Shown here piece after piece: positions 1 to 64,000 of a stretch of DNA of 64,000 nucleotides. The DNA comes from Diaphorobacter sp. HDW4B (lineage in GTDB: Bacteria; Pseudomonadota; Gammaproteobacteria; Burkholderiales; Burkholderiaceae_C). Where the stretch lies: NCBI RefSeq assembly GCF_011305535.1, contig NZ_CP049905.1, positions 1,188,001-1,252,000 of the forward strand. Direction: 5' to 3'. Both the position numbers and the translations under genes were made by a program. Each line of letters begins with the position of its first letter. The first letter of the stretch is position 1. The notes beneath the pieces are model-generated. The model did no database searches, was not told where the DNA came from, and saw only the letters and a program-made list of their open reading frames with translations.

Positions 1-582
1 GATGAAGGCATCGGCGCCGGCAGCAATCGCCGATTCGAAGAAGCCTTGCGCACCGCCCGTGCACCAGGCCACGCGGCGAATCTCGCGTCCATTGCCCGGA
101 TCGGCCAGCGTCACCTGGCGACCCAATGCGGTTTGCACATGCTGAGCGAGCGCATTCGCGCTGGCGAAATCCGCTGCGCCTGCAAAGCCCAGATCCTGCT
201 CGCCAAAGCGCTGATCAGTCTGCAGACCCAGCACACGGCCGAGTTGTACGTTGTTGCCGAATTCGGGGTGCGCGTCGAGCGGCAGGTGGTAGGCGAAGAG
301 ATTGATGTCATGCGCGAGCAGCAGCTGAATGCGCTGCTTCATCCAGCCGGTGATGCGCCCGTCCATGCCGCGCCAGAACAGGCCGTGGTGCACGAAGATC
401 GCATCGGCCTTCTGCGCGATGGCTGCCTCGATGAGCGCACGGCTTGCCGTGACGCCGCTCACGATGCGCGAGATGTTTTCCTTGCCTTCAACCTGCAGGC
501 CGTTCGGGCCGTAATCCTTGAAGCGCTCGGGCTGCAGGAGTTCGTTGAAGGAGTTCAGCAGGGTTTGCCTTGAGGTGCTCAT
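1..582 (-). CDS. Nif3-like dinuclear metal centre protein (YbgI family), C-terminus beyond window
   Basis: Reading from an ATG at 582 gives 194 residues with no stop before base 1, so the gene is cut by the window edge. The translation begins MSTSRQTLLNSFNELLQPE and carries HHGLFW at about residues 65-70, followed by HLPLDAHPEFGNN near 99-111. These are the His/Asp metal-ligand blocks of the Nif3/YbgI family, sometimes named GTP cyclohydrolase 1 type 2-like. The family forms ring-shaped hexamers with a two-metal site; its physiological role is not settled. The gene is separated from the next minus-strand gene by about 40 bases and could be its upstream or downstream neighbour in one transcript. 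Confidence 0.9.
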   Translation of the reverse strand, partial: MSTSRQTLLNSFNELLQPERFKDYGPNGLQVEGKENISRIVSGVTASRALIEAAIAQKADAIFVHHGLFWRGMDGRITGWMKQRIQLLLAHDINLFAYHLPLDAHPEFGNNVQLGRVLGLQTDQRFGEQDLGFAGAADFASANALAQHVQTALGRQVTLADPGNGREIRRVAWCTGGAQGFFESAIAAGADAFI

Positions 583-622
583 GCACCGGATTGTCCCAGA
601 TGCATGAGCCCGTCCGCACGCC

Positions 623-1948
623 TTACTTGACGTTGGTTGGTTGCCAGCCGCCCGAGGCCAACGGCCAGAAGCCGATCACGAAGCCCAGAATGCCCATCGC
701 GGCCACGTAGTGCGCGGGAGCCATCAGGTCATACGTTTGCCAGACGCTGATGATGATCGGAGTCAGTCCGCCGAACACCGCATAGGCCATGTTGTAGGCG
801 AACGAAAGTCCCGAGAAGCGAATGGCTGGCGGGAACGCGCGCACGCCAGTGATCGGCAAAAGCGAGATCGAGCCGCAGAAGAAACCGACCAGCGCATACA
901 GCCAGATCAGCGATTCCGGCGTGCCCGGCAGGTTCATGTAGAACAGATACGAAGTGACCGCAAGGCCACCCCAGCCGATCAGCATCACGGCCTTGGTGCC
1001 GATGCGGTCGGTCGCCCAGCCGCACACGGCGCAGCCAATGGTCAGCGTGAGCGTCGCGGCCACATTGGCTTCGAGCGACAGCGTCGGCGCGATGTGGAAC
1101 ACCTTCTGCAGATAGGCCGGTGTCATCAGAATCACCACCACCACGGTGGTCGACAGCACCCAGGTCATGAGTGCCACGAGCAGCATGGCAGGACGGTGTT
1201 CACGCAGCACGGTCTTCACCGGCAGTTCCTTGGCCACCTTCTTGCGCTGGGCCATTTCCTTGAAGATCGGAGTCTCTTCCAGGAAGCGGCGCAGATACAC
1301 GGAAACCAGACCGAACACACCGCCCAGAATGAACGGAATGCGCCATGCGTAATCGTTGATCTCGGCGGCGCTGTAGTGCGTGTTGATGAACACGGCAAAC
1401 AGCGAACCCAACAAGATGCCGCCGGTGATGCCCGCCGTCAGCGTGCCCACGGCCAGACCGTAGTGGCGCTGCGGCACGTGCTCGGCAACGAACACCCATG
1501 CGCCCGGCATTTCACCGCCGATGGCTGCGCCCTGCAGCACGCGCATGGCCAGCAGCAGCAGCGGAGCCGCAATGCCGATGGACGCGTAAGTGGGCAGCAG
1601 GCCGATCACCAGCGTGGGCACGGCCATCAGAAAGATCGACAGCGTGAACATCTTCTTGCGGCCCAGCTTGTCGCCGAAGTGAGCAATGATGATGCCGCCG
1701 ATCGGGCGTGCCAGATAACCGGCCGCGAAGATGCCCAGCGTCTGCAGCTGGCGCAGCCAGTCGGGCATGTCGGTCGGGAAAAACAGCGCGCCCAGAATGT
1801 TGGCGAAGAACACGTAGACGACGAAGTCGTAGAACTCCAGCGTGCCGCCCAGCGCCGAGAGGCTGAGCGTCTGGTAGTCTTTTTTGTTGAGAGTGCGTTG
1901 CGGCTCACCCGCTGCTGGGAGCGTGGCCGCCGAGGTCATGTGGGTCAT
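623..1948 (-). CDS. MFS transporter, metabolite:H+ symporter (MHS/ProP-like) family
   Basis: A 441-residue inner-membrane protein with about 12 hydrophobic segments. After a hydrophilic 25-residue N-terminus come GGTLEFYDF in TM1 and ARPIGG...GDKLGRKK in the TM2-TM3 loop, the signatures of the MHS subgroup of major facilitators (ProP, KgtP, CitA, ShiA). These import organic acids, betaines or shikimate with protons. The substrate cannot be told from sequence. The start could also be the Met three codons in (1939). The gene lies alone, divergent from the protease at 2265, so both probably have promoters in the intervening 316 bases. Confidence 0.85.
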   Translation of the reverse strand: MTHMTSAATLPAAGEPQRTLNKKDYQTLSLSALGGTLEFYDFVVYVFFANILGALFFPTDMPDWLRQLQTLGIFAAGYLARPIGGIIIAHFGDKLGRKKMFTLSIFLMAVPTLVIGLLPTYASIGIAAPLLLLAMRVLQGAAIGGEMPGAWVFVAEHVPQRHYGLAVGTLTAGITGGILLGSLFAVFINTHYSAAEINDYAWRIPFILGGVFGLVSVYLRRFLEETPIFKEMAQRKKVAKELPVKTVLREHRPAMLLVALMTWVLSTTVVVVILMTPAYLQKVFHIAPTLSLEANVAATLTLTIGCAVCGWATDRIGTKAVMLIGWGGLAVTSYLFYMNLPGTPESLIWLYALVGFFCGSISLLPITGVRAFPPAIRFSGLSFAYNMAYAVFGGLTPIIISVWQTYDLMAPAHYVAAMGILGFVIGFWPLASGGWQPTNVK

Positions 1949-2264
1949 TGCGTGATTCAGTAGTTCTCATGAACAACTGCACGACGAATGGCGAACGGAT
2001 CGCGCCACTGGGTTCAACCTTCACAGACGTTGCCGGTTGGGCAGTCTGGGGGTAGGCGACCTGCAGGGATGCAGCAGGTTGCGGGGAACGAGGGGCCGTG
2101 GCAGTTGGTTACATACTAAGGGTTTACCCATGATCGTGACGGAAAAGATCAAAACAACCATTTGATAGTGATGGTTGAAAGTGCGCTGCCTTGGCACGCA
2201 CTCTTTCTCCCCAAATGCGAGACGGGCGACAATGCTTCCTTTTGCAAGTAGAGAATCATTCAAC
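1949..2264. other. Divergent intergenic region between MFS transporter and S1C protease
   Basis: This 316-base region separates two divergent genes and must hold both promoters, but no convincing -35/-10 pair stands out. Small symmetric sites are present: ACCTGC (2059-2064) facing GCAGGT (2074-2079), and GGGTTTACCC (2120-2129). No RNA gene or riboswitch was recognised. Short reading frames here lack coding character. Confidence 0.5.
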
Positions 2265-3413
2265 ATGAAGCGCTTCTGGCTGCTTTTTTCTCAGGCCGTC
2301 ACCGTCCTGCTCGCCGCGTACTTCGTCGTGGCCACCTTGCAGCCAAGCTGGCTGCAGCGCGGCGCGTCCCGCAGCGGCGCGGGCATCAGCCTCATCGAGG
2401 CACCACCAGCGACGCGCGCCGAGCCACCTGCAGGCAGCCTGGCCAGTGCCGCCCGCAAGGCCTCTCCGGCCGTCGTCAGCATCAACACCAGCAAGGCCGC
2501 CCGTTCCTCACGCGGCAATGACCCCTGGTTCGAATTCTTCTTCGGCGATCAAGGCAATCAGGCCCAGGTCGGCCTCGGCAGCGGCGTGATCGTCAGCCCG
2601 GACGGCTTCATCCTCACCAACAACCACGTGGTCGAAGGCGCGGACGAGATCGAAGTCACGCTCACTGACGCCCGCCATGCCAAGGCCAAGGTCATCGGCA
2701 CCGATCCCGACACCGACCTCGCGATCCTCAAGATCGACCTCGACAAGCTGCCCGTGATCGTGCTCGGCGACTCCGACCAACTGCTCGTCGGCGACCGCGT
2801 GCTCGCCATCGGCAACCCCTTCGGTGTCGGCCAGACCGTGACCAGCGGCATCGTCTCGGCGCTGGGCCGCAGCCAGCTCGGCATCAACACCTTCGAGAAC
2901 TTCATCCAGACCGATGCCGCCATCAACCCCGGCAATTCCGGCGGCGCGCTGGTCGACGTGAGCGGCAACCTCATGGGTATCAACACGGCGATCTATTCGC
3001 GCTCGGGCGGCAGCATGGGCATCGGTTTCGCGATTCCCGTGTCCACCGCACGCTTGGTGCTCGACGGCATCGTCAAGGACGGTCAGGTCACGCGCGGCTG
3101 GATCGGCGCAGAGCCCAACGAGCTCTCGCCCGAACTCGCCGAAACCTTTGGAGTGAAGGCCTCCGAAGGCGTGATCATCACCGGCGTGTTGCAGGACGGC
3201 CCTGCCGCTCAAGGCGGCCTGCGTCCCGGCGACGTGATCACCAAGGTGGGCGACAAGGCGATCAGCAATGTCTCCGAACTGCTCTCCACCGTGGCGGCTC
3301 TCAAGCCCGGCGTGGAAACCAAGTTCGCCGTGCTGCGTGGCGATGCGACGACCGAGATCACCATCGTCCCCGGCAAGCGCCCTGCTCCGGCCAAACGCGT
3401 GCAGCAGCGATAA
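2265..3413 (+). CDS. S1C family periplasmic serine protease (DegS/DegQ-like), one PDZ domain
   Basis: A 382-residue trypsin-like HtrA-family protease. It has an N-terminal hydrophobic segment (residues about 4-24) acting as membrane anchor or uncleaved signal, then the protease domain with catalytic His121 (TNNHVVEG), Asp151 (DTDLAILKI) and Ser225 (NPGNSGGAL), and one C-terminal PDZ domain (about 280-375). A single PDZ and the anchor make it more like DegS than DegP. It would act in periplasmic protein quality control. The start at 2265 is preferred over the in-frame ATG at 2175, because the upstream stretch is hydrophilic and precedes the membrane segment. It converges with tatC and shares a bidirectional terminator. 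Confidence 0.92.
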   Translation: MKRFWLLFSQAVTVLLAAYFVVATLQPSWLQRGASRSGAGISLIEAPPATRAEPPAGSLASAARKASPAVVSINTSKAARSSRGNDPWFEFFFGDQGNQAQVGLGSGVIVSPDGFILTNNHVVEGADEIEVTLTDARHAKAKVIGTDPDTDLAILKIDLDKLPVIVLGDSDQLLVGDRVLAIGNPFGVGQTVTSGIVSALGRSQLGINTFENFIQTDAAINPGNSGGALVDVSGNLMGINTAIYSRSGGSMGIGFAIPVSTARLVLDGIVKDGQVTRGWIGAEPNELSPELAETFGVKASEGVIITGVLQDGPAAQGGLRPGDVITKVGDKAISNVSELLSTVAALKPGVETKFAVLRGDATTEITIVPGKRPAPAKRVQQR

Positions 3414-3439
3414 GCCGAACAGGTTCTGAGCACAAAAAC

Positions 3440-3471
3440 AAAGGGCAGTCCGTTTTCGGACTGCCCTTTTT
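3440..3471. terminator. Bidirectional rho-independent terminator between degQ-like gene and tatC
   Basis: AAAGGGCAGTCCG (3440-3452), loop TTTT, then CGGACTGCCCTTTTT (3457-3471): a perfect 13-bp stem with a T-run on both strands. It lies 26 bases past the protease stop and about 20 bases past the tatC stop on the other strand, so it serves both convergent genes. Confidence 0.9.
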
Positions 3472-3490
3472 CATTGATTCAGCGCTCGGA

Positions 3491-4315
3491 TCAGGATGTC
3501 TTTTCCGAATCGGTTTTCGCTTCGCCGTCCGACTGCTGATCTTCAGGTGCCTTGGTGTTCCGCTGGAACCAGCCTGCGGCGATGATGCCGATCTCGTACA
3601 GCAGCACCATGGGCACAGCCAGCGACACCTGCGAGAGCACGTCGGGCGGCGTCACCACAGCAGCCACGACGAAGGCCAGCACGATGAAGTAGCCACGGAA
3701 GGCCTTGAGCTTGTCGATGTCCACGATGCCCAGACGCACCAGCAGGATCACCACGATGGGCACCTGGAACGCGCAGCCGAAGGCGATGTAGAGCGACAGA
3801 ATCGCTTCGACATACGACGAAATGTCGGGCGTCGCCGCCACGCTGGACGGCGTGAAATGCTGGATGAAACCGAACATGCGCTCCAGCACAAAGAGCTGCA
3901 CGAAGGCGATGCCGATATAGGCCAGCGCGCTGCCGAAGAAGATCAGCGGCAGGGCGAACTTCTTCTCGTGCGAATACAGGCCCGGGGCGACGAAGGCCCA
4001 GATCTGGTACATGATCCACGGCAACGCCAACAGCACGGCCGCCATGGCCAGCACCTTGAGCGGCACGATGAACGGCGAAAACACCCCCACCGCGATCAGC
4101 TTGGCGCCCTCGGGCATGTGGTGCCTGATGGGCGTGGCGACGAAGTCGATCAGACCGTCCGGTCCCGGCCAGAAGGCCAGCAGCGCGATGGCGACAAGAA
4201 TGCCGTAGATGCTGTAGAGCAGGCGATCGCGCAGCTCCATGAGGTGCTGAACGAAGGGCTGCTCGGTGCCGGCCAGTTCGTCGTCTTTGGGAGAAGGAGT
4301 GTCAGCCATGGTCAA
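3491..4315 (-). CDS. tatC: Sec-independent protein translocase subunit TatC
   Basis: A 274-residue inner-membrane protein with six hydrophobic segments. It contains the family's N-terminal signature EQPFVQHLMELRDRLL, which precedes TM1 and carries the conserved Glu needed to read twin-arginine signal peptides. TatC binds folded Tat substrates and recruits TatA. It is the last gene of tatA-tatB-tatC, with a 110-base gap after tatB and a terminator just beyond its stop. The C-terminal 35 residues are hydrophilic and Asp/Glu/Lys-rich, an ordinary cytoplasmic tail. Initiation could be at Met1 or Met3. Confidence 0.97.
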   Translation of the reverse strand: MTMADTPSPKDDELAGTEQPFVQHLMELRDRLLYSIYGILVAIALLAFWPGPDGLIDFVATPIRHHMPEGAKLIAVGVFSPFIVPLKVLAMAAVLLALPWIMYQIWAFVAPGLYSHEKKFALPLIFFGSALAYIGIAFVQLFVLERMFGFIQHFTPSSVAATPDISSYVEAILSLYIAFGCAFQVPIVVILLVRLGIVDIDKLKAFRGYFIVLAFVVAAVVTPPDVLSQVSLAVPMVLLYEIGIIAAGWFQRNTKAPEDQQSDGEAKTDSEKTS

Positions 4316-4425
4316 ACAAAAGCGCGAGCCCTAAGAGGCTCGCACACAGGGATCGGAGCATGCCTTGGCGCGCGAACTGCGCACCGGGCATGGCGGCAAG
4401 AACGGCTTGCCGCACGTTGGTTGGC

Positions 4426-4917
4426 TCAAAGCGGCTTTTTCGGACGGAACCGCGCCACGCGTGCCGCGCCCGACTGCGCCTTGGTGCGAACGCCGGAGCG
4501 CGACTTGTACCACTGCGGCATGGCCCCGCGCTTGAGCCGCCAGTTCTTGCGCGGATGGCGATAGGCCGGTGTCACGGTGCTGCTGGAGTTCCAGTCGTAT
4601 TCGGAACCCGTGCTGCCGGAAGACGAGTCGCTCAGGGACGATGTGGCATCGCTCCAGTCCTTCTCGAAATCCTTGGCGCTGGTGTGAACCGATTGCTCGA
4701 CATCGCGAGCCGCCGATTCCACGTTGTCCTTCATCTTGCGCAGCTCGTCGAGCTCCATCGAACGATTGACCTCGGACTTCACATCGTTCACATAGCGCTG
4801 CGCCTTGCCCAGCAGCGTACCCACGGTGCGCGCCACTTTCGGCAGCTTTTCCGGCCCGATGACGACCAACGCCACCACACCGATCAGCGCCATCTTTGAA
4901 AGGCCAATATCAATCAT
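4426..4917 (-). CDS. tatB: Sec-independent protein translocase subunit TatB
   Basis: A 163-residue protein beginning [20 protein letters not shown], the single N-terminal TM typical of TatB, with the EKLP hinge after it. A long charged amphipathic helix follows (residues about 20-75, rich in Lys/Glu/Arg) and then a low-complexity Ser-rich C-terminus ending in basic residues. With TatC it forms the receptor complex for twin-arginine signal peptides. It lies 28 bases downstream of tatA, so the two are co-transcribed. Confidence 0.95.
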
Positions 4918-4945
4918 TCAGCGAATCCGCTCAGATACTCGGAAA

Positions 4946-5197
4946 TCAGCTCTTGTGCTTGGCTTCCACGTCGATGGTCGACTTGTCGGCGGCGGCGTTG
5001 TTGGTCACTTGACCAGCAGCGGCATTGTTGTTGCCAGCAGCGTCGGCGTCAGCCTGGCCACCGTCCTTGATGCCGTCCTTGAAACCCTTGACCGCACCAC
5101 CCAGATCGGAGCCGATGTTCTTGAGCTTCTTGGTGCCAAAAACCATCACGACGATCAGCAGCACGATCAGCCAGTGCCAAATAGAAAACGAACCCAT
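4946..5197 (-). CDS. tatA: Sec-independent protein translocase subunit TatA
   Basis: An 83-residue protein with the classic TatA layout: [20 protein letters not shown] as N-terminal TM, the FGTKKL hinge, then an amphipathic helix (about 25-50) and an Ala/Asn/Asp-rich tail. TatA oligomers form the transport element of the Tat system. The gene heads tatABC and follows hinT after about 125 bases, so it may have its own promoter or be read through from the his/hinT transcript. Confidence 0.95.
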
Positions 5198-5322
5198 GTG
5201 ATTCTCCTAACGAATACAGACCATTCTAGACGCCACGCGTGTCAAGACGGTCATTAACCAGTAACTTTCCCGGTGGGAACCGGGCATTTGGAGCCTGTGG
5301 ACGGCTTTCTCAAGCCTCTGGC

Positions 5323-5679
5323 TCAGCCCTTTTTCCAGGGACGCGGGCCGCCGATCACGTGCACATGCAGGTGGTGCACTTCCTGACCGCCTTCATCACC
5401 CGTGTTCACCACGATGCGGAATCCGCCTGCGGGATAAGGGTTGCAGCCCTGCTCCACCGCGAGCTTGGGGGCCAGAGCCATCATCTTGCCGAGCAGCGGC
5501 GTGTCTTCCGCCGTGACCTGGGCCATCGACGGAATGTGCTTCTTGGGCACCATCAGAAAATGCACTGGAGCCCAGGGATTGATGTCGTGGAACGCAAAGA
5601 CATCCTCGTCTTCGTAGACCTTCTTCGAAGGGATCTTGCCTTCGATGATCTTGCAAAAAATACAGTTCGGATCGTGCAT
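5323..5679 (-). CDS. hinT: HIT family purine nucleoside phosphoramidase
   Basis: A 118-residue single-domain HIT protein. It has CIFCKIIEGKIPS near the N-terminus and the histidine-triad motif HLHVHVIGG, with His103, His105 and His107 aligned as H-x-H-x-H; His105 would be the nucleophile. HinT proteins hydrolyse AMP-lysine and aminoacyl-adenylate type phosphoramidates in the cytoplasm. In many betaproteobacteria the gene sits between hisE and tatA, as here, except that a patatin gene is interposed. Length matches the bacterial HinT family. Confidence 0.92.
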   Translation of the reverse strand: MHDPNCIFCKIIEGKIPSKKVYEDEDVFAFHDINPWAPVHFLMVPKKHIPSMAQVTAEDTPLLGKMMALAPKLAVEQGCNPYPAGGFRIVVNTGDEGGQEVHHLHVHVIGGPRPWKKG

Positions 5680-5742
5680 ATCAGTTCGATGGAAAAGCGA
5701 ATGTCTCAGTGAGCGCCGGTCAGAAAGGAACGCCGCCGCCAG

Positions 5743-6771
5743 TCACAGATTCTCGGATAGTTTGAGCGTGGGGCGAAGGCCCACGTCCGCAAAATGCTTG
5801 TGCAGCCACTGGGTGCCCGAATCACGGCCCAACTCGAACAGTTGCCGGATGAAGGCCATGTCCGTGCGCATCTTGCTGGCGGCGCCCAAGGGGGCGAGCA
5901 CTGCGCCACCGTCGATGCGGTGCATCAGCACATTCTTGTAGCGCCGGTTGTCCAGCTTGCCTTCCGCCAGCAGTCGGCGCACGAATTCGATGGCGCGCAG
6001 TTCCGCGAGCAGGCCAGCGTTGAACGTCACTTCGTTCACCCGCTCCATGATTTCCTGCGCGTCGTCGGGCAGGTTGTCGTGGTCGATGGGGTTGATCTGC
6101 ACGAGCAAGATGTCGGCCGCGTCGGTGCGGTAGATCAGCGGATAGATCGCAGGATTGCCCGAGTAGCCGCCGTCCCAGTAATGCTCGCCGTCGATCTCGA
6201 CCGCCTTGAACAGCATCGGCAGGCAGGCCGACGCCATCACCGCATCCGCGCTCAGACGCTTGCCGGTGAAGATCTCGCCGCGCCCGGTACGCACATTGGT
6301 CGCGCACACAAACACCTGCTTGGCGTTGGTCGCGCCGATCAGCTCGAAATCGACTTCTTTCTCCAGCAGCTTGCGCAGCGGATTGATGCCGAGCGGATTC
6401 ATCTGATACGGCGACAGCCACTGTGTGAGCATGTTCATGAACGCGCCCGCCGCCGGCATGGGCACGCCCCAGAGCATGGTCGAACCCATGGTGCCGACGC
6501 CTTCCCAGAGCTTGTGCAACGTCTCGCGCGCCTTGATGGCACCCGCGACCTGCGCCTCGTGCACATCCTTGTATTCATGCGCGGCGACGGCAAACCCGTG
6601 CGCCATTGCCACCGCGTTCATCGCCCCCGCGCTCGTGCCGCTCACACCTTCGATGCGCACGCGGCCGTCTTCGAGCAGCGCGTCGAGCACGCCCCAGGTG
6701 TAGGCACCGTGCGAGCCACCGCCCTGCAGCGCGAGATTCAGCGTCTTGAAACCTTGTTCGTCAGGCATCAA
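5743..6771 (-). CDS. Patatin-like phospholipase family protein
   Basis: A 342-residue patatin-domain protein. The oxyanion-hole loop is LALQGGGSHGAY (about 13-24), the nucleophile elbow is GTSAG with Ser47, and the catalytic aspartate is in DGGYSGN (Asp200), so the Ser-Asp dyad is complete. Such enzymes hydrolyse acyl esters of phospholipids or other lipids. No signal peptide is seen, so it is probably cytoplasmic or delivered by another route. Its start overlaps the 3' end of the upstream membrane-protein gene by 11 bases, which suggests translational coupling within the hisE-hinT stretch. Confidence 0.88.
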   Translation of the reverse strand: MMPDEQGFKTLNLALQGGGSHGAYTWGVLDALLEDGRVRIEGVSGTSAGAMNAVAMAHGFAVAAHEYKDVHEAQVAGAIKARETLHKLWEGVGTMGSTMLWGVPMPAAGAFMNMLTQWLSPYQMNPLGINPLRKLLEKEVDFELIGATNAKQVFVCATNVRTGRGEIFTGKRLSADAVMASACLPMLFKAVEIDGEHYWDGGYSGNPAIYPLIYRTDAADILLVQINPIDHDNLPDDAQEIMERVNEVTFNAGLLAELRAIEFVRRLLAEGKLDNRRYKNVLMHRIDGGAVLAPLGAASKMRTDMAFIRQLFELGRDSGTQWLHKHFADVGLRPTLKLSENL

Positions 6772-7156
6772 TGGCTTTTCCGTTGCTCATCGCGAGCATG
6801 CCGCGAATGATGCGGTACAGGAACCACAGCGAAATGATGCCCCAGGCGATCCAGCCGGGAACGAAGAACAGCAGCCACAGCGGCGAGGTGACGACGTACA
6901 GGATGCCCGCCCAGATCACCGAGCGGATGCGCCACGAGAAATGGCTGGCCTGCCAGGTGCCTTCGGCGTCGCCACGTTTGACCAGATCGATCACCAGCGC
7001 CACCAGCAGCAGCAAGATGCTGGGCTGCGCACTCGGAACCACCGCAGCCACCGCCACGATCAGATGCAGGATGTAGCTGACCCAGCCAACGGCCTTGAGA
7101 TTCTCTGCCCGCTGGTTCGGCTCGATGTCGATGATGTCGTTGCTGCGATTGCTCAC
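6761..7156 (-). CDS. DUF4870-like small integral membrane protein
   Basis: A 131-residue protein with a short polar N-terminus and about three or four hydrophobic segments (roughly residues 22-40, 45-58, 78-95 and 97-113). The pattern [20 protein letters not shown] resembles DUF4870/YwzB-like membrane proteins, which have no assigned function. Its ATG overlaps the hisE stop codon (ATGA at 7153-7156), so it is translated from the same message. I recall a gene of this kind next to hisE in related genomes. Confidence 0.75.
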
Positions 7157-7581
7157 GTCGATCCTCCTTCTTCCTTGTCACGATTGACCGCCTTGCGCAG
7201 GGCCTTTTCCTCCAGCCCGCTCAAACCTTCACGGCGTTCCAGTTCGATGATCACGTCCGCTGGCGTCAGGCCGTAGTAGGACAGTGCCACCATCGAGTGA
7301 AACCACAGATCGGCCACTTCGTAGACCAGCTTGGACTTGTCCGCGCCGTGATCCACATCCTTGGCCGCCATCACCACTTCCGTCGCCTCTTCGCCCACCT
7401 TCTTCAGAAACGCGTCCGGCCCCTTGGCAAACAGACGCGCCACATAGCTCTTGTCCGGATCGCCCAGCTTGCGGGACTCCAGCACCTCGGCCAGACGGGC
7501 CAGGGAATCGTTGGAGGTGGTTGCGGAAGAATCGTTCACGTTGACGTTCAAGTTGTCGCTCGACATGGTTGCTGCGCTCAC
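7153..7581 (-). CDS. hisE: Phosphoribosyl-ATP pyrophosphatase
   Basis: HisE hydrolyses phosphoribosyl-ATP to phosphoribosyl-AMP, the second step of histidine synthesis, using an all-alpha MazG-like fold. The 142-residue product has a 26-residue polar N-terminal extension, then the conserved core [29 protein letters not shown] (metal-binding Glu residues) and [13 protein letters not shown]. It is a separate gene from hisI, as usual in betaproteobacteria rather than a hisIE fusion. Initiation at Met6 (7566) is also possible. It lies 15 bases downstream of hisI. Confidence 0.95.
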
Positions 7582-7596
7582 TTTGTATTTCTTGGT

Positions 7597-8004
7597 TTAT
7601 TTGTAGATGGACTCGGGATCTTTCAAGACCGGATCGACCGGCGTCCAACCGTTGCCGTCCCCATCCACGCCCTTCTCCAGACGACTGTAGAAGCAACTAT
7701 GGCGTCCCGTGTGACAGGCGATGCCCGGCTCATGCCCCGTCTGCGTGACCTTGAGCAGAATGACGTCGTTGTCGCAGTCGATGCGGATGTCATGCACGGT
7801 CTGCACATGGCCCGACTCCTCGCCCTTGAACCACAGCTTGTTGCGCGAGCGGCTGAAATACACCGCACGGCCCAGCTCGGCGGTCTTTTCCAGCGCCTCG
7901 CGGTTCATCCACGCAAACATCAGCACGTCGCCCGACGATGCTTCCTGCGCGATCACAGGCACGAGGCCCTGCGCGTCCCATTTCACTTGATCTAGCCAGT
8001 TCAT
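7597..8004 (-). CDS. hisI: Phosphoribosyl-AMP cyclohydrolase
   Basis: A 135-residue enzyme beginning [18 protein letters not shown]. It opens the adenine ring of phosphoribosyl-AMP in histidine synthesis. [11 protein letters not shown] supplies the Mg-binding aspartates, and [10 protein letters not shown] with an upstream Cys supplies the zinc ligands. The ATG at 8004 fits the family N-terminus better than the longer in-frame start at 8073. In many relatives this gene directly follows hisF; here it is 18 kb away, separated by two giant genes and two terminators. It therefore needs its own promoter in 8005-8071 or readthrough; no strong promoter was recognised there. Confidence 0.95.
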
Positions 8005-8071
8005 GTTGTCAATTGTCCGCGATTCGGGAAATCCACAATCGGAATTCGAAAACCTTCGCGTCCCATCAAGC

Positions 8072-8103
8072 AAAAAAAGGGCCAGCGATGATCACGCCAG
8101 CCC
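8072..8103 (-). terminator. Rho-independent terminator after giant gene 1
   Basis: Read on the minus strand: GGGCTGGCG, loop TGATCAT, CGCTGGCCC, then seven T. The 9-bp stem contains two G-U pairs. It lies 27 bases past the stop of the 3464-residue gene and upstream of hisI. Confidence 0.75.
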
Positions 8104-8129
8104 TTTCGATTCAAGCACGGGTGCTCTGC

Positions 8130-11100
8130 TTATCGACGCGCACGCCGGGTCTGCCGGTAAGCCAGACCCACCATCGCCAACGCCAGCAGAACCAACATGG
8201 TGCGTGAATCCACCGGCACCGCAACGGCGTCCTGCGGCTCGTTCACGATCGGGTCGCTGTCGGTCGACGTGCATGGCGACGAGGTCAGACAGGTGCCGCC
8301 GGTCACCGTGGCGGTGTTCTCCGCCTGCTCGCCCGCCTTGCCACTCACCGTAGCCGTGACCTTGTAGACCACATTGCCACCCGCCGCCACCGTGATGCCC
8401 GTGCAGGTCAGACCCGCGCAGGAACCGGCGTTGGAACCACTGGAGGCAGTGCTACCCACGATGCTCACATCCTTGAGGCCGCTGACGACCGTGTCGGTCC
8501 AACTGATGCCGGTCGCGTCGGTCGTCCCCGGATTGGAGATGGTCACCGTGTACGTCGTCGTGCTGCCCACGACCAGCGAGGTCTGGTTGTTGGTCTTGGT
8601 CACCATGGGATCGGCCAAAGCATTCACCTTGGTCGGCACGCTTGCGCAATGCATATCACCCGCAGCGCAGCTTCCGGGCACCGGTGGATTTCCGCCGTTG
8701 TACGGATCACCACCGCCGCCGACCGAGGCCAGATTGCTCGGATTGCCCACGGCAGCCGAAGTCACCTTGACCGGCAACTCGATCACCGACGACACGCCCG
8801 CCGCCAACACGCTGGCGTTGGTGCAGGACACTTGCTGACCGGCGACCCCACAGGTCCAGCCATTGCTGCTGCCAGCGGTGGCCGTGAGGCCAGTGGGCAT
8901 GTTGTCGGACACCGTCATCACCGAACCGTTCGTGCTCGCCGTGCCGTGGTTGGTCACGGTCATCGTGTACTTGGCACCGGTTTGATCGACCGTCCACGGG
9001 CCGTTGCTGGTTTTCACCAGACCCAGACTCGGCACGCCCGGCAAGGCCGCGCAGCCGGATGCATCCGTGGCAGTGGTGCCCACAATGCTTGCAGCATTGA
9101 ATGCACCACTGCCAGCGCTGCCGGTACACGCGACCTGCGTCACGCCTGCCTGCATGGTGAAGGTGAGCGCAACCACATAGCTGTGCGTAGCGCCGACCGG
9201 CAGCACCTCGTTCGCAGCGCTGATCTGCGTGAGCGCGCCGTTGACCGGAGGCGTGAGCGGCGTGGCAATCGCGCTGCTGGACACTCGCGCAGTCCAACTG
9301 TTCAACACCACATCCGCCGGAAAGCCGGGCGTGTCGCTGAGCGTGTAGTGGCCATCGACACCGCCCAGGTTGGTCACGTCGATCTGGTACTCGGCCACGT
9401 ACTGGCCCGCAACGCCCGTGGCAGTGAAGGTCGGGTTCGACTTGCTCACCACCAGATCCGCCAGCGCAAAAATGCGCGTGATCTTCTGCGCGCAGTGGCC
9501 CGGATCGTTCGGATCCAGACTCAAGCAGCTCGTTCCGGGCTCTGGCGCGTCACCGTCGTTGAACGGATCACCACCACCGCTCACCGATGCGTGATTGGTC
9601 ACATCGGCGTTCAGGCCACCTGCGAGCGCTGCAGTCGTCACGTTGACAGGCAGCACGATGGAACTGCTTTGACCGGCACCGATGACCAGATCATGGATGC
9701 TGTGACAGGTCACGCTGCGGCTCACGAACGAGCAGCTCCAGTTGGCCGAGACCAGCGGATCCGTCCACTTCGGCTCGATGCCGAGCGGCATCACATCCTT
9801 CACGTTGATGAGGATCTCGCCCACCGACGCGGCAATCGCGCTGCTGTTGTTCACCGTCAGCGTGTAAGCGGCGTCTGCCTGCCCGACGACCCAGGGGCCA
9901 TTGTCCGTCTTCACGATGTGCAGGTCCGGCGCATTCACCACGGTGGTGATGCTGGACTTGCACGACGCATCCATCGGGCACAGCGGATCGCCACCGCCAT
10001 AGGCCTGCGCGTTGTTGGTCACATTCGGGGCCGCCGCAGCGGTCGGCGTCACCGGAATCCTGAACGTCACCGACGCATTGACCGCCAGCGAAGCGGAGGA
10101 CTCGCAGGTCAGTTGCTTGACCAGCGTGCCCGTCGCAGAGCATCCCGGCTCGCTCGTCAGATCGCCCAACGTCATGCTGGCTGGCAGCGTGTCCACGACG
10201 GTGATCTTGCCGCTCGTGGCCGCCGTTCCCACGTTGGTAACCTTCAGCACATAGGTCGAAGCCACACCCACCGAGAACTCGGTCATGCCCGTGCTCTTTT
10301 CAAGCAGCAGGTGCGGCGCGTTCACCGGCGTGCTGATGGTTGGCGCGCAACGTGTGGGCAGGCTGGCCGTGGCCGTTCCATCCACACACAGCGGATCACC
10401 ACCGCCCGTGACACCGGCCTGATTCACCATGGTCTGCTTGTCGGCCGAAGCCTTCGGCGTGACACCGATGACGATGCTGGCACTGGCCTTGACCGCCAAA
10501 GCGGAGACCGTGCAGGTCACCGTCTGACTGCCCGCCGCCACCGCCGCGCAGGTGGCCGAAGTCGGCGTGACCGAGTCGATGGTCAACCCCGCAGGCACCA
10601 CGTCGGTGATCGTGATCACACCCGTGGTCGCTGCCGTGCCGTTGTTGGTCACAGTGAGCGTGTAGCTTGCAGCCTGACCCACCGTGAACGCACCAGCGTT
10701 CGCCGTCTTGGTCATCTCCAGCTTCGGCGCGGTCACCGGGTCATCTGTCTTGCCCGTGCAATGCAACTCGCTCGGGCAAGTGGAGTCACCTGTGTCGCTA
10801 TTCGCAATCGCCTTGTTCACTTGCGACGTGCCGTCCGCGCTTGCCAGCGGCGTGACCGGAATCGTGAACGACTTGCTGCTGCCCGGCAGCATGCCCGCGC
10901 TCACGTTGCAGGTCACCACATTGCCGTTGGCCGAGCAACCGCTGTTCGTGAGATCACCCACCGCGAGGCCCAAAGGCACGGTGTCGGTGATCGTTCCCGC
11001 CAAGGTCGCGGCCTGGCCCTTGTTCTCGACCGTGATCGTGTAGCTCGTGGGCTGACCGACCACAAAGCTGCTGTCGAGCTTCTTGCTCACCGCAAGCTGC

Positions 11101-14100
11101 GGACGATCGACGTTGGTCTGCACCGTGACCGAGCAAGGGCTTTGCGTCGTGCACGCCGTGCTGCCGCCCGTCACGCTCGCCGTGTTGACGGCAGGCGTGA
11201 CGACCGTGTTCGCCACCGCCACATGCGCAATAATCACCGGAGCCGAAACGTTCGGCAGCAACACATCGCTCGTCGTGCATGTCAGATCCGTTCCACTCGC
11301 CACCGAGCAAGTCCACACACTGTTCGGTTCGATGGAGGTGATGGTGATGCCTGCAGGCATGCGGTCCGTCACCGTGATCGCACCGCTCGTGCTGTTGGTG
11401 CCGTTGTTGCGCACCTTCAGCGAGTAGATGCCGTTCTGGCCCACGGCAAACGTGGTTGGCGCAGCTTCCTTCTCGATCACCAGCGCAGGCGTGCCTGCAT
11501 TCTTGCTGGTGACGGGCGGAGACTCCTTCTCGCACGGTGTCGTCGTGCAGGTCACGCCGGTTGGTGGTGTCACCGTGGCCTTGTTGACGATGTCGCCCGT
11601 GGCATTGCGCGCAGCAGTACCTGTGATGGTGATCGTCAGCTTCTCGCCCATGGCAAGCGCCACTCCGGTCAGCGACACGTTGTTCGTCGTGCCGGTCGCA
11701 TTGGCCCCGCAGCTTCCCGTGCCGGTGGCCACGCAGCTCCATGCACTCACCTCGACTTCGACCGGCACAACATCCAGCACCGATGCACCGCTGATGCTGC
11801 TCGGGCCATCGTTGAACACTTCAATCGTGTAGTTCAGCGGCTGGTTGGGCACGTACTGCGTGCCCTGCTCCGAGACCTTGGTGATGCGCAGATCGGCCTT
11901 CAAGCCCACCGGCGTCGTGACGCTGGCGCAGTGCAGATCGCCCACGGCGCAAGTGCCCGGAACAGGCGGCTCGCCACCGTTGTTCGGATCACCGCCACCA
12001 CCGACGGAAGCAACGTTCACCACACCGGTCGAGCTCACCAGAGTGCTGCTCAGAGTCACCGGCAGCGTGATGAGCGATGGCGTGCCAACAGCCAACGCAG
12101 CCGTGGTCTCGCAGGTCACGGTCTGACCGATCACAGTGCAAGTCCAACCATTGCTGGTGGTGTTCACAGCGCTGACACCTGTGGGCAATGTGTCCACCAC
12201 CTTGGTGGTGCCGGAAGTCACGGCATTGCCGACGTTCGTCACGGTCAGCACATACTGCGCACCGGTTTGTCCGGCACTCCACGGGCCGTTGCTGCTCTTT
12301 GCCAGAGTCAGATTGGGCAGGCCGGGCAGATTGCCGCAAGCGCTGGCTGCAGGCGCTGCCGAGCCGATGCTCGCCGCGTTGTACGCGCCATGGCCTAGAG
12401 TGCCGGAGCATGTCAGCGATGTCGCCGCCGTGCTTGGGCTGGCCGTGAACGCAATCACCACCACATAGCTGTGCGTGCCGCCTGCAGCAATCGCGGTGGC
12501 CGTGGCGCTGATCTGATGCGTCGCGCCATTGATGAGCGCAGGCAACGGCGCATTCACGCTGCCATTCGTGCTGTTCACTGTCCAACCGTTCAGCACGGTG
12601 CCTGCCGCAAAGGCCGGCGTGTCGGTCAACGTATACGTGCCGGGCAGGCCGCCGGTGTTGGAGACCGTTACGGTGTACGTGGCCTGGTATTGCCCCAGCG
12701 ATGTCTGCGCCATGCTGTTGAAGACCTTGGTGATGCCCAATGCCGCTGGCATGTTGACCGTCGTCGACGTGTTTGCGCAATGGCCGGGGTTGCCCGCATC
12801 CAACGCGGTGCACGCAGTTCCCGGAGCGGGTGGCATGCCGCCGTTGAACGGATCGCCGCCACCGGCCACCGAGGCATGGTTGGTCACGCTGCCCGTCACA
12901 CCTGTGCTGATGGCCGTGGTCAACACATTGACCGGCAAGGTGATCGAAGCCGAGCCGCTCGCAGCAATGCTGGCATTGCTTGTGCAATTCACCGTCTGCC
13001 CGTTGGCCGTGCAGTTCCATGCACCGCTCATCAGCGTGCCCACCCACTTCGGTGTGATGCCCATCGGCAGTTCGTCCACCACAGCGATCTCTCCGATGGT
13101 CGCCACCAGCGTGCTGGCATTGCTGACCGTGAGTTGGTACTGCGCATTCGACTGCCCCACTTCCCACGCAGCAGTGTTGGACTGTTTGCTGATCTGCAAC
13201 TGCGGCGCGTTCACCGTGGTCACGGTGGTCGATTCGCAGTTCGCCTTGTTGGCCGGGCACAGCGGATCGCCGCCGCCGTAGACCACGGCCTTGTTGGTCA
13301 CAGTAGGTGGTATCGACGAGGCTGCCGCCGCCGTTGGCGTGACGGGGATGGTGAACCTCACAAAACCCGCCGGAGTGAAATCCGTCGCGGCCGCAAGCAC
13401 TGCGCTGCTCTCGCATCGCACGCTCTGTCCGCTGCGGGTGCAGCCCGTCGGCATGGTACCCAGCGTCAGATGCGCAGGCACTTCGTCGATCACGGTGATC
13501 AGCCCGGCAGTCGGCGCGGTACCGATGTTCGTCACCGTCAGAATGTAGTTCGAGAGAACGCCGACCTTGAAGCCTTGCGTACCGGCATCGGTGGTCTTGG
13601 TGATCTTCAATTGCGGCGCGTTCACTGGCGTCGTCACCACCGGCGCACAGCTTGCGGGCAAGGCGCTGACAGGCACCGAGGCCACGCACAGCGGATCGCC
13701 GCCGCCTGTGGCCGTCGCCTGATTGCGCAGGGATTGATTGATCACGCTGGCTTGCGGCGTGACCAGAATGGCGACTGTCGTCTCTTGATCGACGGCCAGA
13801 CCCGCAGCCACCGTGCAAGTCACTTTCTGGCTGTCTGCCGGATCCACAGCGCAAGCACCCGCAGGTTCGAAACCATCGATGCGCAGGCCCGAAGGCACCA
13901 CATCGGTGATGGTTGCGGGCAGCGTCGTGGTTGCCGTGCCGGTGTTCTTTAAAGTCAGCAGGTAACGTGCCTGCACTCCCACCGTGAAGGCCACCGGACT
14001 CGTCTCTTTCTTGAGCTCAAGTTGCGGTGCGCTCACCGGATCGTTGGTGATGCCCACGCATCCCGTATCGGACGGACAGGTCAGGTCACCCGTGGTGTTG

Positions 14101-17100
14101 TCGGCGGTCGCCTGATTGGTCAGCGTCTTGCCATTGGCGGTGGCCAGCGGCGTCACGGGAATGACAAAGCGCTTGGTCTGTCCGGGAGCGAGCGTGCTCG
14201 GCACCGCACAGGTCACGACTTGACCACTCACGCTGCAACCACCCGCTGCATCCAGCGTACCGATGACGAGATCGGCAGGAACGGTGTCGGTGATCGTGCC
14301 GCCCAGCGTGTTCGCATTGCCTTCGTTCGTCACGTCGATGAAGTAGCTCGTCTGCACACCGACGACGAAAGCGTTTTCGACCTGCTTGCTCACCTTCAGC
14401 TTGGGGCGATCCACATTGGTCGTCACGCTGTCCGTGCAGGTGAGCGAAGTGCCGCAGTCCGAGCCGCCGCCCACCACCTGCGCCGTGTTGCTCGCGGTCG
14501 CGCCGACCGCGTTCCCCACCAGCACCTCGGCATTGATCACCGACGCCACCGATTGGGGCAACAGCGCCACCGTGCTGAAGCAGGACAGCTGGGTGCTGGT
14601 CGTCGCCTGGCAATTCCAGTTTTCACCAGTCACCTTGGTGGTGTCGATGGTGATGCCTGCAGGCATGGTGTCCGTCACCGTGATCACGCCACTGGTGCTG
14701 CCTGTGCCCGTGTTTTTGACCGTGATCGTGTAGAGACCACGGCCACCCACTGCAAAGGCCGAAGGCGTCGCCTGCTTGTCGATGACCAGTACCGGCTTGC
14801 CGCTGTTCTGATTCGTCACCGTATCGGTCAGCACACAGGCCGTCGTCGCACAGGGCGTGGACGTCGGAGGCGTCACCGTTGCCGTGTTGATGATGTCGCC
14901 CGTCGCCGAGCGCTGCGCCATGCCGGTCACGGTGATCGTCACGCTCTTGCCAGCAGGGATCTTCACGCCCGTCAGCGACACGTTGTTGTCGGTGCCCGAG
15001 GCGTTCGCTCCGCAATCTGCGCCCGTCGCGGGAGTGCAGCTCCAGAGACTGACGTTGACCTTTGAAGGAACCGTGTCCTGGATGCTTGCACCATCCACAT
15101 CGCTGGGACCGTCATTGGTCACCACGATCTGGTAGTTCAGCGACTGGTCCGGTACATAGCTCCCATCAGGCGTAGCCGTCTTTTCGATGCGCAGATCGGC
15201 CTTTTGCACCACGGTCACGGTGCCTGTCGACGGGTTGCACTTCGTGTCGGAAGACGTGCATGCCGGATCCCCGCCACCGCTCAGATGTGCCGTGTTGCTG
15301 GCACCGCCAGCAACCGCCGTGCTTGCGACCTGAACGGGGATGTCGATGGTGTACGTGCCATTGGCAAGTCCCGAAGCCAAGGTGCAATTCGGACCGATGG
15401 CACTTCCGGAAGTGTTGCCGCAGGAGGCCAGCGTTCCACCACCCGTCAGTTGCGGCGCACCCGAAAGCGTGACGCCCGTGGGAAGCGTATCCGTCAACGC
15501 AATCGTCTCTGTGGTGGGGCCATTGGTCACCACCACGTTGATCTGGTACTTCTGATTGCTGGCACCCGCCACCAACGTGGTCGGAGACGCCGTTTTGGTC
15601 GCGGCGATATTGGGGTATTTCGGCGTGTTGGTGAACGTGCAAGTGATCTCGTCACCGGCTTGCGGCGTCACGCTCACGCTGGTGCCCGTGCCGGAAGCAG
15701 GCACGGCCGTGCCACCAGCGGTAGCGTTGGTGCATGCGAAGGTCGAGGTGTAGCGACTCAGGTCGGCAAGAGGCGAGCCCGCCGCCGCTTCGCTCAGCGT
15801 GTATGCCGTGCCCGCGTTCACATCGACCGCACCCGTGCTCACGCTGTTGGCGTTTCCAGACGAGGTGTTGCTTGCAACGCCACCACTGATGGACACGGTG
15901 AACTGGTCCGTGCTCAGCAGACGCCCAGCCATGTTTTTCGACACCGTCAGGCGTGTGCGCTGCACCGTGTTTGTCACGCTGCAGGAGTTGCAAATCGGCG
16001 TCGAGCCACCACCCGATGCGACCACACTGTTGTTGACCGTCGCTCCCGCACTGGCAAGCACGGTCGCCGTGTACGTCACCGAGTAGGTACCGATGCCCGT
16101 TCCTGAAGGCAAGGAGCAATTCAGACTACCAGTGCAGACCAGCGCCGGACTGTTGCTCACGATGCTGCCGAACTGAAGGCCCGCGCCCAACGTGTCCGCC
16201 AAGGACAACGCACTGGTCAGCGGCGCATTGCTGACATCCGCACTCAGAACGTAGGTGATAGTGGAGCCGACCGGAACCGCGCTGCCTGCCGCCGGATTGG
16301 CGCTCTTGGAAACGTTGACGACCGGAACCGCCACAGTGGTCTGAGCCGTATCGGTATTGGGTGCTGGCGCATTGGCGGTTTCATTGGTCGCCGCAATCAC
16401 GGTCGTGATGGGAATCGGCCCCGGGTTGCCTGCCGCAACCACATAATTGAAATTGAACAGCAGGGTCTGGCCGACTGTGAGTGTGGTCGGCATTCCGCTG
16501 AAGCTCACCTTGCAGGTGGCTGCGCTGTATGTCGCCATCACACCCGTCGGGAGCAAAGTGAATGTCACAGCGGCGGGACAGGTCTTCGTCACACCGGAAC
16601 CACCCAAGGTGCCAATCGTCACTTGATAAGTGACGCCCGTGGCAGGAGCACTGCCAGCGTTGTTGAACGAGAACGAGCCGTAGGCCGTACCGCCCGAGAG
16701 AACACTCGGCGTGACAGACACTTGCGTGCTCACGTCGACGGGCGTGCTGGGCTCCAGAATCTCGATGGTCGGAATGAACACCTGCGACTTCTCCAGCGCC
16801 CAGAGATCGAGTCCCTTGCCATCGCCAAAATACTGGTCGCTCGCCGTGCAATCGGTGTTGGCGTTGTTGCTGCCCGCCCACTTGCGGTAGTAAATGCTGC
16901 TCGATCCGGAGCCGGACAGCACGGTCGATGAATTCAGGCCTATCAACGAGTACACAGGCGACGGTTGAACCTGGTCCTTGCCCGCCAGAACACTGCCGCA
17001 GAGGTGACCATTCAATGTCCCGATCACGGTGCCATTGGCCGTCTTGTAGCCTCGGTCGTCGTAGTACACCGTGTTGTCGCCAACGCTGGGGCCGTTGAGC

Positions 17101-18524
17101 TTGGTGAGAATCGGACCGCCATTCACATTGCCTTCCACGTCGGCCATGGGAAAGTGGATTTCGCCGTTTCGACCAACGATCTGATACTTGTAGTTCCCAG
17201 CCGGAAAGGAGTTGCCGTTGTTGTCCCGTCCATCCCAAAGGATGTTGTGATCTCCGGTTTCAGCAATGCCGGTCAACACGCGGTTCTGCGTATTGGCGGG
17301 GTCGAAATCCGTGCCGTTTCTGCTGATGACGATTTGATATGTCTGGGTGTTCTGCACACTGAACGTGAACGAGCCACCAGACGATACGGTCGTGGAGTTG
17401 TTGCCAAAGTTTCCGACGAAGGCCGGATTGGTGAGCACCGGCGTCTTGGGTGCCAAGGGAAAAGACAACGCCGTCAGAACCCGTGCGACCTCGGCTGCAT
17501 TCGGGCCATTCTGGGAGACATCGCTGAAGAAGATCGGGTACTCGGGAGCCTGCGCCTTGATTCCGGCAGTGCCTGAAGCGCCACCCGTAACCGCGCCTCC
17601 TGTCCCCCGGTAGTCCCGATACAGGGGCGAGCCATTGGTATCCAGAAAGCCTTTGCTGTTGGCATAGAAAGCTGCGCCGTTGGGGTCGATGCCCACGAAC
17701 TGCTGCTTGTAGCGATAGCCGTCGCTGGACACGTAGTACAACGTGGTGGCAATGCGGTAGGCCCGATTGGTCAAATCCGAAGCTGCCCCGCTGTTGTTAC
17801 CAGTGGCCACGGTCCACGCATAAGTGAAGACACGCCCGTTGATATCGACAAGAGATGTCGTGTCGCTGCTGCGCACAGTGACATCCCAGGCGGACACTGC
17901 ATTGCTTTGTGGCGACGGAGGATCAATCAAGGCCCCGGATCCCGAGTCCCCACCGAACAAGACACCATAGATGCCCGTGGTTGGTGCTTTGTACGAGCAT
18001 GCCTTGTAGCGATCGGCATTGCCGCCATTGCTGCCCGAAACGCTCAATGGACCTGCCAGCTCAGCGTTCCGGGTCTCGATCAACCCATCCTTTGCGGACG
18101 TGCATGTGAATGTGGCCGTGCCTGGAATGGTCTCCAACCCTTTGCTGCCAAAACTCTGCGGGCTGTACAGCTTGATTTCGCCCTTTCCAGCGCTCGAGCG
18201 ATTGCGAGAGCCCAGCAGAATGTGCTCATCCTTTTGCGCATACACGTAAAAAAACTGCCGCCCACTGACGACGCCGTGAAACGTGTTGTTGGTACTCAAC
18301 CCCATCACCGCACGACCGGTCGTATCGTTCGTCTCGCCAGACGGATGCAGAGTTCGGCTGCCCTCGGCATGCACATTGCCACTCCACCCCAGCAGCAGCC
18401 ACAACAAACAACCAGCGAGAACGGCCATCGCCGCATCTTTCAAGCATGTGGCTGCAAAGTGTCTGGATATGGAGCGCACGCGAGCAGGAGTAATCCACTC
18501 GCGCAGTGGTTGAGTTGCCGTCAT
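8130..18524 (-). CDS. Giant secreted DUF11-repeat surface protein, 3464 aa (giant gene 1)
   Basis: A very large repeat protein, apparently intact. Residues about 30-54 form a signal peptide (CLLWLLLGWSGNVHA, cleavage before EGSRT) after a long basic N-region. Residues 55-720 are a non-repeated beta-rich region; HNILWDGRDNNGNSFPAGNY near 435 resembles a FlgD-type Ig domain. A DUF11 module at about 732, a different SpaA-like module at about 857 and a DUF11 module at about 970 follow. Then come two consecutive blocks of eight DUF11 modules (1108-2207 and 2208-3301) and one last module at about 3302. Modules start with L-x-x-x-K, contain Y-x-x-x-V-x-N-x-G and TDxxP, and often end GGGDPxC; most have paired cysteines. 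The C-terminus has VPVDSR, a TM and a RQTRRARR basic end, resembling PEP-CTERM/IPTL-CTERM sorting tails. A surface or adhesive role is inferred; the ligand is unknown. Confidence 0.85.
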   Translation of the reverse strand: MTATQPLREWITPARVRSISRHFAATCLKDAAMAVLAGCLLWLLLGWSGNVHAEGSRTLHPSGETNDTTGRAVMGLSTNNTFHGVVSGRQFFYVYAQKDEHILLGSRNRSSAGKGEIKLYSPQSFGSKGLETIPGTATFTCTSAKDGLIETRNAELAGPLSVSGSNGGNADRYKACSYKAPTTGIYGVLFGGDSGSGALIDPPSPQSNAVSAWDVTVRSSDTTSLVDINGRVFTYAWTVATGNNSGAASDLTNRAYRIATTLYYVSSDGYRYKQQFVGIDPNGAAFYANSKGFLDTNGSPLYRDYRGTGGAVTGGASGTAGIKAQAPEYPIFFSDVSQNGPNAAEVARVLTALSFPLAPKTPVLTNPAFVGNFGNNSTTVSSGGSFTFSVQNTQTYQIVISRNGTDFDPANTQNRVLTGIAETGDHNILWDGRDNNGNSFPAGNYKYQIVGRNGEIHFPMADVEGNVNGGPILTKLNGPSVGDNTVYYDDRGYKTANGTVIGTLNGHLCGSVLAGKDQVQPSPVYSLIGLNSSTVLSGSGSSSIYYRKWAGSNNANTDCTASDQYFGDGKGLDLWALEKSQVFIPTIEILEPSTPVDVSTQVSVTPSVLSGGTAYGSFSFNNAGSAPATGVTYQVTIGTLGGSGVTKTCPAAVTFTLLPTGVMATYSAATCKVSFSGMPTTLTVGQTLLFNFNYVVAAGNPGPIPITTVIAATNETANAPAPNTDTAQTTVAVPVVNVSKSANPAAGSAVPVGSTITYVLSADVSNAPLTSALSLADTLGAGLQFGSIVSNSPALVCTGSLNCSLPSGTGIGTYSVTYTATVLASAGATVNNSVVASGGGSTPICNSCSVTNTVQRTRLTVSKNMAGRLLSTDQFTVSISGGVASNTSSGNANSVSTGAVDVNAGTAYTLSEAAAGSPLADLSRYTSTFACTNATAGGTAVPASGTGTSVSVTPQAGDEITCTFTNTPKYPNIAATKTASPTTLVAGASNQKYQINVVVTNGPTTETIALTDTLPTGVTLSGAPQLTGGGTLASCGNTSGSAIGPNCTLASGLANGTYTIDIPVQVASTAVAGGASNTAHLSGGGDPACTSSDTKCNPSTGTVTVVQKADLRIEKTATPDGSYVPDQSLNYQIVVTNDGPSDVDGASIQDTVPSKVNVSLWSCTPATGADCGANASGTDNNVSLTGVKIPAGKSVTITVTGMAQRSATGDIINTATVTPPTSTPCATTACVLTDTVTNQNSGKPVLVIDKQATPSAFAVGGRGLYTITVKNTGTGSTSGVITVTDTMPAGITIDTTKVTGENWNCQATTSTQLSCFSTVALLPQSVASVINAEVLVGNAVGATASNTAQVVGGGSDCGTSLTCTDSVTTNVDRPKLKVSKQVENAFVVGVQTSYFIDVTNEGNANTLGGTITDTVPADLVIGTLDAAGGCSVSGQVVTCAVPSTLAPGQTKRFVIPVTPLATANGKTLTNQATADNTTGDLTCPSDTGCVGITNDPVSAPQLELKKETSPVAFTVGVQARYLLTLKNTGTATTTLPATITDVVPSGLRIDGFEPAGACAVDPADSQKVTCTVAAGLAVDQETTVAILVTPQASVINQSLRNQATATGGGDPLCVASVPVSALPASCAPVVTTPVNAPQLKITKTTDAGTQGFKVGVLSNYILTVTNIGTAPTAGLITVIDEVPAHLTLGTMPTGCTRSGQSVRCESSAVLAAATDFTPAGFVRFTIPVTPTAAAASSIPPTVTNKAVVYGGGDPLCPANKANCESTTVTTVNAPQLQISKQSNTAAWEVGQSNAQYQLTVSNASTLVATIGEIAVVDELPMGITPKWVGTLMSGAWNCTANGQTVNCTSNASIAASGSASITLPVNVLTTAISTGVTGSVTNHASVAGGGDPFNGGMPPAPGTACTALDAGNPGHCANTSTTVNMPAALGITKVFNSMAQTSLGQYQATYTVTVSNTGGLPGTYTLTDTPAFAAGTVLNGWTVNSTNGSVNAPLPALINGATHQISATATAIAAGGTHSYVVVIAFTASPSTAATSLTCSGTLGHGAYNAASIGSAAPAASACGNLPGLPNLTLAKSSNGPWSAGQTGAQYVLTVTNVGNAVTSGTTKVVDTLPTGVSAVNTTSNGWTCTVIGQTVTCETTAALAVGTPSLITLPVTLSSTLVSSTGVVNVASVGGGGDPNNGGEPPVPGTCAVGDLHCASVTTPVGLKADLRITKVSEQGTQYVPNQPLNYTIEVFNDGPSSISGASVLDVVPVEVEVSAWSCVATGTGSCGANATGTTNNVSLTGVALAMGEKLTITITGTAARNATGDIVNKATVTPPTGVTCTTTPCEKESPPVTSKNAGTPALVIEKEAAPTTFAVGQNGIYSLKVRNNGTNSTSGAITVTDRMPAGITITSIEPNSVWTCSVASGTDLTCTTSDVLLPNVSAPVIIAHVAVANTVVTPAVNTASVTGGSTACTTQSPCSVTVQTNVDRPQLAVSKKLDSSFVVGQPTSYTITVENKGQAATLAGTITDTVPLGLAVGDLTNSGCSANGNVVTCNVSAGMLPGSSKSFTIPVTPLASADGTSQVNKAIANSDTGDSTCPSELHCTGKTDDPVTAPKLEMTKTANAGAFTVGQAASYTLTVTNNGTAATTGVITITDVVPAGLTIDSVTPTSATCAAVAAGSQTVTCTVSALAVKASASIVIGVTPKASADKQTMVNQAGVTGGGDPLCVDGTATASLPTRCAPTISTPVNAPHLLLEKSTGMTEFSVGVASTYVLKVTNVGTAATSGKITVVDTLPASMTLGDLTSEPGCSATGTLVKQLTCESSASLAVNASVTFRIPVTPTAAAAPNVTNNAQAYGGGDPLCPMDASCKSSITTVVNAPDLHIVKTDNGPWVVGQADAAYTLTVNNSSAIAASVGEILINVKDVMPLGIEPKWTDPLVSANWSCSFVSRSVTCHSIHDLVIGAGQSSSIVLPVNVTTAALAGGLNADVTNHASVSGGGDPFNDGDAPEPGTSCLSLDPNDPGHCAQKITRIFALADLVVSKSNPTFTATGVAGQYVAEYQIDVTNLGGVDGHYTLSDTPGFPADVVLNSWTARVSSSAIATPLTPPVNGALTQISAANEVLPVGATHSYVVALTFTMQAGVTQVACTGSAGSGAFNAASIVGTTATDASGCAALPGVPSLGLVKTSNGPWTVDQTGAKYTMTVTNHGTASTNGSVMTVSDNMPTGLTATAGSSNGWTCGVAGQQVSCTNASVLAAGVSSVIELPVKVTSAAVGNPSNLASVGGGGDPYNGGNPPVPGSCAAGDMHCASVPTKVNALADPMVTKTNNQTSLVVGSTTTYTVTISNPGTTDATGISWTDTVVSGLKDVSIVGSTASSGSNAGSCAGLTCTGITVAAGGNVVYKVTATVSGKAGEQAENTATVTGGTCLTSSPCTSTDSDPIVNEPQDAVAVPVDSRTMLVLLALAMVGLAYRQTRRARR
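8621..11903 (-). repeat. Eight-module DUF11 superblock, copy B (residues about 2208-3301 of giant gene 1)
   Basis: Starts at KADLRITKVSEQGTQYVPNQ and runs through modules beginning LVIEKEAAP, LAVSKKLDS, LEMTKTANA, LLLEKSTGM, LHIVKTDNG, LVVSKSNPT and LGLVKTSNGPWT. Module order and type match copy A one for one. Length about 3.28 kb. Confidence 0.85.
11904..15203 (-). repeat. Eight-module DUF11 superblock, copy A (residues about 1108-2207 of giant gene 1)
   Basis: Starts at KADLRIEKTATPDGSYVPDQ and runs through modules beginning LVIDKQATP, LKVSKQVEN, LELKKETSP, LKITKTTDA, LQISKQSNT, LGITKVFNS and LTLAKSSNGPWS. Length about 3.30 kb. The copies have diverged in protein sequence, but some DNA stretches, such as the CCTGCAGGCAT region at 14655 and 11347, remain close. 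Confidence 0.85.
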
Positions 18525-18754
18525 TCAAATGTCCCGATTGCTTTGGATATCGGGCAACACATGCTTGCGCCGTGCCTTGCCCCACATCCCTGCGCCGCAC
18601 CACCCCCTTCATCACGAAAACGCCAAGGCGTCAGAGGGGCTTGCGGCATTCGTCTGGCGAATCACCCTGCAAGGGCCTGCTGGACAGGTCCATTGAGGAA
18701 TGACGGGATGCGACGCTCATTCACCGACATCAGTCGTCGAAAATGATCACATTC

Positions 18755-18768
18755 AGTCATTTATGACT
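18755..18768. repeat. Palindrome AGTCAT-TT-ATGACT upstream of giant gene 1
   Basis: Perfect 6-bp arms with a 2-base centre. It lies just downstream of the candidate -10 hexamer on the minus strand, a position suited to a repressor operator. Confidence 0.45.
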
Positions 18769-18779
18769 CATGTGGGTGC

Positions 18780-18807
18780 ATGTTACTCAAAAACACACAT
18801 TTTTCAA
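18780..18807 (-). promoter_or_regulatory. Candidate sigma-70 promoter for giant gene 1
   Basis: On the minus strand TTGAAA (plus 18802-18807), a 16-base spacer, then TAACAT (plus 18780-18785). This matches 5/6 and 4/6 of the consensus. It would give a leader of about 250 nt. It is a prediction from hexamer match only. Confidence 0.35.
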
Positions 18808-19003
18808 CAACTGACGCCAATGTCGGACGTCGCTCCGGGGGAAGGAAGCGGTGCACTTTTGTGTTTCCATCCACCGGGACGTGGCTTCCAGCAACCGTTT
18901 CACATTTATTAACAGTGATCGGTGCTTGGTGTAAAAATTTCGTCTTCTGAATTGAGGTAGCCGCAGCCATAGCGGCTCACGACGGGCATTTGTATCAAGG
19001 AAC

Positions 19004-19059
19004 AAAAAAATCGCCTGCTGGCAAGGCACTTGTTCAGTGCGATGCCAACAGGCGATTTT
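19004..19059 (-). terminator. Rho-independent terminator after giant gene 2
   Basis: AAAATCGCCTGCTGGC (19007-19022) pairs with GCCAACAGGCGATTTT (19044-19059) with one G-U on one strand, loop of 21 bases. The A-run at 19004-19010 becomes a T-run on the minus strand. It lies 37 bases past the stop of giant gene 2. Confidence 0.8.
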
Positions 19060-19095
19060 CAGATTCGGCGCCGCGAGGGGCGCCTGGAAGCCAGA

Positions 19096-22000
19096 TCAGT
19101 TCCGGCGCTTGCCAGACATTCCCACTTGTCCAAAGGAACGCGCCGCCAATCCCATGAGCAGCAAGGCGAGAGCGAACAGCGCCCAGCGCTCGTTCACAGG
19201 GACCGGAACCGTCACGGCCGGCACATCGCCCACCGTGACCGCAGTAGCGCCGCTGTTGTTGGCCAAGTTGGGGTCGTACAGATCATGCACCGCCTTTGTC
19301 GTGATGGAGAAGCTGCCCGCCGTAGTCGGCGTGAAGCGTGTCGTGCACGAAACCGCTTGCCCGGACGCCAGCGTGGCAACGGGAACCGATGGAGTGCAAG
19401 TCGTGACGGCCGTTGCAGGCGCGCCGCTGATCTCGCAACGCACATTGGTCGTGTCTGCGGGACCGGCGTTCAAGCAGGTGGACGTCACCACCACCTCGGA
19501 GCCGACGGACACGGCCACCGTCGGCGGCGTGCTGACCTGAACATCGGCCTGAGTGGATGGTGTCGTCACCGAGCACGTCGCGCCACAACTCCCGGCAGCG
19601 CTGCTGCTCACCGTGTTCACGACGGACGCACCCGTCAACGTGCTGTCCACCTTGACCGAGAACTGCACCGATACAGTGGCTCCACCCGCCACCGGCACAG
19701 TCTGCGTGCAAGTGCTGCCTGCTGCGGCACACACCGGTCCGGGCGCGGCGCTCCAGCCCTCTGCAGATCCGACATAAGTCGTGCCTGCAGGCACGGTTTC
19801 GGTCAGATCGGTCGAGCCAGCTGTGCCACCCGCGTTGGTCACGCTCAGTTGGTAAGTCAGCTTGTCCCCAGGCTTCACTTGGTAGCCGCTTGGTACGCTC
19901 GCATCGTTCACCTTCACCAGCGACTTGACCACGTTGAGGGCCGAAGCCGTGTTGGCCTGCACGGTCCGCGCTTGCGTGTTGTTCAGCAAGTTGGTCTCGA
20001 AGCTGTCGGTACGCGCTGTCACCACCGCGTCGATCGACATCGCCTGCGTTACGGGGAACGACAGTGTGCACGTCAACATGTCTCCCGGATTGAGTGTTTT
20101 CGGTGCCTCGCATGTACCCATCATCGTCGCCTTGAGCAAGGTATTGATCACAAGCTCGCAGCTTCCGTTCACCGCCAGGATCGGGCTGTTGTTGCTGCAG
20201 ACACCCACGATCGTCACCGTGTCGCCCACCACAATGGAAGTCGGGAACTGTGTGATCACTGCCTGCACATCCGTTACCGAGCTGTTGACCACCGCCGTGC
20301 AGTTCGTGCCCGTGCAGTTGTTCGCCGCATCGCTGGCCACGGTGTTGCTGATGGTGGCGCTCGTCATCGGCGCCAGCACCTCGACGGTGAAGCGCACGTG
20401 TTCTGTCGTCACGGTGCTGCCCGCTTGGGCTGCCACGCTCACGCTTTGCGTGCAGGTGCTGCCTGCGGCCGTGCACACGGAGGTGGCGGGAGTGGTGCTC
20501 CAGCCCTCGCCCGTGCCGCTGCCTGTGCCGAGGTAGCTTGTGCCTGCGGGCACGGTCTCGGTGAGGGTCGTGCTGCCTGCCGTGCCGCCGGTGTTGCTCA
20601 CGGCGATGTCGTAGGTCAGCTTGTCGCCGATCTGCGCTGCGTAGCCTGTGGGCACGGCGGCTGCGTTGACCTGCACCAGTGTCTTGACCACGTCCAGTGC
20701 GGCCGGGGTGTTCACCACCACGCTGCGGCTGGAGGTGTTGTTGCCGGGCTTGTCGTCATACTGGTCTGCCGCCGCTGTGGCGCTCACCGTGAAGGTGCCC
20801 GTCGTGGTCGGTGTGAAGGTGGTCGTGCACACGATGGTGGCGTTCACTGCGAGGCTGGCCACGCTCGCGCCGGTCACGCCGCCTGACACGCAGGTCGTGA
20901 CGGAGCCCGCCACCGTGGTGGCGCTGCCCGTGACCGTGCAGCTGGCGTTCGTCGCCACTTGCGGGCCTGCGTTCGTGCAGGTGCTCGTGAGCGTCACGGA
21001 CGTGTTGGTCGTGGCCGTGGTCACGCCTGTCACGCTCGCCTGCATGTCTGCCTGCTCGGCCACTGTCGTGACCGTGCAGCTCGCGCAGTTGCCTGCGCTG
21101 CTGGTGGCGGTGTTGACGATGCTCGCCGCCGTGCCGGGCTTGGCCACGCTCACGGTGAAGGTCCGTGCGATGCTCGCGCCTGCGCCCACGCTCACGCTCT
21201 GCGTGCAGGTGCCGCCGGGCGTCGTCGCCGTGCAGCTCCAGCCTTCAGAGGTACCGCTGTAGCTCGTGCCTGCGGGCACGGTCTCGGTGAGCGTCGTGCT
21301 GCCGACTGTGCCGCCCGTGTTGTTCACGTTCAGTGTGTAGGTCAGCACGTCGCCCGGCTTGGCCAGGTAGCCTGCGGGAACGGCTGCGCCATTGACGGCC
21401 GTGAGGGCCTTGGTGGTCGCCATCGCTGCCGGGGTGTTCACCGTCAGCGGCGTGCTGTCGATGTTGTTGCCCGGCGTCGGGTCATAGCTCTGGCTGCTGG
21501 CCGTGGTGGTGATCGTCACCGGGCCGGTCGTGGCCGGGGTGAACGTGATGGTGCAGTTGAGCGTCGCGCCGCTGGCAAGGCTTGCCGAGGTCTGCGCCGG
21601 GTTACAGGTGTTGGTCACGTTGGTGGCGTCTGCGGGCACGCCCGAGGCCACGCAGCTGGCGTTCACCGCTGCGGCCGTTCCGTTGTTCACGCAGGTGCTG
21701 GTGACGCTCACCGGCACGCCCGCTGTCACGGGCTGGGACGGGCCGCTGATCGCCTGCATGTCTGCCTGTACGCTTGGCGTGGTCGCCGTGCAGTTGCTGG
21801 CCGTGCAGCTGCCTGCGGCATCGCTGGCCACGGTGTTGGTGATGTTGGCGCTCGTCATCGGTGCCAGCACCTCGACGGTGAACTTGGCGTGCTCTGTCGT
21901 CACGGTGCTGCCCACTTGCGCTGCAACGCTCACGCTCTGCGTGCAGGTGCTGCCTGCGGCCGTGCACACGGAGGTGGCGGGAGTGGTGCTCCAGCCCTCG

Positions 22001-25000
22001 CCCGTGCCGCTGCCCGTGCCGAGGTAACTTGTGCCTGCGGGCACGGTCTCGGTGAGGTTCGTGCTGCCTGCCGTGCCGCCCGTGTTGCTCACTGCGATGT
22101 CGTAGGTCAGCTTGTCGCCGATCTGCGCTGCGTAGCCCGCCGGTACAGCGGCCCCGTTGACCTGCACCAGTGTCTTGACCACGTTCAGTGCGGCCGGGGT
22201 GTTCACCACCACGCTGCGGCTGGAGGTGTTGTTGCCGGGCTTGTCGTCATACTGGTCTGCCGCCGCTGTGGCGCTCACCGTGAAGGTGCCCGTCGTGGTC
22301 GGTGTGAAGGTGGTCGTGCACACGATGGTGGCGTTCACTGCGAGGCTGGCCACGCTCGCGCCGGTCACGCCGCCTGACACGCAGGTCGTGACGGAGCCCG
22401 CCACCGTGGTGGCGCTGCCCGTGACCGTGCAGCTGGCGTTCGTCGCCACTTGCGGGCCTGCGTTCGTGCAGGTGCTCGTGAGCGTCACGGACGTGTTGGT
22501 CGTGGCGGTGGTCACACCGGTCACGCTCGCCTGCATGTCGGCCTGCTCGGCCACTGTCGTGACCGTGCAGCTCGCGCAGCTGCCTGCGCTGCTGGTGGCG
22601 GTGTTGACGATGCTCGCCGCTGTGCCGGGCTTGGCCACACTCACGGTGAAGGTCGGTGCGCCGCTCGCGCCTGCGCCCAGGTTCACGGTCTGCGTGCAGG
22701 TGCCGCCGGGCGTCGTCGCCGTGCAGCTCCAGCCTTCGGCCGTACCGCTGTAACTTGTGCCTGCGGGCACGGTCTCGGTGAGCGTCGTGCTGCCGGTCGT
22801 GCCACCCGTGTTGTTCACGTTCAGTGTGTAGGTCAGCACATCACCCGGCTTGGCCAGATAGCCTGCGGGCACGGCTGCGCCATTGACGGCCGTGAGGGCC
22901 TTGGTGGTCGCCATCGCTGCCGGGGTCACCACCGGCACAACACCTGTCGAAGGATCACATGCTTGACCCGTTGCGCTTGTACAAGCGGGATCACCGCCAC
23001 CGCTCAAGTTTGCGGTATTGGCACCGCCTGCGGCGACCGCACTTGCAGTCACAGTGACCGGAATCGTGATGTTATAAATACCATTGGCCAAGCCGGTGGG
23101 CAACGCGCAAGTTGCGCCCAGATTGCTACTGCCCGCACTGGTGGTACAACCGCTCAGCGTGGTACCGGTTACGGTCGGCGCACTTGCAAGGGTGATACCC
23201 GTCGGGAAGGTATCGGCAATGGTGATCGGCGCAGTGGTGGGACCATTGGCCACGGTCACCGAAATCTGGTAGTTCTGATTGGCCCCGCCTGCGAGAAACG
23301 GATTGGGTGAAGCCGTCTTGGTAGCGGTCACGGTCGGTGGGGAATTGGTGATGGTGCACGCAATCTGGTCACCCGCCTGCGGTATGAACTCACTCCATGT
23401 CCGGGTAGTTGAAGCATCAGTACCACTTCCAGAAGGCAAGACCGTTGTCGAGCCGCTGGTCGCGTTGGTACAGACCAGGTTGGATCGGTAGCCCGTGGGC
23501 ACGCTGTCTGCGGATGTCGCCAACGTTTTTTTCGCCTCGGAAAAGCTCATCGTGTTGCCCGCAGGCACCGTGATCTCCGCCGTTGACGCCGTCTGATTCG
23601 TGCCCGTTGTCAGAACCGTGCCATTGTCCGGTGGCACGCCACCTGAGTTGATGCGCACCTCAAATTGATCGGCTGTTGCACTACGACCAGCGGGCAGGCT
23701 CTTGGTCAATTGGACCCAGACCGGGGTTGGGATGTTTTGACAAGCCCCATCGGCAGTGAAGCTGTTGGTGCCGTCCGAGGCGTTGGCCGTGTTACGCAAG
23801 CCGCCTGAACTCCCTGAGCAGACATCCGCCGCAGAGCTGCCTGGATTGATGGTGTAGCGGAAAACCACGGTATAGGTATCAGTGCCGCGATTGGCGGGAG
23901 TGGCTGATCCGCTGAGCGTCCGTCCTGTAACAATCGTCCAAGGAGCTGATGTCACTATGGAAGGCGATGCGTATGTCGGACTTCCCCCACTTCCAGTCCC
24001 AGTAGTGACTCGACTGACTGTCATGCTGTTGATGGCAACGTGTGAGCCGAAGTTGGGCACATCGGTCAACGAATAGGTAATATTGGCCCCGCTGCCGCTA
24101 TTGCTGACGCTATTCTTGACCGCGATGGTGTAGGTGATGTCGTACTGAGTGAGCGAGCCATTTACCGACGCCATGGAGACGAACGACTTGTTGATGCTCA
24201 AGGGCGCGTCGTCATCCACGATGGTATAGGCCGACGTGCTTTGAACCGGGCCACCGCAGGTCGTGTTCGAGGCTACTGTGTAAGCAGGTCCCGACTGAAT
24301 GGCGAACTGGATGTCTTTGTTCAGTGTCTCTACAGTTGTGTCGTTACTGATCGTGACCGGCAAGGAAAACAAGCTACCCGCTGTTGTCCCGTCATACGTG
24401 CCGACAGGAATATTGACGGAGAGCACTCTGGTGCCGCTCGTTGTTGAAAAGTCCGTCGGTGAGCCCGCACTCGCGCCAGGACCGTTGGCAGCCCCACCAG
24501 TGATCCAAACCGTCACGTTGAATGCCGTGGACACCGTCCCATTCACCCGAATTTTTGGAATGCTTCCACTGCCCGCCGCCTCAAAACCCGAACCACTGGC
24601 AACCGAAAAATCAACGATTGGCTTCAGCGTGACTTGGACGTTGTCAAGGAAGTTGCCTGCATCAATCCCCCCAGGCACATCAGTTCCATCTGCTGCTGAC
24701 ACGGCTTCGAAACCAATATTCGTGCCGACCGAAGTACCCGTATATGTAAAGCTTCCGGAGTAAAGGGCCCACGTCTGATCCGGTAACGGATGCGAAGCGG
24801 TGATCGGACCTAACGCTGGAACCTGTGAACTCGTAGAAATCACACCATTGCGATTCGTCCCCACTTGGGCAATAGTCGTGTTTTCTCCAACGATCAACTT
24901 GGCAACGTCAGGTGTGTTGATCCCTTTGCGTCCTCGGTGGTAGAAACTCCAGCCCACTGTTTCATTCTGCAAAAGACAGATGTTCTGCAACAGTCGGGCT

Positions 25001-25392
25001 GGGTACTGAGCATTCAACTCAACGATTTGACTACCATTTGCTGCGTTGACGTTTCCGTATCCGTCCGCGTTTCGGGGTGTTCGCACCTGCTCAATGATCG
25101 GGCCGGGAGAAGTACCCAATGCAGTCGTTCCCGTTTGACCGCCAATAGAACATCCCCCCACATTAGCTGTGGGGAAAGGAGGATGTGTGGTATCCCAACC
25201 AGGAACTTGAGCCGCATTGATATAGACCCGGCAACCGGCTGTAGTGAGATCAGGCAGCTCAAAGCTCGAATTCGTGAAATTCCGCTTCACCTGCGCCATT
25301 GCTGGCACAAACGCACTCACGCTCAACAGCATGACCAGACATACCTGCATACATAGCAGGCCAAGGGATTTACCCCCCTGAGGTTTCGACAT
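19096..25392 (-). CDS. Giant secreted DUF11-repeat surface protein, about 2098 aa (giant gene 2)
   Basis: The ATG at 25392 is chosen because AAGGGGG lies 7 bases upstream and the product then starts MSKPQGGKSLG followed by a signal peptide ending FVPAMA. In-frame ATGs at 25446 and 25533 lack a good ribosome site. Next comes a galactose-binding-like domain (about 34-250; NSSFELPDL, VPGWDTT, GSQIVELNA, similar to DUF642-type domains). A Calx-beta-like domain (about 250-395, ending YTIVDDD), a DUF11 module at about 397, a SpaA-like module at about 563 and a TKTAS-type module at about 687 follow. Five further modules start at about 825, 1067, 1322, 1564 and 1816. The C-terminus carries VPVPVNERWALF, a TM and GKRRN. 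It is a probable surface protein; function is unknown. Confidence 0.85.
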   Translation of the reverse strand: MSKPQGGKSLGLLCMQVCLVMLLSVSAFVPAMAQVKRNFTNSSFELPDLTTAGCRVYINAAQVPGWDTTHPPFPTANVGGCSIGGQTGTTALGTSPGPIIEQVRTPRNADGYGNVNAANGSQIVELNAQYPARLLQNICLLQNETVGWSFYHRGRKGINTPDVAKLIVGENTTIAQVGTNRNGVISTSSQVPALGPITASHPLPDQTWALYSGSFTYTGTSVGTNIGFEAVSAADGTDVPGGIDAGNFLDNVQVTLKPIVDFSVASGSGFEAAGSGSIPKIRVNGTVSTAFNVTVWITGGAANGPGASAGSPTDFSTTSGTRVLSVNIPVGTYDGTTAGSLFSLPVTISNDTTVETLNKDIQFAIQSGPAYTVASNTTCGGPVQSTSAYTIVDDDAPLSINKSFVSMASVNGSLTQYDITYTIAVKNSVSNSGSGANITYSLTDVPNFGSHVAINSMTVSRVTTGTGSGGSPTYASPSIVTSAPWTIVTGRTLSGSATPANRGTDTYTVVFRYTINPGSSAADVCSGSSGGLRNTANASDGTNSFTADGACQNIPTPVWVQLTKSLPAGRSATADQFEVRINSGGVPPDNGTVLTTGTNQTASTAEITVPAGNTMSFSEAKKTLATSADSVPTGYRSNLVCTNATSGSTTVLPSGSGTDASTTRTWSEFIPQAGDQIACTITNSPPTVTATKTASPNPFLAGGANQNYQISVTVANGPTTAPITIADTFPTGITLASAPTVTGTTLSGCTTSAGSSNLGATCALPTGLANGIYNITIPVTVTASAVAAGGANTANLSGGGDPACTSATGQACDPSTGVVPVVTPAAMATTKALTAVNGAAVPAGYLAKPGDVLTYTLNVNNTGGTTGSTTLTETVPAGTSYSGTAEGWSCTATTPGGTCTQTVNLGAGASGAPTFTVSVAKPGTAASIVNTATSSAGSCASCTVTTVAEQADMQASVTGVTTATTNTSVTLTSTCTNAGPQVATNASCTVTGSATTVAGSVTTCVSGGVTGASVASLAVNATIVCTTTFTPTTTGTFTVSATAAADQYDDKPGNNTSSRSVVVNTPAALNVVKTLVQVNGAAVPAGYAAQIGDKLTYDIAVSNTGGTAGSTNLTETVPAGTSYLGTGSGTGEGWSTTPATSVCTAAGSTCTQSVSVAAQVGSTVTTEHAKFTVEVLAPMTSANITNTVASDAAGSCTASNCTATTPSVQADMQAISGPSQPVTAGVPVSVTSTCVNNGTAAAVNASCVASGVPADATNVTNTCNPAQTSASLASGATLNCTITFTPATTGPVTITTTASSQSYDPTPGNNIDSTPLTVNTPAAMATTKALTAVNGAAVPAGYLAKPGDVLTYTLNVNNTGGTVGSTTLTETVPAGTSYSGTSEGWSCTATTPGGTCTQSVSVGAGASIARTFTVSVAKPGTAASIVNTATSSAGNCASCTVTTVAEQADMQASVTGVTTATTNTSVTLTSTCTNAGPQVATNASCTVTGSATTVAGSVTTCVSGGVTGASVASLAVNATIVCTTTFTPTTTGTFTVSATAAADQYDDKPGNNTSSRSVVVNTPAALDVVKTLVQVNAAAVPTGYAAQIGDKLTYDIAVSNTGGTAGSTTLTETVPAGTSYLGTGSGTGEGWSTTPATSVCTAAGSTCTQSVSVAAQAGSTVTTEHVRFTVEVLAPMTSATISNTVASDAANNCTGTNCTAVVNSSVTDVQAVITQFPTSIVVGDTVTIVGVCSNNSPILAVNGSCELVINTLLKATMMGTCEAPKTLNPGDMLTCTLSFPVTQAMSIDAVVTARTDSFETNLLNNTQARTVQANTASALNVVKSLVKVNDASVPSGYQVKPGDKLTYQLSVTNAGGTAGSTDLTETVPAGTTYVGSAEGWSAAPGPVCAAAGSTCTQTVPVAGGATVSVQFSVKVDSTLTGASVVNTVSSSAAGSCGATCSVTTPSTQADVQVSTPPTVAVSVGSEVVVTSTCLNAGPADTTNVRCEISGAPATAVTTCTPSVPVATLASGQAVSCTTRFTPTTAGSFSITTKAVHDLYDPNLANNSGATAVTVGDVPAVTVPVPVNERWALFALALLLMGLAARSFGQVGMSGKRRN
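20328..21435 (-). repeat. Long direct repeat inside giant gene 2, copy 1
   Basis: About 1.1 kb matching 21819-22926 at an exact 1491-bp offset (497 codons). For example, GTTCACCACCACGCTGCGGC occurs at 20710 and 22201, and CATCGCTGCCGGGGT at 21421 and 22912. Between about 20710 and 21115 the two copies are almost identical by eye. Confidence 0.9.
21819..22926 (-). repeat. Long direct repeat inside giant gene 2, copy 2
   Basis: Partner of 20328-21435. The 383 bases between the copies encode the QADMQAISGPSQPVTAG segment, which has no close partner. The repeat covers an AALxVVKT module and an AAMATTKA module. Confidence 0.9.
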
Positions 25393-25913
25393 GAAGTACC
25401 CCCTTGGTTCCCCTGACGCAACGGCTCTGATCACACTGTTCTTCATATCTATTCGCTGTTTCCAAGGTTCCCAAGGCCACGAGAACGCTGTTCTCATAGG
25501 TCTTCCATCCAACTGCCGGAGGGTTCTCCGCAACGCGCCCTGCAGTCACTCGCGCACAGCCTTGGACGATCTGTGCGTGACGGATATATGAGTTTTCGGT
25601 GAGGCTTTTTGCAAGCCCGTTTTTATCGACAAGCCGGGTTTATAACTAAAAACTAACGCCGTGTGCTAATCATGACAAAATACCAACATTTGCATAAATA
25701 TGTGATATTTGGTATCAGTTGTCAATTGGTGCTCATTTATGATCAACATCACTCATTTCAGCTGATTCGATCAGTTCTGATTTTTCACTCTGCCGCCGAT
25801 CACTCAATAGGGATGCTCTTGCGATGGCTGTTGTGACGTTCATATCAATTTTCATAGCGTCGTTCGCTTACTCCCAAAGCATCACCGTTGTTGATCAGCG
25901 TCCGCGCGCAGAC
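25393..25913 (-). other. Leader and A/T-rich upstream region of giant gene 2
   Basis: Non-coding stretch between giant gene 2 and the terminator after hisF. The part from about 25620 to 25860 is markedly A/T-rich. Inverted repeats: GAGAAC-GCT-GTTCTC (25481-25495); GTCAC/GTGAC and GCACAG/CTGTGC arms forming one long hairpin (25545-25581); ATACCAA/TTGGTAT (25680-25686, 25709-25715); CTGAT-TCG-ATCAG (25762-25774). The SD region (CCAAGGGGG on the minus strand) can pair with CCTTGG copies upstream in the leader. No known riboswitch class was recognised. Confidence 0.55.
25697..25725 (-). promoter_or_regulatory. Candidate sigma-70 promoter for giant gene 2, overlapped by a palindrome
   Basis: On the minus strand TTGACA (plus 25720-25725, perfect -35), a 17-base spacer, then CATATT (plus 25697-25702, 4/6 to the -10 consensus). 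The ATACCAA...TTGGTAT inverted repeat (25680-25715) covers the spacer, the -10 and the likely start point, a good place for a repressor. It predicts a leader of about 300 nt. Confidence 0.5.
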
Positions 25914-25947
25914 AAAAAAAGCCAACGGCTTTTGGCCGTTGGCTTTT
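25914..25947. terminator. Rho-independent terminator after hisF
   Basis: AAAAGCCAACGGC, loop TTTTG, GCCGTTGGCTTTT: a perfect 9-bp G/C core with A/T flanks on both sides (25914-25947). It lies 83 bases beyond the hisF stop on the minus strand and closes the murA-his transcript before the giant genes. Confidence 0.9.
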
Positions 25948-26029
25948 GATTGGGGGTGAGCCGTGTTGCTTGCTGGCTAAGGTAGTTAGCTGCGAGCCTT
26001 GGGTGATCTGCTCAATGCGCTAAATCGCG

Positions 26030-26809
<780 letters not shown>

Positions 26810-26889
26810 GTGAGTTCTCCGGGTCAGACTGACAATGGGGGGTTCGATGAAGAATGATTCTGGCGCATGCGGCGCGGCCATGCGAACGC

Positions 26890-27780
26890 TCAGGATTCCG
26901 AGAGCTGCTGCCAGCCGCTCCAGCGCGCGCCGGGCTGCAGCGTGACGGCTTGATCCACGCAAGCCGCTTCGACACACAACATGCTGCGGTAGCCATTTTC
27001 GGGCATGTCTTTCAACTGCGCGCAGAGCTTGGCACCGGGGTTCCAGACGACGACATTGCCCCAGTTCGGGCTGTGTTCGACGGTCAAGGAGGAAGCACCT
27101 TCGGCATCGCGCAAGGTCATCGGCCGCGTCGCCGAAGCAAACACGCTGTCGTATTCACCATCGAACGTGATCGCGCCGTTTTGCGTGTCATGCAGATCGC
27201 GCACTGCATCCCAGCGCGCGAGGCCTTCGAGTCCGGCGAGGCGCAATGCCTCGATGTTGTTCACATGCAGGTAGCTGTGCAGCGCGCCGGTGAAGCTCCA
27301 AGCGTCCGCGCCTGTGTTGTGCAGGTCGAGCGTCATGCGCAATTGGCCGGGCGCGAGTTGCACGATCAGGCGTGCTTCAAAACCATGTGGCCACCACGCG
27401 CGCGTCTGATCGTCGTCACGTAACAGCAAGACGGCTTGCACGCCATTGGCGTTCTGCTCGGATGATTCCAAAGCCCAAGGCAGATTGCGCGCAAAGCCGT
27501 GTTTGACGAGCGGGCCACGTTGGTTGAATTGTGGAAAGCAGATCGGCACGCCGCCGCGCACGGCGGCTTGGCCGTCCCACACGGCTTTCGGGCTCAGGAA
27601 AAAGTGCTCACCTTCGCGCTGTGTGTTCCACGAGATGACTTGCGCGCCGTGCAATGCGATGACGGTCGTGTCGCCGTTGGCGAGCGAGAGTCGCACGACG
27701 GGCTGGCCATTGAAGGTCTCGTTGCGCACCACGCCAGTTGCGGAAACAGCAGAAGAAACGGAAGAAAGTGAGTCCGTCAT
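26890..27780 (-). CDS. D-hexose-6-phosphate mutarotase (YeaD/aldose 1-epimerase family)
   Basis: A 296-residue protein beginning [17 protein letters not shown]. The aldose 1-epimerase fold is indicated by [39 protein letters not shown] split over about residues 75-100, and the VVWNPG block near 250. This subfamily interconverts anomers of glucose-6-phosphate-type sugars. The ATG overlaps the galE stop (ATGA at 27777-27780), so the two are translationally coupled, which points to a shared role in hexose or UDP-sugar supply. Confidence 0.88.
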
Positions 27781-28787
27781 TTCACGAGGCGCGCTTCGCC
27801 GTTCTGCCAGCGCCAGACATCGGCGCACATCTGATCGACATCGCGCGTCGCAGTCCAGCCGAGCAGACGCGATGCTGTGCTCGAATCGGCCCAGTACGCG
27901 GCCACATCACCGGGGCGGCGATCGACGATCTTGTAAGGCACGGCATGTCCGCAGGCGCGCTCGAAGGACTGCACCATCTGCAGCACGGACACCGGCTCGC
28001 CCGTTCCGAGGTTCACAGTGAGCAGGCCCGCGTTCTTTTCGAGATAACGCAGCGCCGCCACATGGCCTTCGGCCAGGTCGCTCACGTGGATGTAGTCGCG
28101 CACGCCCGTGCCGTCCTTGGTGGGATAGTCGCCGCCGAAGATGCTCAGTTCCTTGCGCACACCCGCCGCCACCTGCGCCACGAAAGGCATGAGGTTGTTG
28201 GGCGTGTCCTGCGGGTCTTCGCCGATCAGGCCGCTCGCGTGTGCGCCCACCGGGTTGAAATAACGCAGCCGCGCCAGTCGCCATTGGCCCGGCTCGGAGT
28301 CGTTCAGATCGGCCATGATCTGCTCGGACATGTTCTTGGTGTGACCGTACGGATTGGTCGGGTGCAGATCCGCGTCCTCGTGGATGGGCGAACCGGCAGG
28401 ATCGCCATACACCGTGGCCGAGGACGAGAACACCATCGTGCGCACGCCCGCATCGCGCATGGCGGCGAGCAGCGTAACCGTGCCTGCCACATTCACGTCG
28501 TAGTACTTGAGCGGCTCGCGCACCGACTCGCCCACGGCCTTCAGTCCGGCGAAGTGGATGACGGACGTGATCTGGTGTTCGCGCAGCACGCGCGCCAGCA
28601 GTTCGCCATCGCGCACATCGCCTTCCACGAAGACCGGCTGCTTGCCGGTGATGCGCGCAAGGCGCTCCAGCACCGAAGGCTTGCTGTTGCTGAAGTTGTC
28701 GAGAATGACGTAGGGCAGGCCCTGTTCTGCCAGTGCCGCACAGGTATGCGAGCCGATGAATCCGGCTCCGCCGGTGACAAGAATCAC
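27777..28787 (-). CDS. galE: UDP-glucose 4-epimerase
   Basis: A 336-residue extended short-chain dehydrogenase. The NAD-binding motif is GGAGFIGSHTC at residues 6-16, the catalytic Tyr/Lys is in NPYGHTKNMSE, and the sugar-binding region NPVGAHASGLIGED is typical of GalE. It interconverts UDP-glucose and UDP-galactose, giving galactose units for lipopolysaccharide or capsule. It lies between hisA and hisF, a place where related genomes as I recall them usually have none, together with the mutarotase downstream. Confidence 0.93.
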   Translation of the reverse strand: MILVTGGAGFIGSHTCAALAEQGLPYVILDNFSNSKPSVLERLARITGKQPVFVEGDVRDGELLARVLREHQITSVIHFAGLKAVGESVREPLKYYDVNVAGTVTLLAAMRDAGVRTMVFSSSATVYGDPAGSPIHEDADLHPTNPYGHTKNMSEQIMADLNDSEPGQWRLARLRYFNPVGAHASGLIGEDPQDTPNNLMPFVAQVAAGVRKELSIFGGDYPTKDGTGVRDYIHVSDLAEGHVAALRYLEKNAGLLTVNLGTGEPVSVLQMVQSFERACGHAVPYKIVDRRPGDVAAYWADSSTASRLLGWTATRDVDQMCADVWRWQNGEARLVK

Positions 28788-28840
28788 AGAAATATCTCTT
28801 TCAACCTGAAATTTTTCGACGCCCCAAACAAGCGCAGTTT

Positions 28841-29455
28841 CTATCCGTTGGTGCCGGGTTGTGAACGCGATGCAGCCACACTCTCAAGTGCAGCGACCTG
28901 CCTCGAAAGAAGCGCATTCTGCTCAGTCATCGAGTCCAGCAACTTGGATTGGTAGGAGTCCTTGCCGTTGTACTTGCGCATGAACAAGAGCCACACACCG
29001 ATCAGCAGCAGCATCGGCCCCCACGACACGAGCAATTCGATCCACCATGGCGAGCGGTTGGCATTGGCATTGCGCGGAGGTGCAGGTCGGCGAAATTCGG
29101 CATCGACCACCTTCACTTCGGCAGTTGCATATTTGGCAACAGGCGCACCGGCTCTCTCGAACAGACGCACCGCCAACTGTTGCCCTGCAGGCACCACAAA
29201 GCCGTAGCTTTGCTCCGAGATCACATCGATCAGCTTGCCGTCGGCATCCTTCAATCGTGCTTCGAGCACCACCTCGGAAGCCTTGATGTCAGCCGTGTTC
29301 TTGACCTCGGCCAGCACGGTCACCATGCCGTCGTTGGTCGAGAATGAAGAGCTGACGACCTGAAGCGCGGACGCGTTCGGTGACGCTGCCGCGGCGGTTT
29401 GCGCCTGGGCCCCCGAGCAGCACACGAGGGCAAGAATGATCAAACATTTTTTCAT
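28841..29455 (-). CDS. Secreted/membrane protein with FxLYD-like domain and FtsH-like TM segment
   Basis: A 204-residue protein starting MKKCLIILALVCCSGAQAQT, a signal peptide. Residues about 30-105 (VTVLAEVKNTADIKASEVVL) look like an FxLYD-type beta-sandwich. After a basic Pro/Asn linker, residues about 133-153 hold SWGPMLLLIGVWLLFMR, close to my memory of FtsH TM2. A short coiled coil (SMTEQNALLSRQVAALES) follows, predicted to be cytoplasmic. There is no AAA or protease domain. The start is chosen for the signal peptide; a longer in-frame start at 29530 adds a basic stretch. Function is unknown; an FtsH partner role is only inference. Confidence 0.7.
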   Translation of the reverse strand: MKKCLIILALVCCSGAQAQTAAAASPNASALQVVSSSFSTNDGMVTVLAEVKNTADIKASEVVLEARLKDADGKLIDVISEQSYGFVVPAGQQLAVRLFERAGAPVAKYATAEVKVVDAEFRRPAPPRNANANRSPWWIELLVSWGPMLLLIGVWLLFMRKYNGKDSYQSKLLDSMTEQNALLSRQVAALESVAASRSQPGTNG

Positions 29456-29560
29456 TTTCACCCTTGGATGCCTTTGCACTTCGGATCGGACTCGCAGTCG
29501 ATCCGCAGCACAGAGAGAAACTCCACCCAACTCAATGCGCCTTGCCGGGCATTGCCAACG

Positions 29561-30301
29561 TCAGGCGGTCAGTTCGTCGGCTCGGTCCTGCGCCGCTGCG
29601 AAGTCCAAGTCGCCGGAGTAGATGGCGCGACCGCAGATCACGCCTTCGACGCCTTCGCGCTCGACTTCGCAGAGCTTTTCGATGTCGGCCATGCCGGCCA
29701 GACCGCCCGAGGCGATCACCGGGATGGTCAACGCCTGAGCAAGCTTGACGGTGGCTTCGATGTTGATGCCCGAGAGCATGCCGTCGCGGCCGATGTCGGT
29801 GTAGATGACCGATTCGACGCCCCAGTCCTGGTACTTCTTGGCGAGATCGACGACTTCGTGGCCGGTGAGCTTGCTCCAGCCGTCGGTGGCGACCTTGCCA
29901 TCCTTGGCGTCGAGGCCGACGATGATGTGGCCGCCGAACGCGCTGCAGGCGTCCTTCAGGAAACCGGGGTTCTTCACGGCTGCTGTGCCGATGATGATGT
30001 AGCGCATGCCGGCATCGATGAAGGTCTCGATGGTGTCCAGATCGCGAATACCGCCGCCAAGCTGCACGGGGATCTCGCTGCCGACTTCCTTGAGGATGGC
30101 CTTGATGGCGGTCATGTTCTTGGGTTGCCCCGCGAACGCGCCATTCAGGTCGACCAGGTGCAGACGCCGGGCGCCGGCATCGGCCCAGCGGCGCGCGATG
30201 GCGGCCGGGTCGTCACCAAAAATCGTGGATTGATCCATGTCGCCTTGCTTGAGGCGCACGCAATGGCCGTCTTTGAGGTCGATGGCGGGGATGAGCAGCA
30301 T
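29561..30301 (-). CDS. hisA: Phosphoribosylformimino-5-aminoimidazole carboxamide ribotide isomerase
   Basis: A 246-residue half-barrel-duplicated TIM barrel beginning [20 protein letters not shown]. The first catalytic Asp is in PAIDLKDG and the second in [13 protein letters not shown]. HisA catalyses the Amadori isomerisation that makes the HisF substrate. It lies 64 bases downstream of hisH in the same direction, with the FxLYD protein and galE then separating it from hisF. Confidence 0.97.
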
Positions 30302-30365
30302 GATCGTAAGCGAGAGAGGGGGCGAGTCTGAAAGAGTGGTCGACCCAACCAGGTTGAAGGAAAAA

Positions 30366-31034
30366 TCAGGGCTTCCAGGTCAGGAAGTTGCGAAACAATG
30401 CCAAACCGAATTCGGAGCTTTTCTCCGGGTGGAATTGTGTAGCGAAAATATTATCGCGTGCGATGGCCGATGCAAAGTATTCGCCGTAGTCAGCCTCGCC
30501 TGCCACGTGCTCCGCACGGTCGGGGCGCGCATAGAAACTGTGCACGAAATAGTAATAGCTGTCATCGGGGATACCACGCCATAGCGGGTGTACTGCCCCG
30601 TTGTGCGGCACCTGGCGCACGCGGTTCCAGCCCATTTGCGGCACCTTGAAACGGCTGCCATCGGCCTGTTTGCGACCGGCCAGATCAAACTTGACCACTT
30701 TTCCCGGAATGACGCCGAGGCCGGGGGTGTCGCCTTCGGTGCTGTGGTCGAGCAGCATCTGCATGCCCACGCACACGCCGAACAGCGGCTTGTTGGCCGC
30801 TGCTTCAAGCACGCTGTCCCGCAGACCGGAATCGTTCAATTCGCGCATGCAGTCACGCATCGCGCCCTGCCCCGGCAGCACCACGCGCTCGGCGGCGCGG
30901 ACTTCTTCGGGACGGGAGGTGACGACGACGTTCCAGCCGCTGCCGTCGGCCGCCGCCAGCACAGCCTGCGACACGGAGCGCAGATTGCCCATGCCGTAGT
31001 CCACGACTGCAACGGTTTTTGATTCACTGTTCAT
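30366..31034 (-). CDS. hisH: Imidazole glycerol phosphate synthase, glutaminase subunit
   Basis: A 222-residue class I glutamine amidotransferase. The N-terminus has [11 protein letters not shown], the nucleophile is Cys88 in [10 protein letters not shown], and the His/Glu pair is in [10 protein letters not shown] near the C-terminus. It supplies ammonia to HisF in the IGP synthase heterodimer. Spacing to hisB is 21 bases, so they share a transcript. Confidence 0.97.
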
Positions 31035-31055
31035 GGTGTGTACCGTTCGCAGGAT

Positions 31056-31691
31056 TTACAGCGAGCCCTTGGTCGAGGGAATGACGCCTGCCGAGCGCGG
31101 ATCGCGTTCCAGCGCGTCGCGCAGCGCGCGGGCGAAGGCCTTGAACACCGTCTCGCACTGGTGGTGCGCGTTGATGCCCTTGAGGTTGTCGATGTGCAGC
31201 GTCACGCCAGCGTGGTTCACGAAGCCCTGAAAAAATTCATACGTGAGCTGGGTGTCGAAGCCGCCGATGCTGCCCGCCGTGAACGGAATGTGCAGGTGCA
31301 GGCCGGGACGACCGGAGAAGTCGACCACCACACGCGACAGCGCTTCGTCGAGCGGCACGTAGGCATGGCCGTAGCGGCGAATGCCCTTCTTGTCGCCCAC
31401 GGCACGCGCAAACGCCTGACCGATGGTGATGCCCACATCTTCCACCGTGTGGTGGCCGTCGATGTGCAGGTCGCCATCGCAGTCGATCTGCAGATCGATC
31501 AGGCCGTGGCGCGCGATCTGCTCAAGCATGTGGTCGAAGAAACCGATGCCCGTGGCAATGCGCGATGCGCCCGTGCCATCGAGATTCACGCGCACCTTGA
31601 TGCGGGTTTCCGCCGTGTTGCGGGCAACTTCGGCGACGCGATCGGCATTGGCATCGACCGCAGGTGTGGAGGGTACAAGAGATGATGTCAT
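31056..31691 (-). CDS. hisB: Imidazoleglycerol-phosphate dehydratase
   Basis: A 211-residue monofunctional HisB (no phosphatase domain). HTVEDVGI and the later [14 protein letters not shown] block contain the Mn-binding His/Glu residues, repeated in the two similar halves of the protein. The first about 22 residues ([17 protein letters not shown]) are a polar extension. The ATG at 31691 overlaps the hisC stop (ATGA), so this start is preferred to longer frames. Confidence 0.96.
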
Positions 31692-32809
31692 AAGGAAGCC
31701 TGCAGCGCCGCGAGCATCTGGGCATTGTCGGCAGCATTTCCGACGGTCAGACGCAGGCAGTTGGCCAGCAATGGGTGCATTGTAGAAACGTTTTTGATCA
31801 GCACTTTTCGTGCCTTCATGCCTTCGTAGGTCTTTGCGGCATCCGGAACGCGCACGAGCACCATGTTGGCCTCGCTGTCCCACACTTTCTGGATGCCGGA
31901 AATGCCACGCAAACTGGCAATCAGCTTGGCCCGCTCGGTGCGGATTTCAAGGGCCTGGGCGGCAAACACCTCGGCATGCTCGAGCGCGAAGATCGCCGCT
32001 TCGCAGTTCAGCACGCTCACGTTGTAGGGCGGGCGCACCTTGTCGATTTCATTGACGATGGCTGCCGGGCCAATCAGATAGCCCAGACGCACGCCCGCCA
32101 GACCGAACTTGCTGAGCGTGCGCATCAGCAGCACATGGCCGTTGCGCTCGGGCTCGGCCTGCATGCGCGAGAGCCAGCTGCGGCTGGCGAACGGCTGGTA
32201 AGCCTCGTCCATCACCACAAAACCGCCCTGCTCGCCCACGGCGTCGATCACGGCCTGCACCGATTCTTCGCTCCACAGCGTCGCGGTCGGGTTGTTGGGA
32301 TAGGCCAGATAGGTGATCGCAGGCTTGTGCTCGGCAATCGCCGCCAGCATCGCAGGCACGTCGAGCTCGAAATCCGCATTCAGCGACACGTTCACGAAGT
32401 CGAGGCCCTGGAGCTGCGCGCTCATCGGATACATCACAAAACCCGGCATCGGCGCGAGCAGCTTGGCGCGGCCACCTTCGAACGGCTGCGCACAGGCCAG
32501 CGCCAGAAGGCTGATGATCTCGTCAGAGCCATTGCCGAGCAGAATCGCACTGCCTTCCGGCGCACCGGCGTACTGGGCCAGCGCGGCCTTCAGATCGTTC
32601 TGGCGCTCGCCTGGATAACGATTGATCTCCAGCACGCCGAGCCGCTTGCCCAGTTCGACCTGCAGATCCGCAGGCAGGCTGAACGGATTCTCCATCGCGT
32701 CCATCTTCAAATACCCCACCGAGCCCTGCACCTTGTACGCGTGCATGGCACGCACGTCAGGACGGATGCGATCAAGTGCTTTGGATTGGGGTGCGGACAA
32801 GGTGGTCAT
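31688..32809 (-). CDS. hisC: Histidinol-phosphate aminotransferase
   Basis: A 373-residue fold-type I PLP enzyme starting [31 protein letters not shown] and [14 protein letters not shown] are present; the Lys of TLSKFG forms the Schiff base. It converts imidazole acetol phosphate to histidinol phosphate. It follows the toxin-antitoxin genes after a 116-base gap rich in A and G, so it may depend on the TA transcript or on a promoter inside that gap. Confidence 0.96.
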
Positions 32810-32925
32810 GATGAAAGTCTTCTGCTGGGTCGTCGTCTGAAAGGCGAATGGAGGTGGATGAAAAAGAAGGAATGAAAAAGAAAAAAGCGAAAAACAGAAA
32901 TTCGAAAGGCGGCAGCGTTTGAACG

Positions 32926-33366
32926 TCAGCCCGCCACGTCGACCGGCGCGGCCTCTTGCTGGGGATGCACCACGGTGACGCCCCCAAACTGCGCGCCATG
33001 CGGCAAGTGCAGCGACAGCATCTGGTCGCAGCCGCTGTGCTGCGCACAGGCCACAGCCAGACAATCGCCAAATGCCAGTTGATGACGCGTCTGCACCGCC
33101 CACGCGGTTTCCAGCGTGGCGGCATCGGTTCTCCAGGGATTCCAGGTCTGATAACGACGAATCGCCGCACGCGCATCGCCCTGCGGCAGCGGCTCGGGCG
33201 CAGTCGTCACCTGGTCATAGAACTCGCACAAAGCCTGACTGCCCGTGCGCCCGCTGCGCGTTTTCCACAGCGCATCGAGCCAGTTCAGCGTGGCCGCGTA
33301 CAGATCGGCATTGCCCACGTCTTCGGCGGCAATCAGCACAGAAGTATCGACAAACACCGGATTCAT
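32926..33366 (-). CDS. PIN-domain toxin (VapC-like ribonuclease)
   Basis: A 146-residue PIN domain. The acidic active-site residues are in FVDTSVLIAAED (first Asp), CEFYDQ (Glu) and FGDCLAVACA (Asp), the usual VapC set. VapC toxins cut tRNA or rRNA unless bound by their antitoxin. The ATG at 33366 overlaps the antitoxin stop (ATGA), giving coupled translation, the standard TA layout. It sits inside the his cluster between hisD and hisC. The target RNA cannot be told. Confidence 0.85.
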   Translation of the reverse strand: MNPVFVDTSVLIAAEDVGNADLYAATLNWLDALWKTRSGRTGSQALCEFYDQVTTAPEPLPQGDARAAIRRYQTWNPWRTDAATLETAWAVQTRHQLAFGDCLAVACAQHSGCDQMLSLHLPHGAQFGGVTVVHPQQEAAPVDVAG

Positions 33367-33620
33367 TGACCAGCGCCCTTTGCCGCAGACACACGCTTCA
33401 GTTGGGACTTGCGCGCAGGAGCACCGGCCTCCACCGCAGCGTGCCAATTGCGCTCGTCGGTGCGCCACGCGAGATAGGCCCGCTCATAGGCGTCCTCCCG
33501 GCGCTGCATCTCCGCCATGAAATCCCCCACCATGCGCGACACACTCGTGCCGCGACGCGCAGCCTCGATACGCGCCCATTCGAGCACGTCGTCGTCCACA
33601 GTAATGGTGAGGTTTTTCAC
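33363..33620 (-). CDS. Ribbon-helix-helix antitoxin (VapB-like)
   Basis: An 85-residue protein. The first 35 residues, beginning MKNLTITVDDDVLEWARIEA, form a ribbon-helix-helix DNA-binding unit; the charged C-terminal half would wrap the PIN toxin. It directly precedes the toxin gene. Two palindromic operators lie 12 to 42 bases upstream of its ATG, so it almost certainly represses its own operon, alone or with the toxin. Confidence 0.85.
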   Translation of the reverse strand: MKNLTITVDDDVLEWARIEAARRGTSVSRMVGDFMAEMQRREDAYERAYLAWRTDERNWHAAVEAGAPARKSQLKRVSAAKGAGQ

Positions 33621-33631
33621 AGCGCCAGTTT

Positions 33632-33662
33632 ACACGAATTTCGTGTAACACGAAATTCGTGT
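33632..33662 (-). promoter_or_regulatory. Two tandem palindromic operators of the toxin-antitoxin operon
   Basis: ACACGAA-T-TTCGTGT (33632-33646) and ACACGAA-A-TTCGTGT (33648-33662): two 15-bp perfect palindromes with centres 16 bp apart. They lie immediately upstream of the antitoxin start. The arrangement suits two RHH dimers bound side by side. Confidence 0.85.
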
Positions 33663-33670
33663 CCAGGCGC

Positions 33671-33839
33671 GAGCGCAGCGAAGTGCCGAAACCAACCTCT
33701 TCCAAACTGACTTGCGGCAAGCTGTCTGAACGGAGCGCCCACGGCGCGAAGAGAGTTTTGCCGCAGGTATTCAAGCGCGCTTTTGGTGACTTTTCGCGCG
33801 CCAGCGAAAAGTTACTCCGCCGCCGGGCGGAACTCCCGG
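33671..33839. repeat. Structured dispersed intergenic repeat, copy 1
   Basis: About 169 bp closely matching 49919-50082. The shared core includes ACTGACTTGCGGCAAGCTGT, GAACGGAGCGCC and GGTATTCAAGCGCG. Internal stems: TTGCGGCAA with TTGCCGCA, GCGCC-CA-CGGCGC, and CTTTTCGC with GCGAAAAG. It has no coding character. Confidence 0.85.
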
Positions 33840-33876
33840 CCTCTGCAAGCACCCCCCCCTGCGGAGGCACAAAAAT

Positions 33877-34812
33877 TCACCTGTATTGCGGCGGAGCAGC
33901 AAACCGCCCCTTGTCCGCCGGAAACGCATCCGGCCCACCACCCCGCACCGGTGATGGTGGCGGAGACACGCGAGAAGCCTCGGCAAGCTGCACTTCGAAC
34001 AGCGCCGACCCAATCACCCCGATATTGCGCGGATTGCCAGCCGGTGTATTGCTCGCATAAGCGTTGTCCTTGGCAGAGAACCGAAAAGCCGCCACCTCAT
34101 TGCTGTTCTTGCGAAAGCCCTCGACGCGCATCGTTTCTCCGGGACGGATCAGATAGCCCTCCGCATCGATGCTGCCCGGCTGGCCAGACAACACATCCAG
34201 CCCATCCACGGTCGCGACCAGTTCATACACACGTTGGCTGCGATTGACATAAACCAGCTCATAACGTTCGCCACTGCGACCCGCGACGTGGTAGTTCGAG
34301 CCGCCGCGCTGACTGTAGATCGGCAGGACTGCGCCACGTCCATCCACCACGGACCATTCGATTTTTCCGCCGGCCAGCAGCACGCTCAACTGGCGGTCGG
34401 CGTCGGCTCCAAGCGAGCGGCGAATGCTGTCCTCGTCGGTATAGCGCAGAGCGCTTTGCGCCTGCGGCTTGCCGGGGGTCAGGCGCGTTGCATCGATGGT
34501 GACGACGCGCGAGGTGCGGCCTTCGCCCCATTGCGTGCCGAGCGTGGAATGGGCTTGTGGCGCTTGCGGGAAAGGCAAGCGAGAAATCTGCGGTGCCGCG
34601 TGTCCCTCCACGATGGAAGGCCGCGAAGCGGGTGCAGGTGCAGGTGCGGACTCCACCGCCACGCTGCCCGAGGATGACTGCTGCGGCAGCGGCATCGAAC
34701 ACGCCGCAAGCAGCACGCTGGTGCCCAGCCCCAAGGCCAGCAGCCAGCGCCGCAACCTCAGGCGGCTTGATGCGAAGCGTGTTGAAGTTCCATCCCGTGT
34801 GTAGCGATCCAT
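33877..34812 (-). CDS. Putative outer-membrane lipoprotein of unknown function
   Basis: A 311-residue protein with a basic N-terminus, a hydrophobic segment and the lipobox LLAACSMP, so it is probably lipid-anchored after signal peptidase II. A Ser/Ala/Pro-rich linker (about residues 45-75) leads to a folded region (about 95-290) including GERYELVYVNRSQRVYELVA and the conserved-looking RPGETMRVEGFR and NIGVIGSALFEV blocks. I recognise this as a recurring domain of uncharacterised lipoproteins but cannot name a role. It lies between hisD and the toxin-antitoxin pair, not a usual his-operon position. The last 20 residues are Pro/Gly-rich. Confidence 0.7.
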   Translation of the reverse strand: MDRYTRDGTSTRFASSRLRLRRWLLALGLGTSVLLAACSMPLPQQSSSGSVAVESAPAPAPASRPSIVEGHAAPQISRLPFPQAPQAHSTLGTQWGEGRTSRVVTIDATRLTPGKPQAQSALRYTDEDSIRRSLGADADRQLSVLLAGGKIEWSVVDGRGAVLPIYSQRGGSNYHVAGRSGERYELVYVNRSQRVYELVATVDGLDVLSGQPGSIDAEGYLIRPGETMRVEGFRKNSNEVAAFRFSAKDNAYASNTPAGNPRNIGVIGSALFEVQLAEASRVSPPPSPVRGGGPDAFPADKGRFAAPPQYR

Positions 34813-34959
34813 GACCTGATCCCGTTGTGCTGGAGTTGTGCGTTGAGGACGGCAGCCGTCAGTCGTCACGACGGCTCCCGAACGCAGTGTCCACGGGAAA
34901 ATCAGGCCTTGCTCATAGACGAAACAACTGGCAAATCTTCTTGCAGTTACCCAACAGAT

Positions 34960-36282
34960 TCACTTGGTCGTCAGGCGCATTTCCGCAGCGCGGGCGTGAC
35001 CTTGCAGGCCTTCGCCATAAGCCAGTTCGGCGGCGATCTTGCCGAGCACCTGCGCACCGGCTTCGCTCACCTCGATCAGGCTGGAACGCTTCTGGAAGTC
35101 GTACACACCGAGCGGCGACGAGAAACGTGCCGTGCCGCTGGTCGGCAGCACGTGGTTGGGACCAGCACAGTAGTCGCCCAGACTTTCGCTGGTGTAGGCA
35201 CCGAGGAAGATCGCACCGGCGTGCTTGAGCAGCGGTTCCCATTGGTGGGGGTCGCGGCTCGACACTTCCAGGTGCTCCGGCGCGATGCGGTTGCTGATCG
35301 CGCAGGCCTCTTCCATGTTCTTGGTGAGAATCAGCGCGCCGCGGCCTGTGAGGCTCTTGGCGATGATTTCCTTGCGCGGCATCTCGGGCAGCAGGCGGTC
35401 GATTTCGCGCTGCACCGCGTCGATGTAGGCGGCGTCGGGGGACAGCAGAATCGACTGAGCCAGCTCATCGTGCTCGGCTTGGCTGAACAGATCCATCGCC
35501 ACCCATTCAGGCGGGGTCGATCCATCGGCCAGCACCAGAATTTCGGACGGACCCGCAATCATGTCGATGCCGACCATGCCGAACACGCGCTTCTTGGCGC
35601 TTGCCACGTAGGCGTTGCCGGGGCCGGTGATCTTGTCGACCTTGGGGATGGTTGCCGTGCCGTAAGCGAGCGCCGCCACGGCCTGCGCGCCGCCGACGGT
35701 GAACGCGCGGTGCACGCCCGCCACATAGGCAGCCGCCAGCACCAGCGCATTCTTTTCGCCACGCGGCGTGGGCACGACCATGATGATGTCCTGCACGCCG
35801 GCGACTTGCGCGGGAATGGCGTTCATCAGCACGCTCGACGGATAGGCCGCCTTGCCGCCGGGCACGTAGATGCCCACGCGATCCAGCGGCGTGACCTTCT
35901 GGCCGAGCAGCGTGCCGTCTTCGTCGCGGTAGCTCCAGCTCTCGCCGTTGGCCTTTTTCTGCGCTTCGTGGTAAGTGCGAACGCGCTTGGCGGCGGCTGT
36001 CAGCGCGTGCTTTTGCGCGTCGTTCAGGCTGTCGAAAGCGGCCTTGAGTTCATCCTGCGTAAGTTCAAGCGCCGACATGTTTTCGGCATTCAAACCATCA
36101 AAGCGCGCGGTGTATTCGAGCACCGCCGCATCGCCGCGCTTTTGCACGTCGGCGAGGATGTCGGCCACGCGCTGTTCGATTTCCGCGTCGGTGTCCGCCG
36201 ACCAATGCAGGCGCGCCGCGAAGTCGGCTTCGAACGAGGCCGAAGCGGTGGACAGACGCAGAGGTGCAGCTTGCAAAGACAT
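34960..36282 (-). CDS. hisD: Histidinol dehydrogenase
   Basis: A 440-residue zinc enzyme doing the last two steps of histidine synthesis, the NAD-dependent oxidation of histidinol to histidine. [35 protein letters not shown] and [10 protein letters not shown] are strongly conserved HisD blocks. The ATG at 36282 ([11 protein letters not shown]) is preferred; a TTG at 36327 would overlap the hisG stop but adds a non-conserved N-terminus. A gap of 147 bases separates its stop from the lipoprotein start. Confidence 0.97.
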
Positions 36283-36323
36283 GGCAGACAACTTTCTAGT
36301 GGGGAACGAGCGGTGTTTTGAAT

Positions 36324-36971
36324 TCAATCCTTGCGGATGGCGGATGCGAACGCATCGATGATGTGGCGCAGCGGCTCCTGCTTGAGCTTGAGCGCGGCCT
36401 GGTTCACGACCAGGTGCGAGCTGATGTCCATGATGCGCTCGACCTCGACCAGATGGTTGGCCTTGAGCGTGTTGCCGGTGGAGACCAGGTCGACGATGGC
36501 GTCGGCCATGCCGGTCAGCGGCGCGAGCTCCATGCTGCCATACAGCTTGATCAGGTCCACGTGCACACCCTTGCTCGCGAAGAATTCGCGCGCGATGAGC
36601 GTGTACTTGGTGGCGACCTTCAGACGCGAGCCCTGCGTGACCGCATGCTTGTAGTCGAAGTCATTGCGCACGGCCACGCTCACGCGGCACTTGGCGATGT
36701 TCAGGTCCAGCGGACGGAACAGGCCCTGACCGCCATGCTCGATCAGCGTGTCCTTGCCGGTCACGCCGATGTCGGCACCGCCGTACTGCACATAGGTGGG
36801 CACGTCGGTGGCGCGCACCATCACCACGCGCACATTGGGCTGGTTGGTCGGCAAGATCAGCTTGCGCGAGGTTTCCGGATCTTCCAGCACCTTGATGCCG
36901 GCAGCCGCCAGCAAAGGCATGGTTTCGTCAAAAATGCGGCCCTTGGAGAGCGCCAGAGTAATCGTCGTCAT
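36324..36971 (-). CDS. hisG: ATP phosphoribosyltransferase, short form
   Basis: A 215-residue HisG starting [20 protein letters not shown]. It catalyses the first committed step of histidine synthesis. The length shows the short form, which lacks the C-terminal regulatory domain and in known cases works as an octamer with HisZ; no hisZ is in this window. The ATG overlaps the murA stop (ATGA at 36968-36971), so hisG is translationally coupled to a cell-wall gene. [15 protein letters not shown] is the PRPP-binding region. Confidence 0.96.
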
Positions 36972-38269
36972 TGAATTCTTTCCACGTCGGCACCCAAGCC
37001 GCGCAGTTTGCGTTCCATGCAATCGTAGCCGCGGTCGAGATGGTAGATGCGATCCACCAAAGTCTCGCCGTTGGCCACCAGCCCTGCAATCACCAGACTC
37101 GCCGAAGCGCGCAGGTCCGTCGCCATCACCGTCGCGCCCGAAAGCTGTTCGGTGGTTGCGCCATTCTTGCCCAGTCCTTCGATCACGGCCTCGCGCGCAT
37201 CCTTAGTGCGGATTTTCGCGCCCAACCGCTGCAGCTCGTTCACGTGCATGAAGCGGTTTTCAAAAATGGTTTCAGCCACCGTGGACTGGCCCTGAGACAC
37301 CACGTTCAGCGCCATGAACTGCGCCTGCATGTCGGTCGGAAAGCCGGGGTACTCGGTGGTGCGAAAGCTCTGCGCGGTCAAGTTGGAAGCGCCGGGACTC
37401 GTCACCTGGATGCCATTGTCGCGTGCTTCGATGTCCACACCTGCATCGCGCAATTTGTCGATGACCGCGCCCAGATGATCCTCGCGCGCATGGCGCAGAA
37501 AGGCATCACCGCCCGTGGCCGCCACCGCGCACAGAAACGTGCCCGCCTCGATGCGATCCGCCACCACGGCGTGCTCGCAACCGTGCAGCGCATCCACGCC
37601 CTGAATGCGGATGCGCGCCGTGCCGTGGCCTTCGATCTTCGCGCCCATCTTGATGAGCATTTCGGCGAGATCGACCACCTCGGGTTCCTGTGCGGCATTT
37701 TCCAGAATGGTCTCGCCCTCGGCCAGCGTGGCCGCCATCAACAGGTTTTCGGTGCCGGTCACGGTCACCATGTCAGTGGTGATACTGGCACCCTTCAGGC
37801 GTGAGCGACCAGCGGGTAGATTCGCCACCATGTAGCCTTGCTCGACGACGATCTCCGCACCCATGGCCTGCAGGCCCTTGATGTGCTGATCCACCGGGCG
37901 CGAACCAATCGCGCAGCCCCCTGGCAAAGACACCTGGGCCTTGCCGAAGCGCGCCAGCAGCGGGCCCAGCGCGAGCACCGAGGCACGCATGGTCTTGACC
38001 AGATCGTACGGCGCTTCGGGCGAAGCGAGCGCGCCCGCATCGATGCGCACCGTGCAGTCGTCGCCCTGAACGCGCTCGATCACCACGCCCATGCTGCGGA
38101 TCAGCTTGAGCATGGTGGCCACGTCCTGCAGATGCGGCACGTTGTGCAGAACCACAGGCTCGGCGGTGAGCAGCGCTGCGCACAGTTCGGGCAGCGCGGC
38201 GTTCTTGGCACCGGAGACCGGCACCTCGCCATGCAGCTTGCGGCCACCGCGAATCAGCAGCTTGTCCAT
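36968..38269 (-). CDS. murA: UDP-N-acetylglucosamine 1-carboxyvinyltransferase
   Basis: A 433-residue EPSP-synthase-fold enzyme, first committed step of peptidoglycan synthesis. The start [20 protein letters not shown] fits the family. The catalytic loop [17 protein letters not shown] has Cys119, the residue fosfomycin alkylates in known MurA, so the enzyme is of the sensitive type. bolA lies 83 bases upstream. The ibaG-murA neighbourhood is the same as in E. coli. Confidence 0.97.
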
Positions 38270-38352
38270 GGGGTGGGCTTGTTGTGGGGAATCTTGAACT
38301 TCAGGCAATCACAAATCTCTGGCTATCTCTGGCATTCACTGCCGCATGTCGA

Positions 38353-38601
38353 TCAGGCTTGGTTGCCCTGCGCGGTCCACTCTGCGGGAGTGAACGTCTT
38401 CATCGACAGCGCGTGCACTTCGTCGGTCTTCATGCGATCACCCAGCGTCGCGTAGACGCGCTGGTGACGCTGGATCAGGCGCTTGCCTTCGAACTCGGCG
38501 GACACGATGGTGGCGTACCAATGGCGGCCATCGCCCTCGAGGGTGATGTGCTCGCAAGGCAGGCCGGCACTGATGAGATCCTTGAGTTGGTCTGCGGTCA
38601 T
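38353..38601 (-). CDS. BolA family protein (IbaG/YrbA-like)
   Basis: An 82-residue BolA-fold protein beginning MTADQLKDLISAGLPCEHIT. It keeps the conserved RHWYATIVSAEFEGKRLIQR region and the C-terminal VHALSMKTFTP helix, whose His is a likely Fe-S ligand with monothiol glutaredoxin. E. coli IbaG sits between mlaB and murA, as here. The start is the ATG at 38601; a long in-frame extension upstream overlaps the ABC permease and is not coding. Confidence 0.92.
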   Translation of the reverse strand: MTADQLKDLISAGLPCEHITLEGDGRHWYATIVSAEFEGKRLIQRHQRVYATLGDRMKTDEVHALSMKTFTPAEWTAQGNQA

Positions 38602-38645
38602 GGTGGGAAAAAATGAATGGAAATGGAAAACTGCGCCGGGCAGAC

Positions 38646-39401
38646 TCAGTTGCGAATCTTGTAGCCGATGCGCAGCAGATGCACGGCCAGCGCGCTGATC
38701 AACAGCCACGCGCCGCCAACGATGGCAAAGCTGGTCCAGGGCGACACGTCGCTCTGCCCGAAGAAGCCATAACGGAAGCCGTCGATCATGTAGAAGAACG
38801 GGTTCAAATGACTGACCTTCTGCCAGAAATCCGGCAGCGAATGGATCGAATAGAACACGCCCGACAGGAAGGTCAGCGGCATGATCAGAAAGTTCTGGAA
38901 CGCCGCCATCTGGTCGAACTTGTCGGCCCAGAGACCGGCGATCACCCCGAGCGTGCCCATGATGGCCGCGCCCAGCAGCGCGAACACGATGATCCACAGC
39001 GGCGCGGAGAAGTCCGGCACGGCAAAGAACAGCGTGATGATGAACACGCCCACACCCACCAGCAGCCCGCGCAGCACAGCGGCCCCGACATAAGCGCTGA
39101 ACCAGGCCCAGTGCGACAGCGGCGTGAGCAGCACGAACACCATCGAGCCCATGATCTTGCTCTGCACCAGACTCGACGAACTGTTCGCGAACGCGTTCTG
39201 CAGAATGCTCATCATCACCAGACCGGGGATGATGAACGCGGTGTAGCTGATGCGGTCGTAGACCATCACGCGGCCTTCGAGCACATGGCCGAAGACCAGC
39301 AGATACAGCACGGCGGTGAGCACGGGGGCCGCCACGGTCTGGAAGGCAACCTTCCAGAAGCGCAGCACTTCCTTTTTCAGCAGGGTTTGCCATCCGGTCA
39401 T
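38646..39401 (-). CDS. ABC-2 type exporter permease (YadH-like)
   Basis: A 251-residue permease with six hydrophobic segments starting MTGWQTLLKKEVLRFWKVAF. The ABC-2 signature region FLSGVFYSIHSLPDFWQKVS lies before the last two TMs. It pairs with the ATP-binding protein whose stop overlaps its ATG (ATGA at 39398-39401). The substrate is unknown; E. coli YadGH is the nearest type. Confidence 0.88.
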   Translation of the reverse strand: MTGWQTLLKKEVLRFWKVAFQTVAAPVLTAVLYLLVFGHVLEGRVMVYDRISYTAFIIPGLVMMSILQNAFANSSSSLVQSKIMGSMVFVLLTPLSHWAWFSAYVGAAVLRGLLVGVGVFIITLFFAVPDFSAPLWIIVFALLGAAIMGTLGVIAGLWADKFDQMAAFQNFLIMPLTFLSGVFYSIHSLPDFWQKVSHLNPFFYMIDGFRYGFFGQSDVSPWTSFAIVGGAWLLISALAVHLLRIGYKIRN

Positions 39402-40315
39402 GCCGCAGCTCCTTGCTGTTCGTTCATCACGTGGATGAACACATCTTCGAGATCGGCGCGGCGGATTTCCACATCCTCCAGCACCACGCCACCTTGGCGC
39501 AGCGTGGCCAGCAGTTGTTCGACATCACCCGCATCCTGCGCGGGAATCTGCACGATGCGGCCGGTGACGCGAGCACGCGCGTCCATGGCTGCAGGCAAGG
39601 CACTGTCGGTCTTGAACTGCAGCACGTTGGCCGATGCGGACTTGAGCAGATCGGACATGCTGGACAGCTTGACGATGTTGCCGTGCTTGAGCATCGCCAC
39701 GCGGCTGCACAGCGCTTCGGCTTCTTCGAGATAGTGCGTGGTCAGCAGCACGGTGTGACCTTCGCGGTTCAGGCGTGCGATGAAGTGCCAGAGCGTCTGG
39801 CGCAGCTCCACGTCCACGCCCGCGGTCGGCTCGTCGAGCACGATGATCGGCGGCTTGTGCACCAGCGCCTGCGCGACCAGCACACGGCGCTTCATGCCGC
39901 CCGAAAGCTGGCGCATGTTGCTGTGCGCCTTGTCGGACAGGCCCAGGCTTTCGAGCAACTCGTCGATCCACGCGTCGTTGTTCTTCACGCCGAAGTAGCC
40001 GGACTGGATGCGCAGCGTCTCGCGCACGGTGAAGAAGGGATCGAACACCAGTTCCTGCGGCACCACGCCGAGGCTGCGGCGCGCGGCGGCGTAGTCGCTT
40101 TGCACGTCATGCCCCATGACCTTGACGCTGCCGCCCGAGGCGCGTGCCAATCCGGCCAGAATGCTGATGAGCGTGGTCTTGCCAGCGCCATTGGGGCCGA
40201 GCAGACCGAAGAATTCGCCCTCGCCAATATCAAGGCTGACGTTGTTCAGCGCCTGAAAAGGCCCCTTGGGGGTGTTGAAGGTCTTGGAGACAGACTGAAA
40301 AGATACGGCTGGCAT
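39398..40315 (-). CDS. ABC transporter ATP-binding protein (YadG-like)
   Basis: A 305-residue ATPase. Walker A is GPNGAGKTT, the signature motif is LSGGMKRR, and Walker B is IIVLDEPTAGVD, followed by the H-loop TTHYLEEAE. The C-terminal 80 residues are the extra domain seen in DrrA/YadG-type exporters. It works with the ABC-2 permease encoded next. Together they are inserted between mlaB and bolA. Confidence 0.92.
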   Translation of the reverse strand: MPAVSFQSVSKTFNTPKGPFQALNNVSLDIGEGEFFGLLGPNGAGKTTLISILAGLARASGGSVKVMGHDVQSDYAAARRSLGVVPQELVFDPFFTVRETLRIQSGYFGVKNNDAWIDELLESLGLSDKAHSNMRQLSGGMKRRVLVAQALVHKPPIIVLDEPTAGVDVELRQTLWHFIARLNREGHTVLLTTHYLEEAEALCSRVAMLKHGNIVKLSSMSDLLKSASANVLQFKTDSALPAAMDARARVTGRIVQIPAQDAGDVEQLLATLRQGGVVLEDVEIRRADLEDVFIHVMNEQQGAAA

Positions 40316-40393
40316 GAAGCCTTCCATTTTAGAACGGGAAGGCCCATTGCGGCAGGAGAAGGTTTTGAGGGCGCGCTGGCACCCGGCCTTCGG

Positions 40394-40693
40394 TCACTCT
40401 GCGGTCAGCAGTTCCTGCACGCCATACAGCCCGGCCAGACTGCCCAGCGACGTGGGCAAGGCCTTGATGGCAAAGGTCTTGCCGAATTCCAGCGCCGTGC
40501 GGCGGCATTCGAGCAGGACGGCGAGCGCCGAAGAATCGAACACCTTGAGCGCGCTGGCATCCACGACGAGATGCTTTTCCTTGTGCGCCTTCATCGCCTG
40601 CATGAGCATGCGCAGACTGGCGGTGGCCTGTGCGTGCGTGAGCTCGGGCGGGAGCACCAGCATGCTGGGAGCGGCGGTGGCAGCGGCGTTCAT
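40394..40693 (-). CDS. mlaB: STAS-domain protein MlaB
   Basis: A 99-residue STAS domain, with HLVVDASALKVFDSSALAVL matching the anti-sigma-antagonist fold loop. In the MlaFEDB complex MlaB binds the ATPase MlaF and stabilises it. It lies directly after mlaC (25 bases), which supports this call over a stand-alone regulator. Confidence 0.88.
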   Translation of the reverse strand: MNAAATAAPSMLVLPPELTHAQATASLRMLMQAMKAHKEKHLVVDASALKVFDSSALAVLLECRRTALEFGKTFAIKALPTSLGSLAGLYGVQELLTAE

Positions 40694-40718
40694 GGTGTGT
40701 TCGACTTCTGGACGGGGT

Positions 40719-41357
40719 TTACTTGCCGTTGCCGGCAGCGTTGGCCTTGTTGCGGGCGACCAGCGATTCGATCAGGCCGTCGATGCCCTTGGCGTTGACT
40801 TCCTGGCCGAACTGCGTGCGATAAGTGTCCACGATCCAGACGCCGAGCACGTTCAGGTTGTAGATCTTCCAGCCGCTGCCATCCTTTTCCAGACGGTAGT
40901 CGACCTGCACCGGATCGCCCTTGCCGCGCACTTCGGTGCGCACCAGCACGTCCTTGTCGCCAGCGGCTGCGCGCAGCGGCTTGACCTCAACCGTCTGGTT
41001 CGTGACCTGACTCAGCGCGCCAGAGTATGTGCGTACCAACAACACCTTGAACTCGTCCTGCAGACGCTTTTGCTGCTCGGGCGTGGCCTTGCGCCAGCCG
41101 GGGCCGACGGCGGCTGCGGTCATGCGGCGGAAGTTCACATGCGGCATGAGCAGGCGATCAACCAGCACCATGATCTTGTCCACATCGCCCGACTTGATGG
41201 TCGAGTCGCTGCGGATGGTCTCCAGCACTTCGTTGGACAGGCGCTTGATCATCGCGTCCGGCGCCTCGTCGGCGGCAAAGGATGCCACCGGCGTGGACAG
41301 CAGCACGGCGGATGCCAGAGCGGCAGCGGATTGGGAGAAAAGGCGTCGATTCAACAT
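40719..41357 (-). CDS. mlaC: Periplasmic phospholipid-binding protein MlaC
   Basis: A 212-residue protein with the signal peptide MLNRRLFSQSAAALASAVLL ending ASFAADEAP. The Ttg2D/MlaC domain (about 35-200) includes VDKIMVLVDRLLMPHVNFRR. It ferries phospholipids between MlaA in the outer membrane and MlaD in the inner membrane. The ATG at 41357 has AAGGAC 9 bases upstream; longer starts lack a signal peptide. Confidence 0.93.
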   Translation of the reverse strand: MLNRRLFSQSAAALASAVLLSTPVASFAADEAPDAMIKRLSNEVLETIRSDSTIKSGDVDKIMVLVDRLLMPHVNFRRMTAAAVGPGWRKATPEQQKRLQDEFKVLLVRTYSGALSQVTNQTVEVKPLRAAAGDKDVLVRTEVRGKGDPVQVDYRLEKDGSGWKIYNLNVLGVWIVDTYRTQFGQEVNAKGIDGLIESLVARNKANAAGNGK

Positions 41358-41525
41358 CTTCAAATGTCCTTGTAAATTCACATACAGACTTGAATGTATG
41401 TGTTTGGCATCATGTGCGCTCATTTTCAGCACGGTGCCCGAGTTTGTTACGTCCCGGGCGTACCGGGATGCAAGCAATTGCAACCTGTGGCGCAATTGAC
41501 TGGAAGTGGCCGAGCCGAGGAAAAG

Positions 41526-42290
41526 TCAATATTCCTCAGGCAGCTTGCCCGCGTCTTCGTCCTCGACCTGTCCCTTGCGCGGGAGAATGCGCTGGCTGCG
41601 CACCTGCAGATAGACGTCGCGCGTGAACGAATACGGATCCAGCGCAGCAGCGTCCAGCACTTCACCTGCATTCAGCAGCGATTCACGCTTTTCCACGAAG
41701 CGCAGGCCAATGAGCGAATTGCGCACGGGAATGTCGCTGATCTCGCCCACCAGACCGCCCTTCCAGTCCACCGGCAGAGCCACCGTGTCCCGAATGGTCG
41801 AGGGGCCGAGGAACGGCAGAACCAGATACGGCCCCGTCTTCACACCCCAACTGCCCAGCGTCAGACCGAAGTCCTGCTTGTGGCGCTGGATGCGCATTTC
41901 ACTGGCGATGTCGAGCAGCCCGCCCAAGCCGAACACGGTGTTCACATTGAAACGCACCATGCTGTCGAACGCATCTGTGCCACGGCCTTGCAGCACATTG
42001 TTCACGAACGACCAAGCATCGCCCAGGTTGGCGAAGAAGTTGGTCACGCCGGAGCGCACTGGCTTGGGGGTGACTTCCTGATAGGCGGTTGCCACAGGTT
42101 TGAGGACTGCACGATCCAGCCCGTCGTTGAACGAGTAGATGCTGCGATTGAACGACTCGTAGGGATCGTCAGGATGCGCCTGCTGCGTGACACGGGAGTT
42201 GCTCGCGCAACCTGCCAGCAAAGCAAGTCCCAGCGCCGCAGTGCTGCCGCGCAGGATGAGTTGGGAGTACGTGGTTTTTTGCTTTGTCAT
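41526..42290 (-). CDS. mlaA: Outer-membrane lipoprotein MlaA (VacJ family)
   Basis: A 254-residue protein with lipobox LLAGCASNS. The VacJ core includes DPYESFNRSIYSFNDGLDR and FNVNTVFGLGGLLDIASEM. MlaA takes mislocalised phospholipids out of the outer leaflet and passes them to MlaC. Here mlaA lies inside the mla cluster between mlaD and mlaC, unlike E. coli where it is elsewhere. The ATG overlaps the mlaD stop (ATGA at 42287-42290). Confidence 0.95.
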   Translation of the reverse strand: MTKQKTTYSQLILRGSTAALGLALLAGCASNSRVTQQAHPDDPYESFNRSIYSFNDGLDRAVLKPVATAYQEVTPKPVRSGVTNFFANLGDAWSFVNNVLQGRGTDAFDSMVRFNVNTVFGLGGLLDIASEMRIQRHKQDFGLTLGSWGVKTGPYLVLPFLGPSTIRDTVALPVDWKGGLVGEISDIPVRNSLIGLRFVEKRESLLNAGEVLDAAALDPYSFTRDVYLQVRSQRILPRKGQVEDEDAGKLPEEY

Positions 42291-42775
42291 TTTTTGCCGC
42301 CGGATCCGCTCGAACTTCCGCCTTCTTCGGCTTTGTTGTAGAGGAATTGGCCAATCAGATTTTCCAGCACGACAGCGGATTGTGTGGCGGTGATTGTGTC
42401 ACCTTCCGCCAGATTGGCGCTGTCAGCGCCCGCCTCGATTCCGATGTATTGATCACCCAACAGACCGCTGGTGAGGATCTTCAGCGAGCTGTCCTTGGGG
42501 AACTTGTATTGCTTGTCGAGTTCCAGATGCACGTTGGCCTGGAAGGTCTCGTCATTGAACGCGATGCCCTTGACGCGGCCCACCACGACACCGGCACTGC
42601 GCACCGCCGCCTGAGGCTTGAGGCCGCCGATATTGTCGAATCGCGCCGTGACCGCGTAGCCCGACTTCCAGTTCAGGCTCAGCAGATTGGCCGACTGCAA
42701 CGCGAGGAACACCAGCGCAGCCGCGCCCAACAGCACGAACAGGCCGACCCAGACATCATTCTTGGATTGCTGCAT
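42287..42775 (-). CDS. mlaD: MCE-domain protein MlaD
   Basis: A 162-residue protein with one N-terminal TM (VGLFVLLGAAALVFLALQSA) and an MCE domain (about 40-145). The domain contains YAVTARFDNIGGLKPQAAVR and the central pore-loop region LTSGLLGDQYIGIEAGAD. It forms a hexameric ring on the periplasmic face of MlaFEDB. The C-terminus is Gly/Ser-rich with KK at the end. Confidence 0.94.
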   Translation of the reverse strand: MQQSKNDVWVGLFVLLGAAALVFLALQSANLLSLNWKSGYAVTARFDNIGGLKPQAAVRSAGVVVGRVKGIAFNDETFQANVHLELDKQYKFPKDSSLKILTSGLLGDQYIGIEAGADSANLAEGDTITATQSAVVLENLIGQFLYNKAEEGGSSSGSGGKK

Positions 42776-42835
42776 GGTTTGCTACTTTCTCCGAAAACCC
42801 GAGATACCAGTCTCTTCGCTTCCAAATTCGATTCA

Positions 42836-43618
42836 TCAAATACTGAACATCAGCGCCGTGAGCAGGAAATCCAGCCCCAGCACCGACAACGACGCGATCA
42901 CCACAGTGCGCGTGGTGGCGCGGGAAACCCCTTCGGGCGTCGGCTTGGCCACATAACCCTGCAGCACGGCCACGAAGGTCACGGCGATGCCGAACACGAT
43001 GCTCTTGACCACGCCGTTGCCCACATCCTTCCAGACATCGACGCTGCTTTGCATCGCGCCCCAGAACGCGCCGGAATCCACACCCAGCATGATCACGCCG
43101 ACCACCCAGCCGCCGATCACTCCGACCGCATTGAACACCGCCGCCAAGAGCGGCATGGCGATCACGCCACCCCAGAAACGCGGCACGAGAATGCGGCGCA
43201 CCGGGTCGACCGCCATCATCTCCATTGCCGAAAGCTGCTCGCCCGCGCGCATCAGACCGATTTCCGCCGTGAGCGACGTGCCTGCACGACCGGCAAACAG
43301 CAGCGCGGTCACGACCGGACCCAGTTCACGCACCAGCCCCAGCGTCACGACCAGCCCGAGGGCGTTGGTCGAACCATAAAGCTGCAGAATGTTGTAACCC
43401 TGCAGCGCCAGCACGAAGCCGACGAACAGGCCCGACATCGCGATGATCGACAGCGAATAGTTGCCGAGGAAATGCACCTGATCGCGCACCAGCCCCGGGC
43501 GCTTGAGCGCCTCGCTGCCAAGCTGGACCAGACGCCAGAACAACTTTGCGCCCTGACCGATATCGACCAACTTGCTGCGCACCGCAAAACCCACATCGGA
43601 CGGACGCCACCAACTCAT
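42836..43618 (-). CDS. mlaE: Phospholipid ABC transporter permease MlaE
   Basis: A 260-residue inner-membrane permease of the MlaE/TTG2B family, with an N-terminal interfacial helix and five TMs. The stretch AEIGLMRAGEQLSAMEMMAV is the coupling-helix region. Its ATG overlaps the mlaF stop (ATGA at 43615-43618). The gap to mlaD is 60 bases. Confidence 0.95.
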   Translation of the reverse strand: MSWWRPSDVGFAVRSKLVDIGQGAKLFWRLVQLGSEALKRPGLVRDQVHFLGNYSLSIIAMSGLFVGFVLALQGYNILQLYGSTNALGLVVTLGLVRELGPVVTALLFAGRAGTSLTAEIGLMRAGEQLSAMEMMAVDPVRRILVPRFWGGVIAMPLLAAVFNAVGVIGGWVVGVIMLGVDSGAFWGAMQSSVDVWKDVGNGVVKSIVFGIAVTFVAVLQGYVAKPTPEGVSRATTRTVVIASLSVLGLDFLLTALMFSI

Positions 43619-44457
43619 GACTTGCCTCCCAATGCCATGCCCACCGGGCCGAAATCCTGATCCACGCTCGGGCCGGGGTAATGAAACGGCACAGGCCCCG
43701 TCGGCAGCGCGTTGACGAACTGGTGCACCAGCGGATCGGTGCTCTTGCGCACCTCATCGGGTGTGCCCTGCGCGGCAATCACGCCGGGGCCGAGAATGAT
43801 CACGTGATCAGCCAAGCGGAAGGTCTCCTCCAGATCGTGCGACACGATGATGGTGGTGAGACCCATGGAATCGTTGAGCTGGCGAATCAACTGCGCCGAC
43901 GTGCCGAGCGAAATTGGGTCCAGCCCGGCAAACGGCTCGTCGTACATGATGAGTTCGGGGTCGAGCGCAATCGCACGCGCCAGCGCCACGCGCCGCGCCA
44001 TGCCACCGGAAATCTGGCTGGGCATGAGATCACGCGCACCGCGCAGACCCACCGCGTTGAGCTTCATGAGCACGATGTCGCGAATCAACTCTTCCGACAG
44101 ATCCGTGTGCTCATGCAGCGGGAACGCCACGTTCTCATACACGCTCATGTCGGTGAACAGCGCGCCGAACTGGAACAGCATGCCCATGCGACGACGCGCT
44201 GCGTACAGCGCCTTCATGTCCATGCCACCGACGTTCTGGCCGTCGAACAGCACCTCGCCGCCCTGCGCCACCTGCTGGCCGCCGATCAAACGCAGCACGG
44301 TCGTCTTGCCACCACCGGAAGCGCCCATCAGCGCCGTGACCTTGCCACGCGGCACGCTCAGGCTGACGCCGCGCAGGATCGCGCGGTCGCCATATCCAAA
44401 ATGGACATTGCGCAATTCCACGAGTGGTTTTGAGACGGTTGGAGCGTTATCAGGCAT
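43615..44457 (-). CDS. mlaF: Phospholipid ABC transporter ATP-binding protein MlaF
   Basis: A 280-residue ATPase. Walker A is GASGGGKTT, the signature is ISGGMARR, and Walker B is LIMYDEPFAGLD. It has the C-terminal extension past residue 245 that in E. coli MlaF contacts MlaB. First gene of mlaFEDACB. A start four codons earlier (44469) is also possible. The promoter should lie in the 256-base gap shared with speD. Confidence 0.94.
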   Translation of the reverse strand: MPDNAPTVSKPLVELRNVHFGYGDRAILRGVSLSVPRGKVTALMGASGGGKTTVLRLIGGQQVAQGGEVLFDGQNVGGMDMKALYAARRRMGMLFQFGALFTDMSVYENVAFPLHEHTDLSEELIRDIVLMKLNAVGLRGARDLMPSQISGGMARRVALARAIALDPELIMYDEPFAGLDPISLGTSAQLIRQLNDSMGLTTIIVSHDLEETFRLADHVIILGPGVIAAQGTPDEVRKSTDPLVHQFVNALPTGPVPFHYPGPSVDQDFGPVGMALGGKS

Positions 44458-44512
44458 GGGTAAAAACAATCGATTGCCGGTCCCAAACAGAGAGAAGCAA
44501 CCCTACATCATA

Positions 44513-44532
44513 GGGGGAAACCCGTTTCCCCC
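44513..44532. repeat. 20-bp palindrome between mlaF and speD
   Basis: GGGGGAAAC-CC-GTTTCCCCC, perfect 9-base arms with a 2-base centre. It lies 56 bases upstream of the mlaF ATG in the divergent intergenic region and could be an operator or a leader hairpin. Confidence 0.6.
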
Positions 44533-44713
44533 GTTCAGCCGATGTTGAACAGACTGTTGCTGAAACAATGCTTGACTATACTGAACCTCTCCTGCCAAAG
44601 ACCTGCCAACCTTGACTGGCAAGGCCCGCAGCAGGTTTGACCGTACCTTGGCTCAAGTCCGCGCACCTTCGCCAATTGCAACAACCTACGCAACCTCAGG
44701 AAAACTTTCGCCC

Positions 44714-45115
44714 ATGACGATGCCCGTACAGAACACCTTCGCGGTCTCCGCACGCGAAGCCAGTGGTCTGCATCTGATCGGCGATCTGCACGGCTGCACG
44801 GGTGACTCGCGCCTGATGCTCGATGCGGCATTCCTTGAGGCTTTCTGCGTGGAGCAGGTGGCCGCCGCCGGGCTCACCTCGGTCGGCTGCCTGTTCCATT
44901 CGTTCGGTTCGGGCGGGGGCGTCACCGGCGTGGTCGTGCTGGCCGAATCGCATCTCTCGGTCCACACCTGGCCCGAATCGGACTATGTGACGCTGGACGT
45001 CTTCGTCTGCAATTACTCCGGTGACAACCGCGCCAAAGCGCAGCAGCTTTTCGACACCCTGCAGTCGGCATTTAAACCGCAGGACACACACTTTCAGCGC
45101 ATAGAGCGCATGTGA
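44714..45115 (+). CDS. speD: S-adenosylmethionine decarboxylase proenzyme
   Basis: A 133-residue class 1B AdoMet decarboxylase. AESHLSVHTWPE contains the self-cleavage site Glu78-Ser79; Ser79 becomes the pyruvoyl group. HGCTGDSRLML and CLFHSFGSGGGVTGVV are other conserved blocks. It makes decarboxylated AdoMet for spermidine synthesis; no speE is in the window. The start may be Met1 or Met3; the longer frame from 44612 has no family similarity. Confidence 0.94.
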   Translation: MTMPVQNTFAVSAREASGLHLIGDLHGCTGDSRLMLDAAFLEAFCVEQVAAAGLTSVGCLFHSFGSGGGVTGVVVLAESHLSVHTWPESDYVTLDVFVCNYSGDNRAKAQQLFDTLQSAFKPQDTHFQRIERM

Positions 45116-45128
45116 GCGCCTCCCAACG

Positions 45129-45154
45129 AAAAAAGCGTGGACGGTGCCGCGCTT
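45129..45154 (-). terminator. Weak rho-independent terminator after the amino acid ABC operon
   Basis: On the minus strand AAGCG...CGCTT with an inner GG/CC pair and a following T-run (plus A-run 45129-45134). The stem is short with a mismatch. Its position, 34 bases past the stop, fits. Confidence 0.4.
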
Positions 45155-45187
45155 GCTTGTTTTGAAATCCGAAGACTTCGACTCAAC

Positions 45188-45979
45188 TCACAGCATGTGA
45201 TTGAGAAACGCCTTGGCGCGCTCATGGCGCGGATCGGCGAAGAACTCCTGCGCAGGACGCGCCTCGATCAGTTCGCCCTGATCCATGAACACCACGGTGT
45301 TCGCCACCTCGCGCGCAAAGCCCATTTCGTGCGTGACCACCAGCATGGTCATGCGCTCGTCGGCCAGCTCGCGCATGGTCTTCAAGACTTCGCCGGTCAG
45401 TTCGGGATCGAGCGCCGAAGTGGGCTCGTCGAACAGCATGATGTCCGGCTCCATCGCCAGCGCACGCGCAATCGCCACGCGCTGCTTCTGGCCGCCCGAA
45501 AGGCGCGACGGGTAGTTGTCGCGCTTGGCGGACAAACCCACCTTGGCGAGCAGCTTTTCCGCACGCGCAATGGCCTCATCCTTCGAAAGCTTCTGCACGA
45601 TCATCGGCGCTTCGACGATGTTCTCCAGCACCGTGAGATGCGGGAACAGGTTGAAGTGCTGGAACACCATGCCCATTTTGCTGCAGATGCGGCGGATTTC
45701 GGGTTCGGCAGCGTAGGTGCACTTGCCGCTCGCGTCGGTGGATGCCAGCGTGGCGCCTTCGACCTGCACGTTGCCGCTGTCGATGGTTTCCAGATGGTTC
45801 AGGCAGCGCAGAAACGTGCTCTTGCCCGAGCCCGAAGGGCCGATCACCGCGACCACTTCCCCGCGGGAAATTTTCAGCGACACGCCGCGCAGCACCTGCG
45901 TCGTGCCGAATGCCTTCTTGATGTCGCGTGCGTCGATCATCACCGGCTGCTGCGTCGCGTCATTCATCAAATTTGGCAT
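45188..45979 (-). CDS. Polar amino acid ABC transporter ATP-binding protein
   Basis: A 263-residue GlnQ/HisP-type ATPase. Walker A is GPSGSGKSTF, the signature LSGGQKQR, Walker B IMLFDEPTSALDP, and the H-loop VVTHEMGFA. Its start overlaps the permease 3' end by about 20 bases; Met5 (45967) is an alternative. With the permease and binding protein upstream it forms a full importer. Confidence 0.93.
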   Translation of the reverse strand: MPNLMNDATQQPVMIDARDIKKAFGTTQVLRGVSLKISRGEVVAVIGPSGSGKSTFLRCLNHLETIDSGNVQVEGATLASTDASGKCTYAAEPEIRRICSKMGMVFQHFNLFPHLTVLENIVEAPMIVQKLSKDEAIARAEKLLAKVGLSAKRDNYPSRLSGGQKQRVAIARALAMEPDIMLFDEPTSALDPELTGEVLKTMRELADERMTMLVVTHEMGFAREVANTVVFMDQGELIEARPAQEFFADPRHERAKAFLNHML

Positions 45980-46613
45980 AGCGTTTTTCCAGACGCTGGA
46001 AGCCCCATGTGAGCACCAGCGTCATGATCAGATAGAAAGCGGCGGCCACGATGAAAGGCGTGGTCGTGAAGTCGCGCTGCACAAAACCGCGCGCAGCACG
46101 CAGCAGGTCGTTGAGGGCCAGCACGTAGATCAGCGAGGTGTCTTTGACCAGCGTGATCGTCTCGTTGCTCATGGGCGGCAGAATGCTGCGCACCATTTGC
46201 GGCAGCACGATGCGGCGCATGGTCTGCGGATAGCTCATGCCGAGCACCTTGGCGGCCTCGTACTGGCCGCGATCCACCGACAGAATGCCCGCGCGGAAGA
46301 TCTCCGCAAAATAGGCGGCGTAGTTCAATGCAAACGCCAGTACAGCGGCCGGGAAATCCGGCAAGCGCACACCAATCACCGGAACGAATGGGAGCGCGAA
46401 ATAAATGAACAGCATCTGCAGCATGAGCGGCGTGCCGCGCATGAGCCAGATATAGCCGTTGACAAAAGTCGACAGCGGCTTGAAATGCGACACACGGGCA
46501 AGCGCCAGCACCAGACCCAGCGGCACGGCCAAGAGCAGCGTGATCGCGAACAACTTCAGGGTGACCGTGGCACCCTGAGCCAGTGGCCCGAGAAGAGAGA
46601 GAACGTAGTCCAT
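45960..46613 (-). CDS. Polar amino acid ABC transporter permease
   Basis: A 217-residue HisM/GlnP-type permease starting MDYVLSLLGPLAQGATVTLK, with about five TMs. The EAA-loop region is EAAKVLGMSYPQTMRRIVLP, which contacts the ATPase. Only one permease gene is present, so it would work as a homodimer. Confidence 0.92.
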   Translation of the reverse strand: MDYVLSLLGPLAQGATVTLKLFAITLLLAVPLGLVLALARVSHFKPLSTFVNGYIWLMRGTPLMLQMLFIYFALPFVPVIGVRLPDFPAAVLAFALNYAAYFAEIFRAGILSVDRGQYEAAKVLGMSYPQTMRRIVLPQMVRSILPPMSNETITLVKDTSLIYVLALNDLLRAARGFVQRDFTTTPFIVAAAFYLIMTLVLTWGFQRLEKRYAKFDE

Positions 46614-46695
46614 ACGGATAGCTTCAGAGCCCCGATGGCATCGGGAGGATTCCCCAGATGCCTGCAATGCGCGTGACGCATCGCTTTACGCAAGA

Positions 46696-46730
46696 ACACC
46701 GCAGCCAGCCAAGCATGGCCGCTGCGGTGT
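46696..46730. terminator. Intercistronic hairpin between binding-protein and permease genes
   Basis: ACACCGCAGC (46696-46705) and GCTGCGGTGT (46721-46730), a perfect 10-bp stem with a 15-base loop. There is no T-run directly after it on the minus strand. It lies 28 bases past the binding-protein stop and probably acts as partial attenuator or 3' stabiliser. Confidence 0.6.
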
Positions 46731-46757
46731 CACGAAAAAGCCCGAAAGAGCTTTGGA

Positions 46758-47558
46758 TTACTTGATGATGTCCTTGCCGAACCACTGGGTGGCGATCTTG
46801 GCGGCAGTGCCGTCAGCCTTCATCTCGCCCATGGCCTTGTTCAGCTTTTCCAGCAGTTCCGTGTCGTCCTTGCGAACGCCCACGCCGTACTCTTCGGTGC
46901 CGAAGTTCTCTTCGAGCACACGGTACTCGTCAGGCTTCTTGGCCACGTAGTAACGGCCCACTACTTCGTCGACCACCACGGCTTCCAGACGGCCGGCGGA
47001 CAGGTCCATCAGCGCAGTCACGTTGTCGCCGAAGGTCTTGAATTCCTTGAACGACTTGAACACGGCGTCTTCCTTCTTCACTGCATCCACAGCGGAAGAG
47101 CCTTCCTGAGCTCCCACCACCTTGCCGGACATGTCGGCCTTGTTGTTGATCGCGGACTTGGCAGCCACCACGATGATCTGGTGGTTTTCCATGTAAGGGG
47201 CGGTGAAGCCGATCTTGGCCTTGCGCTCTTCGGTGATGGTCAGGCCATTCCACAGAGCGTCCACGCGCTTGCCGGAGAGTTCGGCTTCCTTGGCGCTCCA
47301 GTCGATCGGCTTGAATTCAGCCTCGATGCCCATGCGCTTAGACGCTTCGCGAGCCATGTCGATGTCAAAACCCACGAGCTCGTTCTTCTCGTCGCGGAAA
47401 CCCATAGGGGGGAAGTTGTCATCCAGACCCACCACGATCTTGGTGATCGCTGCTGGAGCCGGTGCCGGAGCGGCCGACGGCGCAGGAGTTTCGTTTTTGC
47501 TGCATCCAACCAGAGCGGCACCCAAAGCGAGGAGCGCAACAGCGGCAATCTTTTTCAT
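46758..47558 (-). CDS. Amino acid ABC transporter substrate-binding lipoprotein
   Basis: A 266-residue SBP family 3 protein with lipobox ALVGCSKNE, so it is tethered to the membrane. An Ala/Pro linker (about 22-36) is followed by the bilobed domain with FPPMGFRDEKNELVGFDIDM, RVDALWNGLTITEERK and DEVVGRYYVAKK. The ligand is likely a polar amino acid; which one cannot be said. First gene of the importer operon. Confidence 0.92.
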   Translation of the reverse strand: MKKIAAVALLALGAALVGCSKNETPAPSAAPAPAPAAITKIVVGLDDNFPPMGFRDEKNELVGFDIDMAREASKRMGIEAEFKPIDWSAKEAELSGKRVDALWNGLTITEERKAKIGFTAPYMENHQIIVVAAKSAINNKADMSGKVVGAQEGSSAVDAVKKEDAVFKSFKEFKTFGDNVTALMDLSAGRLEAVVVDEVVGRYYVAKKPDEYRVLEENFGTEEYGVGVRKDDTELLEKLNKAMGEMKADGTAAKIATQWFGKDIIK

Positions 47559-47876
47559 GGTCTTGCTGAGAAGTTAAGAAAGAAAAGAACAAAAGGATCT
47601 CACCCAGCCAAGGCTTGGGCCTTGTCTGCTCGGGATCCGTGCGAAAGGGGAGAAAACCCTCTATTTTCGCCCAGCTTGGCCCCCGAGGGTTGGAGTCGCA
47701 CAAATTACGCGGGCAATTTGCTGCGGAGATCCATTCTTCACATCGGCAAAAGGCTGCCAACCGGCGATTTGCAGCTATCCAAACAGGAGCAACCCAACAA
47801 CGCGCACAAACTTGCTCCAGTCGCCCGACAATGCAGCAACTCCGCATCCATCTTTCACCCCTACATTCCAAACACC
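47559..47876. other. Divergent intergenic region with a CAAATT/AATTTG palindrome
   Basis: 318 bases between the binding-protein gene and the PCuAC gene. CAAATT-ACGCGGGC-AATTTG at 47701-47720 is a perfect 6+6 inverted repeat and a possible operator. No clear promoter hexamers or RNA gene were seen. Confidence 0.45.
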
Positions 47877-48359
47877 ATGCGCGCCCTGCTCTCCTCCATC
47901 GCCCTCACCACGCTCGCCCTCGCAAGCCCCCTCATCAGCCACGCCGAAGTCAAGGTCGATGACGCCTGGGTTCGCGCCACCGTGCCGCAGCAGAAATCCA
48001 CCGGCGCGTTCATGCGCATCACCAGCACCGAACCCACCACGCTCGTCGCCGTGCGCACCAACGCTGCGCCCGTGTCCGAAGTCCACGAAATGAAGATGGA
48101 AGACAACGTGATGAAGATGCGCAAGGTCGAGCCCGGCGTCGCCATCCAGCCCGGCAAGCCGCTGGAACTCAAGCCCGGCGGCTACCACGTCATGCTCATG
48201 GACCTGCCCTCCGCCATGACTGCAGGCACCCATGTGCCCCTCACGCTGGTGTTCAAGGACGCTGCGGGCAAGGAATCCACCGTCGACGTGCACGCCATGG
48301 TGCGCGCGCTGAACGCCGCGGCACCTGCGGCCATGGATCACGGCAAGCACAAGCACTGA
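47877..48359 (+). CDS. Periplasmic copper chaperone PCuAC family
   Basis: A 160-residue protein with the signal peptide MRALLSSIALTTLALASPLI ending SHAEVKV. The PCuA(C) domain has HEMKMEDNVMKMR and, 20-odd residues later, GGYHVMLM, giving the H-x-M...H-x-M copper(I) site. The C-terminus ends DHGKHKH, an added His-rich tail that may also bind metal. The family delivers copper to cytochrome oxidase. No Sco or oxidase gene is adjacent. Confidence 0.9.
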   Translation: MRALLSSIALTTLALASPLISHAEVKVDDAWVRATVPQQKSTGAFMRITSTEPTTLVAVRTNAAPVSEVHEMKMEDNVMKMRKVEPGVAIQPGKPLELKPGGYHVMLMDLPSAMTAGTHVPLTLVFKDAAGKESTVDVHAMVRALNAAAPAAMDHGKHKH

Positions 48360-48546
48360 CCGAGCGCCGTCCGAGCACTGGCGCGGCCCCTGCGCAAACG
48401 GGCCGCATGCCCGATAATCCGCCGTCAGAATTCGTTCAGGTTGATTGACCAATGAACGAAACTGGCGGCGGTTTTCCTTGGGCACTCGCCACCGCTGCCA
48501 GTCAGTCCCGGACAGCCATCTCGCCCAACAACTACAACAACAATCC

Positions 48547-49782
48547 ATGCCTCCTGCTCAAGCCGAAAAACAATGGAATTCCCCGCGCTGGGCGCTCGCC
48601 ATCCTGCTGGCGCTGCTGGGCATGCTCGGGCCGTTTTCCATCGACACCTATCTGCCCGCCTTCCCCGCGATTGCCGGTTCGCTCAACGCGACGCCCGTGG
48701 AGATGCAGCAGACGCTTTCGGCCTACCTGTTCGCCTTCGCGTTCATGACGCTGTTCCACGGCTCGCTCTCCGACAGCTTCGGACGCCGTCCCGTGGTGCT
48801 GTGGGGCATCGTGGTCTACACGATTGCCTCGGCGGGTTGCGCCATGTCCGAATCGATTGGCCAGCTCATTGCGTTCCGCGCGCTGCAAGGCCTGTCCGCT
48901 GGAGCAGGCATCGTCGTCTCGCGCGCCGTCATCCGCGACCTGTTCCCACCCGCCGAAGCCCAGCGCGTGATGAGCCAAGTGACGATCTTCTTCGGCATCG
49001 CTCCCGCGATTGCACCCATCGTCGGCGGCTTCTTCTCCGTCTACCTCGGCTGGCACAGCGTCTTCTGGTTCCTCACCGGCGTCGGCATCTTCCTGTGGAT
49101 CGCCAACTACCGCCTGCTGCCCGAATCCCTGCCCGCCCAAGACCGTCAGCCCTTCGACATCGTCAACCTGATGCACGGCTACTGGGAACTCGGCACCAGC
49201 CCCCGCTTCCTGCTGCTCGCACTCGCCAGCGGCGTGCCCTTCAACGGCATGTTCCTCTACGTGCTCTCAGCCCCCGCGTTTCTGGGTGACCTGCTGCACC
49301 TCGGCCCCACGGAATATTTCTGGTTCTTCATGCTCACCATCGCCGGCATCATGGGCGGCGCGTGGTTCAGCGGACGCCTGGCAGGACGCATCCCGCCCAA
49401 GCGCCAGATCCGGCACGGCTTCGTGATCATGTTCGTGGTCGCCATCGTGAACCTGGTGCTCAACCTGCTCTTCCCACCCCACGCCTCCTGGGGCATGTTC
49501 CCGCTGGCGATCTTCTCGTTCGGCTGGGCTTTGATGGTTCCGGTAGTCACCCTGCTGGTGCTCGACCTCTACCCCCAACGCCGCGGCATGGCATCCTCAA
49601 TGCAGGCCTTCGTAGGCTCCACCGCCAACGGCTTGGTCGCAGGCGTGCTCGCCCCTATGGTCATGCACTCGGCCATCGGCCTTGCAGCAACTTCACTTGT
49701 GCTGATGTGCATCGGCCTCGTCGCGTGGATCTACTTCCACCACCGCTGGCCGGATGTGGGGCGCAACTCGCACAGCCATTGA
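48547..49782 (+). CDS. Bcr/CflA family multidrug efflux MFS transporter
   Basis: A 411-residue 12-TM transporter starting MPPAQAEKQWNSPRWALAIL. GPFSIDTYLPAFPAI in TM1 and SFGRRPVVLWG in the loop after TM2 are hallmark Bcr/CflA (DHA1) motifs. It likely exports drugs such as bicyclomycin or sulfonamides; the real substrate is unknown. An in-frame TTG at 48445 would add 34 polar residues and is not favoured. Confidence 0.9.
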   Translation: MPPAQAEKQWNSPRWALAILLALLGMLGPFSIDTYLPAFPAIAGSLNATPVEMQQTLSAYLFAFAFMTLFHGSLSDSFGRRPVVLWGIVVYTIASAGCAMSESIGQLIAFRALQGLSAGAGIVVSRAVIRDLFPPAEAQRVMSQVTIFFGIAPAIAPIVGGFFSVYLGWHSVFWFLTGVGIFLWIANYRLLPESLPAQDRQPFDIVNLMHGYWELGTSPRFLLLALASGVPFNGMFLYVLSAPAFLGDLLHLGPTEYFWFFMLTIAGIMGGAWFSGRLAGRIPPKRQIRHGFVIMFVVAIVNLVLNLLFPPHASWGMFPLAIFSFGWALMVPVVTLLVLDLYPQRRGMASSMQAFVGSTANGLVAGVLAPMVMHSAIGLAATSLVLMCIGLVAWIYFHHRWPDVGRNSHSH

Positions 49783-49821
49783 TGCGACAGAACCAGCGCT
49801 GCAGTCACCCTCACCCCAACT

Positions 49822-49841
49822 CTCTCCCGCAAGCGTGAGAG
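49822..49841. repeat. Short CTCTC-CCGC-AA-GCG-GAGAG type hairpin
   Basis: CTCTCCCGC-AA-GCGTGAGAG, with one mismatch near the loop, 40 bases past the MFS stop. I recall this kind of intergenic hairpin as frequent in proteobacterial genomes. It may act as a terminator or mRNA end. Confidence 0.6.
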
Positions 49842-49918
49842 GGAGCAAGACAAAGCGCACCATCCAACCCAACAACGCGCGCACGAACATCTCGCGAAGT
49901 CGCGAGATTGAGCGGCAC

Positions 49919-50082
49919 GAGCGAAGCAACGTGCCGTAACTACCTCTTCCAGACTGACTTGCGGCAAGCTGTTTGAACGGAGCGCCTACGGCGCGCAGTG
50001 AGTTTTGCCGCCGGTATTCAAGCGCGTTTTGGTTACTTTTGCGCGCAAGCAAAAGTGACTCGCCCGCCGGGGCGAGACCCGG
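49919..50082. repeat. Structured dispersed intergenic repeat, copy 2
   Basis: About 164 bp matching 33671-33839. The distal stem is ACTTTTGC with GCAAAAGT here, against CTTTTCGC with GCGAAAAG in copy 1, so both arms changed together. Immediately upstream is a palindrome TCTCGCGA-AG-TCGCGAGA (49890-49907). The stretch 49783-50110 has no gene. Confidence 0.85.
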
Positions 50083-50110
50083 CACCCGCCCTCAAACCAA
50101 CCACCACCAC

Positions 50111-50149
50111 AAAAAAGAAAAACCCGGAGCGGTCAATCCACTCCGGGTT
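50111..50149 (-). terminator. Rho-independent terminator after the DEAD-box helicase gene
   Basis: AACCCGGAG (50121-50129) pairs with CTCCGGGTT (50141-50149), perfect 9 bp with an 11-base loop. On the minus strand it is followed by a T-rich tract (plus 50111-50120). It lies 47 bases past the stop. Confidence 0.85.
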
Positions 50150-50195
50150 CCCAAATCTGCCCTCTGATCAGAAGATCAGAGAAAAACAAGACTTA

Positions 50196-52316
50196 TCAGC
50201 GCGGCGTACGCGCACGAGGCGCATAAGGCTTGGCACCAGCGCCAGACTTCACGTGCGCTGGCTTGCGATCACCACCACCGAAGCCACCGGGCTTGCGACC
50301 ACCAAAGCCCTCGCCATCGCGACGACCACCGCCGAAACCGCCTTCACGACGCTCACCGCCGCCAAAGCCACCTTCGCGGCGCTCGCCACCGAAGGAACGC
50401 TGTTCGCGGTCACCGAACGAAGGACGATCACCGCCACGGTTACCACCACCGAAGCCACCTTCGCGACGCTCACCGCCGAACGAACGTTGTGGCTGCTCGC
50501 CACGGTCACCGCCGAAGCTGCGGCGTTCGCCGCCAAAGCCGCCTTCACGGCGCTCGCCGCCGAAGGAACGCTGTTCGCGATCGCCGAACGAAGGACGATC
50601 ACCGCCGCGGTTGCCACCGCCGAAGCCGCCTTCGCGACGTTCAGCGCCGAACGAACGCTCGCGGTCACCACCAAAGGAAGGACGCTGTTCGCCACCACGG
50701 TCACCGCCAAAGCTGCGGCGATCACCACCACGGTCATCACCACCGAAGCCTTGCTTGCGGCCATAGCCACCTGCATCGCGGCCGCCGCCGAAGCCGCCGG
50801 AGCGAGCGCCACCGCCACCACCGTGACGCTTGTTGCCACCGCCGCCATTGCGACCACCACGGCCACCGAATTCGGCTTGCGGTGCGCGCTGTGTGGGCTC
50901 CATACCTGGAATCACTTCAGGATTGAAGCGTTGCTTGGTATAGGCTTCGATGTCGAAGATGCGACGACGATCGCGGAACTCGGCGAACGTCACGGCCAGA
51001 CCGGAGCGACCAGCGCGGCCGGTACGACCGATGCGGTGGGTGTAGTCTTCCGCCTTCATCGGCAGGCCGAAGTTGAACACGTGCGTGATGGTGGGCACGT
51101 CAATGCCGCGAGCCGCCACGTCGGTGGCCACCAGAATCTGCACCTGGCCACTGCGCAGCGCCATCAATCGGCGGTTGCGCAGGCCTTGGCTCAGCGCGCC
51201 ATGCAGGGCCACGGCGGAGAAACCATCTTGCTGCAGATCGTTGGCGAGGCCATCGCACTCGATCTGCGTGCTGGCGAACACCACGGCCTGGTTGATCGTG
51301 GTGTCACGCAGCCAGTGGTCGAGCAGCTTGCGCTTGTGTTGAGCGTTGTCGGCCCAGAACAGCACTTGCTTGATGTTGGCGTGCTTTTCCTGCGGGCTGT
51401 CGATCTGGATCTTCTTGACGGAAGAACCGTTGTCGTGCATCACACGCATGGCCAGTTGCTGAATGCGCGGCGCGAAGGTGGCGCTGAACATCATGGTCTG
51501 GCGACGCTGGCTGGTCAGTTGGTTCAGCTCGGCGAGGTCGTCCGAGAAACCCAGGTCCAGCATGCGGTCGGCTTCGTCGACCACGAGGAACTGCACTTGG
51601 TCGAGCTTGATCTGCATGGAGCGTTGCAGGTCGAGCAGACGACCAGGAGTGGCCACCACGAGGTCGGCGTTCTGCAGCTTGGCGATCTGCAGTTGGTAAG
51701 GCATGCCGCCCACCACGTTGGCAACGCGCAGACCCTTGCAATGACGCACCAGGTCGATGGCGTCGTGCGCCACCTGTTGAGCCAGCTCGCGGGTGGGGCA
51801 CAGGATCAGGGCACCGGGAACGGCTGCCTTGAAGTTGCGTGGGTTGGTCGGGTCCTTGCGGCGATTGCGCTTGGGAGCGGGTTCGCCATTGGCAGCAGCT
51901 TCGGCGCTCAGACGGTCGAATTCAGCGCGCTCGGCGGCGAACTTTTCTTCCTGTTGCTTGAGCAGCGTGTGCAGCACGGGCAGCAGGAAGGCAGCAGTCT
52001 TGCCGCTGCCGGTCTGGCTGGAAACCATCAGGTCGATGAAGCGGTCGCTGTCGCCATCGGCTTCCATGGCGTAAGGAATCGCTTGCAACTGGACTTGTGT
52101 GGGCTGTGTGTAGCCCAGATCGGTCACGGCTTGCACCAGCTCGGGAGCCAGGCCCAGTTCGACGAAGGGGTTCGGACCAGCAGGTTCGGCCACAGTGTCT
52201 TCTTCGACTTCGACAGCAGCAGCGTCGGAAGTCATCATTTCAGTTGCCAGGTTTTCTTCAGGCAATACGGAGTCAGCAGGCGCGAAATCGCCCTGCGAAT
52301 GCAAAGAGTCAGTCAT
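50196..52316 (-). CDS. RhlE-like DEAD-box RNA helicase with long Gly/Arg-rich tail
   Basis: A 706-residue helicase starting MTDSLHSQGDFAPAD. Core motifs: Q-motif region GYTQPTQVQ, Walker A SSQTGSGKT, PTRELA, VVDEADRML (DEAD), FSATF and HRIGRTGR. A charged insert of about 45 residues (KQQEEKF...RRKDPTNPR) separates motifs I and Ia. The last about 230 residues are a Gly/Arg/Phe-rich disordered tail with RSFGGERREGGFGG repeats, ending in a basic patch; such tails bind RNA and can drive condensation. The likely role is cold or ribosome/mRNA remodelling. The start is the ATG at 52316; the gene has its own terminator and a long leader. Confidence 0.93.
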   Translation of the reverse strand: MTDSLHSQGDFAPADSVLPEENLATEMMTSDAAAVEVEEDTVAEPAGPNPFVELGLAPELVQAVTDLGYTQPTQVQLQAIPYAMEADGDSDRFIDLMVSSQTGSGKTAAFLLPVLHTLLKQQEEKFAAERAEFDRLSAEAAANGEPAPKRNRRKDPTNPRNFKAAVPGALILCPTRELAQQVAHDAIDLVRHCKGLRVANVVGGMPYQLQIAKLQNADLVVATPGRLLDLQRSMQIKLDQVQFLVVDEADRMLDLGFSDDLAELNQLTSQRRQTMMFSATFAPRIQQLAMRVMHDNGSSVKKIQIDSPQEKHANIKQVLFWADNAQHKRKLLDHWLRDTTINQAVVFASTQIECDGLANDLQQDGFSAVALHGALSQGLRNRRLMALRSGQVQILVATDVAARGIDVPTITHVFNFGLPMKAEDYTHRIGRTGRAGRSGLAVTFAEFRDRRRIFDIEAYTKQRFNPEVIPGMEPTQRAPQAEFGGRGGRNGGGGNKRHGGGGGARSGGFGGGRDAGGYGRKQGFGGDDRGGDRRSFGGDRGGEQRPSFGGDRERSFGAERREGGFGGGNRGGDRPSFGDREQRSFGGERREGGFGGERRSFGGDRGEQPQRSFGGERREGGFGGGNRGGDRPSFGDREQRSFGGERREGGFGGGERREGGFGGGRRDGEGFGGRKPGGFGGGDRKPAHVKSGAGAKPYAPRARTPR
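50331..50661 (-). repeat. Tandem 171-bp repeat in the helicase tail
   Basis: Two copies about 171 bp (57 codons) apart. For example, GAAGGAACGCTGTTCGCG begins at 50391 and 50562. Each encodes an RSFGGERREGGFGG...RPSFGDREQ segment. The frame is kept because the unit is a multiple of three. Confidence 0.8.
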
Positions 52317-52650
52317 GTATTTATGCAACCGCAGGCGCAACCTGCGGAGGCTTCATTCAAACGGTTAAAAAAACATCAACCATTCAACGAAGCCTGCGCC
52401 AGCTTGAGAAATGCTGGGCGGGTGGGTTTTTTTCAGTGGCGAATCCGTTGTTTGCTTCCAAAGAGCAAACATTCCGTACGCCGTGAACCCGATGTGAAAG
52501 GGAGATGTACAAGGTGCAGGAAAAGAGCTGCGACACCACTTGATCGTTCCTTGGAACGCTCCGTACCGCTCAGCGCATATTTCATGCAAGCCTGCAATTA
52601 TGGCACGCTCCGGGTTTTCCCGCAAGCCCCTGTTGTCACCCTGCCCCAAC
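52317..52650 (-). other. Long 5' leader of the DEAD-box helicase gene
   Basis: 334 bases between orn and the helicase. Below the promoter at 52597-52625 lie a CGTTCC-TT-GGAACG hairpin (52545-52558) and a CCGCAGG-CGCAA-CCTGCGG hairpin (52329-52347), which ends 13 bases before the ATG. No good Shine-Dalgarno is visible after the hairpin, so translation may be controlled by structure. No gene was seen in this stretch. Confidence 0.6.
52597..52625 (-). promoter_or_regulatory. Candidate sigma-70 promoter of the helicase gene
   Basis: On the minus strand TTGCGG (plus 52620-52625), a 17-base spacer and CATAAT (plus 52597-52602, 5/6). It gives a leader of roughly 270 nt. Confidence 0.55.
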
Positions 52651-53229
52651 TCACAATGACAAGAATGTTGAACGGTAGTGCGCCAGCTCGTCGATGGACT
52701 CGATCACATCGGCCAGCGCCGTGTGCTTCTGCGCCTTCTTGAACGAGGTGTAGGCCTCGGGCTTCCAGCGCTTGGCCAGCTCCTTCAAGGTGCTCACATC
52801 GAGATTGCGGTAGTGGAAGTAAGCCTCCAGCTTGGGCATGTACTTCACCAGAAAGCGGCGGTCCTGGCCGATGGTGTTGCCGCACATGGGCGTGGACGCC
52901 TTGGGCACATAGCGCTTGATGAATTCGAGCAGTTGCTCTTCGGCCTCGGCCTCTGTCACGGTGGATGCCTTGACCTTGTCGATCAACCCGCTGCGACCGT
53001 GCGTGCCCTTGTTCCAGGCGTCCATGCCGTTCAGAAGCTCATCCGACTGGTGGATCACCAGCACCGGGCCTTCGATGCGCGGCTCCAGATTCGGGCCGGT
53101 GATCACCACGGCGATCTCCAGAAGGCGGTCGGTTTCCGGGTTCAGGCCGGTCATTTCGCAATCGAGCCAGACCAGGTTCTGGTCGTTTTTTTTGAGCTCG
53201 GGAACAGTCGGGGTAACGGTTTCAGACAT
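52651..53229 (-). CDS. orn: Oligoribonuclease
   Basis: A 192-residue DEDDh exonuclease. [20 protein letters not shown] carries the first Asp/Glu pair, and LAHYRST is at the C-terminus. It degrades 2-5 nt RNA fragments, including pGpG, to mononucleotides and is essential in many proteobacteria. The divergent M48 peptidase gene starts 66 bases away, and the helicase follows downstream. Confidence 0.96.
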
Positions 53230-53295
53230 GCCTGAGATTGTCGCCGATCACCTACACTTGCGCTCTTCGCCCTCGAAATTTCCGCTCTGCAAAAC

Positions 53296-54591
53296 GTGTC
53301 TCCTTCCCTGCTCTGGACCTCGCTGTTCGCTTTCTTTCTGCTCGCCGGTCTGGCCCTGCGACTGTGGCTTGCCACGCGCCAGATGCGCCATGTCGCGCAG
53401 CACCGCCATCAGGTGCCTGCTGATTTTTCCGAACGCATCTCGCTCGACGCACACCAGCGCGCGGCGGACTACACCATTGCCAAGGGCCGCTTCGGCCTGA
53501 TCGAAATGGCGCTGGGCGCGGCGGTCGTGCTCGGCTGGACCTTGTTGGGCGGGCTGGACATGCTCAACCAAGCGCTGATCGAGCGCATGGGCGGCGGCAT
53601 GTGGCAGCAGTTGGCCCTGCTCGCTGGCTTCGTGCTGATCAGCGGCCTCGTCGATCTGCCGGTGTCGTACTACCAGACCTTCGTGATCGAGCAGCGCTTT
53701 GGCTTCAACCAGATGACCCTCAAGCTCTGGCTGGCAGACCTGCTCAAGTCCACGTTCGTGGGGGCCCTCATCGGCCTGCCGCTGGCTGCGCTGATGCTGT
53801 GGCTCATGGGCGCGGCAGGCACGCTGTGGTGGCTGTGGGCGTGGTGCGTTTGGATGGGCTTCAACCTGCTGCTGATGGTGGTCTATCCGCTGTTCATCGC
53901 GCCAATCTTCAACAAGTTCCAGCCGCTCGATGATGAGTCGCTTGCAGCACGCGTCACATCGCTCATGAAGCGCTGCGGCTTTGCTGCCAAGGGCCTGTTC
54001 GTGATGGACGGCAGTCGCCGCAGCGCGCACGCCAATGCGTATTTCACCGGCTTTGGCGCTGGCAAGCGTGTGGTGTTCTACGACACGCTGCTCAAGCAAC
54101 TCACGCCCGAAGAGGTCGAAGCCGTGCTCGCGCATGAACTCGGTCACTTCAAGCACAAGCACATCACCCGCCGCATCATCGGCATGTTCGCGATGAGCCT
54201 GCTGGGCTTTGCGCTGCTGGGCTGGCTGGCCACCAAGGGCTGGTTCTACACCGGCCTTGGCGTGATGCCGAACTTCAGCATGCCCGGCGTGGCGGGCTCC
54301 GCGCCCAACGATGCACTGGCGCTGCTGCTGTTCATGCTGGCCGTGCCGATCTTCAGCGTGTTCCTGTCGCCCGTGTTCGCGCAGATGTCGCGTCGCCATG
54401 AATTCGAAGCCGACGCCTTCGCCGTCGCGCAGACGCAAGGGGCCGATCTGGCCTCGGCGCTGCTCAAGCTGCACAAAGACAATGCATCCACCCTCACGCC
54501 CGATCCGGTCTACGTGAAGTTCTACTATTCGCATCCGCCCGCCGTCGAACGGCTGGCACGCATCCCTCACACAGCTGGAGTCGCGGCATGA
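53296..54591 (+). CDS. M48 family membrane metallopeptidase (Ste24/CAAX protease-like)
   Basis: A 431-residue integral membrane protease starting at GTG (53296). It has several TMs before the zinc motif HELGH (residues 280-284) and two after, then HEFEAD (368-373) as third ligand region, which is the Ste24-type layout. In bacteria such enzymes take part in membrane-protein quality control; the natural substrate is unknown. Its stop overlaps the next gene's ATG (ATGA at 54588-54591). Confidence 0.92.
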   Translation: MSPSLLWTSLFAFFLLAGLALRLWLATRQMRHVAQHRHQVPADFSERISLDAHQRAADYTIAKGRFGLIEMALGAAVVLGWTLLGGLDMLNQALIERMGGGMWQQLALLAGFVLISGLVDLPVSYYQTFVIEQRFGFNQMTLKLWLADLLKSTFVGALIGLPLAALMLWLMGAAGTLWWLWAWCVWMGFNLLLMVVYPLFIAPIFNKFQPLDDESLAARVTSLMKRCGFAAKGLFVMDGSRRSAHANAYFTGFGAGKRVVFYDTLLKQLTPEEVEAVLAHELGHFKHKHITRRIIGMFAMSLLGFALLGWLATKGWFYTGLGVMPNFSMPGVAGSAPNDALALLLFMLAVPIFSVFLSPVFAQMSRRHEFEADAFAVAQTQGADLASALLKLHKDNASTLTPDPVYVKFYYSHPPAVERLARIPHTAGVAA

Positions 54592-54938
54592 CAACAACCT
54601 CCGCATTGAAAATCAAGGACTGGTCCCAGGAAAAGCGCCGTGCACTCAGCGCCGTCGAACTGGTCACCAAACTCGTCGACCTGCAAGGCTGGAGCCTCAA
54701 CGGCGACGGCGCGAACGTGGCCATCGAGAAGACCTTCCACTTCGCCAACTACTTCGAAACCATCGCCTTCGTGAACGCGCTGGCGCTCATCGCGCACCAG
54801 CAGGACCACCACCCTGACCTGTCGGTGCACTACAACCGCTGCGTGGTGCGCTTCAACACGCATGACGTGGGTGGCATCTCGACCACCGATCTCGATTGCG
54901 CAGCCCGCGTCGACGCGCTGCTCGCCACTGCACCATGA
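54588..54938 (+). CDS. 4a-hydroxytetrahydrobiopterin dehydratase
   Basis: A 116-residue pterin-4a-carbinolamine dehydratase (PhhB/DCoH type). The active-site block HQQDHHPDLSVHYNRCVVR holds the conserved histidines. The enzyme recycles the pterin cofactor of phenylalanine hydroxylase; no phhA is nearby. The start overlaps the peptidase stop and the stop overlaps rsgA, so three genes are tightly coupled. Confidence 0.93.
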   Translation: MTTTSALKIKDWSQEKRRALSAVELVTKLVDLQGWSLNGDGANVAIEKTFHFANYFETIAFVNALALIAHQQDHHPDLSVHYNRCVVRFNTHDVGGISTTDLDCAARVDALLATAP

Positions 54939-55906
54939 GCGGACGCCCCGAACTGCTCAAAGGTCTCGTGGTCGGCAGCCATGGCCGTCACTGCGTGGTG
55001 GAAACGCCCGATGGCGAGCGCCGCATCTGCCACCCGCGCGGCAAGAAAAGCCAAGCCGTCGTCGGCGACCATGTGCTGTGGCTGCCGGCGCCGCCCGGTC
55101 AGGGTGACGAAGGCACGATCGAAAAAGTCGAGAAGCGCCGCAACCTGTTCTATCGGCAGGACGAAATTCGCACCAAGTCGTTCGCGGCCAATCTCGATCA
55201 GGTGCTGATCCTGCTCGCTGCCGAACCCGTGTTTTCCGAGAGCCAACTGGTGCGCGCACTCATCGCCGCCGAGGCCGCACACATCACGCCCATCATCGCG
55301 CTCAACAAGAGCGATCTGATCGAGCCCTTCGCACGCGCCTGGGAACGCCTCTGGCCCTACCGCCACATGGGCGGCGAGCACGACACACAGCACCACTACC
55401 GCGTGCTGCCCATGTCGCTCACCGAATCCGGCACGGTCGATCACGAGACGCTGCTTCCCATCCTCGAAGGCAAGACCACGCTGGTGCTCGGCCCCTCGGG
55501 CGTCGGCAAAAGCACGCTGGTGAATCTGCTGGTGCCGGGCGCCTACGCCCTCACGGCTGAAATCTCGCAGGCACTGAACTCCGGCAAGCACACGACGACA
55601 ACGACCACCCTCTACTGGATCGACGAAGCCCGCAAGACGGCGCTGATCGATTCACCGGGCTTTCAGGAATTCGGCCTGCGCCATCTCGCGCCCACCGATC
55701 TCGCCAAGTGCATGCCCGACATCGCCGCACACGCGGGCGACTGCAAGTTCTACAACTGCACCCATCTGCACGAACCCGGCTGCGACGTGCGCGCCCGCGT
55801 GCTCGATGCGGAAGATGATCAGAAACAGGCCGATTTCATCAGCGCGAACCGCTATCGTCTCTATGGCGAACTGTTCGAGGAACTGAGCGCTCCGCCGAAG
55901 TATTGA
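54935..55906 (+). CDS. rsgA: Ribosome small subunit-dependent GTPase A
   Basis: A 323-residue circularly permuted GTPase: an N-terminal OB-fold, then ALNKSDL (G4) before GPSGVGKST (G1), and a C-terminal zinc finger in CKFYNCTHLHEPGC. It helps mature the 30S subunit late in assembly. The ATG at 54935 overlaps the preceding stop (ATGA). It ends just at the start of an intergenic repeat. Confidence 0.95.
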   Translation: MSGRPELLKGLVVGSHGRHCVVETPDGERRICHPRGKKSQAVVGDHVLWLPAPPGQGDEGTIEKVEKRRNLFYRQDEIRTKSFAANLDQVLILLAAEPVFSESQLVRALIAAEAAHITPIIALNKSDLIEPFARAWERLWPYRHMGGEHDTQHHYRVLPMSLTESGTVDHETLLPILEGKTTLVLGPSGVGKSTLVNLLVPGAYALTAEISQALNSGKHTTTTTTLYWIDEARKTALIDSPGFQEFGLRHLAPTDLAKCMPDIAAHAGDCKFYNCTHLHEPGCDVRARVLDAEDDQKQADFISANRYRLYGELFEELSAPPKY

Positions 55907-55985
55907 CCCCCCTGAGGCGCTGCGCGCCTTCCCCCCGAAGGGGGGACGCCGCCAGTGCTGCGGGGCGGCCCTTGCACGGCGGCTG
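55905..55985. repeat. Comamonadaceae-type intergenic repeat CCCCCTGAGGCGCTGCGCGCC
   Basis: CCCCCCTGAGGCGCTGCGCG, then CTTCCCCCC-GAA-GGGGGG and a GC-rich tail. I remember very similar stretches after many genes in Acidovorax, Delftia and Comamonas; copy number here cannot be checked. It lies between convergent rsgA and the CobD-like gene and may act as a transcription end. Confidence 0.65.
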
Positions 55986-56039
55986 CTCGCCTGGAGTGTG
56001 CGGGCGTTGATGCCGCGCTACCTCGTTGGAGATGTTCGG

Positions 56040-57029
56040 TCAGCCCAGCAGGCGGGCGAATGACAGCAGCGCGAGCAGCAGCATCCACACCACGACCGAG
56101 CGCCAGACCAGGCCGACGACGCTGCGCAGATGCGCGACTTCCGGTTCGCGGCCGGGGGTGCTGGCGCTGTCGCCCAAGTCGGGGTCGGTTTCCCAGCCCT
56201 GTGTGGAGCCGACTTCGGACTTCAAGCGCAGCGCTTCACCGCCGAGGCGCACGTTGATCGCGCCGGAAGTGGCGGCCAAAATCACGCCATCGTTGTCGTT
56301 CGGGAAACGCTGTGCATGAAAGCGCCAGCCGTCGATGGCTTCTTCAAAGCTGCCGACCACGGCAAAGCTCAGAGCAGTCATGCGGGCGGGCAACCAGTCG
56401 ATCACCAGCCACGATTTGGCAGCCACATGCTGCAGCGGGGCGCTGGCCGGATGCGTGGCGAGCGCGCGGCTGCGGGGCGACCAGTAGCGGGCGACAAACT
56501 CGGCCATGCGATACAGCACCGCGCCGGTCGGGCCAAAGCCCAGAGCTGCCAGAACCGAGAACCACGCCAGCACGCCAAACACGTGGCGGTGCGCGGCGAT
56601 CACGCAGTACTCGATGACGTGACGGACGATTTCGCTGCGCGGCAGCTCGCCCACTTCCACTTGCTTCCACTCGGCCAGACGTGCGCGTGCGCGGTCGGCA
56701 TCGCCCTCTTCCAGCGCATCGCGAATGCCGGTGAAGTGGTAGCTGAATTGGCGAAAACCCAGCGTGAAATACAGCACGGCCACGTTCCAGATCAACGCCA
56801 CGGGCCAGCCAATCCAGTGCATCAAAGCCCAGTGCACGCCCAGCGCAATGGCCGACGGAACGAGCACAGCGATGCACCACGCCACCCATGCGTGCACGGT
56901 GGTTCCGGTGTCGAAATTGCGGCTGACCGACAACGCCCACGCGCGCGGTCCTGCATGGATCGGATCACTGCGCGACAGCGGTCGGGCCTGCTCTATGAGC
57001 AATGCAAACAGGATGGCAAAAAAACTCAT
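56040..57029 (-). CDS. CobD/CbiB (AmpE-like) family membrane protein
   Basis: A 329-residue protein starting MSFFAILFALLIEQARPLSR, with four or five hydrophobic segments. The GIRDALEEGDADRARARLAEW region and ATSGAINVRLGGEA match the CobD/CbiB-AmpE superfamily. No cobalamin genes are near, so a cobinamide role is doubtful. Relatives are annotated this way in most Burkholderiales. It may instead relate to AmpE signalling. Confidence 0.78.
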   Translation of the reverse strand: MSFFAILFALLIEQARPLSRSDPIHAGPRAWALSVSRNFDTGTTVHAWVAWCIAVLVPSAIALGVHWALMHWIGWPVALIWNVAVLYFTLGFRQFSYHFTGIRDALEEGDADRARARLAEWKQVEVGELPRSEIVRHVIEYCVIAAHRHVFGVLAWFSVLAALGFGPTGAVLYRMAEFVARYWSPRSRALATHPASAPLQHVAAKSWLVIDWLPARMTALSFAVVGSFEEAIDGWRFHAQRFPNDNDGVILAATSGAINVRLGGEALRLKSEVGSTQGWETDPDLGDSASTPGREPEVAHLRSVVGLVWRSVVVWMLLLALLSFARLLG

Positions 57030-57113
57030 GGGCGCCATCATACTGGCGCAGGGTATCGGACAACGTTTTTCGAGAGTGCGCGGACGAAAAATCTGCGCCT
57101 CGAAAATTTGTCA

Positions 57114-57884
57114 TCAGGCCATCATGAAGCGGTAGAAGTTGCGCAGCATGCCTGCAGTTGCACCCCAGATGTAGCGCTGCGTGGAGCCGTCCTGATACGG
57201 CATCGCGTACCACTCGCGGCGCAAGCCTTGCCACTCCATGTAGTGGCGTTCGTGGTGGCGCGGGTCGAGCAGAAACGCAAGCGGCACTTCGAACACGTCG
57301 GCCACTTCGTCGGGGTTCGGCGTGATCGTGAAGCCGGGATGCACCAGCGCGACCACCGGCGTCACGTTGAACGCGGTCACCGTCACGTAGGTGTTGAGAT
57401 GGCCGAGCACTTCCACGTATTGGTGCGCTATACCCACCTCCTCCGTGGTTTCTCGCAGCGCCGTTCCGTTGGGCCCGCCATCGCCGGGGTCGGCCTTGCC
57501 GCCGGGAAAGGCAATCTGCCCCGAATGCTTGTTCAGCCGTGTCGTGCGCTGAGTGAGCAGCACCATCGGCTGCTCGCGCATGACGATGGGGATCAGCACC
57601 GAAGCGTCGGCGGGGTCGCGATCGATCACTCCGCGATCCCGCAGCACGTCCGGCGTCCAGATCGGGGGCGAGGCAAACCGCTCGCGCAGCGCGTCGGGCG
57701 TCATCTCTTTCGCGGGAACGGCTGGCAGGTGCGAGTCCACTCCGGCGATGGGCGCCAGGCGCGGATCGAAATTGGGGATGCTGGAGAGTTGCAACTCTTG
57801 GGGCCGCTGCGCGGCGGTTGCGGAAGGAGCTGAATGGGAGGTCACGACCGTCGTCTGTCTCTGTTGTCTTTGTTGCCGGGCCAC
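57114..57884 (-). CDS. CoA pyrophosphatase, Nudix family (NudL/YeaB-like)
   Basis: A 256-residue Nudix hydrolase. VLLTQRTTRLNKHSGQIAFP followed by GG matches the CoA-hydrolase signature (LLTxR...FPGG). The Nudix box GGKADPGDGG...ALRETTEEVG has Asp where the usual first Glu stands. It would cleave CoA or its derivatives to 3',5'-ADP and acyl-phosphopantetheine. The N-terminal 60 residues are polar and variable, so the start may be later. Confidence 0.85.
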   Translation of the reverse strand: MARQQRQQRQTTVVTSHSAPSATAAQRPQELQLSSIPNFDPRLAPIAGVDSHLPAVPAKEMTPDALRERFASPPIWTPDVLRDRGVIDRDPADASVLIPIVMREQPMVLLTQRTTRLNKHSGQIAFPGGKADPGDGGPNGTALRETTEEVGIAHQYVEVLGHLNTYVTVTAFNVTPVVALVHPGFTITPNPDEVADVFEVPLAFLLDPRHHERHYMEWQGLRREWYAMPYQDGSTQRYIWGATAGMLRNFYRFMMA

Positions 57885-57888
57885 GCAT

Positions 57889-57929
57889 GAAAAAAGCCGC
57901 TACAGGCTTGAGGCACTGTAGCGGCTTTT
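57889..57929 (-). terminator. Rho-independent terminator of the rpsP-rimM-trmD-rplS operon
   Basis: AAAAGCCGCTACAG and CTGTAGCGGCTTTT, perfect 10-bp G/C core with A/T extension and 10-base loop. The T-run on the minus strand is at plus 57889-57895. It lies 28 bases past the rplS stop. Confidence 0.9.
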
Positions 57930-57956
57930 CGCGAGACTCGCTGACGTAGCGTTGAA

Positions 57957-58337
57957 TTACGCTGCGACTGGAGCCTTGACGCGGGAAGGCAGCTTTTCCT
58001 TGATACGTGCCGACTTGCCGCTGCGCGAACGCAGGTAGTACAGCTTGGCACGACGCACGTCACCACGGCGCTTCACTTCGATGCTGGCGATCAGAGGGGA
58101 GTAAGTCTGGAACGTACGCTCCACACCTTCACCGCTCGAAATCTTGCGCACTGTGAAACCGCTGTTCAGGCCACGGTTACGCTTGGCAATCACCACGCCT
58201 TCGTAAGCCTGCACACGCTTGCGTGTACCTTCCACCACGTTCACGCTCACGATGACGGTGTCACCAGGCGCGAAAGCGGGGATGGTCTTGTTCAAGCGAG
58301 CGATTTCTTCCTGCTCGAGAGTCTGAATCAGATTCAT
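57957..58337 (-). CDS. rplS: 50S ribosomal protein L19
   Basis: A 126-residue L19 starting [40 protein letters not shown] and [20 protein letters not shown] are the conserved core at the 30S-50S interface. Last gene of rpsP-rimM-trmD-rplS; ends in a strong terminator. The start at 58337 is the family start; a longer frame upstream is not conserved. Confidence 0.98.
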
Positions 58338-58483
58338 GATTTCTTCCAAACGATCATGTCCGCGCCAAGATTGGCTTGATGCCCGGATTGGCACCTTTGT
58401 GGCTCAAAGCGGGTGGGCAAATCAAAGTTTGCGCACCTTTCGGGCTTGAAGAGCGGCCGGCCAGAGGATCGAAAAGCCTTTGA

Positions 58484-59251
58484 TTATAACAACTTGGGCA
58501 ATTTCGCCAAGAGTGCTTCGTCCGCCTTGTTCAAAGCCCCTTTTTCACGAGCGGCCTCGACCAGCTCCGGGCGGTGCTTTGCCGACAGCGTCAGCCGCTG
58601 GTCGCGCCGCCAGCGCTCGATCTGCGCATGGTGACCGGACAGCAGCGCCGCAGGCACGCTCTCGCCTTGCCATTCCTCGGGGCGCGTGTAGTGCGGATTG
58701 TCCAAAAGCCCATCCAACGCGGGATTGAAGCTATCGAATTGATGGCTGCCGTCGTCGTGCAGCACACCGGGTTGCAGACGCGCAACAGCATCGATCAGCG
58801 CCATCGCCGGAATTTCCCCGCCCGAGAGCACGAAATCGCCCAAGCTAATCTGCACATTCACGAACTTGTCGATGAATCGCTGATCCACGCCCTCATAACG
58901 ACCGCAGAGCAGCACCGCACCCGGGCTGGCCGACCATTCCTCGACAGTCGAGTGAGTGAGCGCTCGCCCAATCGGTGAAAACAACACCAGCGGAGCCTGC
59001 GCTTCGGGCAACTGGGCGCGATCGGCGCGAATCGCCTCCAGGCAGCGCGAAAGCGGATCGGCCATCATCACCATGCCGGGCCCACCGCCGAAGGGACGGT
59101 CATCCACGCGCCGGTAATTGCCTTCGGCGTAGTCGCGCGGATTCCACAGACGCACATCGACTTGCTTGCTCTGATACGCACGCCGCGTCACGCCGCTTTC
59201 AAGAAACGGCGCGAACAGTTCAGGGAACAGAGTGATGATGTCAAAACGCAT
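58484..59251 (-). CDS. trmD: tRNA (guanine37-N1)-methyltransferase
   Basis: A 255-residue SPOUT methyltransferase starting MRFDIITLFPELFAPFLESG. LLCGRYEGVDQRFIDKFV and SLGDFVLSGGE form the AdoMet-binding knot. It makes m1G37 in tRNAs reading CNN-type codons and prevents +1 frameshifts. It follows rimM by 24 bases. Confidence 0.97.
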   Translation of the reverse strand: MRFDIITLFPELFAPFLESGVTRRAYQSKQVDVRLWNPRDYAEGNYRRVDDRPFGGGPGMVMMADPLSRCLEAIRADRAQLPEAQAPLVLFSPIGRALTHSTVEEWSASPGAVLLCGRYEGVDQRFIDKFVNVQISLGDFVLSGGEIPAMALIDAVARLQPGVLHDDGSHQFDSFNPALDGLLDNPHYTRPEEWQGESVPAALLSGHHAQIERWRRDQRLTLSAKHRPELVEAAREKGALNKADEALLAKLPKLL

Positions 59252-59275
59252 GGAGCTACCACCGATCTCCGCGAC

Positions 59276-59851
59276 TCAATAATCCAGTTGCCAGTCGACC
59301 GTGATCTGGCGACCCGCCACATCCACCTTGTCCACGAAAGCCGAGACAAACGGAATCATGCGCTCGACCGGCTTGCCATCGACTTCCTGCGACAGCACCA
59401 GCGTGGTCTGCGGGCCGGTGGCCAGCAAATCCTTCACTTGCCCCAGCTCCACGCCTTCGCGGTTGACGACGTTAAGCCCCAGCAGATCCACCCAGTAATA
59501 CTCGTCCTCCGCCGCCTTCGGAAAACTCGCGCGTGCGATGAAGATGCGCGCACCACGCAGCGCCTCCGCGCCATTGCGATCGAGAATCTCCTCGGCAGTC
59601 GCCACCACCGAATCCGAATGCTCGCGCGCCTGCTTCACCGTCAGCAAAACCGTGCCGGAAAAAAAGCTCTTCGCGCCCTTCTCCGACGGCAACAGATACC
59701 ACGACCCGCCACTCAGCAGCGCCTCAGGGTTGGCGCTGTACGGCACGATTTTGAACCAGCCCTTGATGCCCCAAGCCTCGCCAATGCGACCGACTTCGAC
59801 GGCATCGGAAGGAAGGGTTGCGGATTGCAGAACGGGAAGATCGGCTGGCAT
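59276..59851 (-). CDS. rimM: Ribosome maturation factor RimM
   Basis: A 191-residue protein with the N-terminal RimM domain (VEVGRIGEAWGIKGWFKIVP) and C-terminal PRC-barrel (YYWVDLLGLNVVNREG... IPFVSAFVDKVDV). It helps mature the 16S 3' domain by binding S19. The ATG at 59851 (MPADLPVLQS) fits; in-frame codons upstream extend to 59917. Upstream lies a gap with a terminator-like hairpin and an inverted-repeat element. Confidence 0.95.
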   Translation of the reverse strand: MPADLPVLQSATLPSDAVEVGRIGEAWGIKGWFKIVPYSANPEALLSGGSWYLLPSEKGAKSFFSGTVLLTVKQAREHSDSVVATAEEILDRNGAEALRGARIFIARASFPKAAEDEYYWVDLLGLNVVNREGVELGQVKDLLATGPQTTLVLSQEVDGKPVERMIPFVSAFVDKVDVAGRQITVDWQLDY

Positions 59852-59925
59852 AGAAAAAGAAAAATCAAAAACGGACCGCCGGAGCGGGCCAACAAAGAGC
59901 AGCGGGCGCTGGATCAATCACCACA

Positions 59926-60021
59926 ACGCCAAGACAGCCCCTCAGGCTAGGCGTCGAAGCCGCAGACAGTATGCCGATACGGCAAGGCTTCGCAACAACG
60001 CATGAGGGGCTGTATTGGCGT
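59926..60021. mobile_element. 96-bp element with 19-nt terminal inverted repeats (MITE-like) in rpsP-rimM gap
   Basis: ACGCCAAGACAGCCCCTCA (59926-59944) and its inverse at 60003-60021 match at 18 of 19 positions. Nested inside are GCGT/ACGC, CGAAGCC/GGCTTCG (59955-59961, 59986-59992) and TGCCG-ATA-CGGCA (59972-59984), so the whole folds back on itself. No coding capacity. Whether it transposed here is inference; no target duplication was confirmed. Confidence 0.6.
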
Positions 60022-60041
60022 CCCCCGCAAGCCTCGCCAAT

Positions 60042-60059
60042 GGAAGCCGCAAGGCTTCC
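60042..60059. repeat. GGAAGCC-GCAA-GGCTTCC hairpin beside the element
   Basis: Perfect 7-bp stem with a GCAA tetraloop. GAAGCC...GGCTTC is also the inner arm of the element next to it, suggesting a shared origin or partial copy. Confidence 0.6.
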
Positions 60060-60084
60060 TACCCAACAAACCAAAATCTAAAAC

Positions 60085-60123
60085 AAAAAAAAGCGGACCC
60101 CGTCAAAAACGGAACCCGCTTTT
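60085..60123 (-). terminator. Internal terminator/attenuator after rpsP
   Basis: On the minus strand AAAAGCGGGTTCCGT, loop TTTTG, ACGGGGTCCGCTTTT plus more T. The stem pairs fully if three G-U pairs are allowed. It lies 16 bases past the rpsP stop and before rimM, so part of the transcripts may end here. Confidence 0.75.
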
Positions 60124-60138
60124 CAGAAGCTCGGAAGC

Positions 60139-60390
60139 TTAGGCAGCAGCCTTGGCACCTTGCTTGATCAGACGATCAACGGTAGGCGAAGCCTGTGCGC
60201 CAACGCTCTTCCAGTATGTCAGACGATCTTGTGCAATGCGCAGACCTTCTTCACCATCCTTGGCGGATGGGTTGTAGAAACCCAGACGCTCGATGAAACG
60301 ACCATCGCGGCGAACGCGCTTGTCGGTCACGACGATGTTGAAGAACGGACGATGCTTGGAACCGCCGCGAGCAAGTCGAATAACGACCAT
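60139..60390 (-). CDS. rpsP: 30S ribosomal protein S16
   Basis: An 83-residue S16 starting [39 protein letters not shown] is the conserved centre. First gene of rpsP-rimM-trmD-rplS. A frame extending upstream to 60588 has no similarity to the family and is not used. Its promoter must lie in the 151-base gap before the divergent GNAT gene. Confidence 0.98.
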
Positions 60391-60541
60391 AATGAATCCT
60401 TCGGGTGGAAAAGCAGTTACCACCAATGATTTGTGTTTGGCAACTGCCAAGGTTTTTCTACTGCGTTTGAGACACGCGACATGGCCACCCGGCCAGCGAC
60501 ACGCAGCAAAGTCCGCAATTATAGCCCCTTCCTGGAAAAAG

Positions 60542-61066
60542 ATGCTCACTATTCGTGCAAGTCGGGAAAATGACATCCCGGCCATCACGGCGATCTACCG
60601 CCACCACGTGCTCCACAGTACGGGAACCTTCGAAATCGATCCCCCCACCGAAGCCGACATGACCCTGCGCCGCGCCGACGTGCTCGGCAAGGGACTGCCC
60701 TATCTCGTGGCCGAAAACGAGGCGGGCGACATCCTCGGCTACAGCTACTGCAACTGGTTCAAGCCGCGGCCCGCCTACCGCTTCTCGGCGGAAGACTCCA
60801 TCTACGTGGCCGATTCCGCGCGCGGTCAGGGCGTAGGTCGCCAACTGCTGGATGCTCTCTGCGCCGCCGCAGAACAGGCAGGCGTGCGCCGCCTGTTGGC
60901 CGTGATCGGCGATTCGGCCAATGCCGGCTCCATCGGCGTGCACACTGCTGCGGGCTTCAGCCACGCGGGCGTGCTGCGTTCCGCTGGATGGAAGTTCGAC
61001 CAATGGCTGGATATCGTGCTCATGGATAAGCCCATAGGGGCTGGGGACACGACCGCGCCCGAGTGA
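60542..61066 (+). CDS. GNAT family N-acetyltransferase (phosphinothricin acetyltransferase-like)
   Basis: A 174-residue single GNAT domain starting [20 protein letters not shown]. Acetyl-CoA binding is by [14 protein letters not shown], with [20 protein letters not shown] as the C-terminal signature of the PAT/YncA group. These acetylate amino groups of phosphinothricin, methionine sulfoximine or similar compounds. The native substrate is uncertain. Confidence 0.88.
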
Positions 61067-61120
61067 AGCGCCGCCTCACAATCCGACGACGATCCCCCAT
61101 CAGAAGAACATTCCAGAGAC

Positions 61121-61618
61121 ATGAACACGAGCAGTAACAGCAGCACCAACACCACCGCCGCGCAAGCAACCACCAAGAACAAGACCGTCGCCGCCTGGCT
61201 GGCATTTGTGGGCGGGCCGCTGGGCCTGCACCGCTTCTACCTTTACGGACTGTTCGATACGCTCGGTTGGCTGCTGCCGATTCCCACGGCGCTCGGGGTG
61301 TACGGCATTCAGCGCGTGATGGAATACGGTCAGGATGACCAGTTCAGCTGGATTCTCATCCCGCTGCTGGGCTTCACCTTTGCGGGCTGCGCCTTGCGCG
61401 CGATTCTGTATGGGCTGATGACGCCGGAAAAATGGAATGCTCGCTTCAACCCGCAAGTGGCACTGGACCATCCTGCCGGCCAAACCCGCTGGGCCACCAT
61501 TTTTGCGATCGGGCTGTCGCTGCTGATCGGCACGACCGTGCTCATGGCCAGCATTGCGTTCAGCTTTCAGCGCTACTTCGAATACCAGATCGAAGAAGCG
61601 CGCAAGATTTCGCAGTAA
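61121..61618 (+). CDS. TM2 domain-containing membrane protein
   Basis: A 165-residue protein with a Ser/Thr/Asn-rich N-terminus (1-20), the TM2-type block WLAFVGGPLGLHRFYLYGLF, and two more hydrophobic pairs (about 80-100 and 123-145). TM2 proteins have no agreed function. It lies 54 bases after the GNAT gene on the same strand and ends before a terminator. Confidence 0.78.
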   Translation: MNTSSNSSTNTTAAQATTKNKTVAAWLAFVGGPLGLHRFYLYGLFDTLGWLLPIPTALGVYGIQRVMEYGQDDQFSWILIPLLGFTFAGCALRAILYGLMTPEKWNARFNPQVALDHPAGQTRWATIFAIGLSLLIGTTVLMASIAFSFQRYFEYQIEEARKISQ

Positions 61619-61651
61619 TCGCTCAGCCAAACAACACAGCGTCCACAACGA

Positions 61652-61687
61652 AAAAGCGCCAGGCCCTTCAAGGCTCTGGCGCTTTTT
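61652..61687. terminator. Bidirectional terminator between TM2 gene and pit
   Basis: AAAAAGCGCCAG and CTGGCGCTTTTT pair perfectly around a short loop region (61652-61687). A/T runs on both sides serve the convergent TM2 and pit genes. Confidence 0.88.
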
Positions 61688-61706
61688 GATTGGGCTCGCG
61701 GCAGTG

Positions 61707-62720
61707 TCAGACGAACAACTGCAGACTGATCCAGTAGGCAATCGCGGCGACGAAGGCGCTGGCGGGAATCGTCAGAATCCACGCCCAGACGATGTTGCCC
61801 GCCACGCCCCAGCGCACGGCGCTCGCGCGTTGCGTAGAACCAACACCAACAATGGCGCCCGTGATGGTGTGGGTGGTCGACACCGGAACACCCATGGCGG
61901 TTGCGATGAACAAGGTCAGCGCACCGCCGGTTTCGGCGCAGAAGCCGCCGACAGGCTTGAGCTTGGTGATCTTCTGGCCCATGGTCTTGACGATGCGCCA
62001 GCCGCCGAACATGGTGCCCATGCCGATGGCCACGTAGCAGCTGATGATGCTCCACAGGGGTGGCGAAGCATCGGCCGTCGAGGCGTAACCCGTGGCAATC
62101 AGCATCATCCAGATGATGCCGATGGTCTTCTGCGCGTCGTTGCCGCCGTGGCCCAGGCTGTAGGCACCGGCGGATACCAGTTGCAGGCGGCGGAACCACT
62201 TGTCGACCTTGCTGGGGCGGGCGCGGCGGAAGGTCCAGGCGACGATCACCATCATGATCGAGCCGAGCAAGAAGCCCAGCAACGGCGAGATGAAGATGAA
62301 GGCCACGGTCTTGAGAATGCCGCCGGCCACCAGCGCGCCCGCGCCGGACTTGGCGATCACCGAGCCGACGATGCCGCCGATCAGCGCGTGCGACGAACTG
62401 CTGGGGATGCCGTAGTACCAGGTGATCACGTTCCAGGTGATCGCACCGACCAGCGCGCCGAACACCACGTGGGTATCCACGATGCCCGGCTGGACGATGC
62501 CCTTGCCGACGGTGGCCGCCACGCTCAGGTGGAAGATGAAGATCGCGACGAAGTTGAAGAACGCTGCAAACACGACGGCCTGCGTCGGCTTGAGCACGCC
62601 CGTGGAGACCACGGTCGCAATGGAGTTGGCCGCGTCATGAAACCCGTTCATGAAGTCGAACAACAGGGCCAGCGCGACCAAGACGATCACGACCCATAGG
62701 GCTGCTTGTACTGTTTCCAT
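61707..62720 (-). CDS. pit: Inorganic phosphate transporter, Pit family
   Basis: A 337-residue PiT/PHO4 permease. The two inverted repeats carry DFMNGFHDAANSIATVVS near the N-terminus and GHGGNDAQKTIGIIWM in the second half, the phosphate/cation signature. It imports metal-phosphate with protons. The DUF47 partner gene lies just upstream (50 bases) and is transcribed first, so the pair forms an operon behind a Pho-box-like site. Confidence 0.94.
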   Translation of the reverse strand: METVQAALWVVIVLVALALLFDFMNGFHDAANSIATVVSTGVLKPTQAVVFAAFFNFVAIFIFHLSVAATVGKGIVQPGIVDTHVVFGALVGAITWNVITWYYGIPSSSSHALIGGIVGSVIAKSGAGALVAGGILKTVAFIFISPLLGFLLGSIMMVIVAWTFRRARPSKVDKWFRRLQLVSAGAYSLGHGGNDAQKTIGIIWMMLIATGYASTADASPPLWSIISCYVAIGMGTMFGGWRIVKTMGQKITKLKPVGGFCAETGGALTLFIATAMGVPVSTTHTITGAIVGVGSTQRASAVRWGVAGNIVWAWILTIPASAFVAAIAYWISLQLFV

Positions 62721-62770
62721 GCTGATTAGCTAGTGATGCCGGAATTCGGGCAGAAGGTGCCGAAGCGGCT

Positions 62771-63418
62771 TCAGGAGTTCTCGAGGATCACACCCTCGAT
62801 GAGATTGGCGACGTCTTCGCACTTGTCGGTGATGGTTTCCAGCAGCTCGTAGATGGCCTTGAGCTTGATGACTTCGCGCACATCGGGCTCTTCGCGGAAC
62901 AGCTTGCTCATGGCGCTGCGCATCACGCGGTCAGCATCGCCTTCGAGGCGGTCGATTTCCTCGCAGGTCTTGAGCGCGGCTTCGGCGACCGCTGGATCGG
63001 CAATGCGCGACAGCAGCTTGATCGCGTCCTGAACGCGCTCGCAGCAGCGCAGGCTGATGTCGGTCAGACGCGTGATTTCGTCCGTCATGTGATGAACGTC
63101 GTACAGCGCCATGGTCTCTGCCGAGTCCTGGATCAGGTCGGCCACATCGTCCATGGTGTTGATGAGCGAGTGGATCTGCTCACGGTCGATGGGGGTGATG
63201 AAGGTCTTGTGCAGGGTGCGGTTGACTTCGTGGGTCACGCGGTCGGCGGCGCGCTCGGCGTTGTCGACGTCCTGGTTGTACTTGTCACGCAGATGCGGGT
63301 CGCTGTAATTGGCGACCAGCTGGGAAAATGCACGTGCTGCCTCGACAATGCGCTCCGCATGCTGGTTGAACATCTCGAAAAAATTGCCCTCCTGGGGCAA
63401 CAGCTTTCCAAACAACAT
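62771..63418 (-). CDS. DUF47 family Pit accessory protein (PhoU-like)
   Basis: A 215-residue all-helical protein starting MLFGKLLPQEGNFFEMFNQH. DNAERAADRVTHEVNRTLHK and FITPIDREQIHSLINTMDDV are the DUF47/PhoU-like metal-binding helices. DUF47 proteins pair with Pit transporters and seem to modulate them. It has AGGAG 6 bases before the ATG. First gene of the pit operon. Confidence 0.92.
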   Translation of the reverse strand: MLFGKLLPQEGNFFEMFNQHAERIVEAARAFSQLVANYSDPHLRDKYNQDVDNAERAADRVTHEVNRTLHKTFITPIDREQIHSLINTMDDVADLIQDSAETMALYDVHHMTDEITRLTDISLRCCERVQDAIKLLSRIADPAVAEAALKTCEEIDRLEGDADRVMRSAMSKLFREEPDVREVIKLKAIYELLETITDKCEDVANLIEGVILENS

Positions 63419-63459
63419 GCAAACTCCTGAGGCAGTCTTTCGTCACTCACTGTAACAAT

Positions 63460-63477
63460 TTGACAGTACGGTGACAT
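63460..63477 (-). promoter_or_regulatory. Pho-box-like site upstream of the DUF47-pit operon
   Basis: On the minus strand ATGTCAC-CGTA-CTGTCAA, a 7-4-7 direct repeat close to the known PhoB box CTGTCAT-4-CTGTCAT. It lies 42 bases before the DUF47 ATG. A possible -10 (TACAGT) follows. Confidence 0.6.
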
Positions 63478-63605
63478 CTTCGTGAAAGATCGGAGTTTAA
63501 CCGGGCAGGCACCTCGCCCTCGTCCCGAAAGACCAATATCCCTGCGTATCTATCTTGACATTTGGCAGTCAGCCGAAGATTTTGATAGAAGCACTCGATA
63601 TTTGC

Positions 63606-63968
63606 TTATGCACTGCGGAAGATGAAGAACACCGCGCCGACCATGCACAGCCCGGCCCAGAGATAGTCCCATTTGAGCGGCTGGCCCATGTAGAACACCG
63701 CAAACGGCACGAACACTGTGAGCGTGATGACTTCCTGCAGGATCTTGAGCTGGCCGAGCGACATCGTCGTCGCGCCGATGCGGTTTGCCGGCACTTGCAG
63801 CAGGTATTCGAACAGCGCAATTCCCCAACTGATCAACGCCGCGATGTACCAGGGCGAGGTGCTCAGATTCTTCAGGTGCCCGTACCAGGCGAAGGTCATG
63901 AACACGTTGCTGGCAAACAGCAACAGAATGGTTTGCAGCGGGATGGGAAGAGACTGGAGAAATTGCAT
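63606..63968 (-). CDS. DMT-superfamily small membrane protein (DUF486)
   Basis: A 120-residue protein with four TMs starting MQFLQSLPIPLQTILLLFAS. NVFMTFAWYGHLKN and ISWGIALFEYLLQVPANRIG are typical of DUF486 members. Transport function is assumed only from fold. It ends at 63606, about 130 bases before the Pho-box-like site, on the same strand. An upstream in-frame start at 63992 is possible. Confidence 0.85.
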   Translation of the reverse strand: MQFLQSLPIPLQTILLLFASNVFMTFAWYGHLKNLSTSPWYIAALISWGIALFEYLLQVPANRIGATTMSLGQLKILQEVITLTVFVPFAVFYMGQPLKWDYLWAGLCMVGAVFFIFRSA

Positions 63969-64000
63969 GATGGCAGCGGCAATGCTTCGCACGGTTCACA

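Follow-up and report, generated by a model that had tools for sequence, protein, structure and literature searches.

The DUF11 domain, named as a stalk domain in one account (PMC9210967), is described in another as CLIPPER, an isopeptide-bonded stalk domain whose solved example, 9ifr, comes from B9T28_05395 of Acinetobacter silvestris; the same source describes some DUF11 domains without the bond (PMC12617251). DUF11/CLIPPER stalks are already known, and most descriptions present them as strings of similar repeats. We analyse a 3464-residue protein encoded in 64,000 nucleotides of Diaphorobacter sp. HDW4B (hereafter the window, meaning that whole stretch). It is like the CLIPPER stalks of fibrillar adhesins in scoring over the DUF11 cut-off, in aligning to 9ifr through its module N1 and in carrying the Lys/Asp/Asn triad in 19 of 19 modules. 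It is unlike them, as far as that source describes them, in consisting of 19 DUF11-type modules and one SpaA_3 module, with 16 modules arranged as two ordered cassettes (PMC12617251). Periscope proteins share the long repeat stalk bearing a head and the repeat number that differs between relatives; their tandem repeats are described as highly identical, whereas counterpart modules of the window protein are 45–60% identical and its unit is eight unlike modules (PMC8201768). In the A-band super-repeats of titin, ordered unlike β-sandwich domains have been duplicated as blocks and equivalent super-repeat positions resemble each other most, as in the window protein, but titin is an intracellular eukaryotic muscle protein of Ig and FnIII domains and we claim no homology (PMC10665226). 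DDxP proteins are likewise large modular bacterial proteins made from several module types; endonuclease-driven insertion with target duplications has been proposed for them ('growth by insertion'), whereas the copies in the window are whole tandem cassettes (PMC7730722). We found no description of a bacterial cassette of such ordered unlike modules in the literature searched, subscription papers being outside its scope.

The open reading frame lies at window:8130-18524 on the minus strand, as do all features given below. We consider it likely that its product is a surface-anchored, long, cross-linked, fibrillar-adhesin-like protein, a putative adhesin, in which 16 stalk modules are two copies of a cassette of eight ordered modules, M1–M8. 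The layout would run from a signal segment and N-terminal head (together residues 1–732) through 20 β-sandwich modules to an exosortase-type C-terminal signal. The N-terminal hydrophobic stretch (residues 1–53; 18366–18524), read by eye as signal-peptide-like, ends HA before EGSR. DUF11 (PF01345) scored over the Pfam cut-off with 370 bits in 16 stretches and TIGR01451 scored 153 bits, so that the protein has repeated stalk domains of a known kind, as fibrillar adhesins do. Whole-protein self-BLAST returned the trivial self match only, and we therefore cut the modules by hand at a start motif with a conserved Lys, giving N1, Npre, N2, A1–A8, B1–B8 and C1. N1 (733–855; 15960–16328) is of DUF11/CLIPPER type. 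Npre (856–969; 15618–15959), prealbumin-like, is the single SpaA_3 module (PF20674, 1.2e-25), and N2 (970–1107; 15204–15617) and the last module, C1 (3303–3427; 8244–8618), are of DUF11 type.

Two consecutive series of eight modules in the same order had been noticed in a first-pass annotation, and module comparison bears this out. Block A (residues 1108–2208, 1101 aa; 11901–15203) consists of A1 (14799–15203; 57% identical to B1), A2 (14409–14798; 50% to B2), A3 (14031–14408; 55% to B3), A4 (13620–14030; 55% to B4), A5 (13209–13619; 60% to B5), A6 (12750–13208; 51% to B6), the divergent long A7 (12321–12749; 45% to B7) and A8 (11901–12320; 57% to B8). Block B (2209–3302, 1094 aa; 8619–11900) consists of B1 (11493–11900), B2 (11106–11492), B3 (10731–11105), B4 (10320–10730), B5 (9933–10319), B6 (9465–9932), the divergent long B7 (9036–9464) and B8 (8619–9035). 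Together they span window 15203–8619, two bases past the 8621 given before. As annotated, both series open with KADLRI (residues 1108 and 2209), the final module of each has SNGPW (at 2078 and 3173), and the special long modules pair, GLPN (2068) marking the A7/A8 junction and GVPS (3163) the B7/B8 junction.

When each of the 16 modules was scored against the other 19, its best match was its counterpart in every case (16/16), and the counterpart was preferred to every own-block module in 16/16; equivalent positions are more alike than neighbours, as in a super-repeat. The in-register score sum of 2770 ranked first among 40,320 pairings (next 2547, median 1026), and counterpart pairs had Z-scores of 24–34 against shuffled sequence. 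Chance similarity of the blocks is ruled out by these shuffles and permutations. The opposite pattern, in which modules within a block are closer to each other than to their counterparts, was looked for among the 16 modules and not found; the nearest approach was A6 against A8 (288), compared with 291 for the weakest counterpart pair, A7–B7. In the best tree of all 20 modules the eight A/B pairs are sisters, six of them starred and pairs 4 (45/77) and 8 (38/85) unstarred; the deep part of this tree is weak, with 10 of 17 inner branches open and Npre, C1 and N1 on long branches. Self-comparison of the DNA gave two matches at the block offset (1435 and 436 columns at 65–67% identity, offsets 3303 and 3288). 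Compared in windows along the DNA, blocks A and B are 48–69% identical, so the copies are old, and an assembly artefact is not credible at that identity. Module scores, module tree and permutation ranking together rule out single-repeat expansion as the whole story for the two blocks. The evidence supports the conclusion that blocks A and B are homologous and co-linear and that the length of the protein includes a block-sized copy step. Since the row itself has look-alike members (A6/A8 51%, A4/A5 and A3/A5 44%), it was probably first built by single-module expansion.

We typed modules in relatives with HMMs built from seven same-genus blocks, the window's own included; lengths given for relatives are those of stop-to-stop frames, with no start chosen. 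Another gene of the own genome, L011, has one cassette copy and reads Npre-N2-[M1–M8]-C1. The congener G003 has a two-copy gene of 3151 aa, Npre-N2-[M1–M8]x2-C1, adjoining a gene of 1826 aa with one copy; G001 has two copies in broken frames, and G005 has one full copy and M7–M8 of another before the contig ends. The eight-module row is therefore older than the second copy in the 3464-aa gene and is not special to that gene. Of the earlier proposal that the protein grew by one large block duplication, not by single-repeat expansion, the co-linear homologous blocks are supported and the single event is not.

The same module order is found in shorter rows of G002, Comamonas, Ottowia, a Pseudomonadota MAG, Pseudolysobacter and Tahibacter, the last with three copies, and the order is recognisable across the two families named by these loci, Comamonadaceae and Rhodanobacteraceae. 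In distant rows, among them those of Tahibacter and Pseudolysobacter, M4, M5 and M8 were typed by narrow margins (for example, 108 versus 104). Among 14 annotated loci, of 51, ordered M1–M5 is present in seven (one being the G005 contig again) and absent in seven. A profile of M1–M2 matched 12 of 399 genomes in an order-wide search and 2 of 369 in a class-wide search at E 1e-25, the own genome being counted in each. All other matches scored 92–150 bits against 385–398 for the own genome, so that beyond the genus the close cassette seems to be rare in the genomes sampled. Growth in one- or two-module steps is seen in relatives from the same bacterial order, and three giants among the matches, G302, G174 and G397, have repeat steps near 429, 801 and 819 bp instead.

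The order might be kept because M1–M8 do different jobs, for example as position-specific sites for partners or self-association, as proposed for titin super-repeats, an explanation that we think fairly unlikely. M1 and M7 are indeed distinct types, hardly matched by models of the other modules, distant relatives from another bacterial order (Tahibacter and Pseudolysobacter) retain the module order, and position-specific conservation has a precedent in the titin A-band as described (PMC10665226). However, in-register copying alone preserves order and selection is not required, and members are dropped or multiplied: G002 and L045 are without M6–M7, Tahibacter repeats modules that are M5-like by a loose typing, and in C. 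koreensis the place of M7 is taken by other domains.

We compared whole blocks in trees, in which W.1 and W.2 are the two blocks of the window protein and G003.1 and G003.2 those of G003. Sisterhood of W.1 and W.2, that is, duplication inside the window's own gene, was not rejected (p 0.46). It is possible, though somewhat doubtful, that the second block instead came from another gene, by unequal crossing-over or fusion of tandem or paralogous one-cassette genes. For G003, where the one- and two-cassette genes adjoin within the hisF–hisI gap, sisterhood of its two blocks is rejected (p 3.7e-7): the second groups with the L011 block of the window's genome (100/100) and the first with the neighbouring one-cassette gene of G003 (82/84). 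In head and Npre, L011 and G003 are about 55% identical, but they reach 74–90% in N2, the second block and C1, a contrast that looks like the product of separate histories for the parts. For the window protein, the corresponding pairings W.1+G003.1 (p 0.11) and W.2+G003.2+L011 (p 0.27) were not rejected. However, the seven-block tree (86/92) and the M1–M5 tree (63/77) both join W.1 and W.2 as sisters, keeping the pair intact carries a penalty of only 0.33 log units in a test whose best tree has G002 beside W.1 (56/27), and we found no close donor gene for either block in the own genome. The letter make-up of W.2 is odd in the block trees.

Near-identical tracts in register occur elsewhere than in the window gene. 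Self-comparison of G001 DNA gave a repeat of 3233 columns at 90% identity and offset 3243, which by its coordinates begins no more than about 15 bases from the M1 start; its copies are 96–100% identical over fifteen 150-bp windows and 69–81% thereafter, with one further window unaligned. Tahibacter copies run from three windows at 70–85% to eleven at 95–100%, and M6 of G003 is 95–99% identical between copies compared with 57–87% elsewhere. These tracts show that duplication or conversion between cassette copies recurs in relatives, and those of G001 and Tahibacter, being later, speak against the single event first envisaged. No near-identical tract was found between window blocks A and B, which leaves the relatives as the only place where conversion is seen. 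The two in-register copies pair only in whole-cassette steps, for which reason we propose that gain, loss and homogenisation by recombination may all act on the cassette as a unit. Both copies in G001 have their reading frame interrupted at one and the same position, and the near-identity there may be an assembly artefact.

The gene lies between hisI (phosphoribosyl-AMP cyclohydrolase, over cut-off; 7597–8073), on its downstream flank, and hisF (TIGR00735, over cut-off, family match from residue 58; 26030–26977), upstream. The same gap holds a second giant gene (19096–25533) of 2145 aa, with DUF11 and SpaA_3 modules and its own 1491-bp block repeat. The gene adjoins hisI in five of six same-genus genomes, four of which have hisF on the other side; in the sixth, hisF is next to hisI. 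We examined 30 hisF loci from 40 genomes with a match. hisI lay within 1.5 kb downstream in 17 and did not in 13, the own genome and G003 among them. Over 8–15 kb, the other 11 had hisI in six (once reversed) and not in five, and no open reading frame of at least 300 aa on the hisF strand of those 11 loci matched a module model. We therefore reject hisF–hisI as a general hot spot; in this sample the cassette there is a feature of the own genus.

Lys, Asp and Asn of the triad are each present in 19 of 19 DUF11-type modules of the window protein, as judged from sequence alone, and a terminal Cys pair is present in 17 of 19. In the alignments used for the block tests (16 rows for M1–M5, fewer for M6–M8) the triad is kept in 323 of the 330 lettered cells; Ottowia M6 and L045 M8 have no triad and one G001 fragment is without the Asp. 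When N1 is aligned to 9ifr (E 1.3e-12), the three triad residues Lys, Asp and Asn fall in the same places; the Asp follows the Lys by 34 residues in the count along this alignment, compared with 33 between the printed numbers (715, 748). A predicted model of A6–A8 (pLDDT 81) had 9ifr as its best VIA match, with Z 13.8 and rmsd 2.2 over 118 residues in A6; the top Foldseek rows were integrin alpha chains at a TM-score of about 0.25, not an adhesin. Searched with a profile of M6–M8, the solved sequences gave a single match, which at E 0.52 is not significant, and for the block modules we therefore infer an isopeptide bond from the N1 alignment and the fold of the model. Each module may thus be locked by an internal Lys–Asn isopeptide bond and by disulfides, and such modules would form a long, stress-resistant rod with the head held at a distance from the cell surface.

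The head (residues 54–732; 16329–18365) has a FlgD_ig-like stretch at 420–454 as its sole Pfam match, and its AF2 model (pLDDT 40) is too poor for use. It is common to G002 (66%) and to G024 (49%), in which the same HA/EGSR junction precedes the head. Other rows carry other heads, shared by L011 and both G003 genes, by Comamonas koreensis and B21-038, and by Ottowia and L045, with Tahibacter alone, so the cassette stands behind several unrelated heads, and heads may have been exchanged in front of a common stalk. At the other end, VPVDSR, a hydrophobic segment and a basic tail (3428–3464; 8133–8243) form a candidate exosortase-type sorting signal, scoring 29.4 bits for midcut_by_XrtH and 13.8 bits for IPTL_CTERM, both below the curated NCBIfam cut-offs. 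Its NF033207 score, though below cut-off, is similar to that of some IPTL-CTERM proteins of the own genome, which has an XrtH gene (244.9 bits). As no known adhesive family was found in the 3464-aa protein in Pfam to E 1, the product might instead be a structural polymer of the envelope or matrix, its head binding the cell's own matrix or other copies. We regard this as improbable, since a distal head, a repeated stalk and a C-terminal sorting signal resemble fibrillar adhesins as described (PMC9210967, PMC12617251). We likewise think it unlikely that length itself is selected and variable in the manner of Periscope proteins, placing the head at different distances. Same-genus genes have one or two cassettes, Tahibacter has three rows, and the G024 protein (1011 aa) has the head without any recognised cassette module. 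However, Periscope repeats are described as highly identical and varying between strains (PMC8201768), compared with 45–60% here, and differences between species in copy number, from one genome per species, fit selection on length and do not show it.

We retain the reading of a fibrillar-adhesin-like protein with a cassette-built stalk. More tentatively, we suggest that bacteria may have a counterpart of the titin super-repeat, in which an isopeptide-locked cassette of eight modules would be the unit by which stalk length works and is exchanged. At a fixed chromosomal site between hisF and hisI, in-register recombination would change the number of cassettes and keep them uniform, and heads would be swapped, so that the genus might sample heads and reach independently. 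Compared with the usual picture of DUF11/CLIPPER stalks, what repeats here is a row of eight unlike modules in fixed order, with copy number changing in whole rows behind unrelated heads. The locus offers a testable case of very long bacterial surface proteins that change length and tip separately.

The stalk protein is encoded at window 8130-18524 on the minus strand (the window is G000:C1:1188001-1252000, from a 6.2-Mb genome in two contigs) as 3,464 stop-free codons, and we divided its stalk into 20 modules. The first-pass annotation had reported two consecutive eight-module series of like order, and this was borne out. Counterparts in A1–A8 (1,101 aa) and B1–B8 (1,094 aa) are 45–60% identical pair by pair; each is the other's top match among the other 19 modules, preferred over every module of its own block (16/16), and the in-register pairing ranks top of 40,320 possible. 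In the module tree proposed with that claim, counterparts are sisters in all eight pairs, with strong support for six but not for pairs 4 and 8. In 50-codon windows across the copies, A and B share 48–69% DNA identity and no near-identical tract was detected between them. We therefore conclude that the copies are old.

A block search of six genomes of the genus gave matches with E below 1e-100 in five, and only weak matches in G004 (best 2.7e-13). The genome's own second row gene (L011, at 5.33 Mb; 2,189 aa stop to stop) reads Npre-N2-M1..M8-C1, M1–M8 being the eight-module row. By module typing, G003 has a 1,826-aa one-copy gene adjoining a 3,151-aa two-copy gene, G001 carries two row copies whose frames are broken, G005 carries one row copy with M7-M8 before it, up against the contig end, and G002 has a short row (M1–M5, M8) with the same head, or N-terminal region, as the window protein. 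Among 14 typed loci from a 51-locus scan of named genomes, M1–M5 occurred in order in seven (the G005 contig again; Comamonas koreensis; Comamonas sp. B21-038, split over two frames; a Pseudomonadota MAG; Ottowia thiooxydans; Tahibacter soli, with three rows and many M5-like modules; and a Pseudolysobacter MAG); in the other seven this order was not seen. Sequence comparison indicates that the row predates its second copy in the window gene and is common to other genes and genomes.

The two window blocks were sisters in a seven-block tree (86/92) and in an M1–M5 tree of 18 blocks (63/77). With 16 blocks, the best topology placed G002 beside the first window block (56/27), and forcing the window blocks together cost 0.33 log units (p 0.46). 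Joining the first window block to the first block of the G003 two-copy gene (p 0.11), or the second to the second G003 block and L011 (p 0.27), was not rejected either; sisterhood of G003's own two blocks was (p 3.7e-7). Since these rival groupings likewise pass the tree tests, one duplication within the window gene is a possible origin of the pair. The annotation's observation is confirmed, and its interpretation, growth by one large block duplication, is supported in part: the blocks are co-linear and homologous, but the row is older and shared, and its copying recurrent.

The G001 copies are 96–100% identical across ~2.25 kb and 69–81% in windows beyond (one window unaligned); Tahibacter rows 1 and 2 have windows at 70–85%, then eleven at 95–100%; and the G003 copies are 57–87% identical, save M6 at 95–99%. 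We conclude that these near-identical tracts are in-register conversion or partial re-duplication. The G001 cassette gene (L032/L118) lies in several frames with an identical break in both copies, so that either the decay was duplicated together with its block or the repetitive sequence was misread. The neighbouring giant gene (window 19096-25533) has its own block repeat (1,154 bp, 94%, offset 1,491), which is recent; the unit repeated in a further DUF11 gene of this genome measures 831 bp. By eye, two module kinds alternate in the neighbouring gene; like modules were seen (by eye and tblastn) in the tail of G002 and, in C. koreensis, in the stretch that separates M6 from the protein's last modules. 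DUF11-like frames in G302, G397 and G174 (L162–L167) span at least 7,061, 6,125 and 5,396 aa within the fetched stretches, with repeat steps of about 429, 819 and 801 bp, respectively. Searched at E 0.001, the window's genome gave 96 DUF11 matches spread over ~20 frames, and IPTL-CTERM-like ends occur in several of these.

Lys, Asp and Asn each occupy fixed columns in 19/19 DUF11-type modules of the window protein; the last Cys is present in all 19, the preceding Cys in 17 and two further Cys columns in 15 each. The triad is kept in 323 of 330 lettered cells of the 16-block alignments, which include the window's own blocks and have fewer rows for M6–M8. Module N1 aligns with the solved CLIPPER domain 9ifr, described by its authors as heat- and protease-resistant, with a Lys–Asn isopeptide bond and Asp nearby (PMC12617251). 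A predicted model of A6–A8 (pLDDT 81, pTM 0.51) had 9ifr as top VIA match (Z 13.8) and integrin chains at the top in Foldseek; an M6–M8 sequence profile found no significant relative among the sequences of solved structures. The C terminus scores similarly to XrtH-processed proteins, yet below cut-off, and XrtH is encoded in the genome. The protein would form a rod anchored at the surface, its modules cross-linked and its head at the distal end. Each such module may add some 4–5 nm, and 20 would then give roughly 80–100 nm if that figure holds.

Sixteen N-terminal regions fell into mutually unrelated head groups: window and G002; L011 and both G003 genes; C. koreensis and B21-038; Ottowia and L045; and Tahibacter alone. 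Matches between groups were partial and weak (27–40%), mostly within module-like parts. The window head occurs in 3 of 349 family genomes (its own, G002 and G024, the last in a 1,011-aa frame without a recognised module). In the window–G002 comparison, identity is 66% in the head and 45–55% in N2, the row modules and C1; the L011–G003 comparison shows the opposite, with ~55% in head and Npre and 74–90% from N2 to C1 (second block). The identities argue that head and stalk differ in history.

The two giant genes occupy the hisI–hisF gap of the his-tat gene run (window 8074-26029), with hisI below (window 7597-8073) and hisF above (window 26030-26977), both NCBIfam matches over cut-off. A patatin-like gene of the run (window 5743-6771) matches CBASS phospholipase models weakly, below cut-off. 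The cassette gene adjoins hisI in the window, G001, G002, G003 and G005, and hisF flanks the other side in all of these except G005, where the contig ends first. Only 82 bases, with no gene in them, separate the hisF match from the hisI match in G004. The gap is variable across the wider family, and no cassette was seen in it among the 11 hisF loci sampled there (hisF-strand ORFs of at least 300 aa). DUF11 stalks are already known, as is length variation; the interest attaches not to one duplication but to an ordered row that can be reused, to the site it occupies and to heads that can be exchanged.
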